Shown here piece by piece: positions 1 through 48,770 of a stretch of 48,770 bases of DNA. The notes under the pieces are model-generated. The model was not told where the DNA came from. It did not search any database and worked only from the letters and a program-made list of their open reading frames with translations. Position 1 is the first letter of the stretch; every line of letters begins with the position of its first letter. A program made the position numbers and the translations under genes. Source of the stretch: Candidatus Falkowiibacteriota bacterium (GTDB lineage: Bacteria; Patescibacteriota; Patescibacteriia; Patescibacteriales; VMTK01); the NCBI GenBank assembly GCA_013791585.1, contig VMTK01000057.1, forward strand, positions 1-48,770, written 5' to 3'.

Positions 1-1
1 C

Positions 2-3000
2 AGCACAACGCATACATGGGCGGACGCTTATGTGGACAATGACATAACTTTGGATAATATCACCCAAATAACAAGCAGGGCAATATCAGACACAACAGGA
101 ACTTTGCAGATCAGCAGAGGCGGCACCGGCTTAACTTCATTTACCGCTGGCGATTTAATCTATGCTTCGGCTGACAATACTTTAGCCGCGCTGGCATCCT
201 CCACCGGCGGATATGTTTTGAGTATTGACTTTACAACAGGCCAGCCGACATGGACTGCCACCAGCACTTGGGATACCACCTATACTGCCGGCGACCATTT
301 GACTTTGACCGGAACTGATTTTGATGTTGATGATGATTTCTTATTGAATACCGGGGATACTGCCACAGGAGATTATACATTTGACACAGACACTTTAGTT
401 ATTGACAGCTCAAACAATAGAATAGGCATAGGCACCTCTACCCCATACTCCAAACTAACCATCTGGGGCGATAGCAGTAATTTATTTGAAATATCAAACA
501 GCGCTTCCACCACGCTATTTGTAGTTAATTCTGACGGCGACCTTACAATGACCGGCACTACAACCATGGGCGCGCTTACTTATCCTAACTATGATGGAAC
601 TGCGAATCAAATGCTTTATACGGACGGGAATGGCAGTTTGGCATGGACAAGCACTTCCAGTCTTGGATTGGTTGGCGATGATGACTTTACTTCAAACGGC
701 CTCATGGTCCGCACTGCCGCAGGAACATATACTACCAGAACATTAACAGGCACAGCCAATCAAATAACCATTGCCAACGGCGACGGCGTATCAGCCGCTC
801 CGACTTTTTCACTGCCAAGCCTTGTTTATCTGGGAACAGCCGGCAAACTAGGCAGGGATGCTGATAATTTGATTGACTTTTCAACCGACAACCAATTAAC
901 ATTCAGAACAAATGCCACAGACCAGATGGTGCTGAACTCCAGCGGGTATTTGGGAATCGGCTCGTCCACGCCTTATTATAAACTATCCATTCAAGGATCA
1001 GGCAATCTTCTGCGGATCGCCACCAGCACAGGCGCGATATTTACTGTGACAGATTCGCAGATTACCTCAAATGTGCCGCACAGCTTTACCGGCTCCGGGG
1101 ATGTTGATATTGCCAATGACTTATATTTCTCCAACCCAAGCTCGGCTAACATTACATCTTACGGGCCGCTTTATATCACTTCCGGCGACCCGGGCACGAA
1201 CACCAGCTTGTATCTGGAAGGCCGAGGCACAGGAGTGGTGTATGTTGATGATTATTTGACCGTGACCGGCACTTCCAGCTTGGCCGGCTTGCTGTACGCG
1301 AATTATTATACCGGCAATGTAGGCATCGGCACCAGTTCGCCATTGGCAAGATTATCCATACAAGGCGCGTCCGGCTCTGACGCTTTATTCGCGCTGGCAT
1401 CTTCCACCGGAGCCAATCTGTTGACCATTGATTCTTTGGGCAATGTGGGAATTGGCACCACAACTCCAACGCAAAAATTATCCACCAATGGCTTAATGTA
1501 TATCGGAGGAACAGGGACTTCCACTATTGAAAATAATTTGGAAATACTGGGCGCGTTTGACGCTGGCGGATTGTATATCAATAGCTCGGGAGTTGTGACA
1601 GCCGGAACATGGCAGGGAACAGCTATTGGCACAGCTTATGGCGGCACTGGCCAGGACTTCTCCGGCTCAACCGGATTTATGTATTTGTCATCCGGAACAG
1701 CCAGCGCCAGCTCTACAATCCATATCGGCAATACTGATTTAATCGCCGGCACAGGACTTACATTAACCAGTGCCACATTAACAATGGATGAGTTTACCAT
1801 GGGCGCGACTGACACTGACGCTACGGCCGGATCCGTGTTCTTCGCCGGAACATCAGGAGTTCTTCAGCAGGATAATGATAATTTCTTTTGGGATAATACG
1901 AATAAAAAATTAGGCATCGGCACCACTTCACCATTAACTAAATTAACCGTTCAAGGCACAGCCGGACAGCCGGTTATGAATATTGCTTCCTCAACAGGAG
2001 CGAGTTTATTATATGTGAGCGAGAGCGGGAATGTGGGGATTGGGACGGCGAGTCCAAGCTCAAAATTCTCTGTTTCTGGCGACGGCTACATTACAGGAGG
2101 GCTTGGAGTTGGCGTTGTAAATACTACTGCCGGTACGGCTATCATTAATGGCGCCTACGTTGGAGCATTGCAAGTTCCTTATGGGTCAATTGTTACTCCG
2201 AGTGGCGGATCAGCATCTAATCCTTCTTATGCATTTTATAGCGATACGAATACCGGGATAAACAATCCGGCGGCGGAAAACCTTTCTTTTATCACGAACG
2301 CGGTTGAACGAGTTCGGATTGATGCTTCCGGCAATGTCGGCATAGGCACCACTTCTCCATACTCCAAACTAACCATCTGGGGCGACGGGACTTCCGGGGC
2401 GTCCGCGTTTGAAGTGGTGGATAGCGCTAGCTCCACTCTGTTTACTGTTTTAGACAATGGGAATGTCGGCATCGGCAGCACTAGCCCGGCTACTTATTTG
2501 TCAGTGGCTGGCAGCGGCTACTTTACCGGCGGCCTGGGCGTGGGAATGCTTAATACTTCGGCAGGGACTTTAAATGTTTCAGGCCAGTGCGTTACCGGAG
2601 ATACCCGCCTTCGCCGAAGACGCAAAAAGAAAGCCGGCGAACACGCTGACGAAGAAGCAGGCGAATGGGAAGATGATGAGTATATTTATGATGAAGTGAT
2701 GATAAAAAATATCCAGCCGGGCGATGAAATCGCGTCAATGGATCCGATAACCGGCGAGCTTGTGTATTCACAAGTTAATGGCTTGATGGATATGGGAATT
2801 AAACAAATTTATCAATTGACCACGCAGTCAGGAAGGCAAATTCGCACAACAGAAAATCATCCGTATTTTGTCCGCTCTAAATACGAAGAAGCGGACGCGA
2901 AGCAAAATCAAAAGCTTTATCGCTTTGAAGTGGATCAGTCAATTAGAATTGAACAATACACAAAAGATACAATTATCGCAATCGCTAACGCGGAAAATGA

Positions 3001-6000
3001 ATTTTCAGTTGTAATTCCGCGCAAAGTAAAACAGATTTTGCGGGATGATTTGCGGCAGTATAACCCCAAAAAATTTACCCCGATAATGTTTGCTTCCGGC
3101 ATAGTTTCCGCGATTGAACAATCTAAATTGACTGTTCATGAATTAGCGATTGATATTGAATATCCAGGACACGAGGATTTAATTACAGAAATAATTTTAA
3201 ACACTTTCCCGCAAATTGAAATAAACTTTATTCAAATTGGGAAAAAATCACCAGCGCATTATTACGCTTATGGAACGCATAAAAAAGAAAAAACCGCGGA
3301 TTATGCCGCGGATATTAATGATATTGCTTATAAAACAGAAAACGCCCTCAGAACTGTTACACATTCGCACATTCGTCGAACGATTCGCAGCCCACAGGCG
3401 TTTCTTATTAACAGTATAGATGATAAGAAAAAACTTGTCAACCCCGCACCTTTTGAGCAGAGCATCTTTGATTCTGGATATTCAACATCAGATAATATTG
3501 AACAACTGCTCAAAAGGTGCGGGGTCAAGGGTCAAACAGAAAACGCCCTCAGAACTGGTGCACATCCGCACATTCGTCGGACGATTCACAGCCCACAGGC
3601 GTCTCTTGTTAATAGTATAAATGATAGCGCAAAACTTGTAAACCCCGTTCCAAATTTTACAGAAAATCATACTGCGGATAAATTATCTCATGCAAATGAG
3701 GCAGTTAATGCTGGCAAACAGGATTGTAAAATTTGGAACGGGGTAAAGAGCGGAAAATGGAAAAAAGTTAAAGAACTTAAAAAAGGGCAGATGATTGCTG
3801 TTGCGTATGGCGATAAAGTTGTTTGGGAAAAAATAACCAAAATAAAACAGCAGGATGCTGAACGGGTTTATGACATTGAAGTGGAAGGAACCCGCAATTT
3901 TGTGGCAAATGGAATCATAGCGCATAATACTTATTTGGGCGGAAATACAGGCATAGGCACGAGTTCGCCATTGGCAAGATTATCCATACAAGGCGCGTCC
4001 GGCTCTGACGCTTTATTCGCGCTGGCGTCTTCCACCGGAGCCAATCTGTTGACAATTGATTCTCTGGGCAATGTGGGGATTGGCACCACAACGCCAACGC
4101 AAAAACTATCCACTGACGGTCTTATGTATATTGGCGGCACAGGCACTTCAACCATTGAAAATAATTTGGAAATATTGGGCGGGCTTGACGCCGGCGGATT
4201 ATATATTAATAGTTCAGGAGTTGTGACAGCCGGAACATGGCAGGGTACCGCTATTGGCGCGGCTTACGGCGGCACCGGCTTAACTTCTTTCACCGCGGGC
4301 GATTTAATTTATGCTTCAGCTGACAATACTTTGGCCAGTTTAGCATCCTCCACTAGCGGATATGTTTTGAGCATTGATTTTTCAACCGGCCAGCCGTCTT
4401 GGATTGCCACCAGCTCTTGGGATACCACATACACTGCCGGCGACCATTTGACTTTGACCGGAACTGATTTTGATGTTGATGATGATTTCTTATTGAATAC
4501 CGGGGATGACGCTACAGGAGATTATACATTTGACACAGACACTTTAGTTATTGACAGTTCAAACAATAGAATAGGAATAGGCACCTCAACTCCATACTCC
4601 AAACTAACCATCTGGGGCGACGGGACTTCCGGCCAGCCGGCGTTTAGCGTGGTGGATAGCGCCAGCTCTACTTTGTTTACTGTTTTGGATAATGGGTATG
4701 TGGGGATTGGGACGGCGGCGCCAGTAGAGACTCTACATACTGTAGGTACAGGATATTTTGAGGGAAGTAATGGTTATGACATTAGAATCGCAGACTCCTC
4801 ATCCGGTGGTTTTATAGATTTTGGAATTTGGAATTCGACTAATGGCATCGTTGCGGGAAGAATATTGGGTAACGATGATGGAGATGGTCAATCAGGTAAG
4901 CTGTCATTCTTTACACACGCAGATGCTAGTGGAGTTGAGAATTTATTGGAAAGAATGAGAATAGACAATTCCGGCGACGTCGGTATCGGAGACACTGATC
5001 CAGACGCTTTATTAGAAATATCCGCAAGCGCAGGAGCAAGTGATTTATTCATGCTTTCAAGCGATGATGCAAATGATGGTGATTTATTTATAGTAAAGAA
5101 TTCCGGCAACATCGGCATCGGAACCACAACCCCATACTCCAAGCTAACCGTCTGGGGCGATAGCAGTAATTTATTTGAAATATCAAACAGCGCTTCCACC
5201 ACGCTATTTGTAGTTAATTCTGACGGCGACCTTACAATGACCGGCACGACAACCATGGGCGCGCTTACTTATCCTAATTATGACGGCACAGCCAATCAAA
5301 TGCTTTACACTGACGGATCAGGCAGTTTGGCGTGGACAGGCACTTCCACTCTTGGATTGGTTGGCGACGATGACTTTACTTCAAACGGCCTCATGGTCCG
5401 CACTGCGGCAGGAACATATACTACCAGAACATTGACCGGCACAGCCAATCAAATAACTATTACCAACGGCGACGGCGTATCAGCCGCTCCGACTTTTTCA
5501 CTGCCAAGCATTGTTTATCTTGGCACCGCGGGCAAATTAGGCAGGGACGCGAATGATTTGTTTGATTTTACTACTGCCGGACAGATTACTTTTAGGACCA
5601 ATAACTCTAATAACATGATCTTAAATTCAAGCGGATACTTAGGAATCGGCACAACCACTCCGGAAAACGCTTTAACTGTTTTATCCGCTGACGGCGCACA
5701 AATGCGGCTTAGTTATGACGCTGATAATTATGTTGAGTTTACCGTGGATAGCGCGGGGCAGTTAGCGATCGGCTCGGCTACTACAACGATTGGTTCCGGC
5801 AGTGAAGTATTGCGCATTACTGGCGGCAACGTCGGCATAGGCACCTCTACCCCATATTCAAAACTAACCATCTGGGGCGACGGGACTTCCGGCCAGCCGG
5901 CGTTTAGCGTGGTGGATAGCGCCAGCTCTACTTTGTTTACTGTTTTGGATAATGGCTATGTCGGCATAGGCACTGCCAATCCAAGCTATAATTTGGAAGT

Positions 6001-8164
6001 TGTCGGCACGGTGAGCTTTGGATCCGCTTCAGGAGGCGATATTCTGTTTGACACCACCACTATTACCACTCCGGTTTTGATCGGCATAGGGACCAGCACT
6101 CCGGACGCGGATTTGACAATTGTAAGCGATCAGGTTAATTCCAATACTAATTTATTTACGATAGCCACCAGCACCAGTGGCAGTGATGTGGTGGACAGAA
6201 AATTCGCTGTTGATTCTGACGGGGATATTTTCTATGACGGCTCGGCGTACAGTCCGGCCGCCGACTACGCGGAATATTTCTACACAGTTGATACTGATCT
6301 GGAATCAGGCGAAGCGGTATGCGTTGACATTACAAAAGAAAACGCGGTCAAGAGATGCGACCGCGCGGCTGACGGAAATCTAATGGGCATAGTTTCAACA
6401 AAGCCGGCGATAGTCGGAAACGCTATTCCTTCCCTCACCCCCGGCCCCTCTCCCGCCACTGCTGTTTCGGGCGAGGGGAGCTCGTATGTCATAGTTGGTT
6501 TGCTGGGGCAGGTTCAGGCAAAGGTTAGCACGGAAAATGGGGAAATAAGGCCTGGGGATAGTTTGACCTCCGCGTCTTCCACGCCGGGCTATGTGATGAA
6601 AGCCGGGGCCGGTGATCCTACGGTGGGGATTGCGCTTTCTTCCCTCACCCCCGGCCCCTCTCCCACAACTGCGGTTGCGGGCGAGGGGGGCTCGTTTGCC
6701 ACGGGTGTTATTAATGTTCTTATCTCCCGCCGAAACAAGAGTTTGACTGTGGAGATAGTTGAGCAGAAGATTACGGATCGGATTGCGGCGATGGAGATTG
6801 AGGATGAAGTTAATATTTTGATAGCTAACGCGGTTAATAATTTAAACTTGGATGATGAAATTTCAGGATTGCTTGATCCAAAATTGCTGATGTTGACCGC
6901 GAAATTGACCGTAACAGCGGATGATTTGACAGGGCGGATTAGCAGTATAAACGACGAGTTATTAGTTATTAGTTATAAGTTATTGGATTTGGATAATGAA
7001 TTTGGAATTATGAATTATGAATTAGGAATTATGAATAATAAATTATTAGATCACGAATCAAGAATTATGAATTATGAATCAGGGATTTCTGTTGATGAAG
7101 ATGGGAATGTTAAGATGGGGAACATAACCTCACCCCAGCCCTCTCCTTACGAAGGAGAGGGTGCCGAGCCGGGCGAGGCGGGTGAGGTTGCTGTTGTTGA
7201 AATAATCACAGCGACGACAACCAGCCAGACCGCGTTTGTGATAAATCAGCAAGGGGATGGGGATGTGGCTGATTTCCGCGCGGACGGGGTTAGCATTGTT
7301 AATATCGCGGACACCGGCAAAGTGACGATCATCGGCGAAATGCTGGTGGACGGCAGGATAATGGTCTGCTCCGGATCCGGCTGCGGATCCGCGCTGGACG
7401 AGCGGGTTGACGGAACAATGGGCGACATGGGCGTGGAAGGAACAGTTGTCGCCGGGGCGTTTGAAGGGTATTGCGATGACGGATTTGTCTGGGTTCCGGG
7501 TTCGGCGAAGTATGGGACATTGCCTGGGTTCTGCGTTATGATTTCCCTCACCCCCGACCCCTCTCCCGCCACTGCGGTTGCGGGCGAGGGGAGCTTGCCT
7601 GAAGAAGTTTGGGTGAATGTCTCACAAGGCGAGGCGATGATGGCTTGCCAGGGGCTGGGTGATAATTATCATTTGATATCAGAAAATGAGTGGCTGACGA
7701 TTGCGGAAAATATTATCAGGGTTGCGGATAATGACATTGATGAAGAAACTGAAGGATTGCAGTTGGCGACATCTACCCTCACCCCCGGCCCCTCTCCCGC
7801 CACTGCGGTTGCGGGCGAGGGGAGCGCGACTTCTTCGGTTAGCTATGTTTTGACAAACGGCAATGTTATATATGATTTAGTTGGCGCTGTGTCAGAATGG
7901 ACTGATCAGACTGTAACGCGCGCTGGGTTAATCCAGCCGATAAGCGATGAGTGGCAGGAGTATTATGAGATTGAAAATTACAACGGATTTAATATCGCGC
8001 CGCCGTATTACTATACTTCCGTTAATGGAATTGGCAAGATAAAGACAGGCGATAACGGGCTTGGCTTGCGGGGATTTGTCCGCGGCTATAACGGAATTTA
8101 CAGTTTAGACTTGAGCCATTCGATTGACGCGATGGATGATGTCGGGTTCAGGTGCGCGAGGTAA
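2..8164 (+). CDS. Giant fibre-like surface protein, 5'-partial, intein-containing
   Basis: The reading frame is open from the window edge, so the gene begins upstream and the GTG at 32 is not a convincing start. The protein is a long chain of repeats of the type GNVGIGT(S/T)(S/T)P..KL(S/T)I.G, typical of phage-tail-fibre-like and CPR surface proteins and expected to form an elongated beta structure. Large blocks are duplicated: about 282-840 matches about 4430-5520, and 1310-1640 matches 3945-4260. An intein occupies 2588-3928. Near the C-terminus, after a coiled-coil-like stretch, ACQGLGDNYHLISENEWLTIA, GAVSEWTD and the final DVGFRCAR resemble formylglycine-generating-enzyme/DUF1566-like C-type lectin folds. 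Five palindromic repeats insert peptides such as LTPGPSPATAVAGEGS in frame between 6431 and 7824. Surface adhesion or attachment is an inference from architecture only. Confidence 0.85.
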   Translation, partial: STTHTWADAYVDNDITLDNITQITSRAISDTTGTLQISRGGTGLTSFTAGDLIYASADNTLAALASSTGGYVLSIDFTTGQPTWTATSTWDTTYTAGDHLTLTGTDFDVDDDFLLNTGDTATGDYTFDTDTLVIDSSNNRIGIGTSTPYSKLTIWGDSSNLFEISNSASTTLFVVNSDGDLTMTGTTTMGALTYPNYDGTANQMLYTDGNGSLAWTSTSSLGLVGDDDFTSNGLMVRTAAGTYTTRTLTGTANQITIANGDGVSAAPTFSLPSLVYLGTAGKLGRDADNLIDFSTDNQLTFRTNATDQMVLNSSGYLGIGSSTPYYKLSIQGSGNLLRIATSTGAIFTVTDSQITSNVPHSFTGSGDVDIANDLYFSNPSSANITSYGPLYITSGDPGTNTSLYLEGRGTGVVYVDDYLTVTGTSSLAGLLYANYYTGNVGIGTSSPLARLSIQGASGSDALFALASSTGANLLTIDSLGNVGIGTTTPTQKLSTNGLMYIGGTGTSTIENNLEILGAFDAGGLYINSSGVVTAGTWQGTAIGTAYGGTGQDFSGSTGFMYLSSGTASASSTIHIGNTDLIAGTGLTLTSATLTMDEFTMGATDTDATAGSVFFAGTSGVLQQDNDNFFWDNTNKKLGIGTTSPLTKLTVQGTAGQPVMNIASSTGASLLYVSESGNVGIGTASPSSKFSVSGDGYITGGLGVGVVNTTAGTAIINGAYVGALQVPYGSIVTPSGGSASNPSYAFYSDTNTGINNPAAENLSFITNAVERVRIDASGNVGIGTTSPYSKLTIWGDGTSGASAFEVVDSASSTLFTVLDNGNVGIGSTSPATYLSVAGSGYFTGGLGVGMLNTSAGTLNVSGQCVTGDTRLRRRRKKKAGEHADEEAGEWEDDEYIYDEVMIKNIQPGDEIASMDPITGELVYSQVNGLMDMGIKQIYQLTTQSGRQIRTTENHPYFVRSKYEEADAKQNQKLYRFEVDQSIRIEQYTKDTIIAIANAENEFSVVIPRKVKQILRDDLRQYNPKKFTPIMFASGIVSAIEQSKLTVHELAIDIEYPGHEDLITEIILNTFPQIEINFIQIGKKSPAHYYAYGTHKKEKTADYAADINDIAYKTENALRTVTHSHIRRTIRSPQAFLINSIDDKKKLVNPAPFEQSIFDSGYSTSDNIEQLLKRCGVKGQTENALRTGAHPHIRRTIHSPQASLVNSINDSAKLVNPVPNFTENHTADKLSHANEAVNAGKQDCKIWNGVKSGKWKKVKELKKGQMIAVAYGDKVVWEKITKIKQQDAERVYDIEVEGTRNFVANGIIAHNTYLGGNTGIGTSSPLARLSIQGASGSDALFALASSTGANLLTIDSLGNVGIGTTTPTQKLSTDGLMYIGGTGTSTIENNLEILGGLDAGGLYINSSGVVTAGTWQGTAIGAAYGGTGLTSFTAGDLIYASADNTLASLASSTSGYVLSIDFSTGQPSWIATSSWDTTYTAGDHLTLTGTDFDVDDDFLLNTGDDATGDYTFDTDTLVIDSSNNRIGIGTSTPYSKLTIWGDGTSGQPAFSVVDSASSTLFTVLDNGYVGIGTAAPVETLHTVGTGYFEGSNGYDIRIADSSSGGFIDFGIWNSTNGIVAGRILGNDDGDGQSGKLSFFTHADASGVENLLERMRIDNSGDVGIGDTDPDALLEISASAGASDLFMLSSDDANDGDLFIVKNSGNIGIGTTTPYSKLTVWGDSSNLFEISNSASTTLFVVNSDGDLTMTGTTTMGALTYPNYDGTANQMLYTDGSGSLAWTGTSTLGLVGDDDFTSNGLMVRTAAGTYTTRTLTGTANQITITNGDGVSAAPTFSLPSIVYLGTAGKLGRDANDLFDFTTAGQITFRTNNSNNMILNSSGYLGIGTTTPENALTVLSADGAQMRLSYDADNYVEFTVDSAGQLAIGSATTTIGSGSEVLRITGGNVGIGTSTPYSKLTIWGDGTSGQPAFSVVDSASSTLFTVLDNGYVGIGTANPSYNLEVVGTVSFGSASGGDILFDTTTITTPVLIGIGTSTPDADLTIVSDQVNSNTNLFTIATSTSGSDVVDRKFAVDSDGDIFYDGSAYSPAADYAEYFYTVDTDLESGEAVCVDITKENAVKRCDRAADGNLMGIVSTKPAIVGNAIPSLTPGPSPATAVSGEGSSYVIVGLLGQVQAKVSTENGEIRPGDSLTSASSTPGYVMKAGAGDPTVGIALSSLTPGPSPTTAVAGEGGSFATGVINVLISRRNKSLTVEIVEQKITDRIAAMEIEDEVNILIANAVNNLNLDDEISGLLDPKLLMLTAKLTVTADDLTGRISSINDELLVISYKLLDLDNEFGIMNYELGIMNNKLLDHESRIMNYESGISVDEDGNVKMGNITSPQPSPYEGEGAEPGEAGEVAVVEIITATTTSQTAFVINQQGDGDVADFRADGVSIVNIADTGKVTIIGEMLVDGRIMVCSGSGCGSALDERVDGTMGDMGVEGTVVAGAFEGYCDDGFVWVPGSAKYGTLPGFCVMISLTPDPSPATAVAGEGSLPEEVWVNVSQGEAMMACQGLGDNYHLISENEWLTIAENIIRVADNDIDEETEGLQLATSTLTPGPSPATAVAGEGSATSSVSYVLTNGNVIYDLVGAVSEWTDQTVTRAGLIQPISDEWQEYYEIENYNGFNIAPPYYYTSVNGIGKIKTGDNGLGLRGFVRGYNGIYSLDLSHSIDAMDDVGFRCAR
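3334..3642 (+). repeat. Duplicated 108-nt module in the intein
   Basis: Bases 3334-3441 and 3535-3642 encode near-identical peptides (TENALRTVTHSHIRRTIRSP and TENALRTGAHPHIRRTIHSP). They are separated by a mobile hairpin. The copies differ at scattered positions, so the duplication is not brand new. Confidence 0.8.
3442..3524 (+). mobile_element. CCCCG-type mobile hairpin, copy 1 (in the intein)
   Basis: The ends CCCCGCACCTTTTGAGCAG and its reverse complement pair into a long stem. It is flanked by TCAA on both sides (3438-3441 and 3525-3528). Element plus duplication is 87 nt, so the intein frame is kept. Confidence 0.8.
3643..3743 (+). mobile_element. CCCCG-type mobile hairpin, copy 2 (in the intein)
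   Basis: The terminal arms CCCCGTTCCAAATTTTACA and its complement differ from copy 1 beyond the CCCCG core. The flanks are TAAA/TAAA (3639-3642, 3744-3747). Element plus duplication is 105 nt, again a multiple of three. Confidence 0.75.
6431..6691 (+). repeat. Two CCTCACCCC-type palindromic inserts in the fibre gene
   Basis: Copies at about 6431-6481 and 6642-6691 encode SLTPGPSPATAVSGEGS and SLTPGPSPTTAVAGEGG. They have the C-rich left and G-rich right arms of an imperfect hairpin and preserve the reading frame. Confidence 0.8.
7128..7187 (+). repeat. CCTCACCCC...GGTGAGG palindromic insert
   Basis: This longer member encodes TSPQPSPYEGEGAEPGEAGE. Its ends CCTCACCCC and GGTGAGG are complementary, and an inner hairpin (CTCTCCTTacgAAGGAGAG) is visible. 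It is in frame with the fibre gene. Confidence 0.8.
7545..7824 (+). repeat. Two more palindromic inserts within the lectin-like domain
   Basis: Copies at 7545-7593 and 7786-7824 add SLTPDPSPATAVAGEGS and TLTPGPSPATAVAGEGS inside the C-terminal globular domain, probably in surface loops. Confidence 0.8.
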
Positions 8165-8185
8165 AAACTTAAAGGCAGGGATTTA

Positions 8186-8247
8186 CCCCGCACCTTTTGA
8201 GCAGTTGTTTCGCTGCATCAAAGATGCTCTGCTCAAAAAGTGCGGGG
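8186..8247 (+). mobile_element. CCCCG-type mobile hairpin, copy 3 (intergenic)
   Basis: The arms CCCCGCACCTTTTGAGCAG and CTGCTCAAAAAGTGCGGGG face each other across a short loop, with TTTA duplicated at 8182-8185 and 8248-8251. It lies just after the stop of the fibre gene. Confidence 0.8.
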
Positions 8248-8308
8248 TTTATAAGATTGATATGATTATTTTTTTTTCACTATCATATAAATCCCCGCTA
8301 AAAAAATT

Positions 8309-9346
8309 ATGAAAAAATTTATAAAAAAACCTAAAAAATTTGTCTTAATTTTTATTTTAATTATCGCGGCAATTATCGCGGCAATTATTTTTTATCAAAA
8401 ACTGACAGCGCGCGGAGCTTCTTACGGCTGGGTTCAGACTGATTGGTCCGGCGGAGCGTCCACTACCGCCGCCGCGGTTCATCCCGGAGACGAAACCGGC
8501 TGGACTTATTATTATTCCGCGGATGATGCGATAAGCACGACCACTCCGGGCGAAATCAGCTTGGCTTCCACTACCGCGAGCTGGACTGAAACCGCGACAG
8601 CTGATTTTGACGCGGGAACGCAAAATAGCGTTTACGCGACAAGCGGCGCGGTGTTTCTCTTAAAGCCGGCCGGCGCAGCCTGCTCTTTGAAAACAGAATG
8701 CATTGGAGGGTATTGCAACGGCTCCAGCGCTTGCGACACCTGCGCGTCTTTTACTTATGAAAGCCAAACATACAGCGTAGTGATGGTCGGCGAACAATGC
8801 TGGATGGCGGAGAATTTGAATGTGGGCTCTTCCACGGATAGCGTCAATACGGGTGTAAGCCATAGCGATGTAAGCGATAACAGCATTATTGAAAAATACT
8901 GCTATAATAATAATACTGCCAACTGCGATACTTACGGCGGGTTGTATGACTGGGACGAAATGATGGGTTATGTTGAAACCGCCGGAGTACAAGGGATTTG
9001 CCCAAGCGGCTGGCATATTCCGACTGACGGGGAGCAGTATGAGCTGGAAAATTACTTGAAAAATGACGGTCAGACTTGCAGCGCGAGCAGATCCGGAGCT
9101 TGGGATTGCGCCACTGCCGGAACTAAACTTAAAAGCGGCGGTTCTTCCGGTTTTGAGGGTCTGCTTGCCGGCTACCGCCGCAACACTGGTTCGTTCAATA
9201 ATCTCACCTCTGGCGGCGACTTCTGGTCTTCGTCGGTGTCAGGATCCAATGCGTGGAGCCGGAGCCTGAATTCCACTGAGTCGCGCGTGAACCGCAACGC
9301 GTACTATCAGGCGTACGGCTTTTCTGTCCGCTGTCTCAAGGACTGA
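8309..9346 (+). CDS. DGR variable (target) protein, Fib_succ_major-like lectin fold
   Basis: This 345-residue protein begins with a lysine-rich N-terminus and one hydrophobic segment (about residues 11-30), so it is exported or membrane-anchored. The C-terminal domain (QCWMAENLNVGS, YDWDEMMGY, GICPSGWHIPTDGEQYELE, WSSS, final SVRCLKD) matches the Fibrobacter succinogenes major-paralogue type of C-type lectin fold used by many DGR targets. The last 62 residues are the variable repeat: codons that are AAC in the template at 10788-10972 read Tyr, Arg, Gly, Asp or Ser here. The product is probably a surface-displayed binding protein diversified by the adjacent reverse transcriptase. The ligand is unknown. 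Confidence 0.9.
   Translation: MKKFIKKPKKFVLIFILIIAAIIAAIIFYQKLTARGASYGWVQTDWSGGASTTAAAVHPGDETGWTYYYSADDAISTTTPGEISLASTTASWTETATADFDAGTQNSVYATSGAVFLLKPAGAACSLKTECIGGYCNGSSACDTCASFTYESQTYSVVMVGEQCWMAENLNVGSSTDSVNTGVSHSDVSDNSIIEKYCYNNNTANCDTYGGLYDWDEMMGYVETAGVQGICPSGWHIPTDGEQYELENYLKNDGQTCSASRSGAWDCATAGTKLKSGGSSGFEGLLAGYRRNTGSFNNLTSGGDFWSSSVSGSNAWSRSLNSTESRVNRNAYYQAYGFSVRCLKD
9156..9340 (+). other. DGR variable repeat (VR)
   Basis: It aligns without gaps to the template repeat at 10788-10972 (offset 1632). I count 13 mismatches, of which 12 fall on adenines of the template (for example AAC to TAC, CGC, GGC, GAC, AGC). One is a T-to-G change at 9238. The last 24 bases are identical and would be the initiation site of mutagenic homology. 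The first base after the aligned block also differs (G here, C in the template). Confidence 0.95.
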
Positions 9347-9350
9347 TTCG

Positions 9351-9380
9351 ACTATTTGACTATTTGACTATTTGACTATT
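9351..9380 (+). repeat. Octanucleotide tandem repeat TTTGACTA
   Basis: About three and a half copies of an 8-nt unit lie directly behind the stop codon of the DGR target gene. Confidence 0.8.
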
Positions 9381-9427
9381 ATTTTAGAAATAACAAATAA
9401 CAAATATCAAATAAATTCAAAATAACA

Positions 9428-9790
9428 ATGACCAAAATTCAAAACAAAATTTATGACTTGGAAGATAGGACTAGAGAATTTGCTATTAATGTGCGGAAAT
9501 TTTTAAAAAAGCTGCCGAAAACCATTAGCAATATTGAGGATGGTAAGCAGGTAGTACGTTCAAGCGGATCTGTGGGAGCCAACTATATTGAAGCCAACGA
9601 AGCATTAAGCAAAAAGGATTTTAAGATGAGAATTAAGATTAGCAGAAAAGAGGCTAAAGAAAGCAGTTATTGGTTAAAGATAATTGTTGTTAACAATGAT
9701 GTCCGGTTTGAAGCAGAAGGTCGAGCGCTAATTCAGGAAGCTGAAGAATTAAAGAAAATTTTTTGTTCAATACTGGAAAAGTCTAAATAG
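9428..9790 (+). CDS. Four-helix bundle protein (S23/IVS family)
   Basis: This 120-residue helical protein has the conserved VRSSGSVGANYIEANEALSKKDF...RKEAKESSYWL pattern of the four-helix bundle family, first known from 23S rRNA intervening sequences and related to DGR Avd proteins. It sits between the DGR target gene and the Avd-like gene. It may be a second accessory factor or an unrelated family member. The ATG at 9428 follows an AT-rich leader with no clear Shine-Dalgarno site, and the start of the gene is partly duplicated at 9853-9963. Confidence 0.75.
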   Translation: MTKIQNKIYDLEDRTREFAINVRKFLKKLPKTISNIEDGKQVVRSSGSVGANYIEANEALSKKDFKMRIKISRKEAKESSYWLKIIVVNNDVRFEAEGRALIQEAEELKKIFCSILEKSK

Positions 9791-9852
9791 TTTTGGTCAT
9801 TATAGTTTTGGTCATTTTTAAAACTGCGGAGAGATTGTGGCGGGGCAGGACA

Positions 9853-9963
9853 GAAATAACAAATATCAAATCACAAATAACAAATAAATTCAAAATAACA
9901 ATGACCGAAATTCAAAACAAAATTTATGACTTGGAAGAAATGAATAATAGTTTTGGTCATTGA
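9853..9963 (+). pseudogene. Truncated copy of the leader and start of the four-helix gene
   Basis: The stretch repeats the leader and first 12 or so codons of the gene at 9428 (MTEIQNKIYDLEE), then runs into the gene's own 3' flanking sequence and stops at 9963. It looks like a duplication with internal deletion. Confidence 0.7.
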
Positions 9964-10068
9964 GATTTTAAATTTTGAATTTATTTGATATTTGAGATTT
10001 GTGATTTGGGTTTTAATAATTTTTGGCGCTTGAGATTTGGAATTTAATTATCTATCGTTTAAGAATAT

Positions 10069-10410
10069 ATGACACTTTATTATTACTTACCAGTTTACAA
10101 AGCAAGCTATGATTTGCTCGTAGAAATTTTTCAATTTACCAAAAATTTTTCGCGGGAATACAAATATACGATCGGACAGGATTTAAAAAAACAAACAACT
10201 GAAATGATTTTGAATATTTATCGGGCTAATAGTACTTATACTAAAAAAGAGATTATTCAAAAAGCGCGGGAAAATATTGAGGTGATCCGTTTGTTGATGC
10301 GGTTGCTTAAAGATTTAAAGCAAGTAAATATTAAAAAATTTGTTCAGATTAATGAATTAATAGAATCGGTTTCTAAACAATTAACAAAGTGGCAAGGGGT
10401 GAATAGTTGA
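10069..10410 (+). CDS. avd: DGR accessory protein Avd-like (four-helix bundle)
   Basis: This 113-residue, strongly basic helical protein (LPVYKASYDLLVEIFQFTKNFSREYKYTIGQDLKKQ, RENIEVIRLLMRLLKDLKQ) matches the Avd-type four-helix bundle. In characterised DGRs Avd forms a basic pentamer that binds the reverse transcriptase and template RNA. Its position directly before the template repeat is the classical one. The ATG at 10069 has no obvious ribosome-binding site. Confidence 0.85.
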   Translation: MTLYYYLPVYKASYDLLVEIFQFTKNFSREYKYTIGQDLKKQTTEMILNIYRANSTYTKKEIIQKARENIEVIRLLMRLLKDLKQVNIKKFVQINELIESVSKQLTKWQGVNS

Positions 10411-10448
10411 TTTATTCTCTTGCCATTTCAACAACCGCTATTTTTCCT

Positions 10449-10597
10449 GTCATCCCGAACCCCCTTTTTTCCTGTTATCCCGAACGGAGCGGAGCGGAGA
10501 GAGGGATCTGCGGACATGACTAAGCGCGCTTGTCATGTTCGCAGATCCCTCGCCTGCGGGCTCGGGATGACAAAAAGGAGAGAGGGCCCGGGATGAC
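10449..10597 (+). repeat. GTCATCCCGA...TCGGGATGAC palindromic repeat
   Basis: A nested inverted repeat has outer arms TGTCATCCCGA and CGGGATGACA and inner arms around GAGGGATCTGCG/CGCAGATCCCTC. Part of the right arm is duplicated at 10586-10597. It is an intergenic repeat type seen in many bacteria. No gene is evident here. Confidence 0.7.
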
Positions 10598-10787
10598 AAA
10601 GAGAGAGGTCTCCCCGCAATGGCAATAAAAGCAATATTGGCCGGAATTATTTTTTGTTAAGGCAAGAATAAGCGAGCCATTTATCAGTCCAATAATCCTC
10701 TTGTTTTGATTATTTAAAGGCAAGGAATTTAATTTCTTATTATCCGCTTTAGGATATTAAGAATATTTAAGCGATTATTTCAGCGGC

Positions 10788-10972
10788 AGGGTCTGCTTGC
10801 CGGCAACCGCAACAACACTGGTTCGTTCAATAATCTCACCTCTAACGGCAACTTCTGGTCTTCGTCGGTTTCAGGATCCAATGCGTGGAACCGGAACCTG
10901 AATTCCACTGAGTCGCGCGTGAACCGCAACGCGAACAATCAGACGAACGGCTTTTCTGTCCGCTGTCTCAAG
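10788..10972 (+). other. DGR template repeat (TR)
   Basis: This noncoding stretch is the near-identical partner of the variable repeat at 9156-9340. It is rich in AAC triplets, which give the widest amino-acid range when adenines are mutagenised. It lies between avd and the reverse transcriptase, in the same orientation as the target. Confidence 0.95.
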
Positions 10973-10983
10973 CACTGGTTTTA

Positions 10984-11015
10984 CCGCAGGGGCATAAAAT
11001 TTTATGCCCCTGCGG
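10984..11015 (+). repeat. Perfect 32-bp palindrome behind the template repeat
   Basis: The arms CCGCAGGGGCATAAAA and TTTTATGCCCCTGCGG pair completely, 11 bases after the TR. It may define the 3' end of the template RNA or act as a terminator or processing hairpin. It contains the upstream ATG at 11004, which argues for the RT start at 11025. Confidence 0.85.
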
Positions 11016-11024
11016 ATACAATCT

Positions 11025-12293
11025 ATGAATTCCAAGAAACTTTTAAATGATTTATTTCAGGCCTATTATGACGCGCGCCGGAACAAAAGAAATACGATTA
11101 GCGCTTTAAAGTTTGAAGTGGATTATGAAAAAAAACTTTTTGAGTTATATGAAGAAATAAGAAATGGAAATTACCAGCCTGGTGAAAGTGTTTGCTTTAT
11201 ATCTTTTTATCCGGTGCAAAGGGAAGTTTTCGCGGCTGATTTCAGGGATAGAATAGTTCATCATTTGATTTACAATTATATCAGCCCTTTGTTTGAGCGC
11301 CAATTTACCCCGCACCTTTTAGGCAGAAGAAACACCTTTAGCCCAAAGAGAGCCAATGGTTCTAATGGAAAATACTGCCCAAAAGGTGCGGGGTTTATTA
11401 ATGACGCGTACAGCTGCCGCGAAGGCAAAGGCACCTCTTACGGCATTAAACGGATAGATCATTTTATCCGCTCCTGTTCCCGCAATTATAAAAAGGATTG
11501 TTATATTTTAAAATTAGACATCAAAGGTTATTTTATGTCTATGGATCGTTTTATTTTGTATGACAAAATAGAAAAAACCTTGCCAAAAATTTCGGGGGGG
11601 GATGTTGATTTTGATATTGGCTTGATATTGTATCTTATCCGCAAAGTAATTTTTCATGATCCGACTAAGCATTGCCGGGTCAAGGGCAAGAAAAGCGATT
11701 GGCAGGGACTGCCGGCGAGCAAAAGCTTATTCTGCGCCAAGCCGAACCAAGGCCTGCCGATCGGCAATCTGACTTCGCAGTTATTCGGCAATGTTTATCT
11801 GAATGATTTTGATCATTTTATTAAATATAATCTCAGAATAAAATATTACGGCCGGTATGTGGACGATATGGTTTTGGTTCATCAGGATAAGGAATATTTA
11901 AGATTTATAATTCCAAAGTTAAAAAAATATCTGCGGGAGAATATTGATCTTGAGCTTCATCCAAACAAAGTTTATCTACAGCATTTTTCCAAAGGCGTAA
12001 ATTTTCTCGGCGTAATAATCAAGCCATATCGCGTTTATATCAGGAACAGAATAAAAGGCAATTTTTATAAAAAGATTAAAGCGTGGAATAATTATCTCAA
12101 GGAAAAGGAAAACAAATTAAGCAAAGAAGAAGCGCGAAAATTTCTATCCTGCGTAAATTCTTATTTAGGCCTAATGAAGCATTATAAAACCCGCAAGATT
12201 CGCCGGAAAATGCTTGCTAAAAATCTGTCAGTTTATTTTTGGAATTATTTTTATATAGCCGAGAATTATAGCAAGCTGGTTTTAAGGGGTTAA
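11025..12293 (+). CDS. DGR reverse transcriptase
   Basis: The enzyme copies the template RNA with adenine-specific errors. Starting at the ATG at 11025 gives MNSKKLLNDLFQAYYDARRNKRN, the usual DGR RT N-terminus. Motifs visible in order are DCYILKLDIKGYFMS, the DGR-typical GLPIGNLTSQLFGNVYLNDFDHF and the catalytic YGRYVDDM (YVDD). A mobile hairpin adds 30 residues between FERQF and INDAYSCREGKGT, in the fingers region, without breaking the frame. Whether this insertion is tolerated is unknown. All catalytic motifs are intact. Confidence 0.93.
   Translation: MNSKKLLNDLFQAYYDARRNKRNTISALKFEVDYEKKLFELYEEIRNGNYQPGESVCFISFYPVQREVFAADFRDRIVHHLIYNYISPLFERQFTPHLLGRRNTFSPKRANGSNGKYCPKGAGFINDAYSCREGKGTSYGIKRIDHFIRSCSRNYKKDCYILKLDIKGYFMSMDRFILYDKIEKTLPKISGGDVDFDIGLILYLIRKVIFHDPTKHCRVKGKKSDWQGLPASKSLFCAKPNQGLPIGNLTSQLFGNVYLNDFDHFIKYNLRIKYYGRYVDDMVLVHQDKEYLRFIIPKLKKYLRENIDLELHPNKVYLQHFSKGVNFLGVIIKPYRVYIRNRIKGNFYKKIKAWNNYLKEKENKLSKEEARKFLSCVNSYLGLMKHYKTRKIRRKMLAKNLSVYFWNYFYIAENYSKLVLRG
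11308..11393 (+). mobile_element. CCCCG-type mobile hairpin, copy 4 (inside the RT gene)
   Basis: The ends CCCCGCACCTTTTAGGCAG and CTGCCCAAAAGGTGCGGGG pair almost fully, and TTTA is duplicated at 11304-11307 and 11394-11397. Element plus duplication is 90 nt, adding 30 codons. Confidence 0.85.
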
Positions 12294-12303
12294 GAAAATT
12301 ATT

Positions 12304-12993
12304 ATGGATATACAAGAATTTAAAACTCAATATTATTTTTTTCAGCCAGAAATGTATGGAAATATTTATGCATTTGTTGATTTTGGCAATGTGCGGCCTT
12401 GGGCTAAAGATTTTTGGCCGGACGAGAACAGGTTTAGGTTTTGCAGCGAGGTTGATATTAAAAAACTGTCCGAGGTTTGCGATTGGGTCAAGCCAAAAAG
12501 AAAATTTTTTTACTACGGTCATTTTGCCAAAAGGAATGATCTGGATATTAATCATCGTTTAAATGTGAGGCATAGGAGTTCATTTTTTAGAATTGACAAG
12601 GCATTAAAGTCCGGCTTTTTGACAAAAACCAAAGAAGTAAAAGTAATATCTCAATACGACGAGGATGGAAAATTTCTTGGCAAGCTTCCTAAATGCAATT
12701 TTGATGTTGAAATTACAATGGATATGTTAATGAAGATAAATAAATATGATTCTGTAATGTTGTTTTCAGGGGATAGTGATTTTGGGGAACTGTTAAGTTA
12801 TTTAAAAAATAAAGATAAAAAAATCATAGTTATTTGCACCAGAAGTCGTATGAGCAAGGAATTGTGGCGAGTGGCTGATAAATTTATCCCGGCAGAAAGT
12901 TTGCGAAATTTTTTAAAATACGAAAATAAAAAAACACTCTCCCGAAATAAATCGGGAGAGGATAGGAATACGAACCTATTATCGTTCAGGTGA
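12304..12993 (+). CDS. NYN-domain (LabA/DUF88) putative ribonuclease next to the DGR
   Basis: This 229-residue protein has the NYN/PIN-like pattern: IYAFVDFGNVRPWAKDFWP near the N-terminus, FDVEITMDMLM in the middle, VMLFSGDSDFGELLSYL and IIVICTRSRMSKEL. The acidic residues expected for metal-dependent RNA cleavage are present. It begins only 10 bases after the reverse transcriptase stop, which suggests co-transcription with the DGR. The last codons (SRNKSGEDRNTNLLSFR) overlap, on the opposite strand, the terminator and body of a small RNA at 12928-13011. A DGR role is inference; NYN proteins also occur alone. Confidence 0.85.
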   Translation: MDIQEFKTQYYFFQPEMYGNIYAFVDFGNVRPWAKDFWPDENRFRFCSEVDIKKLSEVCDWVKPKRKFFYYGHFAKRNDLDINHRLNVRHRSSFFRIDKALKSGFLTKTKEVKVISQYDEDGKFLGKLPKCNFDVEITMDMLMKINKYDSVMLFSGDSDFGELLSYLKNKDKKIIVICTRSRMSKELWRVADKFIPAESLRNFLKYENKKTLSRNKSGEDRNTNLLSFR

Positions 12994-13011
12994 CGATAAC
13001 CTTGCGGTTAC
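12928..13011 (-). ncRNA. Small structured RNA A, convergent with the NYN gene
   Basis: On the minus strand a promoter at 13018-13045 is followed by about 84 nt that fold into AACC-GCAA-GGTT, a 7-bp hairpin with a 7-nt loop (TTATCGT...ACGATAA), a short ATAGG/CCTAT hairpin and a strong terminator (CTCTCCCGA...TCGGGAGAG then TG and seven T). No start codon with a usable frame is seen. It overlaps the 3' end of the NYN gene in antisense. Confidence 0.65.
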
Positions 13012-13017
13012 AATTTA

Positions 13018-13045
13018 ACTTTAGCATACTTTAAAATCTTGTCAA
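13018..13045 (-). promoter_or_regulatory. Sigma70-type promoter for RNA A
   Basis: TTGACA, a 16-base spacer, and TAAAGT preceded by TGC (extended -10). The same layout recurs at five other minus-strand sites in this window. Confidence 0.7.
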
Positions 13046-13246
13046 GTTTTGCTAATATTAAATAAAATTTAGTTAATAAAATATTATTTATTTAAGTTAT
13101 TCACATATTTAGACTGTAGAATAATCAGCGTTTATCAGCGTACAAATCAGCGTTAATTCAGCGTTAAAGCTGTATAAAGCTAAAATAAAGCAATTTTTTC
13201 ATAAAAACGATATAAAATATAATTTTTCTACACTCTAATATTGGAT
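13046..13246 (+). repeat. Gap with degenerate AGCGTT/CAGCGT repeats
   Basis: The interval has no gene. It holds several spaced copies of a TCAGCGTT-like unit at about 13127-13170 and an AT-rich stretch with a TATAAT at 13218-13223 that could be the -10 of the next gene. Confidence 0.5.
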
Positions 13247-14980
13247 ATGCAAAATAACAACCTAAAAACAAAACTATTATATCTGCCCGCGGTTTTTATA
13301 ATCGCTGTGTTCGGCTTTTTCTTTTTTACGGAACAAGCTAACGCCGCCACAGCCACCGGCACGGTTGAATCGCAGATTAAGGATGTTAATGTGGGTGTTG
13401 ATTGGCAAATTATTGTCTGGACCGCGTCCACCACCGCAAGCTCTTCAATAACAATGAAAGTCCGCACTGACAACAGCTCGGATATGTCCGGAGCAACCGC
13501 ATGGGTAAGCTGTGATAATGTGACAAGCGGCGAGGATATTTCCGGCAATAATTGCGTGACCGACGGACAGCGCTATGTCCAGTACCAGGCCTATTTGTCA
13601 GCGGACTATAATATTGCTTCTGAATTTTTATCCCCAGAGCTGTTGGATGTCGCTATTTCTTATGACGGAGCAGGAGCATTAATTTCCTCGTCTTATAATA
13701 CTTTAGCCGATGATACGGTTTTAAGCTCGGTTCGTTGGACAGAAACAAAGCCAGGCGATTCCGATGTCCTGTTGCAATTGCGATCTTCCGCGGACAACAG
13801 CGATTGGACAAGCTGGATGGGGACGGATGGAACCTCGGCTACATATTTTACTGATCCGGCCGGCGGAGAAACACTGCCCTCGGCTTTGTCTGACAGCTCC
13901 GGAGATCAGTATATCCAGTATAAAGTCATTTTGGATTCAAACAACAGCGGCCTGCCTGTTTTGTCTGACATTACCATAGATTATCAGGCAAGCGTGCCGG
14001 TTATTACCAGTATTGGCCCAAGCATGCTCACGGACAATACTGCCGCGGCTGAAATAACTATTAATGGCTCGGATTTTGCGGCCGGCGCTACTGTGGTTAT
14101 GACCAATTCAAACATTGAAATTACGCCAACGAATATATCCATAAGCTCTGATCAAATAACCTGCAATTTTGACGCGACACAGGCCATCGGCGGACCGGTT
14201 GATATTACTATTACTAATGCTAACGGCTCATCCGTTATATGGACTGAATTTTATATTAATAATTATGTCGGAACAATAACCTCGCAAATTAATTCCGCTC
14301 CCAATTTATATTGGACTGATTTAAGCTGGACGGCAACCACTACCGCCACAAGTTCAATAACAATGAAAGTCCGCGCCGGCAACAGCTCGGATATGTCCGG
14401 AGCAACAGCTTGGGCAAGCTGTGATAATGTAACAAGCGGAGAGGATATTTCATCAAATAACTGCGTGACGGACGGCCATCGTTATATCCAGTATCAAGCT
14501 ACTCTGACTGCAATTTACGGCACCAGCACTGATTATATAAGCCCGGAACTGGGAGATGTAACTGTTGGCTACGCGCATTATGTTACGGCAAGCTTGATTT
14601 CTTCGCCGTATAATTCTGACAGCTCCGCTAATGTAATCAGGGGAATATCTTGGACAGAAAGTTTGCCGTCCGGAACTGATGTTAAATTTCAGATCAGGAC
14701 CGCGCCGGATTCAGGCGGCTCCCCGGGAGCTTGGTCTGATTGGATGGGGCCGATGGGGACAGGCGATTATTATAAAAATGCCGATGGAAATAATGTGATT
14801 AATTTAATTAATACGGATGGCGCGAACAGCCAGTGGCTGCAATATAAAGCTTGGCTGGTGTCAGACGGTTTTAACGCGCCTGTTCTTTCGGATTTAACAA
14901 TTGAATACGGCTCGGCTGAATACTCCGCTACTATTTTAAAGGATGGGGTAATATTAAAAGACGGGGTGATATTGAGGTAA
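13247..14980 (+). CDS. Secreted surface protein with TIG-like domain
   Basis: A signal peptide (KTKLLYLPAVFIIAVFGFFFFTEQANA) starts the protein when read from the ATG at 13247. Two homologous modules follow, each with SSITMKVR..NSSDMSGATAW.SCDNVTSGEDIS.NNCVTDG.RY.QYQA, separated by an IPT/TIG-like beta domain (ITSIGPSMLTDNTAAAEITINGSDF). The C-terminus ends in a short repeat (ILKDGVILKDGVILR). A DGR-target-like lectin fragment follows immediately at 14979. Function is unknown beyond a likely role at the cell surface. Confidence 0.8.
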   Translation: MQNNNLKTKLLYLPAVFIIAVFGFFFFTEQANAATATGTVESQIKDVNVGVDWQIIVWTASTTASSSITMKVRTDNSSDMSGATAWVSCDNVTSGEDISGNNCVTDGQRYVQYQAYLSADYNIASEFLSPELLDVAISYDGAGALISSSYNTLADDTVLSSVRWTETKPGDSDVLLQLRSSADNSDWTSWMGTDGTSATYFTDPAGGETLPSALSDSSGDQYIQYKVILDSNNSGLPVLSDITIDYQASVPVITSIGPSMLTDNTAAAEITINGSDFAAGATVVMTNSNIEITPTNISISSDQITCNFDATQAIGGPVDITITNANGSSVIWTEFYINNYVGTITSQINSAPNLYWTDLSWTATTTATSSITMKVRAGNSSDMSGATAWASCDNVTSGEDISSNNCVTDGHRYIQYQATLTAIYGTSTDYISPELGDVTVGYAHYVTASLISSPYNSDSSANVIRGISWTESLPSGTDVKFQIRTAPDSGGSPGAWSDWMGPMGTGDYYKNADGNNVINLINTDGANSQWLQYKAWLVSDGFNAPVLSDLTIEYGSAEYSATILKDGVILKDGVILR

Positions 14981-15155
14981 TATCGCTCCGCCGTATTACT
15001 ATACTTCCGTCAATGGAATTGGCAAGATAAAGACAGGCGATAACGGGCTTGGCTTGCGGGGATTTGTCCGCGGCTACAATGGAATTTACAGTTTGGATTT
15101 GAGCCATTCGCCGATTGACGCGATGGGTGATGTCGGGTTTAGGTGCGCTAAGTAA
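14979..15155 (+). pseudogene. Orphan copy of the lectin-like C-terminus of the fibre gene
   Basis: Fifty-eight codons plus a stop (NIAPPYYYTSVNGIGKIKTG to DVGFRCAK) match the last residues of the fibre protein (7990-8164). Differences are scattered, mostly silent transitions plus one inserted codon, and are not biased to adenines, so this is not a second template repeat. There is no start codon. The homology begins at the stop of the preceding gene. Confidence 0.75.
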
Positions 15156-15204
15156 CCGCTGAAATTACGCGGATTACTACGCGGATTTTACGCGGAAAAA
15201 TTAT

Positions 15205-15606
15205 ATGGCTATCAATAAAACCAGTAAATTATTGTACGAACAGGAATCATATTTAATAAGAGGGGCGTGTTTTGATGTGCATAAAGCTTTTGGAGGCGCT
15301 TTTAAAGAAAAGATAGTAGACAGATCTTTAACTAAGGCATTGAAAAAAAGAGGGTTAAAAATTGAAGACCAGAAGCGGATAAATATTTATTTTGAAGGCG
15401 AACATGTTGGTTGTTATATTCCTGATAAACTTGTTAATGAAATAATTATTTTGGAAATTAAAGCAAAGCCATTTTTAACCAAGCAAGACATTGATCAATT
15501 TTGGAAGTATTTAAAAGGATCTGAGTATAAATTAGGTTTTTTAATTAATTTTAGTCCAAATGGATTAGTAATTAAGCGGGTTGTTTACGATACTGCTAGA
15601 CGCTGA
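15205..15606 (+). CDS. GxxExxY-family protein (PD-(D/E)XK_3-like)
   Basis: This 133-residue protein has the family order: YLIRGACFDVHKAFGGAFKEKIV, then CYIPDKLVNEIIILEIKAK (the D...E-x-K nuclease-like core), DIDQFWKYLKGSEYKLGFLINF and KRVVYD at the end. The family is predicted to have a PD-(D/E)XK fold, but no cellular role is established. The usual GxxExxY box is weakly kept as GAFKEKIV. It is flanked on both sides by ACGCGGAT/TCAGCGTA repeats. Confidence 0.8.
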   Translation: MAINKTSKLLYEQESYLIRGACFDVHKAFGGAFKEKIVDRSLTKALKKRGLKIEDQKRINIYFEGEHVGCYIPDKLVNEIIILEIKAKPFLTKQDIDQFWKYLKGSEYKLGFLINFSPNGLVIKRVVYDTARR

Positions 15607-15744
15607 TATTACGCGGATGAATACGCAGATTTCACGCGGATAAGTCTTTCAGCGTAACTTCAGCGTAGTTATCAGCGTAATATCAGCGGTAAGCACTCAG
15701 CGTGAAATCCGCGTGTTAATCCGCGTTAAATCAGCGAGCAATTT
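15607..15744 (+). repeat. ACGCGGAT / TCAGCGTA degenerate repeat tract
   Basis: Multiple spaced copies of ACGCGGAT- and TCAGCGTAA-like units fill the gap, mirrored by a shorter tract at 15157-15200. No gene is seen. Confidence 0.65.
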
Positions 15745-16440
15745 ATGAATAACCGCAAAACCGCAATTATCATAATATCTATTTTAACTTTCGTTATCGC
15801 GGGTACTTTTTGGTATGTTAATTATTTAATGAACAAGCCATTAGACATAGAAATACCAAAAGAATTTACATACAACGGAACTAAAATAGCATTGGCCTGG
15901 ACAGATGACAACACCGGGGAAAGTTTGATTATTCAGTCGGACAGAAAAGAATACAACGGGTTTTCCAGCGTGGATGTGTATTTTAGTATTACGAATATAA
16001 ACAAAAGAGATCAGGATATGGATGTTGTTGTTTGGGTGGAGAGCGAGAAGGTAAGGGTGGAGGGGATGGAGAGGTTGGAAAACGCATCGCAGACATTCAT
16101 CACGACCTCACCCCTGACCCCTCTCCTAAACAGGAGAGGGGAACCGAGCGGAGAGGGAGACAATCCCCCCTCCTATTTAGGAGGGGCTGGGGGAGGTATA
16201 GACATGGCAAGAGGGGGAGCGCGAAAAAGCATCAACGGCTTTACCACCGGCTACTCTGCCAATGACCAAATTGAAACAGGCCAGACTAACTACTACAAAG
16301 CAACTATCAAATACCCTGCGAAGAGCAACGGTGAGTTTTTTATTGAGGCGTTTGGGTATCGGATTTCGGATTTCGGATTTCGGATCCTAAAAATCAAAGG
16401 TTGGGCGCTAAAAATCCGACATCTGACATCCGACATCTGA
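15745..16440 (+). CDS. N-terminal half of a split surface protein
   Basis: An N-terminal membrane anchor (TAIIIISILTFVIAGTFWYVNYLM) is followed by a beta-rich extracellular region (DVYFSITNINKRDQDMDVVVWVESEKV) and KATIKYPAKSNGEFFIEAFG. Reading then enters heptanucleotide repeats and stops at 16440. The next ORF, in another frame, opens with YGHLDPWYSSSYQYKRSI, which looks like the natural continuation. A palindromic insert at 16105-16198 adds about 30 residues. I read this as one gene broken by repeat-length change. Confidence 0.75.
   Translation: MNNRKTAIIIISILTFVIAGTFWYVNYLMNKPLDIEIPKEFTYNGTKIALAWTDDNTGESLIIQSDRKEYNGFSSVDVYFSITNINKRDQDMDVVVWVESEKVRVEGMERLENASQTFITTSPLTPLLNRRGEPSGEGDNPPSYLGGAGGGIDMARGGARKSINGFTTGYSANDQIETGQTNYYKATIKYPAKSNGEFFIEAFGYRISDFGFRILKIKGWALKIRHLTSDI
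16105..16198 (+). repeat. CCTCACCCC-type composite palindromic insert
   Basis: Two nested hairpins (CCTCTCCTaaacAGGAGAGG; CCCCTCCTATTTAGGAGGGG) are present, in frame with the host ORF. Confidence 0.75.
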
Positions 16441-16447
16441 CATCCGA
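16360..16447 (+). repeat. Heptanucleotide arrays at the split point
   Basis: Units of GGATTTC (16361-16383) and GACATCY (16417-16447) lie inside the only window (16347-16440) where both frames are open. Gaining one 7-nt unit, or losing two, would join the two ORFs. Confidence 0.8.
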
Positions 16448-18965
16448 TACCTACGGCCACCTTGACCCATGGTACTCCTCTTCTTACCAATACAAGCGTT
16501 CCATTACCCTCAACGCCAGCCAAATCGCCACGACTACGGACGCTTTTCCTGTGCTTGCTACGACTACTTTGGCTGACTTGAAAACTGTTACCAATGGCGG
16601 GAAGGTGGGGAATGATAACGGATATGATATTATCTTTGTGGATGATGACGACGCAACGCTTCTTAATTTTGAAAGGGAGTATTACGCCAGCACTACGGGC
16701 GAGATTGCCTATTGGATAAAGACCGATATTTCAAGCACGACTGACAAGGTGATAAATATGTATTACGGCAATTCAGGGGCGAGCGATGTCTCAACCACAA
16801 CTGGAGTATGGGATGATAATTATGTAATGGTAAATCACCTTGCCCACGATGGAGTGGCGACTACAACCTATCCTGATTTCCTTGACAGCACCCAATACGA
16901 CAACGACGGCTCAAGCATAAATATGAACAGCGATGATTTGGTGGACGGGCAGGTGGATGGGAGTTTGGATTTTGATGGGGCGGACGATGAAATAAATGTG
17001 ATAGATTCAAACAGTTTGGATATTACAACAACTTTTGCTTTATCTGCTTGGATTAAACCAATTTCTATCGGAAACGTTTTAAGAGTTTTTGACAAAAGGA
17101 CGCCAAATAATTACACAGAAAACTACGGGATGGTCATAGAACCCACTGGAGAAGTGTCTTTTAGCTATAATGATACTCTTGCGGTCGCAGGAAATTGGCA
17201 TGCGTATAAATCAACAGTTGCTATAAGTGGGGGTGTTTGGACGCATGCTTTTGTTCAATATACTTCGGCTACCCCTTCAAGCGCAGAAATATATATCAAT
17301 GGAACTAAATGTTCAGGTTCATGGTTTGTTGGTAATGGGAGTTCTGCTTTAATTGCCAACTCGAGTCAAATGACTATTGGTTGGTCAAATTTGGCGCCCC
17401 CTGATGAACAACGTTTTAATGGCCTCATAGACGAAGTCCGTATTTCCAATGTCGCCCGTTCGGCAGGGTGGATTGCTACGGAGTATAATAATCAATCAGC
17501 GGTTGGGGAGTTTTTGACGATAGGGGCGGAGGAATGGGGCGAGCTTGATATCACTACGGCTCCCAAAGTGATAAAAACCGGCGTTGAATCAACCGCTTTT
17601 ACCGTTCAAATTCCGCATAACGCGGTAAGCGATGTTACGGTAAATTTATCCAGCGACTCCTCGGGAACTAATTATTTCGCGTCAACAACCGGCGGGACAG
17701 CGATCACCGCGGTGACGATTCAGACAGGGTCGTCTTCGGTTAATTTTTACTATAAGGATTACAAGCCGGGCGCGCCCACGATCACTGTTGCGGCTGATAA
17801 TTTTACATCTGACACCCAGCAGCAGATGGTGCAGGGGGTTTGGCAAAACACTTCTTACCAATGCCGTAGGCAGATTACCTTGCAAGGCAGTAAAATAGCG
17901 ACAACAACAACCGCTTTTCCCATTTTAGCCACCACCACTCTTGCCGACCTTAAAACAACCGCCAACGGCGGAAAGGTGGGGAATGACAACGGCTATGACA
18001 TTATATTCGTGGACAGCGACGACAGCACTTTGCTTAACTATGAAAGGGAAAAATACGCCTCAACCACGGGCGAAATCGCTTATTGGATTAAGACAGACAT
18101 CGCCAGCTCAACAGACAAAACGATTTATATGTATTACGGCAACGCGGGGGCGAGCGACACGGCGACCACGACAGGGGTTTGGGATAATAATTTTGTGATG
18201 GTTAATCATTTGGCTCATAACGGCATAGCGACCACGACCTATCCTGATTTTAACGACAGCACGAAATACGCCAACAACGGCTCAAGCGTAAATATGAACA
18301 GCGCTGATTTGGTGGACGGGCAGGTGGACGGGAGTTTGGATTTTGACGGGGTGGATGATTATGTGAATGCGGGAACAGGAATAAATACTGCGAATATAGT
18401 TACGGTATCGGCGTGGATTAAAGCAAACTCGCTAACATTGAGGCATGCAATTTATTCATCTCGTGAGGCTTCTGGTGTAGAGGGTTCATTTTTGCTAGAA
18501 GTTGGCACTGGGAATGTAGGCATAAATAGGGTTGCAGTTACAACTCCAGGTATATGGAATTTAGAGACAAATAATAATGCAATATCTGTCGGTAGTTTAT
18601 ATCATATAGCATTTACTAAAAATGGGGCTACACAAAAATTATATATCAATGGTATCTCACAATCTCTTCTAACAGATAATCCACAAACATTTATTGCTAA
18701 CTCCGCTCCAAAAACAATAGGAGTTCAAGGCATCACACTTACACATCCATTTAGTGGCCTCATAGACGAAGTCCGCGTCTCCAACACCGCCCGCACCGCG
18801 GGGTGGATTACTACGGAGTATAATAATCAGAGCAGTGTGGGGAGCTTTATGACAATAGGGGCGGAAGTTTGCATGCCGGTTCCGGCGGAGAGGAGCGGCG
18901 GGGGAGAGAATGTGAAGACGAGGATTAAGGGAGGGGTGAGGTTTAGGGGAGGGGTGAGGTTTTGA
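16401..18965 (+). CDS. C-terminal half of split surface protein: two DUF2341-LamG units
   Basis: The protein repeats one module twice: a DUF2341-like domain (GNDNGYDIIFVD.DD.TLLN.ER, GEIAYWIKTDI, MYYGN.GASD) followed by a concanavalin/LamG-like domain (VDGSLDFDG.DD, SAWIK, GLIDEVR(I/V)SN.AR..GWI.TEYNNQS). A Calx-beta-like linker (KVIKTGVESTAFTVQIPHN) separates the modules. Such proteins are usually extracellular and carbohydrate-binding. The TTG at 16401 is only the first possible start; the natural N-terminus is probably in the preceding ORF. The gene ends in a G-rich repeat (FRGGVRF). Confidence 0.8.
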   Translation: MGAKNPTSDIRHLTSDTYGHLDPWYSSSYQYKRSITLNASQIATTTDAFPVLATTTLADLKTVTNGGKVGNDNGYDIIFVDDDDATLLNFEREYYASTTGEIAYWIKTDISSTTDKVINMYYGNSGASDVSTTTGVWDDNYVMVNHLAHDGVATTTYPDFLDSTQYDNDGSSINMNSDDLVDGQVDGSLDFDGADDEINVIDSNSLDITTTFALSAWIKPISIGNVLRVFDKRTPNNYTENYGMVIEPTGEVSFSYNDTLAVAGNWHAYKSTVAISGGVWTHAFVQYTSATPSSAEIYINGTKCSGSWFVGNGSSALIANSSQMTIGWSNLAPPDEQRFNGLIDEVRISNVARSAGWIATEYNNQSAVGEFLTIGAEEWGELDITTAPKVIKTGVESTAFTVQIPHNAVSDVTVNLSSDSSGTNYFASTTGGTAITAVTIQTGSSSVNFYYKDYKPGAPTITVAADNFTSDTQQQMVQGVWQNTSYQCRRQITLQGSKIATTTTAFPILATTTLADLKTTANGGKVGNDNGYDIIFVDSDDSTLLNYEREKYASTTGEIAYWIKTDIASSTDKTIYMYYGNAGASDTATTTGVWDNNFVMVNHLAHNGIATTTYPDFNDSTKYANNGSSVNMNSADLVDGQVDGSLDFDGVDDYVNAGTGINTANIVTVSAWIKANSLTLRHAIYSSREASGVEGSFLLEVGTGNVGINRVAVTTPGIWNLETNNNAISVGSLYHIAFTKNGATQKLYINGISQSLLTDNPQTFIANSAPKTIGVQGITLTHPFSGLIDEVRVSNTARTAGWITTEYNNQSSVGSFMTIGAEVCMPVPAERSGGGENVKTRIKGGVRFRGGVRF

Positions 18966-18970
18966 ATTTT

Positions 18971-19139
18971 TCCCTCACCCCCGGCCCCTCTCCCGCCACT
19001 GCTGTTGCGGGAGAGGGGAGCTATTTTGAAGAGTTATTTTTAGCAAGAATAAAAAATTACAAAATTAAAAGGGGTGAGGTTTTGAATTTTTCCCTCACCC
19101 CCGGCCCCTCTCCCGCCACTGCTGTTTCGGGAGAGGGGA
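18971..19139 (+). repeat. Two CCCTCACCCCCGGCC inserts in duplicated leader DNA
   Basis: Copies at about 18971-19020 and 19091-19139 each follow GGGGTGAGGTTTTGAATTTT, and similar leaders lie before 20317 and 21421. They form the 5' region of the NYN gene and are probably untranslated. Confidence 0.7.
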
Positions 19140-19177
19140 GGCGTTTTAACTACAAGAATATTTTTAGCAAAAAAATT

Positions 19178-19741
19178 ATGATTTCACAATTTGTTAAAGG
19201 GAAAGTTTATGTTTTTATAGACGCTGAAAATTTATTTTATTCCCAGCGTAATTTAGGGTGGCGCATTTCTTATGAAAAGCTGATGGATTATTTTAAAAAA
19301 GAATGCGGAGAAGCAACAAGATGTTTTGTTTATAAAGGGATTGACGAGAATAATACAGGGCAAAAGAAATTTTTAGATATGCTTGATATTAACGGTTATG
19401 TTTTACGCACAAAAGTGGTTAAAATAATCAAAAATCCAATGGGCAAAAATAAATGGAAAGGCAATCTGGATATAGAATTGGCTTTGGAAATGACCGGATT
19501 AAAAGACAGATATAATACCGCTGTTTTAATTTCCGGAGACAGCGATTTTGCTATTGTTTTAGATCAATTAAAGCAAGCCGGTAAAAATGTTATCGTGATG
19601 TCAACAAGGGGCAGAGTGGCGAAAGAGCTTTTAGAACGGGCAAAATATATTGATTTGCGCAAACTAAAAGATAAAATTGCTCAAAAAAAATCTGGAGCTG
19701 CTCCCTCGCGGGAACACTCCAGAGTGTCATCACATTATTAG
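19178..19741 (+). CDS. NYN-domain (LabA/DUF88) putative ribonuclease
   Basis: The ATG at 19178 gives a 187-residue protein with VYVFIDAENLFYSQRNLGW at the start, WKGNLDIELALEM, TAVLISGDSDFAIVLDQLKQ and VIVMSTRGRVAKELL, the classic NYN/PIN-like motif order with catalytic Asp residues. The frame is open further upstream only because a palindromic repeat is translated there. The C-terminal tail (KSGAAPSREHSRVSSHY) is encoded by the antisense of a small RNA's terminator (19683-19733). A role in RNA cleavage is expected from the family; the target is unknown. Confidence 0.85.
   Translation: MISQFVKGKVYVFIDAENLFYSQRNLGWRISYEKLMDYFKKECGEATRCFVYKGIDENNTGQKKFLDMLDINGYVLRTKVVKIIKNPMGKNKWKGNLDIELALEMTGLKDRYNTAVLISGDSDFAIVLDQLKQAGKNVIVMSTRGRVAKELLERAKYIDLRKLKDKIAQKKSGAAPSREHSRVSSHY
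19683..19733 (-). ncRNA. Small RNA B, convergent with the NYN gene
   Basis: A minus-strand promoter at 19740-19767 leads to about 50 nt that fold into one long hairpin (CTGGAG...TTCCC-GCGA-GGGA...CTCCAG) followed by eight T. The hairpin lacks a T-run on the plus strand, so it serves the minus-strand transcript. Confidence 0.6.
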
Positions 19742-19767
19742 CATAACATATTAAAATATTTTGTCAA
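19740..19767 (-). promoter_or_regulatory. Promoter for RNA B
   Basis: TTGACA, 16-base spacer, TATGCT with upstream TGT. This is a near-consensus site. Confidence 0.75.
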
Positions 19768-19911
19768 GGGGGAGTAAATTGGCTTAAATTAGCGAATTGT
19801 TTACAAGAATACGGGTTTTGCGCGATGTTAATGTTTATTCTTTTATAAAAACAATTCGTGTAGTTAAACCAAAAAACCCCGCTCTTTTCAAGCAAGATTT
19901 TCTGAAGTGGA

Positions 19912-20014
19912 CCCCGCACCTTTTAGACAGACCCCGCACCTTTTAGATAGAAATTATATAAACATAAATTTACTAGTGGATACAAAAGTGCGAAACTATC
20001 TAAAAGGTGCGGGG
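19912..20014 (+). mobile_element. CCCCG-type mobile hairpin, copy 5 (abuts the tRNA-like 3' end)
   Basis: The arms CCCCGCACCTTTTAGA and its complement enclose AT-rich DNA, and the left arm is itself duplicated. TGGA is repeated at 19908-19911 and 20015-20018; this tetramer is the 3' end of the tRNA-like gene. Confidence 0.8.
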
Positions 20015-20087
20015 TGGACCTGGCGGGACTTGAACCCGCTTCGCCGGGTGCTAACGCCGACTTGTTAACCGGTTACAACACAGGCCC
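20015..20087 (-). tRNA. tRNA-like gene with aberrant anticodon arm
   Basis: Seventy-three bases on the minus strand fit a tRNA: 7-bp acceptor GGGCCTG/CAGGTCC plus discriminator A, T8, D-arm TTGT/ACAA with a 9-nt loop holding A14, G18G19 and A21, and T-arm GCGGG-TTCAAGT-CCCGC. The anticodon arm does not fit: TCGGC faces CCCGG, leaving a C-C mismatch at the top. The 7-nt loop GTTAGCA would read anticodon TAG with a pyrimidine at 37. No amino-acid identity is assigned. CCA is not encoded. Confidence 0.6.
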
Positions 20088-20101
20088 AGATCCACGAGTT
20101 T

Positions 20102-20130
20102 ATTGTAAAACAAAAAGAACCCTTTTGCAA
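20102..20130 (-). promoter_or_regulatory. Possible promoter of the tRNA-like gene
   Basis: TTGCAA, 17-base spacer, TACAAT, ending 15 bases before the acceptor stem. The -35 half overlaps the terminator hairpin of RNA C, so the two transcripts may interfere. Confidence 0.45.
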
Positions 20131-20181
20131 GGATTCATTTTGTTAGCACCCGGCTGATCTGTGTTGCACAGAGTCAGTGTT
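20111..20181 (-). ncRNA. Small RNA C, complementary to the tRNA-like anticodon arm
   Basis: From the promoter at 20188-20215 the minus strand gives about 70 nt with a TCTGTG-CAA-CACAGA hairpin, the unpaired stretch GCCGGGTGCTAAC, and a terminator (AATCCTT-GCAA-AAGGGTT then CTTTTT). The 13-nt stretch (20142-20154) is exactly complementary to bases 33-45 of the downstream tRNA-like gene (20043-20055). Confidence 0.6.
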
Positions 20182-20187
20182 AATACT

Positions 20188-20215
20188 ATTGTAGCATATA
20201 ATAACTATTTGTCAA
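20188..20215 (-). promoter_or_regulatory. Promoter for RNA C
   Basis: TTGACA, 16-base spacer, TACAAT with upstream TGC. Confidence 0.7.
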
Positions 20216-20414
20216 GTGGTAATAAGTTGGCTTAAATTAGCGAATTGTTTAAAGGGATGGACGAGGATAAAGGGAGGAGTGATATTTAAGGGCGGGGTGA
20301 GGTTTTGAATTTTTCCCTCACCCCCGGCCACTCTCCCGCCACTGCTGTTTCGGGAGAGGGGAGCTATTTTGAAAAGTTATTTTTAGCAAGAATAAAAAAT
20401 TACAAAATTAAAAT

Positions 20415-21050
20415 ATGTACATTTACCTTGATGAGTCGTATAATTTAAAAGACAGGAGCAAGAAACAGTTTGTTAGCATAAACGGCTTTATGGCATTGGA
20501 CGAAAAAATCCTTTTTAAGAGATGGAAAAATTATCGCCAGCCGTTTTTAATTAAAAAAAGACGCATTCATGCCACTGATAGTTTTTTTGACGAATTAAGG
20601 CCAAAGGCTTTAGAATTAACTGATAGACATGATTTGATTTTATTGAGCGCTTTTCAGATTTTGCAAGAAATTTCTTTTAAGAATAATAATGTTTATTTTT
20701 ATAAGGGAAAGCTGGATTTTGATAGAATTTATTGTGATTTAATAATAGAATTATTTAAACAATTAGATTTTAAGGATCATAAAAAAGCAAAGATTATTAT
20801 TGATAGCCGAAAACATAGAGGCGGAATTTTGGGCAAAAAACATTTTGAGCAAAAAATTATGAATTTTTTACAGACAGAATATGAGCAAATGAATTTTCAA
20901 TTTAAAATGCAGCCATCATCTACGGATATTTTACTTGAATTAGCTGATTTTATATCTAATATTTTTTATAGAATTTATATTGATGGCGATGGGCGGTTGT
21001 TTCAAAATTTAGGGTTTAAAATAGTGCAAATAAAAAATCCGCTAAAATAG
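20415..21050 (+). CDS. DUF3800 protein (RNase H-like fold predicted)
   Basis: This 211-residue protein begins MYIYLDESYNL (the D-E-S signature), has KIIIDSRKHRG in the middle and ILLELADFISNIFYR near the end, the three acidic positions conserved in DUF3800. The family is predicted to be RNase H-like and occurs near mobile elements and defence genes; no activity is assumed here. Its leader copies that of the NYN gene (GGGGTGAGGTTTTGAA, a palindromic repeat at about 20317-20363, TTTTTAGCAAGAATAAAAAA). The last codons overlap the terminator of a convergent small RNA. Confidence 0.8.
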   Translation: MYIYLDESYNLKDRSKKQFVSINGFMALDEKILFKRWKNYRQPFLIKKRRIHATDSFFDELRPKALELTDRHDLILLSAFQILQEISFKNNNVYFYKGKLDFDRIYCDLIIELFKQLDFKDHKKAKIIIDSRKHRGGILGKKHFEQKIMNFLQTEYEQMNFQFKMQPSSTDILLELADFISNIFYRIYIDGDGRLFQNLGFKIVQIKNPLK

Positions 21051-21150
21051 CGAATTTTTATAGATACCTTTCGGGACTGTTTTGGCTTCACAGGGATATT
21101 CCTATCTTGAGAATGCCCTCCGCCAAACTTTACCCTAAGGATTTATTCTT
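21031..21150 (-). ncRNA. Small structured RNA D, convergent with DUF3800
   Basis: The minus-strand transcript from 21157-21184 is about 120 nt. It folds as a rod: CCTT.GGG pairs with CCC.AAGG, GTTTGGC with GCCAAAAC, and GGGcATTC with GAATaTCCC. It ends in a terminator (ATTCGCTA...TAGCGGAT then T5) that lies inside the end of the DUF3800 gene. It matches no RNA family I recognise. Confidence 0.65.
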
Positions 21151-21156
21151 ATTATT

Positions 21157-21184
21157 ATCATAGCATATTAAAAATTTTTGTCAA
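21157..21184 (-). promoter_or_regulatory. Promoter for RNA D
   Basis: TTGACA, 16-base spacer, TATGAT with upstream TGC. The -35 ends in the TCAA that adjoins a solitary left end of a CCCCG hairpin (21185-21204, CCCCGCGCCTTTTGAGCAG). Confidence 0.75.
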
Positions 21185-21220
21185 CCCCGCGCCTTTTGAG
21201 CAGTTGTTTCATTACTTGTG

Positions 21221-21390
21221 TTGGCTCCATAGTTCCCCCGTAGTATTACGGGGGACTGTGGAGCCAAGCTGCAAGCCGTTGATTTTTTGAGAAGACGACA
21301 GCAGCGTGATTGAATTGGATAGTTCGCGAGGCTGGCCATGGTTTGCATTATGGCTCCACAGCCCCAATTGCGATTGGGGACTATGGAGCC
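21221..21390 (+). repeat. Two GGCTCCA...TGGAGCC hairpins
   Basis: Related hairpins at 21221-21267 (TTGGCTCCATAGTTCCCCCG and its complement) and 21351-21390 (TGGCTCCACAGCCCCAA and its complement) lie in the gap between the two DUF3800 genes. The rest of the gap (21185-21461) shows no gene. Confidence 0.75.
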
Positions 21391-21461
21391 GACGCAGTTA
21401 AGGGAGGGGTGAGGTTTTGAAAATTGAACTACAAAGATTTTATTTAAACAAAAATAATAAT

Positions 21462-22019
21462 ATGCTTAATATTTTTATAGATGAATCAGGAATACATAAA
21501 GCGGTTGATCATTGAACTTTTGCCTTAGCTTATGTTAAAGCTGAGCATCACGATGAAATAGAAGAAAAATTTAAAACAATAGAGCGGGAATTAAAAATTG
21601 ATTATTTCCATTGGTCAAAAACGGTATGGAGAGTAAAAGCAAGATTTATGGATGAAATATTAAAATTGGATTTTGAAGCAAAAATAGCAGTAGTTAAAAA
21701 TCCGATTAATCCCAATAAAGAATTAGAAAAAATATTAAACCACATGATTATAGAAAAAAATATCAGAAATATCTATATTGATAGCAAGAAGCCAAAATGG
21801 TATGAAAGAAATATAAAAAAGATCTTGCGAGACAAAGGGATTTTAGTTAGAAAATTAAAAACCGTTAATGACAATCAATATGCCGGAATTAGATTAGCTG
21901 ATATGATTGCGGGATTATCACGATCATATTTTGATAAGAAAAATTTAAATAAAATTTCCAAATATTATAATAGATTAAAAAAGAAGATTGTTATTATTGT
22001 CCCCGCACCTTTTGAGTAG
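21462..22019 (+). pseudogene. Second DUF3800 gene with in-frame TGA and hairpin-derived end
   Basis: From the ATG at 21462 the protein reads MLNIFIDESGIHKAVDH, then TGA at 21513-21515, then continues in the same frame as TFALAYVKAEHH...IYIDSKKPKWYER...GIRLADMIAGLSRSYF. These are all the DUF3800 signature boxes. A single TCA-to-TGA change would explain it, since Ser is common at this site. The last residues (VPAPFE) and the stop codon come from a mobile hairpin at 22001-22086. It may be a recent pseudogene, or the C-terminal part could be made from the ATG at 21648. A convergent small RNA follows. Confidence 0.7.
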
Positions 22020-22086
22020 AATAGTTATTTTTAGTAAGCAAAATTATTTATTCTATAAAACAAAATACTACTCAAAAGGTGCGGGG
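22001..22086 (+). mobile_element. CCCCG-type mobile hairpin, copy 7 (3' end of DUF3800)
   Basis: The arms CCCCGCACCTTTTGAGTAG and CTACTCAAAAGGTGCGGGG are perfect complements. The flanks share TGT. The element supplies the stop codon of the DUF3800 frame. Without it the frame would end at a TAA a few codons later. Confidence 0.75.
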
Positions 22087-22094
22087 TGTACAAT

Positions 22095-22184
22095 AAAAAA
22101 GCCCCTCAGAAAGAGAGGCCAGAGTCGCGAGTAGTCCTGATTGCTCAGGACTTTCCCACTGGGATTTGTCCTCGTTGTCTAGTT
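22095..22184 (-). ncRNA. Small structured RNA E, convergent with the second DUF3800 gene
   Basis: The minus-strand transcript of about 90 nt has CCC-AGT-GGG, a perfect 8-bp hairpin with GNRA loop (AGTCCTGA-GCAA-TCAGGACT) and a terminator (GCCTCTC...GAGGGGC then six T). It has no ORF of note and no family I recognise. Confidence 0.65.
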
Positions 22185-22190
22185 ATTATC

Positions 22191-22218
22191 AGCATAGCAT
22201 ATTAAAATATTATGTCAA
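22191..22218 (-). promoter_or_regulatory. Promoter for RNA E
   Basis: TTGACA, 16-base spacer, TATGCT with upstream TGC. Its -35 abuts a mobile hairpin at 22219. Confidence 0.75.
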
Positions 22219-22249
22219 CCCCGTTAGATAAAAAAGCTATCTAACGGGG
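22219..22249 (+). mobile_element. Minimal CCCCG-type hairpin, copy 8
   Basis: CCCCGTTAGATA and TATCTAACGGGG with a short loop; flanks TCAA and TTAA, one base apart from a perfect duplication. Confidence 0.65.
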
Positions 22250-22312
22250 TTAAGAAATATATGTTAGAGTAGTAATCGCGGAGCTAAAATAGCCAAGGGC
22301 GGTTTGATAGCA

Positions 22313-22341
22313 TTGAATATTAAGCTATTATAATTTATAAT
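22313..22341 (+). promoter_or_regulatory. Promoter of the TSP3 protein gene, possibly leaderless
   Basis: TTGAAT, 17-base spacer, TATAAT. The -10 ends only 6 bases before the ATG at 22348, so transcription would start at or next to the start codon. Confidence 0.6.
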
Positions 22342-22347
22342 AACAAT

Positions 22348-23580
22348 ATGTTTAAAAAAGCCATCAATTTTACCCCGTTAAAGAAAAGCGAACAGAATAA
22401 AAGCGCCTTTAAAAGCAATAAGAATCCTCATACTTATAACTCTTTAACGGGGTTCATAAAATACAATAATGCCACTGTGCTAATATTGGCGTTTATTTTT
22501 ATTGCTGGCACAGGAGCGTGGGCGCAGACTGACGCGGGCCGGGAGATAATCGGGCAAAAAGAAACAAGGGTTGAAGGCGTTGACAATACATTGCTTTTAG
22601 CCGCGGATTTGGATAACATGGATATGGATTTTAAGATTGAAAAAATTGAATCAGATGATCAATATTATTTTATTACATATACATATATTGATTTAATAAA
22701 ATTAAACAGCGCCTGGCAGTATCAGATCATTGAAAAGCCGAGAAAAGTGTCAAAGAAATTAAGGGAAGACATGGGAGTGTATTTGGCAAAAGAGCTGGCG
22801 GAAGAATATGATGCCAGAATCAAAGATTTGAAACAGGAGCAGGGGCGAGCGCGAGAACAGGGCGAGGAATTTAGAATTGAAGTGACAGAATACAGCGGGC
22901 TTGCGGGCAAGACATTGGATTTTGCCGGCAGGATTTTTCCCGGGTATGAGCCGGTTAAAACAAAAGAGATTCCCGCGCCAAGCATATCGCAATTAACAAA
23001 TTTAGCAAGCAAGCCGGCTGGCGCAGTGAGCAATGCGGGAGATAACTTAGGATATATTGCCAGACAGGTTGCCGCGGAAATAGAGGCAAAAGACAGTGAT
23101 GTGGACGGCGTTGAGAATGACTTGGATAATTGTCCCAGCATTGATAATCCTGATCAAGCTGACAGTGACGGAGATGAAATTGGCGATAAGTGCGATTTAA
23201 CTCCGAACGGAGAAATTATTATTGATTCTCATCCAGCCAGCACAACAATTAACACAGCCGCTGTTTTCACTTTTTATTTTGAGCCGTCAAATACTCCCAT
23301 AACCTTTGAGTGCAGTTTAGATAATAAAGATTTTGAGGATTGCGATTCGCCAACAAAGTATATTGATTTAGAAATTGGAAATCATGGTTTTAAAGTTAAA
23401 GCTTCAACAACAGATGATTTTATTTCAGCTGAATTTTCATGGGAGATTATAACAGAGGAAGATATTTGCGATTCTGATAATTTGAATTTATGCGATGCAA
23501 TAGAATGCGGGATCCTGGGGATAGATTATGTTTGGGATTTAGGAATTGGACCGTGTATAGCTTCAACGACAGAGGAATAA
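22348..23580 (+). CDS. Secreted or anchored protein with thrombospondin type 3 repeat
   Basis: The 410-residue protein starts MFKKAINF, then carries 28 residues from a mobile hairpin, then the hydrophobic export segment ATVLILAFIFIAGTGAWAQ. A helical region follows (residues about 130-190). Then come DSDVDGVENDLDNCPSIDNP and DQADSDGDEIGDKCD, a calcium-binding thrombospondin type 3 repeat, and a beta domain (PASTTINTAAVFTFYFEPSN). The insertion lengthens the cytoplasmic side of the signal anchor. Function is unknown. Confidence 0.75.
   Translation: MFKKAINFTPLKKSEQNKSAFKSNKNPHTYNSLTGFIKYNNATVLILAFIFIAGTGAWAQTDAGREIIGQKETRVEGVDNTLLLAADLDNMDMDFKIEKIESDDQYYFITYTYIDLIKLNSAWQYQIIEKPRKVSKKLREDMGVYLAKELAEEYDARIKDLKQEQGRAREQGEEFRIEVTEYSGLAGKTLDFAGRIFPGYEPVKTKEIPAPSISQLTNLASKPAGAVSNAGDNLGYIARQVAAEIEAKDSDVDGVENDLDNCPSIDNPDQADSDGDEIGDKCDLTPNGEIIIDSHPASTTINTAAVFTFYFEPSNTPITFECSLDNKDFEDCDSPTKYIDLEIGNHGFKVKASTTDDFISAEFSWEIITEEDICDSDNLNLCDAIECGILGIDYVWDLGIGPCIASTTEE
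22373..22452 (+). mobile_element. CCCCG-type mobile hairpin, copy 9 (in a signal-peptide region)
   Basis: The ends CCCCGTTAAAGA and TCTTTAACGGGG pair. The flanks TTTA and TTCA differ at one base. Element plus 4 is 84 nt, so the frame is kept. Confidence 0.7.
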
Positions 23581-23598
23581 ACTTTAAAATAAAAGCTC

Positions 23599-24162
23599 AT
23601 GGCAATGAATTCTACACAAACTACAAAAGCAGGGTACGAATACTTGTTAGCTTATAAAGTTACAGTGCCAATTTATGATTTAACAGTTGAATTTTGCAAT
23701 TCTTACATTAACAGGTATTCTAGAACCCATGACCAAATGGTGCAGGCTGCTCGATCAGGAATGCAAAATATTTCCGAAGGCAATAAACAGCAAGGATTAA
23801 AAGGTTATATTAAACTTAGTGGTGTTGCGCGAGCTAGTTTAGAAGAGCTGTTAAATGATTACAAAGCTTATGCGCGCCAAAACAGATTGGAAATTTGGAC
23901 TAAAGATAAATCAATAAGGGAAATTAGGGAGATAAGAGAGACATGGAATATAATCAAATTAAATTCAACGCTCCCCGATTCCCCTAATTTCCCTAATCTC
24001 CCCAAAGATCATGAAAAAGCAGCCAATCTTATGATTACTTTTATTAATCAAGCTAATTATTTAATAGACAAATTGATTATCTCCTTGAAAGAAAAACATA
24101 TGAGAGAAGGTGGTTTAACTGAAGCGCTTTATCGTAAACGAAAACAATATAGAGGTTTTTAA
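23599..24162 (+). CDS. Four-helix bundle protein with suffix domain
   Basis: This 187-residue helical protein has AGYEYLLAYKVTVPIYDLTVEFC, MVQAARSGMQNISEGNKQQG and LEELLNDYKAYARQNRL, as in the four-helix bundle family that carries an extra C-terminal suffix (LIDKLIISLKEKHMREGGL). It is the third member of this superfamily in the window and lies 18 bases after the TSP3 gene. A heptamer-like element (AGGGAAATTAGGGAGAT) adds REIREIRETW in the middle. Function is unknown. Confidence 0.7.
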   Translation: MAMNSTQTTKAGYEYLLAYKVTVPIYDLTVEFCNSYINRYSRTHDQMVQAARSGMQNISEGNKQQGLKGYIKLSGVARASLEELLNDYKAYARQNRLEIWTKDKSIREIREIRETWNIIKLNSTLPDSPNFPNLPKDHEKAANLMITFINQANYLIDKLIISLKEKHMREGGLTEALYRKRKQYRGF

Positions 24163-24166
24163 AACT

Positions 24167-24715
24167 ATGCCCACCAACTTCAACCAAACAGTAAATTTGC
24201 GGGAAAAAAACTCAGCGCGCGAAAAACGCGGCGAGGATTTTTATGGCAGCTATGAAGAGGAAAAAGAAGGCTTGAAAAAAATAAGCAAGCCGCAGGTTAA
24301 GCAAGTCAATGAGGGATTCGCGAAAAGATTAACCGTGATAGCGGCTATTGTTTTAATCTGTTTTACTGTTTATTGGATTTTTTATAAAGACAATACGGCT
24401 AGAAATATAAGCGATGAGAATACGCAAGTTAATTGGTACACGGTTAAGTTAATTAACGATGAAGTTTATTACGGCCAGATCAGCGATTTGTCAGCAGACC
24501 CGGTGGTTATCAGCAATGTTTATTATAATTACGATCAAATTAAAGAAGATAAAGAAAACACCGGTGAAGCGGGAAATATCCGCCTGGTTAAGCGCGGCAA
24601 AGAAACGCACGGGCCCTCGGGAGTAATGAATATTGTGCGCGCCCAAGTCGTCTATATGGAGCCGATGGATGAGGAGTCAAAAGTTTTGAAAGCGATTCTT
24701 AATTATGAAAAATAA
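24167..24715 (+). CDS. Hypothetical single-pass membrane protein
   Basis: This 182-residue protein has a charged N-terminal cytoplasmic part, one membrane segment (LTVIAAIVLICFTVYWIFY, about residues 62-80) and a beta-rich outer part (VKLINDEVYYGQISDLSADPVVISNVYY). It starts 4 bases after the four-helix gene and is probably in the same operon. I do not recognise the family. Confidence 0.65.
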   Translation: MPTNFNQTVNLREKNSAREKRGEDFYGSYEEEKEGLKKISKPQVKQVNEGFAKRLTVIAAIVLICFTVYWIFYKDNTARNISDENTQVNWYTVKLINDEVYYGQISDLSADPVVISNVYYNYDQIKEDKENTGEAGNIRLVKRGKETHGPSGVMNIVRAQVVYMEPMDEESKVLKAILNYEK

Positions 24716-24777
24716 ATCATATCAATCTTATGAATCCCTGCTAAAAAAATTAACAGGCAGGGATTTATATGATTTAT
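24712..24777 (+). repeat. Inverted repeat before glyS
   Basis: Nested arms ATAAATCATAT/ATATGATTTAT and AATCCCTGC/GCAGGGATT are separated by short loops. There is no T-run, so it is probably a repeat element rather than a terminator. Confidence 0.7.
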
Positions 24778-24785
24778 AAGATAAT

Positions 24786-26189
24786 ATGAAACAACAAGAA
24801 ATTACTATGGAAAAAATTGTTTCTCTGTGCAAAAGAAGGGGGTTTATTTTTCCTTGCTCGGAAATTTACGGCGGGTTTGCCAATTCATACAGCTTCGGGC
24901 CTTACGGGACCGAGCTGAAAAACAATATTAAAAAATTATGGTGGGAGAAATTTGTTTCTCAACGCGAGGATATTGTCGGCATTGACGGCCCGATTTTGCT
25001 GCACCCGAAAGTCTGGGAAGCGTCAGGCCATACAACCGGCTTCAATGACGCCATGGCAGACTGCAAAGAGTGCAAAAAAAGATTCAGGGCGGATCATTTG
25101 GTGGAAGAAGCGACAGGCAGGGACATGGAAGGCCGGCTGGAAGAAATGACAAAAATATTAAAAGAAAAAAAAATCAAATGCCCTGAATGCCAAGCGTCAA
25201 ATTGGACTGAAGTGAAGAACCTGAATATGATGTTCAAAACTGAAATGAACGGCATTAATGAGCCGGTTTATTTAAGGCCGGAAACAGCCGGAGCGATTTT
25301 TATTGAATTTAAGAATATTTTGGACTCAATGCGCGTCAAAATTCCTTTCGGCATAGCGCAGATCGGCAAAGCTTTCCGCAATGAGATTGTCGCCGGCAAT
25401 TTCATATTCCGCATCCGCGAGTTTGAGCAGATGGAAATAGAATATTTTTTTAATCCTGAAATGAAATGGGAGGATTTGTTTGAAAAATGGCTGAAATTGC
25501 AGGAAGAATTCGCTATGGAGCTTGGAGTTAAGAAAACGGATTTGCGCCGGCTTGAGCATCCCAAAGCAAAGCTTTCCCATTATTCCAAAAAAACAGTTGA
25601 CATTGAATACAAATTTCCTTTCGGCTTTAAAGAATTGTACGGCTTGGCGCACAGGGGCGATTTTGATTTATCGCAGCATTCAAAAGCGTCTAATCAAAAA
25701 TTGGAATATTTTGACGCTGAAAACAACAAGCGGTTTATTCCGCATGTTTTGGAGCCGACATTCGGCCTGGACAGAAGCATTTTAGCCGCGCTATTGTCCG
25801 CGTATACGGAGGAAGCCATACCCACCCCTGGCCCCTCCCGAGAGGGGAATTATAGCAGTGAAATAAGAATTGTCATGAAATTTCCAAAGAAATTAGCGCC
25901 GATTAAGGCCGCGGTTTTTCCTCTTTTGAAAAACAAGCCGGAATTGGTTAAAAAGGCGAAAAGCATTTACGATGAATTAAAATTAAAATTCATGTGCGAA
26001 TTTGACGATCACGGCAACATCGGCAAGCGCTACCGCCGGCAGGATGAAATCGGCACCCCGTATTGCGTTACCGTTGATTTTGATTCGCTTGAAGACAAGG
26101 CGGCGACTGTTAGGGATAGGGATACAATGAAGCAAGAGAGGGTTGAAATAAATAAATTAGAAAATTATTTAGTTAACGGGTTAAGATAA
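24786..26189 (+). CDS. glyS: Glycyl-tRNA synthetase (eukaryote-like alpha2 type)
   Basis: It charges tRNA-Gly with glycine. The 467 residues show the class II order: motif 1 region YGGFANSYSFGPYGTELKNN, a zinc-binding insertion (CKECKKRF...CPECQ), motif 2 GKAFRNEIVAGNFIFRIREF, motif 3 FIPHVLEPTFGLDRS, and a C-terminal anticodon domain (KRYRRQDEIGTPYCVTVDFD). A short palindromic repeat adds IPTPGPSREGNYSS between catalytic and anticodon domains. The start could be 24786 or the internal ATG at 24807. Confidence 0.95.
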   Translation: MKQQEITMEKIVSLCKRRGFIFPCSEIYGGFANSYSFGPYGTELKNNIKKLWWEKFVSQREDIVGIDGPILLHPKVWEASGHTTGFNDAMADCKECKKRFRADHLVEEATGRDMEGRLEEMTKILKEKKIKCPECQASNWTEVKNLNMMFKTEMNGINEPVYLRPETAGAIFIEFKNILDSMRVKIPFGIAQIGKAFRNEIVAGNFIFRIREFEQMEIEYFFNPEMKWEDLFEKWLKLQEEFAMELGVKKTDLRRLEHPKAKLSHYSKKTVDIEYKFPFGFKELYGLAHRGDFDLSQHSKASNQKLEYFDAENNKRFIPHVLEPTFGLDRSILAALLSAYTEEAIPTPGPSREGNYSSEIRIVMKFPKKLAPIKAAVFPLLKNKPELVKKAKSIYDELKLKFMCEFDDHGNIGKRYRRQDEIGTPYCVTVDFDSLEDKAATVRDRDTMKQERVEINKLENYLVNGLR

Positions 26190-26214
26190 ATAAATTATTT
26201 ATTGTTTATTATTT

Positions 26215-26254
26215 CGTTAACCCGTTAACCCGTTAACCCGTTAACTCGTTAACT
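26215..26254 (+). repeat. CGTTAACC octanucleotide tandem repeat
   Basis: About five copies of an 8-nt unit (CGTTAACC with variants) fill the glyS-M16 gap. A related tract is at 45165-45235. Confidence 0.8.
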
Positions 26255-26280
26255 AAGCAATAAAGAATTCTAAAATAATT

Positions 26281-27633
26281 ATGCATAACATTAAAACATT
26301 AAAAAATAAACTAAGATTAATAACAATCCCCATGCGCGGCACAAAAACCGCCTCGGTTTTGGTTATGGTAAAAACAGGATCCAAATATGAGAATAAAAAG
26401 AATAGCGGCATTTCCCATTTTTTAGAGCACATGTTTTTCAAAGGAACTTTAAAACGTCCTGATACGCTCGCCATTTCTTCCGAGCTGGACGGAATCGGCG
26501 CGGAATTCAACGCTTTTACAGGCAAAGAATATACGGGATATTACGTGAAAGCCGAAGCAGGCAAGATTGATCTTGCCATGGATGTGGTGAGCGATATGCT
26601 TTTGAATTCCAAGTTTGACGCGAAAGAAATAGAGCGGGAAAAAGGAGTGATTATTGAAGAGCTAAATATGTACCGCGACAACCCCATGATATATATTGAA
26701 GATTTGTTTGAAGAATTGCTTTACGGCGACCAGCCGGCCGGCTGGGACACGATCGGAACCCGCGAGAATATTCTGGGGTTTAAGCGCGAGGATTTTATTG
26801 ATTATTTTGATTCTCAATACGGGGCGCAAAATACTTTTGTCTGCGTCGCGGGGAATGTGAAACCTCACCCCAGCCCTCTCCTTGGCAAGGAGAGGGGGCA
26901 AAGAATTATAGACAAAGATTTATCTACCCCTCATTACCAAGGAGGGGGACGGAGGGAGGTTGAAAAATTGACAAATAAATATTTTTCAAAACTTAAGCCG
27001 TCGGATTTGCGAGAAAAAAAGTCGGTTCAAGAAAAACAAACAAAGCCGCAGATTAAATTGCATTATAAAAAAACCGATCAGGCGCACCTGTCTTTGGGCG
27101 TCCGCGCTTATGCGTTAGGGCATGAGGATGAATTCGCGCTTAAGCTTTTGTCAGTGATTTTGGGCGAATCCATGAGCTCGCGGCTTTTTATAGAATTGCG
27201 CGAGCGGAAAGGCCTGGCCTATTCCATAAGGACTCAAGCTGAATTTTATACTGATTCCGGCTATTTAACGGCGCAGGCAGGCGTGCCCAAGGATAAATTG
27301 CGCCAGGCGATAGGGATAATTTTAGCGGAATACAAAAAAATAGCCGAGCATTTGGCGGATGATAAAGAGCTGGAAAGAGCTAAAAATTTAATAAAGGGCC
27401 GGATGGCCATCCAAATGGAATCTTCAAGCAATGTAGCGAACTGGCATGGCAGGCAGGCGGTTTTACGGGATGAAATATTAACTCCGGAAGATTTTATGAA
27501 AAAAATAAACAAAGTAAGCGCCCGAGACATCAGCCGGGCGGCGCGAAATATTTTTGCCAACAAGGGATTGAATCTGGCGGTGATCGGGCCGTTCAGGGAC
27601 GGAGATAAATTTGAGAAAATATTGAGAATATAA
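26281..27633 (+). CDS. M16 family zinc metallopeptidase (processing-peptidase-like)
   Basis: The 450-residue protein has the inverted zinc motif HFLEH (GISHFLEHMFFKGT) and the distal glutamate in KGVIIEELNMYRDNP. The second half includes LLSVILGESMSSRLFIELRERKGLAYSI, typical of M16B peptidases. A palindromic repeat insert (26863-26959) adds about 32 residues (PHPSPLLGKERGQ and following) at the boundary of the two lobes. The substrate is unknown. Confidence 0.9.
   Translation: MHNIKTLKNKLRLITIPMRGTKTASVLVMVKTGSKYENKKNSGISHFLEHMFFKGTLKRPDTLAISSELDGIGAEFNAFTGKEYTGYYVKAEAGKIDLAMDVVSDMLLNSKFDAKEIEREKGVIIEELNMYRDNPMIYIEDLFEELLYGDQPAGWDTIGTRENILGFKREDFIDYFDSQYGAQNTFVCVAGNVKPHPSPLLGKERGQRIIDKDLSTPHYQGGGRREVEKLTNKYFSKLKPSDLREKKSVQEKQTKPQIKLHYKKTDQAHLSLGVRAYALGHEDEFALKLLSVILGESMSSRLFIELRERKGLAYSIRTQAEFYTDSGYLTAQAGVPKDKLRQAIGIILAEYKKIAEHLADDKELERAKNLIKGRMAIQMESSSNVANWHGRQAVLRDEILTPEDFMKKINKVSARDISRAARNIFANKGLNLAVIGPFRDGDKFEKILRI
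26863..26959 (+). repeat. CCTCACCCC-type composite insert in the M16 gene
   Basis: The CCTCACCCC left end and GGAGGT right end enclose CTCTCCTTGGcAAGGAGAG. It is in frame and sits between domains. Confidence 0.8.
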
Positions 27634-27651
27634 AAAAATAACGCGCAAGTT

Positions 27652-27712
27652 TAATATTTTATTATCAGCACCGAGTGCTGCGGCAGCACTCGGTGCTGAT
27701 AATAAAATATTA
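27652..27712 (+). repeat. Perfect inverted repeat with 29-bp arms
   Basis: Two 29-base arms (inner part ATCAGCACCGAGTGCTG) flank a CGG loop, followed on the plus strand by TTTTGTTTTTTT. It could be a very strong terminator for the M16 gene or a hairpin element. Confidence 0.8.
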
Positions 27713-27742
27713 GTTTTGTTTTTTTACACTCAAAAGCCCTAT

Positions 27743-29461
27743 ATGTATTCATTGGAAAAAATAAAATTAAATATTGTTAAATTGGTTAATAAATCGCTTA
27801 ACAAAAAAATTATTCAAACGTCTGATTTGATTTATCCGCCCAATCCGGAATTCGGGGATTTAAGCCTGCCTTGTTTTGAACTGGCGAAAAAATTAAACAA
27901 GACCGCGGTAGAAACAGCCGAGTTTTTAGTTTCGGAAATCAATGTTAATGATATTATAGTTTCCGCCAAAGCGATCGGGCCTTATCTTAATTTTACGATC
28001 AATAAAAATTATTTAGCCGGAGATTTGATCGGCGATATTTTAAGCATGGCCGAAGAGTACGGCGCGAATAAAAGCGGCAAGGGCAAAAAAGTAATGATAG
28101 AATATTCAAATGTTAATACGCACAAAGAATACCATGTAGGGCATTTGCGCAATATTTGCTACGGCGGCGCGGTCGCGAAAATTTTATCCGCCAACGGGTT
28201 TAAATCAATTCCTGTTTCATACATAAATGACTTCGGCATTCATGTCGCCAAAACATTGTGGCGCTATGCGGAGCATTATAAAAATAATAAAATCGCCAAA
28301 GGCAAAAACAAAGGCGGTTTTTTGGGCGAGCTTTACGCCAAGGCCAGCCGGGAGCTAAAAGATAATCCGACAGCCAAAGAGCGGGTAAGCTCTTTAATGA
28401 AAAAAATTGAAAGCCGCCAAGGCGCGGAGTATAAGCTGTGGCAGAAGACCCGCAAGTGGAGCATTGATTATTTTGATAAAATATACAAAGAGCTAAGAGT
28501 GGAGTTTGATAATATTTTTTATGAAAGCGAATTTATAGAAAAAGGCATGAAAATGGTCCGCGATTTATGCAAAAAAGAGTTTTTAATTAAAAGCCAAGGC
28601 GCGATTATCGCGGATTTGGAAAAATACAATTTGGGAGTTTTGCTTTTTTTGCGCTCGGACAACACCGCTCTTTATCCGGTGGCTGATTTGCCGCTGGCTG
28701 TTGAAAAATTCAAGAAATATAAAATAGACAAGTCAATTTACGTGGTTGATGTCCGCCAAGGATTGTATTTTAAGCAGTTGTTCAAGGTTTTGGAATTGCT
28801 CGGGTTCAAGCAGGAAATGGCGCATTTGGGCTATGAATTCGTAAAGCTGCCCGGCAAGATGATGTCGTCGCGAACCGGCGATATTATCACTTATGAAAAT
28901 TTGCGCGCGCAGGCGGTTAAAAAAGCAGCGCGGGAAACCAAGAAACGCCGCAAAGATTGGAGCGCCAAGAAAATAACGGATACAGTAAATAAAATTGTCA
29001 ACGGCGCGCTTAAATTTGAAATGATAAAAGTAAGCGCCGGCCAGGTTATTACTTTTGACATTAATCAGGCATTGCGCTTTGACGGCTTTACCGCCGCTTA
29101 TCTGCAGTATGTTTACGCCAGGATACAAAGTATTTTCAGAAAAACACAAAAACACAAAAACACAAAAACACAAAAATACGAAGAAATTAAGTTAGAAGAA
29201 GCTAAGGAGCATGATTTGGTGATGAAGCTGGCGAAATATCCGGATGCGGTTAAAAAAGCCGGGGAAAACTGCGACCCGAGCGAGATAGCGAAATATTTAT
29301 TTGATCTGGCGCAATTGTTTAATGATTATTACCACAGCGTCCCGATTTTGAAAGCGAAAAAAGAACTGCGCGCTTCCCGTTTGGCTTTGATTAAGTCTGT
29401 CAGCCATGTTATCGCTAATGGCCTGGGATTGTTGGGGATAGAAGTGGTTGATGAGATGTAA
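27743..29461 (+). CDS. argS: Arginyl-tRNA synthetase
   Basis: It charges tRNA-Arg. The start is set at the ATG at 27743 (MYSLEKIKLNIVKLV), since upstream codons run into the palindrome. The HIGH box is HVGHL in NTHKEYHVGHLRNICYGG and the KMSKS box is KMMSSRTGD. An Add-1-like N-terminal domain and a helical anticodon domain (AAYLQYVYARIQSI...ALIKSVSHVIANGLGLLGI) are present. A heptamer array adds KTQKHKNTKTQKYEEIK at the start of the anticodon domain without breaking the frame. Confidence 0.95.
   Translation: MYSLEKIKLNIVKLVNKSLNKKIIQTSDLIYPPNPEFGDLSLPCFELAKKLNKTAVETAEFLVSEINVNDIIVSAKAIGPYLNFTINKNYLAGDLIGDILSMAEEYGANKSGKGKKVMIEYSNVNTHKEYHVGHLRNICYGGAVAKILSANGFKSIPVSYINDFGIHVAKTLWRYAEHYKNNKIAKGKNKGGFLGELYAKASRELKDNPTAKERVSSLMKKIESRQGAEYKLWQKTRKWSIDYFDKIYKELRVEFDNIFYESEFIEKGMKMVRDLCKKEFLIKSQGAIIADLEKYNLGVLLFLRSDNTALYPVADLPLAVEKFKKYKIDKSIYVVDVRQGLYFKQLFKVLELLGFKQEMAHLGYEFVKLPGKMMSSRTGDIITYENLRAQAVKKAARETKKRRKDWSAKKITDTVNKIVNGALKFEMIKVSAGQVITFDINQALRFDGFTAAYLQYVYARIQSIFRKTQKHKNTKTQKYEEIKLEEAKEHDLVMKLAKYPDAVKKAGENCDPSEIAKYLFDLAQLFNDYYHSVPILKAKKELRASRLALIKSVSHVIANGLGLLGIEVVDEM
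29140..29178 (+). repeat. AAAACAC heptamer array in argS
   Basis: About five 7-nt units are translated as TQKHKNTKTQK. Confidence 0.85.
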
Positions 29462-29565
29462 AGGAATAGAATATTAATTTGCCTAATTTTAGTAAAAGAT
29501 AATAAAATATACTATCCCTTTTTGCCTTAATTACTGTATCCTAATACAGTAATTTCATACAATAG

Positions 29566-29594
29566 TTGTATTATTATAATAAATATGTTATGAT
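29566..29594 (+). promoter_or_regulatory. Promoter of the ATPase gene
   Basis: TTGTAT, 17-base spacer, TATGAT with upstream TGT. A hairpin (ACTGTAT-CCTA-ATACAGT) lies just upstream at about 29533-29550. Confidence 0.6.
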
Positions 29595-29629
29595 AATATT
29601 GAATATATTTTGTAATTAATCGTAGCTAT

Positions 29630-30766
29630 ATGCAAAAAATAAATAGATATATAAAGAATAATGTCATTAAAAAACTTCAGCCAAATAAAGTTGTTGTTCT
29701 TTATGGCCCTCGCCAAGTCGGTAAAACCACTTTAGTGAAGGATATTTTGAAAAATATAAAAGAAAAATATTTATTTTTAAATGGAGAAAATAGAAGCGCT
29801 CAAAAATGGCTATCCAGCCAAGAGATTGATGTGTTTGAACAATATATAGGAGATAATAAATTATTAGTAATTGATGAAGCGCAAAAAATAAAAAATATCG
29901 GATTGAATTTAAAACTAATAGTTGATCATTTTGAAGGCATAAAGGTGTTGGCAACCGGTTCGTCGTCTTTTGAGTTAGCCAATCAAGTTGGCGAACCATT
30001 GGTGGGCCGCAAGTGGCAGCTCACTTTATACCCTATTTCACAGCTAGAGCTTAAAGATTATGAAAGCCGCGATGAAACAGATAATAAATTGGAGTCAAAG
30101 CTTATTTACGGCTCTTATCCTGAAGCAGTTAAAGAAAATGTTTTCCAAAAAAAGCAGGATATTTTAAATGAAATAGTTGATAGTTATTTGTATCGCGATT
30201 TGTTAGAATTTAATGAAATTAAAAAATCGCAGAAAATTATTGATATATTGAAAAATTTAGCATTTCAAATCGGGCAGGAAGTTTCACTTCAAGAATTGGG
30301 AAATGCCGTGTCTCTGAATTTAAGGACAGTTGAAAAATATCTTGATTTGCTGGAAAAGACTTTTGTAATTAAAAGAGTTTATGGATTTTCCAGAAATTTA
30401 AGAAAGGAAATAAGCAAAATGTCCAGATTTTATTTTTTTGATAATGGAGTAAGAAACGCGATTATTCAAAATTTTAATATCTTGGATTTAAGAAATGACA
30501 TCGGACAATTGTGGGAGAATTATCTTTTTATGGAAAGATTAAAAAGAAACAGCTACAAAAACATAAGATCAAATATTTATTTTTGGCGCACTTATGATCA
30601 GAAAGAAATTGATTTAGTTGAAGAGCGCGAAGGGAAATTATTCGGCTATGAGTTCAAATATAGCGAGAATAAAAAAGTAAAACCCCCGCGTGATTGGCTG
30701 GAAACTTACAAAGAAGCTGAATTTGAGGCGATAAATAAAAGCAACTATTTAGATTTTATTGTTTAA
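29630..30766 (+). CDS. AAA_14/DUF4143 family ATPase
   Basis: The 378-residue protein carries Walker A (VVLYGPRQVGKTTLVKDIL), Walker B (KLLVIDEAQKI) and the sensor-like VLATGSSSFEL. These are followed by a helical winged region (LQELGNAVSLNLRTVEKYL) and a DUF4143 C-terminal domain with nuclease-like KEIDLVEEREGKLFGYEFKYS. Such genes are common solitary accessory genes in bacteria and archaea; their role is not settled. It has its own promoter and a shared terminator at 30791-30821. Confidence 0.88.
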   Translation: MQKINRYIKNNVIKKLQPNKVVVLYGPRQVGKTTLVKDILKNIKEKYLFLNGENRSAQKWLSSQEIDVFEQYIGDNKLLVIDEAQKIKNIGLNLKLIVDHFEGIKVLATGSSSFELANQVGEPLVGRKWQLTLYPISQLELKDYESRDETDNKLESKLIYGSYPEAVKENVFQKKQDILNEIVDSYLYRDLLEFNEIKKSQKIIDILKNLAFQIGQEVSLQELGNAVSLNLRTVEKYLDLLEKTFVIKRVYGFSRNLRKEISKMSRFYFFDNGVRNAIIQNFNILDLRNDIGQLWENYLFMERLKRNSYKNIRSNIYFWRTYDQKEIDLVEEREGKLFGYEFKYSENKKVKPPRDWLETYKEAEFEAINKSNYLDFIV

Positions 30767-30790
30767 AGCGGTCTGCCGTTCGTTTTGTAT

Positions 30791-30821
30791 AAAAAAACAG
30801 GGGATGCATTATTGCATCCCC
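30791..30821 (-). terminator. Terminator of the T-box operon (possibly bidirectional)
   Basis: GGGGATGCA-TTAT-TGCATCCCC with seven T on the minus strand. It lies between the convergent ATPase and zinc-ribbon genes. Confidence 0.8.
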
Positions 30822-30843
30822 TTTGTGTTTGGGTTTGAGAATT

Positions 30844-31005
30844 TCAACTGCCCCAGCCGTTTGATTTCCCCCATGGCGATTTATTAAATTCACAGCCGCT
30901 TGTCGGGCATATCTTTGTTTCCTTTGAGGAAAAGCCGGCTCCTCTTCTAATTATTAATATTTCTTTGCAATGCGGGCATCTTTCGCGCGTATCTTTTATT
31001 TCCAT
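30844..31005 (-). CDS. Small zinc-ribbon protein (53 aa)
   Basis: The product is MEIKDTRERCPHCKEILIIR and onward, with CPHC followed 20 or so residues later by CPTSGC, a likely zinc-binding pair. It ends NKSPWGKSNGWGS. A strong Shine-Dalgarno site (AAGGAGG) precedes the ATG. Its start overlaps the end of the upstream 32-residue ORF by 10 bases, suggesting translational coupling. Both lie behind a T-box leader. Function is unknown. Confidence 0.7.
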   Translation of the reverse strand: MEIKDTRERCPHCKEILIIRRGAGFSSKETKICPTSGCEFNKSPWGKSNGWGS

Positions 31006-31094
31006 AAATTTTTCCTCCTTATTTTTTCTATTCGTTTTTCTATTTTTATTTCTTTTCTTCTTATTCTTCTTTTTTCTTTTTTTTGTTTTGTCAA
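30996..31094 (-). CDS. 32-residue very basic peptide, TTG start
   Basis: TTG at 31094 follows AAGGAGG with 6-base spacing and opens a frame for MTKQKKEKRRIRRKEIKIEK and onward, rich in Lys, Arg, Ile and Glu. It is the first ORF after the T-box terminator. It could be a real small protein or a leader peptide that couples translation to the zinc-ribbon gene. Confidence 0.5.
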   Translation of the reverse strand: MTKQKKEKRRIRRKEIKIEKRIEKIRRKNLWK

Positions 31095-31149
31095 TTTTTA
31101 CCTCCTTATTAAGAAATATTTTTTTTAAAGATCGTTATTGTTTTTTCAC

Positions 31150-31475
31150 CAATAAAAAAACTTCTCATCTTTTTTTCCAAACATAAAATACTTGGAAAAA
31201 AGGACGAGAAGTTATCCCGCGGTACCACCTTTTTTGTTTTAAATCTTTTCTAACGGATTAAAAAATCCGCCAGTAAAACGGACTTAGAACCACTTTTACC
31301 GACTCTTATCTCCGAAGTGTTTCGGAGAGACATCAGTTATCCTATGATTACGGAGGAAGCCGGGCTTCCACTATCGCGGAAGCCATCCTCCCCGATAGAA
31401 TCGGGGAAAAGCCGGACCCAGCCCTCCGATGTCCATCGGAGGATCCAGCTTATGGATTTTGCAGTTTTCAAAGTT
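31150..31475 (-). promoter_or_regulatory. T-box leader (tRNA-sensing riboswitch)
   Basis: On the minus strand GGTGGTACCGCGGG (31216-31229) followed by AACTTCTCGTCC is the T-box sequence. It is followed by a long terminator (CTTCTCGTCCTTTTTTCC pairing with GGAAAAAAAGATGAGAAG, then a T-run at 31154-31160). Upstream lie several hairpins of a Stem I region, including CCTCCGATGGACATCGGAGG and CCCCGATTCTATCGGGG. Uncharged tRNA would pair with the T-box and block the terminator. I could not fix the specifier codon by eye. Confidence 0.85.
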
Positions 31476-31481
31476 ATTATT

Positions 31482-31509
31482 AGCATAGCAGGTTTTTAAA
31501 AGTTGTCAA
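31482..31509 (-). promoter_or_regulatory. Promoter of the T-box operon
   Basis: TTGACA, 16-base spacer, TATGCT with upstream TGC. It is identical in layout to the small-RNA promoters. Confidence 0.8.
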
Positions 31510-31586
31510 TGGCGCATGCGTTTTACTGATTTTATTTGGCGGCGAAGTGTTGTTTTTTGTTTTGCAAAATGGTAAATTGTTTTTAT

Positions 31587-33086
31587 ATGAACTTAGCTGA
31601 AATTAAGAAAAAATTTGATTTTTCCAACGGGCCGGGAATTTATAAATTTTTAAATCAAAAAGGAAAAATTATTTATATCGGCAAGGCCGCTAATCTGTCC
31701 GGCCGCGTTTTGTCGTATTGGAGCAAAAGCGCGCGACATACGCCGGCAAAATATTCAATGCTGAAACAGGTTGATGATATTCAATGCGTAGAAACCGATA
31801 GTGAAATTGAAGCGCTGCTGTTGGAAGCGAATTTAATAAAAAAGCATCAGCCGCGATACAATATTGCTTTGCGCGACGGCAAAAGATATACTTACATCAA
31901 AGTTTCAACCGAAGAGGAAATACCCGGAGTTTTTATTGTCCGAAAAATAGATAAATCAGGCAGATATTTCGGGCCGTTTGTAAGCGCTGCTGCCGTCCGG
32001 GAAACATTGAAAGCGATAAGAAAAATTTGGCCGTATTGCGCGGCGAAAAAGCGACAGCCAAAGCCTTGTTTCTATTATCAAATAAACAGATGTTTGGGAA
32101 TTTGCGCCGTTCTTATCAGCAGAAAAGAATATATGGAAAAAGTGATTCGCCCCATTATTTTATTTTTTGAAGGAAAGAAAGATAAGGTAATTAAAAATTA
32201 CGAATTACGAATTAGGAATTATGAATTAGGAATAAAAAAATACAAAGCAGGCAGTGAAAAACATAACGAAGTTAAAAGAAAAATTAGCGGATTAAAATTA
32301 CAATTATTTAATATAAAAAAAGTTTTAGAGAATGCTAGCATTATCGGGCTGGAAGAAAAGTATGCCGCTGATCTCGCGGAGCTGGCGAAAATTTTGCGCT
32401 TGCCGAAAGCGCCGCAAAGAATAGAGGGCTATGATATTTCCAATATTTTCGGCCAGCAAGCCGTTGGCTCAATGGCGGTGTTTTCCGGCGGCGAGCCGGA
32501 CAAAAAAGAATACCGCAAATTTAAAATCAAAACAGCCAAAGGCCGGATGGATGATGTTAAGATGTTAAAAGAGGTTTTGACAAGAAGGATTAAGAGAGCT
32601 CATGCAGCGAAGCATGGTCTGCATTCTAAAACTTCAGCGAAGGAATGGCCGTTGCCGGATTTGATTATTGTTGACGGGGGAAAACAGCAGTTGAACGCGG
32701 CTTTGCAAGTTTTTAAAAAATTTAAAATAAGCGATAAACCCCGCACAAAAGGTGTCGCCAGTCGGCGGCATTATACCACCGACCGCGACAGATTATCTAA
32801 CCATCCGACTTCGCCCAGCGCCAAAAACTTTTGGCGCTTGGCTTCGTCGGAGGCATTTTTTGTGCGGGGTAAAGACATTGCCGTGATTGCCATTTCCAAA
32901 GGTTTGGGCCTGCGTTCATCTAACGCGCCTGATAAAATATTTTTCCCTGGCGAAAAAAAGCCGCTGGAACTGCCTTTGGCTTCGCCGGCTCCGCACTTGA
33001 TTAAAAGAGTCCGCGATGAAGCCCACAGATTCGCCATTGGCTATCACCGCAAATTGAGAAGCAAAAAATTTTTAAATAAAAATTAG
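31587..33086 (+). CDS. uvrC: UvrC excinuclease subunit, short form
   Basis: UvrC makes the incisions in nucleotide excision repair. The start is set at the ATG at 31587, giving NGPGIYKFLNQKGKIIYIGKA (GIY-YIG nuclease). The C-terminal RNase H-like nuclease is present (EGYDISNIFGQQAVGSMAVF, PDLIIVDGGKQQLN). The protein ends at AHRFAIGYHRKLRSKKFLNKN, so the tandem helix-hairpin-helix domain is missing, and the central UVR motif is not recognisable. Three insertions are visible: a heptamer array (NYELRIRNYELG), a small palindrome (AAKHGLHSK) and a 45-residue mobile hairpin. Confidence 0.92.
   Translation: MNLAEIKKKFDFSNGPGIYKFLNQKGKIIYIGKAANLSGRVLSYWSKSARHTPAKYSMLKQVDDIQCVETDSEIEALLLEANLIKKHQPRYNIALRDGKRYTYIKVSTEEEIPGVFIVRKIDKSGRYFGPFVSAAAVRETLKAIRKIWPYCAAKKRQPKPCFYYQINRCLGICAVLISRKEYMEKVIRPIILFFEGKKDKVIKNYELRIRNYELGIKKYKAGSEKHNEVKRKISGLKLQLFNIKKVLENASIIGLEEKYAADLAELAKILRLPKAPQRIEGYDISNIFGQQAVGSMAVFSGGEPDKKEYRKFKIKTAKGRMDDVKMLKEVLTRRIKRAHAAKHGLHSKTSAKEWPLPDLIIVDGGKQQLNAALQVFKKFKISDKPRTKGVASRRHYTTDRDRLSNHPTSPSAKNFWRLASSEAFFVRGKDIAVIAISKGLGLRSSNAPDKIFFPGEKKPLELPLASPAPHLIKRVRDEAHRFAIGYHRKLRSKKFLNKN
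32194..32233 (+). repeat. AATTACG/AATTAGG heptamer array in uvrC
   Basis: About five 7-nt units are translated as NYELRIRNYELGI. A similar array gives FGIMNYELGIMN in the fibre gene (about 7008-7080). Confidence 0.85.
32739..32869 (+). mobile_element. CCCCG-type mobile hairpin, copy 10 (inside uvrC)
   Basis: The arms CCCCGCACAAAA and TTTTGTGCGGGG enclose further hairpins. TAAA is duplicated at 32735-32738 and 32870-32873. Element plus duplication is 135 nt, exactly 45 codons. Confidence 0.85.
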
Positions 33087-33115
33087 CTCATTTAAAAAAG
33101 GAGGTGAAAAAAATC

Positions 33116-33310
33116 ATGAAATTTAGATTAAAAGATAAATGGTATTTAATTTCAGCGTTTATTGTTTTTTGGGTCGGCATTATATTCGTTTTTATTGTGA
33201 GTAAAATTTTTCAAGCTAAAGATTTTTTTATAAGAAGTAAAAGTCTTTGGTATTTCGCGGTTTTTATATTCGCCGCGATGATTTTATTAATCACAATTCT
33301 TTTGATTTAA
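33116..33310 (+). CDS. Small two-pass membrane protein
   Basis: The ATG at 33116 gives 64 residues with two hydrophobic segments (WYLISAFIVFWVGIIFVFIV and WYFAVFIFAAMILLITILLI) joined by a basic loop. The strong GGAGG at 33100-33104 also allows the overlapping GTG at 33104, but that codon is part of the Shine-Dalgarno region. A terminator follows. Family unknown. Confidence 0.65.
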   Translation: MKFRLKDKWYLISAFIVFWVGIIFVFIVSKIFQAKDFFIRSKSLWYFAVFIFAAMILLITILLI

Positions 33311-33311
33311 A

Positions 33312-33350
33312 AAAGGCGAAGTTTATATATAACTTCGCCTTTGTTTTTTT
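33312..33350 (+). terminator. Rho-independent terminator
   Basis: AAAGGCGAAGTT / AACTTCGCCTTT with a 7-base loop, then GTTTTTTT. Confidence 0.9.
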
Positions 33351-33370
33351 ATAGGGATTTCAATGTTTGC

Positions 33371-33459
33371 TTTCCACCCGGCTTTAGCCGAGGGTTCGGG
33401 ATGCTTCAGCATCTGTTGGGCTAAAGCCCAACGAACCCTCAGCTAAAGCTGGGTAGAAA
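33371..33459 (+). repeat. TTC(T/C)ACC...GGGTAGAA composite hairpin, copy 1
   Basis: Outer arms TTCCACCCGGCTTTAGC and GCTAAAGCTGGGTAGAA hold inner hairpins. Relatives are at 35418-35510 and 45301-45393. Confidence 0.75.
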
Positions 33460-33471
33460 TGCGCTAAACGC

Positions 33472-35403
33472 TTAATTTCCAGATACTATATTGTCATGAA
33501 ATTTCGTTTTTATTGAAGCAGGCGTGATACTGTGTTTTTTATTGTAGGCAATCTGTGTTTTTCGCCGCCGATTAGTTTCGTTAATGGCATAGCGCATGGC
33601 AGGCGTAATTCGGCCGGCGTACATAATTACTTTGCCTTGGCTGTGGCGCGCGGCCCGGCCCATAGTTTGGATAAGCGCTGTTTCATTGCGCAAGAAGCCG
33701 GACATGTCGGCGTCCAGTATGGCCACCAGAGAAACTTCCGGCAGATCAAGGCCTTCGCGCAGCAGGTTTATGCCCACCAAGCAGTCATATTTTCCTTTGC
33801 GCAGATCGCGCAGTATATCCACTCTTTCCAGAGCGCCTATCTCGCTATGCAGATAAGCCGCCTTGATTTTTTCTTCTTTCAGGTAATCAGCCAGATCTTC
33901 GGCCATGCGCTTGGTAAGCGTAGTTGCCAGGATCCGCTGGCCTTTGCCTGCGCGTTTTTTTATTTCTTTTATTAAATCAGAGATTTGGTTTGTCTCCGGC
34001 CTGATTTCTATTTCCGGATCCAGCAGGCCGGTCGGCCTGATAATCTGTTCCACGGTTTGGCTTGATTTTTTTATTTCATATTCTGTCGGCGTGGCGCTGG
34101 TATATATTATTTGATTAATTTTAGAATTAAATTCGCGGAAATTCAGCGGGCGGTTGTCGCGCGCGCTGGGCAGGCGGAAGCCGAAATCAATCAAAGTTTG
34201 CTTGCGCGAGCGGTCTCCGGCATGCATGCCGCGTATTTGCGGCAGAGTAACATGGGACTCATCAACAAAAATCAAAAAGTCTTTTGGAAAAAAATCCATC
34301 AATGTTGCCGGAGGCGAACCCGGGCTTCTGCCTGTGAGATGAAGCGAATAATTTTCAATGCCGTTGCAATATCCGACTTCCGCCATCATTTCCAAATCAT
34401 AATTTGTTTTCTTTTCCAGCCGGTAAGCTTCCATTTCTTTGCCCAGCTTTTTAAGTTCGCGCAATCTTTCTTCCAGCTCTTTTCTTATCAATTTCAGCGC
34501 GGATTTCATCCTGTCTTCCGGAGTCATAAAATGCTTGGCGGGTAGAATGGTGATTGACCTCACCCCCAACCCCCTCTCCTTCGCAAGGAGAGGGGGTATT
34601 TTTATACCTCCCCCGGCCCCTCTATTTATACATCCCCCTGCCCCTCCTAAATAGGAGGGGGGGTTGTTGGTCACCATCTCCTGTTTAGGAGAGGGGGCTG
34701 GGGGGTGAGGTATTAAGCGAGATGTCGGGGCGAGGTATATATTATTAATAATATCTCCTAGCATTATGATGCGAATTATTTCTTCGCCGGTTGCCAGATG
34801 AATATCAATATTTTCTCCCCTTACTCTAAATTGCCCGCGCTTAAACTCTATGTCATTTCTTTCATATTGTATTTTAACCAATTGCCGCAAGAGTTCATTT
34901 CGTTTTATTTTTTGCCCAGCCGTGAATGTTTGGCTCAAGGCCTCATAGTCTTTTTTTTCTCCAATGCCGTAAATGCAGGAAACGCTTGCCACAACTATTA
35001 CATCTTTCCTGTTGATCAGCGACTGGGTGGCGGCATGCCGCAAACGGTCTATTTCTTCATTGATAGTCGCTTCTTTTTCTATGTATGTATCAGTATGCGG
35101 AATATACGCTTCCGGCTGGTAATAATCATAATAAGACACGAAATAATGGACAGCCGCGTCCGGGAAAAATTGCCTGAATTCGCCGTAAAGCTGAGCGGCC
35201 AGAGTTTTGTTGTGGGAGATTATCAAGGCGGGTCTTTGAACTTTTTCAATAATATTAGCCATGGTAAAAGTCTTGCCGGATCCGGTAACGCCAAGCAAGG
35301 TTTGCGCTTTATATCCTTTTTTAAGTCCATTAATCAATTTGGCGATAGCCTGCGGCTGGTCGCCGGTTGGTTTGAAATTGGAAATTAGTTTGAATTTTTG
35401 CAT
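33472..35403 (-). CDS. uvrB: UvrB excinuclease subunit, lacking the UVR domain
   Basis: UvrB is the damage-verifying helicase-like subunit. The N-terminus has [11 protein letters not shown] and Walker A GVTGSGKT. The DNA-clamping beta-hairpin is [20 protein letters not shown]. Later motifs are [36 protein letters not shown] and QTMGRAARH. The protein stops soon after [20 protein letters not shown], so the usual C-terminal UVR (UvrC-contact) domain is absent. A palindromic insert at 34558-34710 adds about 51 residues ([12 protein letters not shown] and following). It is convergent with uvrC, with one small gene between. Confidence 0.93.
34558..34710 (-). repeat. Composite CCTCACCCC...GGGGTGAGG insert in uvrB
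   Basis: Several nested hairpins sit between perfect outer arms. This is the longest member of the family in the window and is in frame. Confidence 0.85.
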
Positions 35404-35417
35404 AATTTAGATGAAAT

Positions 35418-35510
35418 TTTCTACCGACTTTTAAGTCGGGTTTTGAGGCTTTAGCCTCAATCACAATGGATGCTGAAGCATCCGGAACCCGAGTTAAAAC
35501 TCGGTAGAAG
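35418..35510 (+). repeat. TTCTACCGA...TCGGTAGAA composite hairpin, copy 2
   Basis: Arms TTCTACCGACTTTTAAG and its relaxed complement, with inner hairpins GAGGCTTTAGCCTC and GGATGCTGAAGCATCC. The adjoining GGGTGCTTTTTGGACAGTCTG (35511-35531) recurs inverted at 45282-45302. The rest of the 35404-35828 gap shows no firm gene. Confidence 0.75.
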
Positions 35511-35828
35511 GGTGCTTTTTGGACAGTCTGTAGAAGCAAAGGACCACCAGCCGCTATTTTAAAATACAGCATATTCATTTCAGCTAATTTAAATTATAGC
35601 ATATTGGGAGAAAAGTAAAGCAAGCTTATTGACTTTTTTTGTAAAATTAGATAAGTTAAACGCAAGCAAAAGCGCGTTTCAATCGTATTTTTGCGTATTA
35701 AAATTAGCAAACCCAAAAGGAGGATAAGGAGGGTTTGTTTTTTTATGTTGATCTTTACAATTGAATATATCTTGATTACGGCTAACAGCAAACATTTAAA
35801 CAACCTTAAAGCAGAAGGGAGGCAAGAT

Positions 35829-37772
35829 ATGGGAAAAACAGCGTTTCAGAAAATAATTGATAATCATTTGGTAAGAGTGTTTCCTGATGGGAGGATGGCA
35901 TTAAGCCTTGACTGGGTGTGGTGTCATGAAATTACAACCCCAAACGCTATAATTGACATGATAGCGCGCGGATACGATGTAGTCTTTGATCCAAATAAGA
36001 TTAAAACTATGATTGACCATGTTAACCCGGCAAAAGATACTAAATCGGCTATTCAAGGCAAGATTATTCGTGAGTGGAGCGCTAAGCATGGCATTGAATT
36101 TCTCGATGTCGGACGCAATGGCGTATGCCATGCAATTATTCCGGAAAAAGGATGGATTAGCCCTGGTCAAATTGGCATCATGGGAGACAGTCATACCTGT
36201 ACACACGGAACATTTTGCGCATTTACAGCTGGTGTCGGCACAACAGACCTAGAAAACGGAATCATTACAGGACTCTGGATTTGTCCGCCACAAAAGGTTA
36301 TTAGCGTAAACTTCAACGGTAAGCTGCCAGTAAATGTTTTTGCGAAAGACCTCATTCTAACTTTCATTAACAAGATTGGCGTCAAGGGCGCGACTAATGC
36401 CGTGCTTGAGTTTGGTGGCAATGTCATTCGCGAAATGAGTATAGAAGGACGGATGACTATCGCTAATATGGCTGTAGAGGCCGGCGCGACTTCAGGAATG
36501 ATGATGGTTGACGAAAAAGCGATTGAATATCTATGGCCAGCTTTATGTCAAAGATATACCAACGCAGAACACATGCTGGATAACTTTATGAGCTGGAATA
36601 GCGACCCTGACGCAGTTTATGACCAGATAATTGATATTGATGTAACTAACATGGCTCCTGTAATCACTAATAATTATTCCCCGGGCGATGTAGTGAATGT
36701 TTCCGCGCTTGCCGGAAAGAAAGTTAATCAAGTTTACATCGGTTCATGTACCAACGGACGCTTAAGTGATTTAAGAGTTGCCGCAAATATTTTTGATATT
36801 ATAGGCAATAAAATTTCGGACAGTATTAGGTGTATTGTCGTACCAGCAACCCAGCACATTTATGAAATGGCGCTCAATGAAGGATTAATTGATATTTTCG
36901 TAAAAGCGGGATGTTTCGTTTCTGGACCGACTTGCGGAGCTTGCCTTGGTTTAAGCTGTGGAGTTTTGGCTCCCGGAGAGGTATGTGTTTCCACAACGAA
37001 TCGCAATTTCCCAGGACGCATGGGTAAAGACGGTATGGTACATTTAACATCGCCGGCGACTGCGGCATTTACGGCTATTCATGGAGTTATATCTGAACCA
37101 CCGACCAACCTATGCGTAATCGTCGTAGATAGGGAAAGGGATGCGCCCGAATTTGAAGCTGCAATACCAACAAACTGGAAAGAACGCGAAGTTAAAAAGT
37201 TGGATTACGCTCAACTTCTCGCAAAAAACAGCGAAGACTCCAAGAAGGATTTTTCGGGCAAGGTATTTTATTTGCCAATTGACAATATTGACACTGATCA
37301 AATTATACCGGCCAAATACTTGACCGAAACAAAAAAAGAAGAATTTGGTAAACATTGCCTTGAGGACGCTCCAATATTGGCAGAAGAAAGGATCAAACTT
37401 CACCAGTCGCAGATACTGATTACGGGTGAGAATTTTGGTTGCGGATCTTCAAGAGAGCATGCGCCATGGGCATTGGAAGACGCAGGCATTAGGTGTGTTA
37501 TCGCGCCGAGTTTCGCTCGCATTTTTGAGAACAATATGTTTGCGAACGGTCTTCTCTGTATCACCCTCAATAAAGTTTTGATAGATAGACTTTTTGAAGA
37601 GAAGCCGGATGAAATACATATCAACATTAAAGACAAAGAAATTGAATGGCTTGAAAAAAAACGTGGCGGATTAGTAATGTTTAACATTTCTGATTATCAT
37701 AAGGAGCTTATTGAGAATGGTGGGAGCGTTAATTTTATGATTAAGCTCGCGGCGGAAATTTATAATCAATAA
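35829..37772 (+). CDS. leuCD: 3-isopropylmalate dehydratase, LeuC-LeuD fusion
   Basis: It isomerises 2- to 3-isopropylmalate in leucine synthesis using a [4Fe-4S] cluster. The ATG at 35829 follows GGGAGG. The large-subunit part (about residues 1-470) has GIMGDSHTCTHG, YIGSCTNGRLSDLR and GPTCGACLGLSCG, supplying the cluster cysteines. The small-subunit part has PIDNIDTDQIIPAKYL and GENFGCGSSREHAPWAL. Normally these are two proteins (or separate in bacterial leuC/leuD); here they are one chain of 648 residues. An aconitase/homoaconitase role is possible. Codon use is less AT-biased than its neighbours and it has no repeat insertions, which suggests transfer. Confidence 0.85.
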   Translation: MGKTAFQKIIDNHLVRVFPDGRMALSLDWVWCHEITTPNAIIDMIARGYDVVFDPNKIKTMIDHVNPAKDTKSAIQGKIIREWSAKHGIEFLDVGRNGVCHAIIPEKGWISPGQIGIMGDSHTCTHGTFCAFTAGVGTTDLENGIITGLWICPPQKVISVNFNGKLPVNVFAKDLILTFINKIGVKGATNAVLEFGGNVIREMSIEGRMTIANMAVEAGATSGMMMVDEKAIEYLWPALCQRYTNAEHMLDNFMSWNSDPDAVYDQIIDIDVTNMAPVITNNYSPGDVVNVSALAGKKVNQVYIGSCTNGRLSDLRVAANIFDIIGNKISDSIRCIVVPATQHIYEMALNEGLIDIFVKAGCFVSGPTCGACLGLSCGVLAPGEVCVSTTNRNFPGRMGKDGMVHLTSPATAAFTAIHGVISEPPTNLCVIVVDRERDAPEFEAAIPTNWKEREVKKLDYAQLLAKNSEDSKKDFSGKVFYLPIDNIDTDQIIPAKYLTETKKEEFGKHCLEDAPILAEERIKLHQSQILITGENFGCGSSREHAPWALEDAGIRCVIAPSFARIFENNMFANGLLCITLNKVLIDRLFEEKPDEIHINIKDKEIEWLEKKRGGLVMFNISDYHKELIENGGSVNFMIKLAAEIYNQ

Positions 37773-37794
37773 GAAAAAAAGAGGGGTGCGTAAA

Positions 37795-38868
37795 ATGGGA
37801 AAAGTATATAACTTGGCGGTTGTGCCAGGCGATTTTATCGGTAAAGAAGTCGTGGAAGAAGAGATGAAGGTTCTTAAGATAATTGCAGAGCAATTTGGCT
37901 TTGCGTTTAAGGTAACGCTTTATCCACACGGAGGAGAATATTACATAAAAACAGGAGAATTATTGTCTGATTCAACACTTGCTGAGCTAAGAGGCCATGA
38001 CGCGATAGTTTTCGGCGCAGTCGGACATCCTGAATTACAAAAAGGGGAAGTGGAGAAAGGAATACTTCTGAAAATTAGGTTTGGTCTAGATCAATATATA
38101 AATCTGAGGCCTTCAAAGCTTTATGCTGGAGTGGATGCTCCCATAAGAAAGATACATCCTGGCTTGCCGGATGATTATGAAATTACCGTAGTCAGAGAAG
38201 GTGTTGGCGGTTTATACAAAGGAATCGGAAGTTACGACGGAGTTGTTGCTCGCCAGGAAATGAATTATACCAACGCTGAAGTTGAGAGAATATTGCGGTA
38301 CGCCTATGAGCTGGCGCGCGACAAAGGGCAGGAACTTATTCTTGGTTTCAAATCCAATGTTTTGGAATATGTTTCGGCTCAGCAATGGCAGCCAATGTTT
38401 GAAAAGATGGGCAAAAAGATTTATCCGGAAGTTTTGGCGAAATATGCTCATATTGACGCGCTGAATGGCCCCATGTTAATCAACAGTATTCCTCAAGAGT
38501 CTTTTGTAATTGTGACTGGAAATATGTTTGGGGATGTTATTACAGATTTAACAGCATCATTATTCGGAGGAATGGGCGTTGGGGCGTCGGCATGCATAAA
38601 TCCTTACGGAACATCAATGTTTGAACCTATTCATGGTTCGTCTCCGAAAGATTACGGAAAGGGGACAGTAAGTCCGGTGGCGGCAATTTTAAGCGGCGTT
38701 TTGATGCTTAAAAATTTAGGTGAAGAGAAAGCCGCTAAAAAATTAGAGTTAAGCGTTGTCAATGTTTTGAAGCAGGGGAAAATTCCTGATTTTACTATTA
38801 ACAGCGGAGTTCCTACGAAACAGCAAACACAATATATTATGGAGGAGATCAAAAAAAGAACACAATAA
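37795..38868 (+). CDS. leuB: 3-isopropylmalate dehydrogenase
   Basis: It oxidatively decarboxylates 3-isopropylmalate. The ATG at 37795 follows GAGGGG. Family motifs are GDFIGKEVVEEEMKVL, LKIRFGLDQYINLRPSKLY (substrate-binding arginines), VVREGVGGLYKG, NMFGDVITDLTASLFGGMGVGASA and FEPIHGSSPKDYGKG. The spacing of 22 bases from leuCD shows an operon. The substrate loop resembles actinobacterial-style LeuB, but isocitrate or tartrate dehydrogenase relatives cannot be excluded. No leuA is in the window. Confidence 0.85.
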   Translation: MGKVYNLAVVPGDFIGKEVVEEEMKVLKIIAEQFGFAFKVTLYPHGGEYYIKTGELLSDSTLAELRGHDAIVFGAVGHPELQKGEVEKGILLKIRFGLDQYINLRPSKLYAGVDAPIRKIHPGLPDDYEITVVREGVGGLYKGIGSYDGVVARQEMNYTNAEVERILRYAYELARDKGQELILGFKSNVLEYVSAQQWQPMFEKMGKKIYPEVLAKYAHIDALNGPMLINSIPQESFVIVTGNMFGDVITDLTASLFGGMGVGASACINPYGTSMFEPIHGSSPKDYGKGTVSPVAAILSGVLMLKNLGEEKAAKKLELSVVNVLKQGKIPDFTINSGVPTKQQTQYIMEEIKKRTQ

Positions 38869-38944
38869 AATCCTTGGCACAAAAGCCATGGGAGAGAAAA
38901 TTATTGAACATTTACAATAAATTAATTATATCAACAATTAGAAC

Positions 38945-38980
38945 AAAGGGAATCGCATAAAGCTATTCCCTTTTTTATTT
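38945..38980 (+). terminator. Terminator of the leu operon
   Basis: AAAGGGAAT / ATTCCCTTT with an 11-base loop, then a T-run. Confidence 0.9.
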
Positions 38981-39087
38981 GTTCAAACTTTAATCTCGGC
39001 GAATTTTGACAATTAGCTTAATTTAAGGTAAAATTGGATTAGACGCCGCGCTACAAATGCGGCACATTCGAATTATAATTATTCGGA

Positions 39088-42000
39088 ATGAAAGATTTTT
39101 TATCAATGAAAACCAAAAACAAAGAAAACAAAAAAAGCTTGTCTCCTTTTCCAGCAATGGAAGAGGAGGTTTTGAATTTTTGGGAAAAAGGGAAAATTTT
39201 TGAAAAGTCAGCAACCTCACCCCCAGCCCCTCTCCTTACTAAGGAGAGGGGAGGCCGATCACGCGATAGCGTGAAAGGCCGGGGAGAGGTTAAGGACTAT
39301 GTCTTTTATGACGGGCCGCCGTTTGCCACCGGCACTCCGCATTACGGGCATATTGTGGGAAATGTGATGAAAGATGTTGTGCCGCGATATTGGACAATGA
39401 AGGGATATAGGGTTGAGCGGCGCTGGGGCTGGGACTGCCATGGTTTGCCGATTGAGAATATCGTGGAAAAGGAAATGGGATCAAAAGCCAAAAAAGACAT
39501 TGAGGATTTGGGCGTGGATAAATTCAATGAATTGTGCCGCGCGAAAGTTTTGGGCTATGTTGAAGAATGGAAAAAAGTAATCAGAAAATTAGGCAGGTGG
39601 GCTGACATGGAAAACAGCTACAAAACCATGGATTTGGATTTTATGGAATCGGTCTGGTGGGTTTTTAAAAAATTGTATGATAAAGGATTAATTTATGAGG
39701 GCTACAGGTCAATGCATATTTGCCCCAGATGCGAAACAACATTGTCCCAGTCGGAAGTGGCTGAGGGCTATAGGGATATTAAGGATTTGTCGTGTATTGC
39801 GAAATTTAAATTAATAACCTCACCCCAGCCCTCTCCTTCGCAAGGAGAGGGAGATAAGACTTATGTTTTGGCATGGACAACAACGCCGTGGACTTTAATT
39901 GGTAATGTGGCTTTGGCGGTTGGCGAGAATATTGATTATGTTATGGCTGGAATTATAAATAATGAATCCCCGCAATCAGCGGGGCAGGCGGGAATTAAGG
40001 AATATTATATTTTAGCGAAAGATAGAATTGAGAATATTTTTAAAGATAAAGAATATGAAATTATTAAAGAATTAAAAGGCAAGGACTTGATTGGTTTAGA
40101 ATATGAGCCGCTGTTTGATTATTACGCGAAAGATAAAAAACTGGAAAATCATAAAAACGGCTGGAAAATATATTCAGCGGATTTTGTGACAACTGAAGAA
40201 GGAACAGGCGTGGTGCATATCGCGCCTGCTTTTGGCGAAGACGATATGAATTTGGGCAAAAAGCATAATTTGCCGTTTATCCAGCATGTTGGAATGAACG
40301 GGGTTATTAAAAAAGAAGCAAAAGATTTTATTGGCATGAATGTGAAGCCCTCCTGCGCCAAGGCTTCGGAGGGCAGGCCCGGCGACGATCACATGAAGAC
40401 CGATATTGAAATTATAAAATACTTGGCCCATAAAAATTTATTATTTGCCAAAGAAAAATACGAGCATAGCTATCCGCATTGCTGGCGCTGTGAAACGCCA
40501 TTGATTAATTACGCGACTTCGTCTTGGTTTGTAAGCATTGAAAAAATTAAAAAGCGGATGCTGGAAACAGCCAAGGATATAAATTGGTCGCCCGCGCATA
40601 TTAAGGAAGGCCGCTTTGGCAATTGGCTGGAGGGAGCGCGCGACTGGTCAATCAGCCGCCAGAGATTTTGGGCGTCTGTTATGCCGATTTGGGAATGCAG
40701 ATCGGATGTCGGATGTCGGATGTCGGATGTCGGATGTCGGATGTCGGATGTCGGATGTCGGATGTCGGATGTCGGATGTCGGATGTCGGATGTCGGATGT
40801 CGGACTTCGGATATGAAATGTGATAATATTAAAGTAATTGGATCGGTTAAGGAGTTGGAAGAGCTGAGCGGCGAGAAAATTACTGATCTGCACAAACACA
40901 CAGTTGATAAAATTACCTTTAAATGCGAAAAGTGCGGGGGCGAAATGCGCAGAATTCCGGATGTGCTGGATACTTGGTTTGATTCCGGCTCAATGCCTTA
41001 CGCGCAGATGCATTATCCTTTTGCCAACAAGAAGAAATTTGAAAATAATTTTCCGGCAGAATTCATAGCCGAGGGAGTTGACCAAACCAGATGCTGGTTT
41101 TATTATCTGCACGCGATTGCCAGCGGCATTACGGGCAAGCCGGCTTATAAAAATGTAATAGTTAATGGGATAGTTTTGGCAGAAGACGGAAAAAAAATGT
41201 CCAAGAAGCTGAATAATTATCCTGATCCAATGTTTGTGTTTGAGAAATACGGAGCGGATGCTTTGCGCTATTATCTTTTAACCTCGCCGGTAATGCTGGC
41301 CGAGAATTTGAATTTCTCAGAAGACGGAGTCAGGGAGTGCTTAAGAAAAACCTCTATGCTTTTATGGAATGTGTTTAAGTTTTACGAGCTTTTCGCCCCC
41401 GCCCCCAGCCCCTCCCCCGCTGGCGCGGGAGAGGGGAGTTTGGCTGAAAATGTTTTAGACAAATGGATTGTCGCGCGGTTGAATCAATTAATCGCGGAAG
41501 TGACAGAGAATATGGATAATTATAATTTGCCAAAAGCCGCGCGGCCGATTGCGGATTTTATTGATGATTTATCAACTTGGTATTTGCGCAGATCTCGAGA
41601 TAGATTTAAAGGGGATTTGAAATGCCGCGCTACAAATGAACAGAGCAGACTCGCCGCTACAAATGGCGATCATGCGAATGATGCGGCCCATGCGAATGAA
41701 AATAATGAGCACGAACAAGACAAGCAAGCCGCTTTACAAACTACTCATTTTGTGCTATTACAATTAGTAAGGGTAATGGCGCCGTTTATGCCGTTTATTG
41801 CCGAGCAGATTTGGCAAAAGGTGACAGGAAATAATTTTGGCAACAAAGACAGGTCTGTGCATCTTGAAAGTTGGCCGAAAATCAAACCGAAAATTAGAAA
41901 TTTGAAATTTGAAATTAAGATTTTAGAAGAGATGGTGATAGTTAGAAAAATTGTTGAATTGGGATTGGCAAAAAGGGATGAAGCAGGGATTAAGGTACGC

Positions 42001-42432
42001 CAACCATTAAGGAAATTTGAAATTGGAAATTTGAAATTTGAAATTGGGGATGAATATATAGATTTGATTAAAGATGAGTTAAATGTGAAAATCGTAGAGA
42101 CGCATTGCGATGCGTCTAAAGAAAGTGAATTAAAAGTTGAGCTGGACACAAAATTAACTTCTGAATTAAAGCAAGAGGGAGTGAAGCGGGAATTGGTGCG
42201 GTTTATTAATAATTTGCGCAAAGATGCCGGCATGACTATTCAGGACAGGGCTGTTATTTACTTAGAATGCGAGAACAATGAAATAAAAACAGCGATTAAA
42301 AAATATAAATCAGATATTTTAAACGATACATTGGCGGATGATATTATTGAAGGATTAAAAAATGATGTTGACATTAAAAGAGAAGTGAATATTAATGAAG
42401 AAAAAGTAATTTTAGGGATTAAAAAGATTTAA
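39088..42432 (+). CDS. ileS: Isoleucyl-tRNA synthetase with many inserted repeats
   Basis: It charges tRNA-Ile. HIGH is HYGH in PFATGTPHYGHIVGNVMKD, followed by RRWGWDCHGLPIEN; editing-domain motifs include AWTTTPWTLIGN and GTGVVHIAPAFGEDD; KMSKS is DGKKMSKKLNNYPDP. The pattern is the eukaryote/archaea-like type 2 enzyme. The 1114 residues include about eight insertions: palindromic repeats at 39214-39289, 39818-39852 and 41395-41438; a CAKASEGRPGD repeat at 40348-40387; heptamers at 40703-40810 and 42009-42048; a CGCTACAAATG repeat block at 41623-41745; and a short hairpin at 42098. All keep the frame. The start could be 39088 or the ATG at 39106. Confidence 0.95.
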   Translation: MKDFLSMKTKNKENKKSLSPFPAMEEEVLNFWEKGKIFEKSATSPPAPLLTKERGGRSRDSVKGRGEVKDYVFYDGPPFATGTPHYGHIVGNVMKDVVPRYWTMKGYRVERRWGWDCHGLPIENIVEKEMGSKAKKDIEDLGVDKFNELCRAKVLGYVEEWKKVIRKLGRWADMENSYKTMDLDFMESVWWVFKKLYDKGLIYEGYRSMHICPRCETTLSQSEVAEGYRDIKDLSCIAKFKLITSPQPSPSQGEGDKTYVLAWTTTPWTLIGNVALAVGENIDYVMAGIINNESPQSAGQAGIKEYYILAKDRIENIFKDKEYEIIKELKGKDLIGLEYEPLFDYYAKDKKLENHKNGWKIYSADFVTTEEGTGVVHIAPAFGEDDMNLGKKHNLPFIQHVGMNGVIKKEAKDFIGMNVKPSCAKASEGRPGDDHMKTDIEIIKYLAHKNLLFAKEKYEHSYPHCWRCETPLINYATSSWFVSIEKIKKRMLETAKDINWSPAHIKEGRFGNWLEGARDWSISRQRFWASVMPIWECRSDVGCRMSDVGCRMSDVGCRMSDVGCRMSDVGCRTSDMKCDNIKVIGSVKELEELSGEKITDLHKHTVDKITFKCEKCGGEMRRIPDVLDTWFDSGSMPYAQMHYPFANKKKFENNFPAEFIAEGVDQTRCWFYYLHAIASGITGKPAYKNVIVNGIVLAEDGKKMSKKLNNYPDPMFVFEKYGADALRYYLLTSPVMLAENLNFSEDGVRECLRKTSMLLWNVFKFYELFAPAPSPSPAGAGEGSLAENVLDKWIVARLNQLIAEVTENMDNYNLPKAARPIADFIDDLSTWYLRRSRDRFKGDLKCRATNEQSRLAATNGDHANDAAHANENNEHEQDKQAALQTTHFVLLQLVRVMAPFMPFIAEQIWQKVTGNNFGNKDRSVHLESWPKIKPKIRNLKFEIKILEEMVIVRKIVELGLAKRDEAGIKVRQPLRKFEIGNLKFEIGDEYIDLIKDELNVKIVETHCDASKESELKVELDTKLTSELKQEGVKRELVRFINNLRKDAGMTIQDRAVIYLECENNEIKTAIKKYKSDILNDTLADDIIEGLKNDVDIKREVNINEEKVILGIKKI
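40703..40810 (+). repeat. GATGTCG heptamer array in ileS
   Basis: About fifteen 7-nt units give the repeating peptide SDVGCRM. Three units make 21 nt, so every third unit returns the same codons. Confidence 0.95.
42098..42117 (+). repeat. AGACGCAT-TGCG-ATGCGTCT hairpin in ileS
   Basis: A perfect 8-bp hairpin is translated as ETHCDASK. Confidence 0.75.
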
Positions 42433-42444
42433 GATTGAAGCATT

Positions 42445-42708
42445 ATGAAAATAGAGAAAAAAATTTGGCCGGAATACTTTCAAGCGATTCTTGACAACAG
42501 GAAAAATTTTGAATTTCGTTTAGCTGATTTTGATGTCAAGGAAGGCGATATCCTTGTGTTGCGCGAATTGGATCCCGCGGCTCAAGAATATACCGGCCGC
42601 GAATTGGAAAAAGAAGTTTCTTATGTTTTAAAAACAAAAAATATAAAATTTTGGCCAAAGGAAAAAATAGAAAAATACGGCTATCAAATAATTTCTTTAA
42701 AAAATTAA
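42445..42708 (+). CDS. DUF3850 / ASCH-like domain protein
   Basis: This 87-residue protein (KIWPEYFQAILDNRKNFEFRLADFDVKEGDILVLRE, ending GYQIISLKN) fits the small RNA-binding-like DUF3850/ASCH fold. It starts 12 bases after ileS and is probably co-transcribed. Its role is unknown; ASCH proteins often bind nucleic acids or modified bases. Confidence 0.8.
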   Translation: MKIEKKIWPEYFQAILDNRKNFEFRLADFDVKEGDILVLRELDPAAQEYTGRELEKEVSYVLKTKNIKFWPKEKIEKYGYQIISLKN

Positions 42709-42759
42709 ATATAGGTCTTCAAAATCAAATTGAACATTTGAACGAAAGGAGGGGGAGTT

Positions 42760-43083
42760 ATGAATATATGGCTTAGAAACACTAGCCTGTTAGACGCTAG
42801 AGCGAATTTTCTTAATGGGCATAAAAAGTTTTCGAAAGAAGTGGTAAATGCTTGCGCGGGCATAGAATTTTACGTGTCTCCTTCTTCTAAATTTCAAGGC
42901 ATTGTGTTTATTCACATAAGCCATCTTTGCCAAAAATTAAGAGAGAAAAAATCAGAAGAAGAAGCTAAATGGCTGGAGGAAAATTGCTCCGGAGTAATAA
43001 CATTAAAAACCGCCAGCGTTAATATTTTCTGCGAATCTATTGATTATCAAGACCTTGGAGGTTATTCAGGACGGGGAGCGTAA
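42760..43083 (+). CDS. Hypothetical protein, 107 aa
   Basis: The ATG follows a strong AAAGGAGGGGG site. The sequence (MNIWLRNTSLLDARANFLNG, SKEVVNACAGIEFYVSPSSK, WLEENCSGVITLKTASVNIF) has several Cys and no signal or membrane segment. I do not recognise the family. Confidence 0.6.
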   Translation: MNIWLRNTSLLDARANFLNGHKKFSKEVVNACAGIEFYVSPSSKFQGIVFIHISHLCQKLREKKSEEEAKWLEENCSGVITLKTASVNIFCESIDYQDLGGYSGRGA

Positions 43084-43157
43084 ACATGAATGTGCAAATA
43101 TCGCGGGGGAGAAAAAATTATGAAGACGATTTTAATCTCCCCCGCCCATTTCACTTA

Positions 43158-43207
43158 TTGTCATTGCGGGCTTGCTACGCCCGCCTCTGGAGGGACCCGC
43201 AATCCAG
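43158..43207 (+). repeat. GTCATTGCGGG...CCCGCAATCCAG hairpin repeat
   Basis: An intergenic inverted repeat with arms TTGCGGG and CCCGCAA. The remainder of 43084-43256 holds no evident gene. Confidence 0.65.
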
Positions 43208-43256
43208 GTTTAAAATAAGCAAACACTGTTTCGTAATTTAAAGTATTTATATATAA

Positions 43257-44408
43257 ATGCATAACAAAAAAACAACAGCGTTAATTCTTTTTTCCGGCGG
43301 CTTGGACTCTATGATTGCCGCCAAGGTTTTGCAAGCCCAAGGAATTGAGGTTGCAGGAGTTTGTTGTGTAAGTAATTTTTTTGATTGCGGAAAAGCGAAA
43401 AAAGCCGCGGAGGAAATTAGCATAGATTTAAAAATAATAGACATAAGCGAGGAACTGTTGGAAATCGTAAAAAATCCGCCAAGCGGATACGGCAAGCATT
43501 TGAATCCTTGTGTTGACTGCCATAGTTTGATGGTGAAAAAAGCTGGAAAATACCTCTCCCCGTCTTCGCTTTACTCAGACACCCCTCTCCTAATTAGGAG
43601 AGGGGCTGGGGGTGAGGTATTAGCCACGGGAGAGGTTTTGGGCCAGCGGTCTTTTTCGCAGAATAAAGAAGCTTTGTCCAGAATAGAAAAAATGGCAGGC
43701 GTGGAGATTTTGCGGCCGCTGTCAGCCAAGCTGTTGCCTGAAACAACATATGAAAAGCAAGGATTAGTGAACAGGGGAAGATTGTTAAATATAAAAGGTC
43801 GATCGCGCGAGCGGCAGATGGAATTAGCTGAAAAGCATAAGTTAAAAAATTATTCTTCGCCTGCGGGCGGCTGCATTTTGACTGATCCGGAATTTAGCAA
43901 TAGACTGATGAAAATGCTTGATTATTGGCCGGATTGCGGCGTGAATGACGTGGAACTGCTTAAACACGGAAGAGTTTTTTGGTTAACGCTAAATACGCCA
44001 ATCCGCCAGCTGGCGGACGCCAAGAAACGCCAGAAAGTTTTAATTATTGTCGGGCGGCATAAAGAAGATAATGAGAATTTGGAAAAACTGGCGCGAAAGG
44101 GCGATATTTTATTAGAGTTGAAAGATATGACAGGACCGCTCTCACTTGTGAGAAATTCCAAATTCCAAATTCCAAATAACAAACAAATTCCTCAGCCAGA
44201 GGCTGATCCGCCTCTGGCGGAAAATTCCAAATTCCAAATTCCAAATATTTTAGAAATTAATGTTCCGGAGAAATTAAAAATGAGCGAGTTAAAATTTGGA
44301 GAAGAGAAAAGCGAAGAGGAAATTTTGCGGATTGCAGGGTTATTAACGGGACATTACGCGGTTAAAGCACGAGGGAAGAAAGTGAAGTTGAAGGTCAAAA
44401 GTCTATAA
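43257..44408 (+). CDS. PP-loop protein, ThiI/MnmA-like tRNA thiolation family
   Basis: The N-terminal ATP pyrophosphatase loop is LILFSGGLDSMIAAKVL. It is followed by a CVDCH motif (HLNPCVDCHSLMVKKAGKYL), ATGEVLGQRSFSQN and SPAGGCILTDPEFSNRL. This matches the ThiI-like/AANH group often annotated as tRNA thiouridine synthase. Two repeat insertions are present: a CCTC...GAGG palindrome (43552-43618) between CVDCH and the ATG box, and a TTCCAAA heptamer block (44154-44250). Substrate assignment is uncertain. Confidence 0.8.
   Translation: MHNKKTTALILFSGGLDSMIAAKVLQAQGIEVAGVCCVSNFFDCGKAKKAAEEISIDLKIIDISEELLEIVKNPPSGYGKHLNPCVDCHSLMVKKAGKYLSPSSLYSDTPLLIRRGAGGEVLATGEVLGQRSFSQNKEALSRIEKMAGVEILRPLSAKLLPETTYEKQGLVNRGRLLNIKGRSRERQMELAEKHKLKNYSSPAGGCILTDPEFSNRLMKMLDYWPDCGVNDVELLKHGRVFWLTLNTPIRQLADAKKRQKVLIIVGRHKEDNENLEKLARKGDILLELKDMTGPLSLVRNSKFQIPNNKQIPQPEADPPLAENSKFQIPNILEINVPEKLKMSELKFGEEKSEEEILRIAGLLTGHYAVKARGKKVKLKVKSL
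44154..44250 (+). repeat. TTCCAAA heptamer block in the PP-loop gene
   Basis: Two clusters of 7-nt units are separated by an inverted repeat (CCAGAGGCTGATCCGCCTCTGG). They encode NSKFQIPN twice. Confidence 0.85.
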
Positions 44409-44439
44409 AATTTAAAATTTTTATAATTAATTTTTGCGT

Positions 44440-44535
44440 TACGTGTTACGCGTTATGAGTTATGCGCCATGCGTTATGCGATTTAAATTTATGTTTTATA
44501 ATTCATAATTCATGATTCATAATTCATAATTCAAC
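44440..44535 (+). repeat. GTTATGCG and AATTCAT short tandem repeats
   Basis: The gap before lemA holds degenerate GCGTTATG units and then five or so AATTCAT heptamers. There is no gene. Confidence 0.75.
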
Positions 44536-44539
44536 TCTT

Positions 44540-45106
44540 ATGTCCACGACATTATTAATCATCTTGGGGATTATTGTTGTTATTGCCTTGGCGATAATCG
44601 GCATTTATAATTCTCTTATTCGCTTGAAAAATCGCGTTGATGAAGCATGGAGCGACATTGATGTCCAGCTGAAGCGGCGCTATGATTTAATCCCGAATTT
44701 AATTGAAACAGTAAAGGGCTATGCTTCCCACGAAAGGGAAACTTTGGAAAAAGTTGTTCAGGCGCGCAACGCCGCCATGCAGGCGCAATCCGGCGGGGAC
44801 GCCAAAAAACAAGCCGAAGCCGAGAATATGCTTTCCTCAACTTTAAAGTCCATTTTCGCTTTGTCTGAAAGCTACCCGGACTTAAAAGCAAACACGAATT
44901 TCTTGGAATTGCAGAGAGAACTGTCTGACACGGAAAATAAAATTCAAGCCAGCCACAGATTTTATAACGGCAATGTCCGCGATTTTAACACCAAGCTTCA
45001 AGTATTTCCGACAAACATTATCGCCGACATGCTGAAATTCAAGGCAAGAGAATTTTTTGAGATTGAAGACAAAAAAGAGAAAGAAAATATTAAGGTTAAG
45101 TTTTAA
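44540..45106 (+). CDS. lemA: LemA family protein
   Basis: This 188-residue protein has an N-terminal membrane anchor (LLIILGIIVVIALAIIGIYNSL), then the LemA core RVDEAWSDIDVQLKRRYDLIPNLIETVKGYASHE, a helical bundle and YNGNVRDFNTKLQVFPTNIIA. It is followed by htpX, the usual partner in many bacteria. The role is probably in envelope quality control; the exact function is unknown. Confidence 0.93.
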   Translation: MSTTLLIILGIIVVIALAIIGIYNSLIRLKNRVDEAWSDIDVQLKRRYDLIPNLIETVKGYASHERETLEKVVQARNAAMQAQSGGDAKKQAEAENMLSSTLKSIFALSESYPDLKANTNFLELQRELSDTENKIQASHRFYNGNVRDFNTKLQVFPTNIIADMLKFKAREFFEIEDKKEKENIKVKF

Positions 45107-45164
45107 TTTGCATAACGCGAATTTATAAATAATTAAAGCATTATTATTTATAAAGTATTGTTTA

Positions 45165-45235
45165 GTTAACGAGTTAAAGAGTTAACGCGTTAACGAGTTA
45201 TTGGTTAAGATTTAGTTAATCCGTTAACGGTTATT
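45165..45235 (+). repeat. GAGTTAAC-type octamer tract
   Basis: Degenerate 8-nt GTTAACGA/GTTAACGC units lie between lemA and htpX, related to the tract at 26215-26254. Confidence 0.7.
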
Positions 45236-45300
45236 GGCAGAATAAAAGTTGACAGTTAATTTTATTAAATAATTTTCGTTCAGACTGTCCAAAAAGCACC

Positions 45301-45393
45301 CTTCTACCGAGCTTTAGCTCGGGTTCCAGTGGCTTTAGCCACTAACATTAGCGAAGCTAAAGCTTCAAAACCCGACTTAAAAGTCGGTAGAAG
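45301..45393 (+). repeat. TTCTACCGA...TCGGTAGAA composite hairpin, copy 3
   Basis: Same family as 35418-35510, with inner hairpin GTGGCTTTAGCCAC. The flanking CAGACTGTCCAAAAAGCACC is the inverted copy of 35512-35531. Confidence 0.8.
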
Positions 45394-45420
45394 CAGTTTA
45401 TAGACAGTCTGATATGAGTT

Positions 45421-46374
45421 ATGCGATATATGCCGACCCTTTACACCCACTCCGATTCAAACAAGCGGAAAACATGGCTTTTATTGTCCGTATTTTTCAT
45501 GTCCATAATTTTAATCGGCTATGTTTTTTCTTATGCCATGGAAAGCTCCGCGATTTTATATTTCGCGGTAATTTTTAGCGTTGTTTCAAGTTTTATCAGC
45601 TATTGGTGGAGCGATAAGATTGTTTTAAAAATGAGCAATGCAAAATTGATTAAATTTGAAGAGAATAAAGAATTATATAGAATAGTTGAAAATCTTTGCA
45701 TTACTGCCGGCCTGCCAACGCCGAGAATTTATATTATCCAAGATAGCGCGCCCAACGCTTTTGCCACGGGACGCGACCCGGAGCATGCCGTGGTTGCCGT
45801 CACCAGCGGACTTTTAGAAAAACTGGATCGCAGCGAACTGGAAGGAGTGATCGCCCACGAGCTTTCGCACATTGGCAACCGCGATATTTTACTGGCTACT
45901 TTGGTTACAGTTTTGGTCGGCGTTGTAGTTTTATTGGCTGATTTTTTCAGGCGCTGGACTTTTTTTGGCAGCCATAGGCGCAGAAGCGACAGCAAGGGCG
46001 GAGGGCAATTACAGCTGATTATGCTTATTCTTGCTATTGTTTTATCAATATTAGCGCCGATATTCGCTTATTTAATGCAGTTTGCAATTTCCCGCAAGCG
46101 CGAGTTTGCGGCAGACGCGGACGGCGCTTTATTGACTCGCTATCCGGAAGGACTGGCCATGGCATTGGAGAAAATATCAGCTGACCCGGAGCCGCTGGAA
46201 GCGGCGAATAGGGCTACGGCGCATTTGTATATATCTTCGCCTTTTAAGAAACACACCCCTTACCCCTCTCAAGAGGGGAATAAAAAGAAAGGATTTTTTG
46301 CCCGCGCGATGATGACGCATCCGCCAATGGAAGAGAGGGTTGCGGCGCTGAGGGGGATGGATGTTAAGAAGTAA
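45421..46374 (+). CDS. htpX: HtpX-like M48 membrane metalloprotease
   Basis: The 317-residue protein has two N-terminal membrane segments, the zinc motif HELSH in LEGVIAHELSHIGNRD, two further membrane segments (LLATLVTVLVGVVVLLADFF; LIMLILAIVLSILAPIFAYLM) and the third-ligand region RKREFAADADGALLTRYPEG. It degrades damaged membrane proteins in model species. A short palindromic insert adds HTPYPSQEGN near the end. The start may be 45421 or the ATG at 45430. Confidence 0.93.
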   Translation: MRYMPTLYTHSDSNKRKTWLLLSVFFMSIILIGYVFSYAMESSAILYFAVIFSVVSSFISYWWSDKIVLKMSNAKLIKFEENKELYRIVENLCITAGLPTPRIYIIQDSAPNAFATGRDPEHAVVAVTSGLLEKLDRSELEGVIAHELSHIGNRDILLATLVTVLVGVVVLLADFFRRWTFFGSHRRRSDSKGGGQLQLIMLILAIVLSILAPIFAYLMQFAISRKREFAADADGALLTRYPEGLAMALEKISADPEPLEAANRATAHLYISSPFKKHTPYPSQEGNKKKGFFARAMMTHPPMEERVAALRGMDVKK

Positions 46375-46407
46375 GAATTTAGAAGTAAGAAGTAAGAATT
46401 ATGAATA

Positions 46408-46530
46408 ATGAAAAATTTAAAATTATCAAAAAGAGAATTTAGAAGAGTGAAGGCATGGAAGCGGGTTATTGATTTTACAGAGATTAAAAAAGGCGGAGTA
46501 AGTGTTGATAAAATTTTAAATTGTTTATAA
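46408..46530 (+). CDS. Possible small protein (40 aa)
   Basis: The frame MKNLKLSKREFRRVKAWKRV and onward, ending VDKILNCL, is basic and follows GAATTATGAATAATG without a clear ribosome-binding site. It could be a gene remnant. No family recognised. Confidence 0.35.
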   Translation: MKNLKLSKREFRRVKAWKRVIDFTEIKKGGVSVDKILNCL

Positions 46531-46540
46531 TTTTAAAAAT

Positions 46541-47149
46541 ATGTCAAAAAGGATTTGTGTTTTTGGAGATAGTATAACTTGGGGAGCTTTTGATGATGAA
46601 AGAGGCGGCTGGACAACTAGATTAAAAATATATATAGAATCAATATACAGCAGAAAATATTCTATTTATAATTTTGGAGTTGATGGCGACACAACAAAAT
46701 TACTGTTTCAAAGACTTAATAAAAAACTTCAATCAATATGCCCCAAAATTGTAATAATTGCCGAGGGGATAAACGATTCTTTATTTTATCAAAACATACA
46801 AGAAAATTATATTGACATTAACGATTTCAAAAATAATTTAACTAAAATATTAACAGTTATTAAAAAATTTACCCCCAAAGTTATTTTTATTGGATTGACG
46901 AAAGTTGAAGAATTTAAAGTTAATCCGTTCTTGGGCAGTGAGACTGGTAAATGTTATGATAATGAAAATATCAAAAAATACGACTTAGCGATTAAAAATT
47001 TTTGCAAAGAAAATAATTTGCCATTTATTGAAATGTTTGATTTATTGAAAGATGAAGATTTGGAAGACGGTTTGCATCCAAATGCGCAAGGGCATGAGAA
47101 AATGTTTCAGAGGGTTAAAGATTTTTTGGTAGAGAATAAGATTATTTAA
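46541..47149 (+). CDS. SGNH/GDSL hydrolase
   Basis: The 202-residue protein has block I FGDSITWG (nucleophile Ser), the block III-like GINDS and block V DGLHPNAQGHEKM with the catalytic Asp and His. There is no signal peptide, so it is probably cytoplasmic. The family cleaves ester bonds in lipids or acylated sugars; the substrate here is unknown. Confidence 0.9.
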   Translation: MSKRICVFGDSITWGAFDDERGGWTTRLKIYIESIYSRKYSIYNFGVDGDTTKLLFQRLNKKLQSICPKIVIIAEGINDSLFYQNIQENYIDINDFKNNLTKILTVIKKFTPKVIFIGLTKVEEFKVNPFLGSETGKCYDNENIKKYDLAIKNFCKENNLPFIEMFDLLKDEDLEDGLHPNAQGHEKMFQRVKDFLVENKII

Positions 47150-47171
47150 AACAGAAGTATAACTGAGAAGA

Positions 47172-47222
47172 TTGTTTTATTTATAGTAATATGATACTAT
47201 ATACATAGTAAATATTTACTAT
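47172..47222 (+). promoter_or_regulatory. Promoter with two operator palindromes before the NT-HEPN pair
   Basis: TTGTTT (47172-47177), 17-base spacer, TACTAT (47195-47200) with upstream TGA. ATAGTA...TACTAT (47183-47200) overlaps the -10, and the perfect 18-bp palindrome ATAGTAAATATTTACTAT lies at 47205-47222. The shared half-site suggests a dimeric repressor, probably the winged-helix domain of the next gene. Confidence 0.65.
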
Positions 47223-47232
47223 AATAAATTTT

Positions 47233-47778
47233 ATGTTTAGTCTAAAGTCGCAAATAGCAATAAAAATATTAGGTTTTTATTTTTTAAATAATAATGCCAA
47301 AAAATATCTTAACGAACTGTCAAGAATTCTTAATGCTGATGCCGGCAATTTGGATAAAAAACTGAAAGAATTGGAAAAAGAAGGAATTTTATTATCTGAA
47401 ACAGCAGGAAAAGAGAGATATTATTTTTTAAATAAAAAATACCCTTTACTTAAAGAAACAAAAAAAATATACGAATTAAAATATGGGCTGGAAGTTAATC
47501 TTTTAAGAGCGTTAAAAAATTCTAAAGAGATAAAAGAAGCGTATATTTTCGGATCTTACGCAAAAGGTAATTTTGATCCGGGAAGCGATGTGGATATTTT
47601 ACTCATCGGCAGCCATTCTTCCATTGAAGCCAAAAAGAGAATTTTGGAATTGCAAAACCGTCTGAATAGAGAATTTAATATTATTGACTTGACGGAAAAA
47701 GAATACTTAAAACTAAAAAAAGGTAAAGATGATTTTATTAAAAATATTTTTAAAGAAAAAATTATAAAAATTATTTAA
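47233..47778 (+). CDS. Nucleotidyltransferase with N-terminal winged helix (MNT-type)
   Basis: Residues 1-75 resemble an ArsR-like winged helix (YLNELSRILNADAGNLDKKLKELEKEGIL). The rest has the minimal nucleotidyltransferase core AYIFGSYAKGNFDPGSDVDILLIG with the GSY and DVD catalytic boxes. The next gene starts 2 bases later and is HEPN-like, as in MNT-HEPN toxin-antitoxin pairs, where MNT is the antitoxin that modifies the HEPN toxin. The fused DNA-binding domain and upstream palindromes suggest autoregulation. Confidence 0.88.
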   Translation: MFSLKSQIAIKILGFYFLNNNAKKYLNELSRILNADAGNLDKKLKELEKEGILLSETAGKERYYFLNKKYPLLKETKKIYELKYGLEVNLLRALKNSKEIKEAYIFGSYAKGNFDPGSDVDILLIGSHSSIEAKKRILELQNRLNREFNIIDLTEKEYLKLKKGKDDFIKNIFKEKIIKII

Positions 47779-47780
47779 GT

Positions 47781-48182
47781 ATGTTTGAAAAATTCGCATT
47801 TTCCGAGAATCAAATAAAAAATTATTATAATTCCTCAACCAGAGATTTTAAAATTGCTTTAGAGTCAGATGTTCCGGAGGTAATATTTAAGTTTTGCTAT
47901 GACGCGCTAATGAAAGCGGCGATTGCCGTTTGCGCGAGAAACAAGTTAAGAGTAAAATCACGGCAAGGCCATCACATAGAATTATTAAAGAAGTTATCTG
48001 AAATTTTAGGCAATGAAGATATTAATCTTATTGGCAATGAGATGAGATCAAAGAGAAATTTTGATCTTTACAGCGGCGGAACATTAATTTCAGAAAAAGA
48101 GGCGCGGGCATATCTGTCTTGGCTCAAGATTGTATTTAAGCAAGTTGATTATTATTTAACAAAAAATCTTAAAATGTTTTAG
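47781..48182 (+). CDS. HEPN-domain protein, partner of the nucleotidyltransferase
   Basis: This 133-residue helical protein (VIFKFCYDALMKAAIAVCARNKLRVKSRQGHH...MRSKRNFDLYSGG) fits the HEPN family. The region of the usual R-x4-6-H RNase motif reads RSKRNFDLY with no His, so it may be a non-nucleolytic or divergent member. It is tightly coupled to the preceding gene. Confidence 0.8.
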   Translation: MFEKFAFSENQIKNYYNSSTRDFKIALESDVPEVIFKFCYDALMKAAIAVCARNKLRVKSRQGHHIELLKKLSEILGNEDINLIGNEMRSKRNFDLYSGGTLISEKEARAYLSWLKIVFKQVDYYLTKNLKMF

Positions 48183-48214
48183 ATAAATTTAATCGTGTTT
48201 ATTAATAATACACA

Positions 48215-48262
48215 TTGCCAATGTTGATAATTTTAATTTTTATACGTTGCCAATGTTGATAA
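48215..48262 (+). repeat. Two direct repeats TTGCCAATGTTGATAA
   Basis: Copies at 48215-48230 and 48247-48262 precede the DUF5661 gene, the second ending 4 bases before its ATG. They may be an operator or a duplicated leader. Confidence 0.7.
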
Positions 48263-48266
48263 AATT

Positions 48267-48539
48267 ATGTCAACAAAAGAAAAATTTACAACTGAGCAAG
48301 CAAAACAAATCGGCGAAGAGCTGGGAATTGATTGGAAAAAGTTTAATGTTGAGCAATTTAGAATGGGCATGGATGTGGAATTGGAGCATGGCTTGGTTGA
48401 TCCGCATACCAATGTTACCAATGACGATTCGCTGACCACAGGCAAAATCGCCTTGGCTCATCTGAATGAATTTCCGGATTATTACACCAGGCTGGAAGCA
48501 ATGGAAAAAGAAGCGGAAGCGTTTTGGGAAGGGAAGTGA
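48267..48539 (+). CDS. DUF5661 family protein
   Basis: This 90-residue protein (FTTEQAKQIGEELGIDWKKF, FRMGMDVELEHGLVDPHTNV, TGKIALAHLNEFPDYYTRLEAME) matches DUF5661, a small protein common in CPR genomes. Function is unknown. A tandem repeat follows the stop codon. Confidence 0.85.
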   Translation: MSTKEKFTTEQAKQIGEELGIDWKKFNVEQFRMGMDVELEHGLVDPHTNVTNDDSLTTGKIALAHLNEFPDYYTRLEAMEKEAEAFWEGK

Positions 48540-48540
48540 G

Positions 48541-48650
48541 AAGGCAGAAGTAAGAAGTAAGAAGTAAGAAGTAAGAAGTAAGAAGTAAGAAGTAAGAAGT
48601 AAGAAGTAAGAAGGCAGAAGTAAGAAGGCAGAAGTAAGAAGTAAGAATTA
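48541..48650 (+). repeat. AAGTAAGA octamer array
   Basis: About ten 8-nt units with interspersed GGCAGAAG variants; a shorter copy lies at 46375-46400. No gene. Confidence 0.9.
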
Positions 48651-48722
48651 TAAAAAATTTTAATAATGCGCGTTGCGCGTTGCCTGCTGTCAGGCAAGTG
48701 CGTTGCGCGCTATGCGAAGAAT

Positions 48723-48770
48723 ATGACAATACAACAAATTTATGAGCTGGCGGTGAACATGGGCGTTAAG
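48723..48770 (+). CDS. Start of a gene cut by the window end
   Basis: Sixteen codons, MTIQQIYELAVNMGVK, run off the edge. The start resembles NIF3-like proteins, but this is too little to be sure. Confidence 0.4.
   Translation, partial: MTIQQIYELAVNMGVK

Follow-up and report, generated by a model that had tools for sequence, protein, structure and literature searches.

A mobile palindrome in the reverse transcriptase gene of a patescibacterial diversity-generating retroelement, with GIY-YIG nucleases as possible mobilizers

The retroelement locus and its adenine mutagenesis

The window (the whole stretch of DNA analyzed, 48,770 nt, from a Candidatus Falkowiibacteriota bacterium) harbors a diversity-generating retroelement (DGR) locus with the following parts:

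8309..9346, +: DGR target gene, with a predicted N-terminal transmembrane anchor (by reading) and a C-terminal Fib_succ_major/FISUMP domain holding the variable repeat
9156..9340, +: variable repeat, VR (repeat alignment)
9428..9790, +: four-helix gene 23S_rRNA_IVP/TIGR02436, between VR and avd (domain search; non-DGR by locus comparison)
10069..10410, +: bAvd accessory gene (domain search; locus comparison)
10450..10575, no strand: palindrome of the GTCATCCCGA..TCGGGATGAC type between avd and TR, unrelated to the mobile palindrome in the RT gene
10788..10972, +: template repeat, TR (repeat alignment)
10984..11015, +: hairpin with a 14-bp stem immediately 3' of the TR (DNA fold)
11022..12293, +: DGR reverse transcriptase (RT) with the YVDD motif and a palindrome inserted in frame (RVT_1)

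In the domain search, the target ORF was recognized by its Fib_succ_major/FISUMP domain (E 2.5e-32), ORF 10069–10410 as bAvd (E 2.5e-14), and ORF 11022–12293 as RVT_1; all three ORFs are intact, and the VR ends 6 nt before the end of the target ORF. The sequence-only reading had placed the target ORF (8309–9346) and the end of the RT ORF (12293) correctly, and its description of the target as a Fib_succ_major-type protein agrees with the domain score, the anchor being predicted by reading. The hairpin claimed in the same reading has a perfect 14-bp stem (DNA-fold z −7.7), and 11 of 29 related loci have a comparable hairpin 3' of their TR. Both four-helix genes had been counted as DGR parts as well. 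This stands for bAvd, homologues of which occur in 40 of 46 related DGR loci, but was rejected for the gene at 9428–9790, which is not a DGR component because none of the same 46 loci contains its homologue.

The VR and TR align without gaps over 185 nt (offset 1632) with 13 mismatches, 12 of them located at TR adenines (seven A>G, four A>T, and one A>C), exactly as counted earlier; the identical 3' run comprises 26 nt (9315–9340) instead of the 24 reported. Given the base composition, 12 or more of the 13 mismatches would fall on A with a probability of ~3e-7. All 12 adenine changes reside at codon positions 1 or 2, mostly in AAC/AAT codons, and alter 10 residues, the sole non-adenine mismatch is a synonymous T>G, and the VR reading frame is intact. 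The genome search found no further VRs of this TR. Such A-only differences prove past mutagenic retrohoming.

Overall, the locus is an ordinary cellular DGR of the Patescibacteria type with adenine-specific mutagenesis. Matches to its RT were detected in 48 of 98 related genomes, in line with the claimed and published abundance of DGRs in CPR (PMC8144416); relatives of this RT adjoin A-biased repeats, and the scan of Viral_contigs with the RT gave no matches. The locus has in common with cellular CPR DGRs (PMC8144416; structure 8ub7) the RT fold and motifs, the A-only TR/VR mutagenesis, Avd, and the C-terminal VR in a lectin-like target, and the BPP-1 DGR RT (8ub7) was the best match in the fold comparison. 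It differs from them in the 30-residue mobile insert in the RT and in the unrelated IVP gene within the cassette. Targets of clade 2 CPR DGRs are usually devoid of a membrane anchor (PMC8144416), unlike the present target with its predicted one.

The insertion in the reverse transcriptase gene

The RT gene is interrupted by an 86-bp palindrome, CCCCGCACCTTTT...AAAAGGTGCGGGG, bounded by the 4-bp duplication TTTA:

11304..11307, +: target-site duplication (TSD) TTTA, left copy
11308..11393, +: 86-bp mobile palindrome within the RT gene; adding a single copy of the TSD gives 90 nt, i.e., 30 aa, residues ~95–124
11394..11397, +: TSD TTTA, right copy

The 30 in-frame residues are missing from all related RTs aligned, and the RT alignments in relatives all break at residues 95/125; hence, the insertion and its TTTA duplication are demonstrated. 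The insert belongs to the N-terminal part of the RT, upstream of the FIxDxYxCRxGKGT motif. In the AF2 model of the protein (mean pLDDT 87), residues 95–120 constitute the only low segment, as expected because homologues of the insert are absent from the alignment.

The insertion also bears on the statement that the mutagenic retrohoming is active or recent: past retrohoming is supported by the A-only differences, whereas "active or recent" does not follow, since the RT now carries a 30-residue mobile-palindrome insertion absent in relatives. It is possible, though rather doubtful, that the DGR is a relic, its RT having been inactivated by the insertion and the A-biased VR differences being older than the latter. 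The location of the insert before the motif, unique among relatives, points in this direction, as does the second DGR of the genome, in which a GIY-YIG element interrupts the TR. On the other hand, the RT frame, YVDD, and the invariant residues are kept despite the insert, the AF2 core is confident around the floppy loop, and the reading frames of the target and VR are undamaged.

The insert was overlooked in the sequence-only reading.

The palindrome family and its nuclease-encoding members

The genome search for the palindrome, carried out with 13-nt ends (a fixed-spacing pattern being too strict), tabulated 29 copies in this single MAG, from which the family is described. An exact 4-bp TSD, mostly TNNA, borders 17 of the 29, including a 311-bp copy with GAAC, so short and long copies share both ends and TSDs. 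The CCCCGCACCTTTT sites number 26 forward and 27 reverse in the genome vs. 0–1 for the reversed pattern. Besides the copy in the RT gene, the window contains the following:

3442..3524, +: copy in frame within the intein of ORF 32–8164; TSD TCAA
8186..8247, +: intergenic copy just 3' of ORF 32–8164; TSD TTTA
19912..20014, +: nested copy; the 83-bp copy inside it recurs without change on contig C42; TSD of the outer copy TGGA
22001..22086, +: copy at the 3' end of ORF 21648–22019

Thirteen tabulated copies lie in frame within genes (the intein, GatB, MiaA, PrmC, RibE, RibF, and others). Every coding copy is stop-free, the frame being kept with one 4-bp duplication; for GatB, MiaA, and PrmC, the alignments to PDB structures break where the copies lie, and other in-frame copies are supported by Pfam. 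The palindromes are strong hairpins, many of them intergenic, and two nested inner copies are identical. Among 380 genomes of the phylum, no other contains the 19-nt palindrome end, so that the family in its exact form is almost private to this genome; core-end copies are confined to a few genomes of the same order, and the palindrome is absent from the same-family genome G001.

Members of ~300 bp encode a GIY-YIG nuclease of 86–89 aa between the same CCCCGCACCTTTT terminal repeats; the nearest solved structure to this protein is UPF0213 (1zg2). The genome has three non-UvrC GIY-YIG genes, each located inside a palindrome element (the copy on contig C48 is without a recognizable second end), and an element copy with the same ends was also found in genome G006. 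Two GIY-YIG copies differ by dN 0.11 at dS 1.21; hence, the nuclease in the long copies is selectively maintained.

It seems fairly probable that a standard DGR had its RT later invaded by a palindrome whose family is mobilized by its own GIY-YIG nuclease. The RT–Avd complex would reverse-transcribe the TR RNA with errors at A, and the mutated cDNA would replace the VR of the FISUMP-fold surface protein. Later, a short mobile palindrome would have entered the RT gene, duplicating 4 bp (TTTA); since its 86 bp are stop-free, the RT thereby gained, together with the duplication, 30 residues in frame, presumably as a surface loop. The short copies (~60–130 bp) are likely non-autonomous relatives of the ~300-bp GIY-YIG-encoding elements, and the nuclease most likely recognizes the palindromic ends and makes a staggered cut for insertion. 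Copies landing in frame in surface loops would survive, which would account for the palindromes found in essential genes. Thus, the GIY-YIG protein may mobilize the palindromes in this manner and is possibly the missing enzyme of such elements. No strand-transfer activity is known for a GIY-YIG domain by itself; the insertion would therefore also require host repair or a further enzyme.

Alternatively, the palindromes could be MITEs of the usual sort that a conventional transposase mobilizes in trans, with the GIY-YIG gene as a passenger or domesticated rider. Terminal inverted repeats with 4-bp TSDs are typical of DDE elements, and the genome contains one borderline Y1 transposase (Y1_Tnp) gene. 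However, contig C34, which bears the latter, is without a CCCCGCACCTTTT-type end; the long copies encode only the GIY-YIG protein, none of the known transposases expected of a MITE partner, and other genes are absent from all copies. The enclosure of all three non-UvrC GIY-YIG genes in the element, along with the recurrence of the GIY-YIG/repeat association elsewhere with unrelated ends and in step with the GIY-YIG phylogeny, also makes this scenario unlikely.

As an insert that forms a hairpin within a coding gene, the RT insert is reminiscent of translational bypassing elements; still, its exclusion from the protein by ribosomal bypass or by removal from the RNA (a byp-like element) is very improbable, since bypass would tolerate stops and frameshifts, of which the coding copies are free. 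That the palindromes are non-mobile regulatory or terminator hairpins of the host, as their hairpin strength and frequent intergenic position might suggest, is hardly credible in view of the TSDs, the nested insertions, the recurrence of one copy unchanged on a different contig, the presence of copies in frame within essential genes, and the absence from G001.

GIY-YIG genes and palindromes beyond this genome

A test based on GIY-YIG family coordinates revealed tight inverted-repeat flanks at 25 of 81 GIY-YIG places in relatives vs. 0.85% of control intervals. Two flank types map to two separate GIY-YIG clades: class A genes in relatives reside within ~295-bp inverted-repeat elements, and class B genes are flanked by CGTC..CCA palindromes (11 CPR cases, with the same pairing in rhizobia, Azospirillum, Neisseria, and Aeromonas). 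In five genomes, a second terminal-repeat family is present in multiple copies. By eye, no consistent TSD was seen in other class A lineages, clear TSDs being a feature of the CCCCGCACC family only. The generalization that every CPR GIY-YIG gene has inverted repeats was rejected, as a third clade (24 rows) has none.

In behavior, the family resembles Rickettsia palindromic elements (RPE; Ogata 2000/2002), which PMC10969869 and PMC2229807 summarize as palindromes of ~60–150 bp that interrupt numerous conserved protein genes without loss of frame: both are dispersed, multi-copy, and in frame in unrelated conserved genes. PMC2229807 lists the target duplications of RPE as unknown; the present family is distinguished by a Patescibacterium host, clear 4-bp target duplications, and a GIY-YIG nuclease in long copies. 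For CGTC-tagged REPs, no dedicated transposase was reported (PMC3733652); the same CGTC..CCA palindromes flank class B GIY-YIG genes, whereas the present palindrome belongs to another sequence family, that of class A. RAYT/TIRYT REPtrons and TIRtrons likewise have small palindromes bounding the cognate enzyme gene, but their enzymes are HUH tyrosine transposases and not GIY-YIG proteins. With GIY-YIG homing endonucleases and Penelope-type endonucleases, the element shares a GIY-YIG catalytic domain driving DNA insertion (a role inferred here); unlike them, it has no intron, intein, or RT partner, consists of a nuclease and terminal repeats only, and has many unrelated target sites.

Protein-coding palindromes (in Rickettsia and Wolbachia) and CGTC REPs were described more than a decade ago, and no enzyme is known for either; the open PMC literature (subscription papers and preprints being outside this scope) yielded no paper that links GIY-YIG with REPs or coding palindromes. 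The chances seem about even that tiny GIY-YIG nucleases are dedicated mobilizers of two large orphan palindrome groups: in Patescibacteria, the ~295-bp inverted-repeat elements together with their in-frame coding derivatives, and, in Proteobacteria, Patescibacteria, and, possibly, Rickettsia via RPE-like members, the REPs of the CGTC type. If true, GIY-YIG genes with palindromes would form a class of their own among minimal mobile elements. The genome also illustrates how mobile DNA can add new loops to essential proteins, in this case a DGR reverse transcriptase, and disrupt a DGR through insertion in its TR.

With clear target duplications occurring in one genome alongside a minimal nuclease that matches the palindromes, palindrome mobility becomes directly testable, and rhizobia and Azospirillum, which can be cultured, show the same gene–palindrome pairing. 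In three alphaproteobacterial 50-kb stretches, CGTC..CCA flanks were found at 3/3 GIY-YIG genes vs. 1/120 other CDS. The single CDS of the latter kind encodes an IS4 transposase.

A mobile palindrome entered the reverse transcriptase gene in frame

The diversity-generating retroelement (DGR) lies where the sequence-only reading placed it, and its parts and neighbors are arranged as follows.

9156-9340, variable repeat (VR)
9428-9790, four-helix (IVP) gene
10069-10410, bAvd
10788-10972, template repeat (TR)
11022-12293, reverse transcriptase (RT)
11308-11393, 86-bp palindrome in the RT gene, TTTA on either side

As that reading had it, the target is a FISUMP-domain protein, VR and TR pair without a gap along 185 nt, and 12 of the 13 mismatches sit at TR adenines. 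Those 12 comprise 7 A>G, 4 A>T, and 1 A>C (p ~3e-7 for the adenine bias, given the base composition); the thirteenth mismatch is a synonymous T>G. The identical 3' run, initially put at 24 bases, amounts to 26 nt; non-adenine differences begin past it, as known DGRs would lead one to expect of an IMH/IMH* boundary. The nearest solved relative of the RT, by sequence and fold, is the BPP-1 DGR RT (8ub7).

Matches to this RT occur in about half of 98 related genomes, and 58 additional loci were found in Patescibacteria, Bacteroidetes, Legionella, and others, with a similarly adenine-biased TR/VR pair at many related loci. The earlier assignment of two four-helix genes to the DGR holds for bAvd (Avd homologs at 40 of 46 related DGR loci) and fails for the gene at 9428-9790, which is incidental to the DGR, since its homologs were found at 0 of the 46. 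The hairpin 3' of the TR is frequent, not universal, being present in 11/29 related loci vs. a background of ~4%. The window also harbors a truncated 86-bp duplicate (9861-9946) matching the beginning of the IVP gene region (9388-9473) at 92% and, between avd and TR (10450-10575), a long GTCATCCCGA-type palindrome similar to the CGTC-type ends found on class B elements (GIY-YIG genes flanked by CGTC-type REPs). Two further DGRs of this genome reside on contig C16; the third DGR (G000:C16:46501-53566, stretch L011) has its VR/TR at 4890-5464 (128 nt, 20 mismatches, 19 at template A) and its RT at 5873-6952 of that stretch.

Alignments of the window RT with every related RT break at query residues 95-125, and the multiple alignment reveals exactly 30 additional residues, present in no other RT. 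They stem from a mobile palindrome, bordered by 4-bp duplications, that inserted in the gene (single-stranded DNA fold z = -6.7); its 86 bp plus 4 make 90 nt and so keep the reading frame. With such an insert, the DGR could be dead, which we regard as possible, if somewhat doubtful; the invariant residues of the RT family, YVDD included, are intact, and the insert (residues 95-120) is the only segment with pLDDT < 50 in the AlphaFold2 model (37 sequences, mean pLDDT 87), suggesting that the RT may work despite it.

Long copies and their GIY-YIG nuclease

Long members of the palindrome family encode a GIY-YIG nuclease alone, under purifying selection. A gene for a GIY-YIG protein of 86-89 aa lies between the same palindrome ends in two copies, one of 311 bp on C16 and one of 296 bp on C29; a 297-bp copy in the related genome G006 likewise encodes a GIY-YIG protein between these ends, and a copy on C48 comprises the gene and one end. 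These three element-borne genes of our genome and UvrC are its only PF01541 matches. The C29 and C48 genes diverge with dN 0.11 vs. dS 1.21, which argues that the protein is kept by selection. In the second DGR (G000:C16:37000-46500, stretch L010), the TR is split at 5842-6152 by the 311-bp element with the target-site duplication GAAC, and the empty site is preserved in the VR of that DGR.

Presumably, the nuclease would recognize and cut the palindrome ends or targets, with host repair finishing the insertion. A transposase acting in trans could also move the palindromes, which seems rather unlikely; across related genomes, particular GIY-YIG clades are repeatedly paired with particular types of palindrome. 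Inverted repeats (scoring 13 or higher, within 150 bp) flank 25 of the 81 GIY-YIG places from these genomes, taken by family coordinates, vs. 12 of 1409 control intervals. Two architectures were discerned: class A (286-319 bp, lineage-specific ends), including the focal family, and class B (361-492 bp, (C/T)GTCAT..-type palindromes). On the GIY-YIG protein tree, a short one of 94 columns with many forks unresolved, class A takes 3 changes vs. a shuffled mean of 14.1 and class B 6 vs. 11.5, counts as low being reached by 0/500 shuffles; a separate clade of 24 proteins lacks inverted-repeat flanks of either class. A second class A end, ATTYACCCYGTKARATAA, has 17 to 61 sites in five genomes, where the control reaches no more than 1 to 3.

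Class B relatives occur on replicons of Rhizobium, Sinorhizobium, Azospirillum, Shinella, Sphingobium, Novosphingobium, Aeromonas, and Neisseria, and most class B genes inspected are closely flanked on both sides by inverted CGTC palindromes (e.g., CGTCATCCCAGGGCTTGACCCTGGGATCCA..TGGATCCCAGGGTCAAGCCCTGGGATGACG in Rhizobium). Such flanks accompany 3/3 GIY-YIG genes in three 50-kb control stretches vs. 1/120 other genes, the latter an IS4 transposase. The GIY-YIG protein is a candidate enzyme for the CGTC REPs, a class reported without one. Stretches L292, L293, L294, L296, L298, L299, and L301 hold alphaproteobacterial GIY-YIG genes between inverted CGTC REPs.

Coding copies and recent movement

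Thirteen copies lie in frame within genes: the intein (recognized by its motifs) of ORF 32-8164, the DGR RT, PrmC, GatB, MiaA, a POR gamma-type subunit, a radical-SAM activase-like protein, riboflavin kinase, riboflavin synthase, two glycosyltransferases, and, near the start, ribosomal protein L4 and an Elp3-like protein. Their length is 2 modulo 3 in 13/13, so that copy plus 4-bp duplication is a multiple of three; this rule is partly a selection effect, as frameshifting insertions would escape recognition as coding. Alignments of GatB, MiaA, and PrmC with solved homologs break at the insert. Ribosomal bypass of the insert in the RT gene is very improbable. Rickettsia palindromic elements behave like these coding copies (PMC10969869, PMC2229807); their target duplication is listed as unknown in a review.

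ORF 32-8164 encodes a 2710-aa surface-type repeat protein, the palindrome-bearing intein spanning residues ~853-1300. Another in-frame repeat, CCCTCACCCCCGGCCCCTCTCCCGCC..GGCGAGGGGAG (protein LTPGPSPATAVAGEGS), is inserted in it several times (6413-6491, 6623-6701, 7526-7604, 7757-7835) and also occurs in the NYN-domain ORF 18962-19741; inserts similar to LTPGPSPATAVAGEGS were seen in UvrB- and IleS-like ORFs.

In the 1.34-Mb genome, the 13-nt palindrome end has 26 forward and 27 reverse sites; the reversed pattern, taken as control, has 0 and 1. The sample is a single metagenome-assembled genome of 73 contigs, and one misassembly cannot account for the copies, since they are scattered across many contigs. 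The same-family genome G001 has no palindrome ends, and G006 has five end pairs. Exact 4-bp direct duplications, mostly TNNA (TTTA or TAAA, TCAA or TTGA, TGGA or TCCA), border 17 of 29 tabulated copies vs. about 0.1 expected by chance from base composition by our estimate; that the palindromes are simply host hairpins can hardly be entertained. The copies at window position 19932 and on C42 are identical over 83 bp, each nested within another copy, which indicates recent movement.
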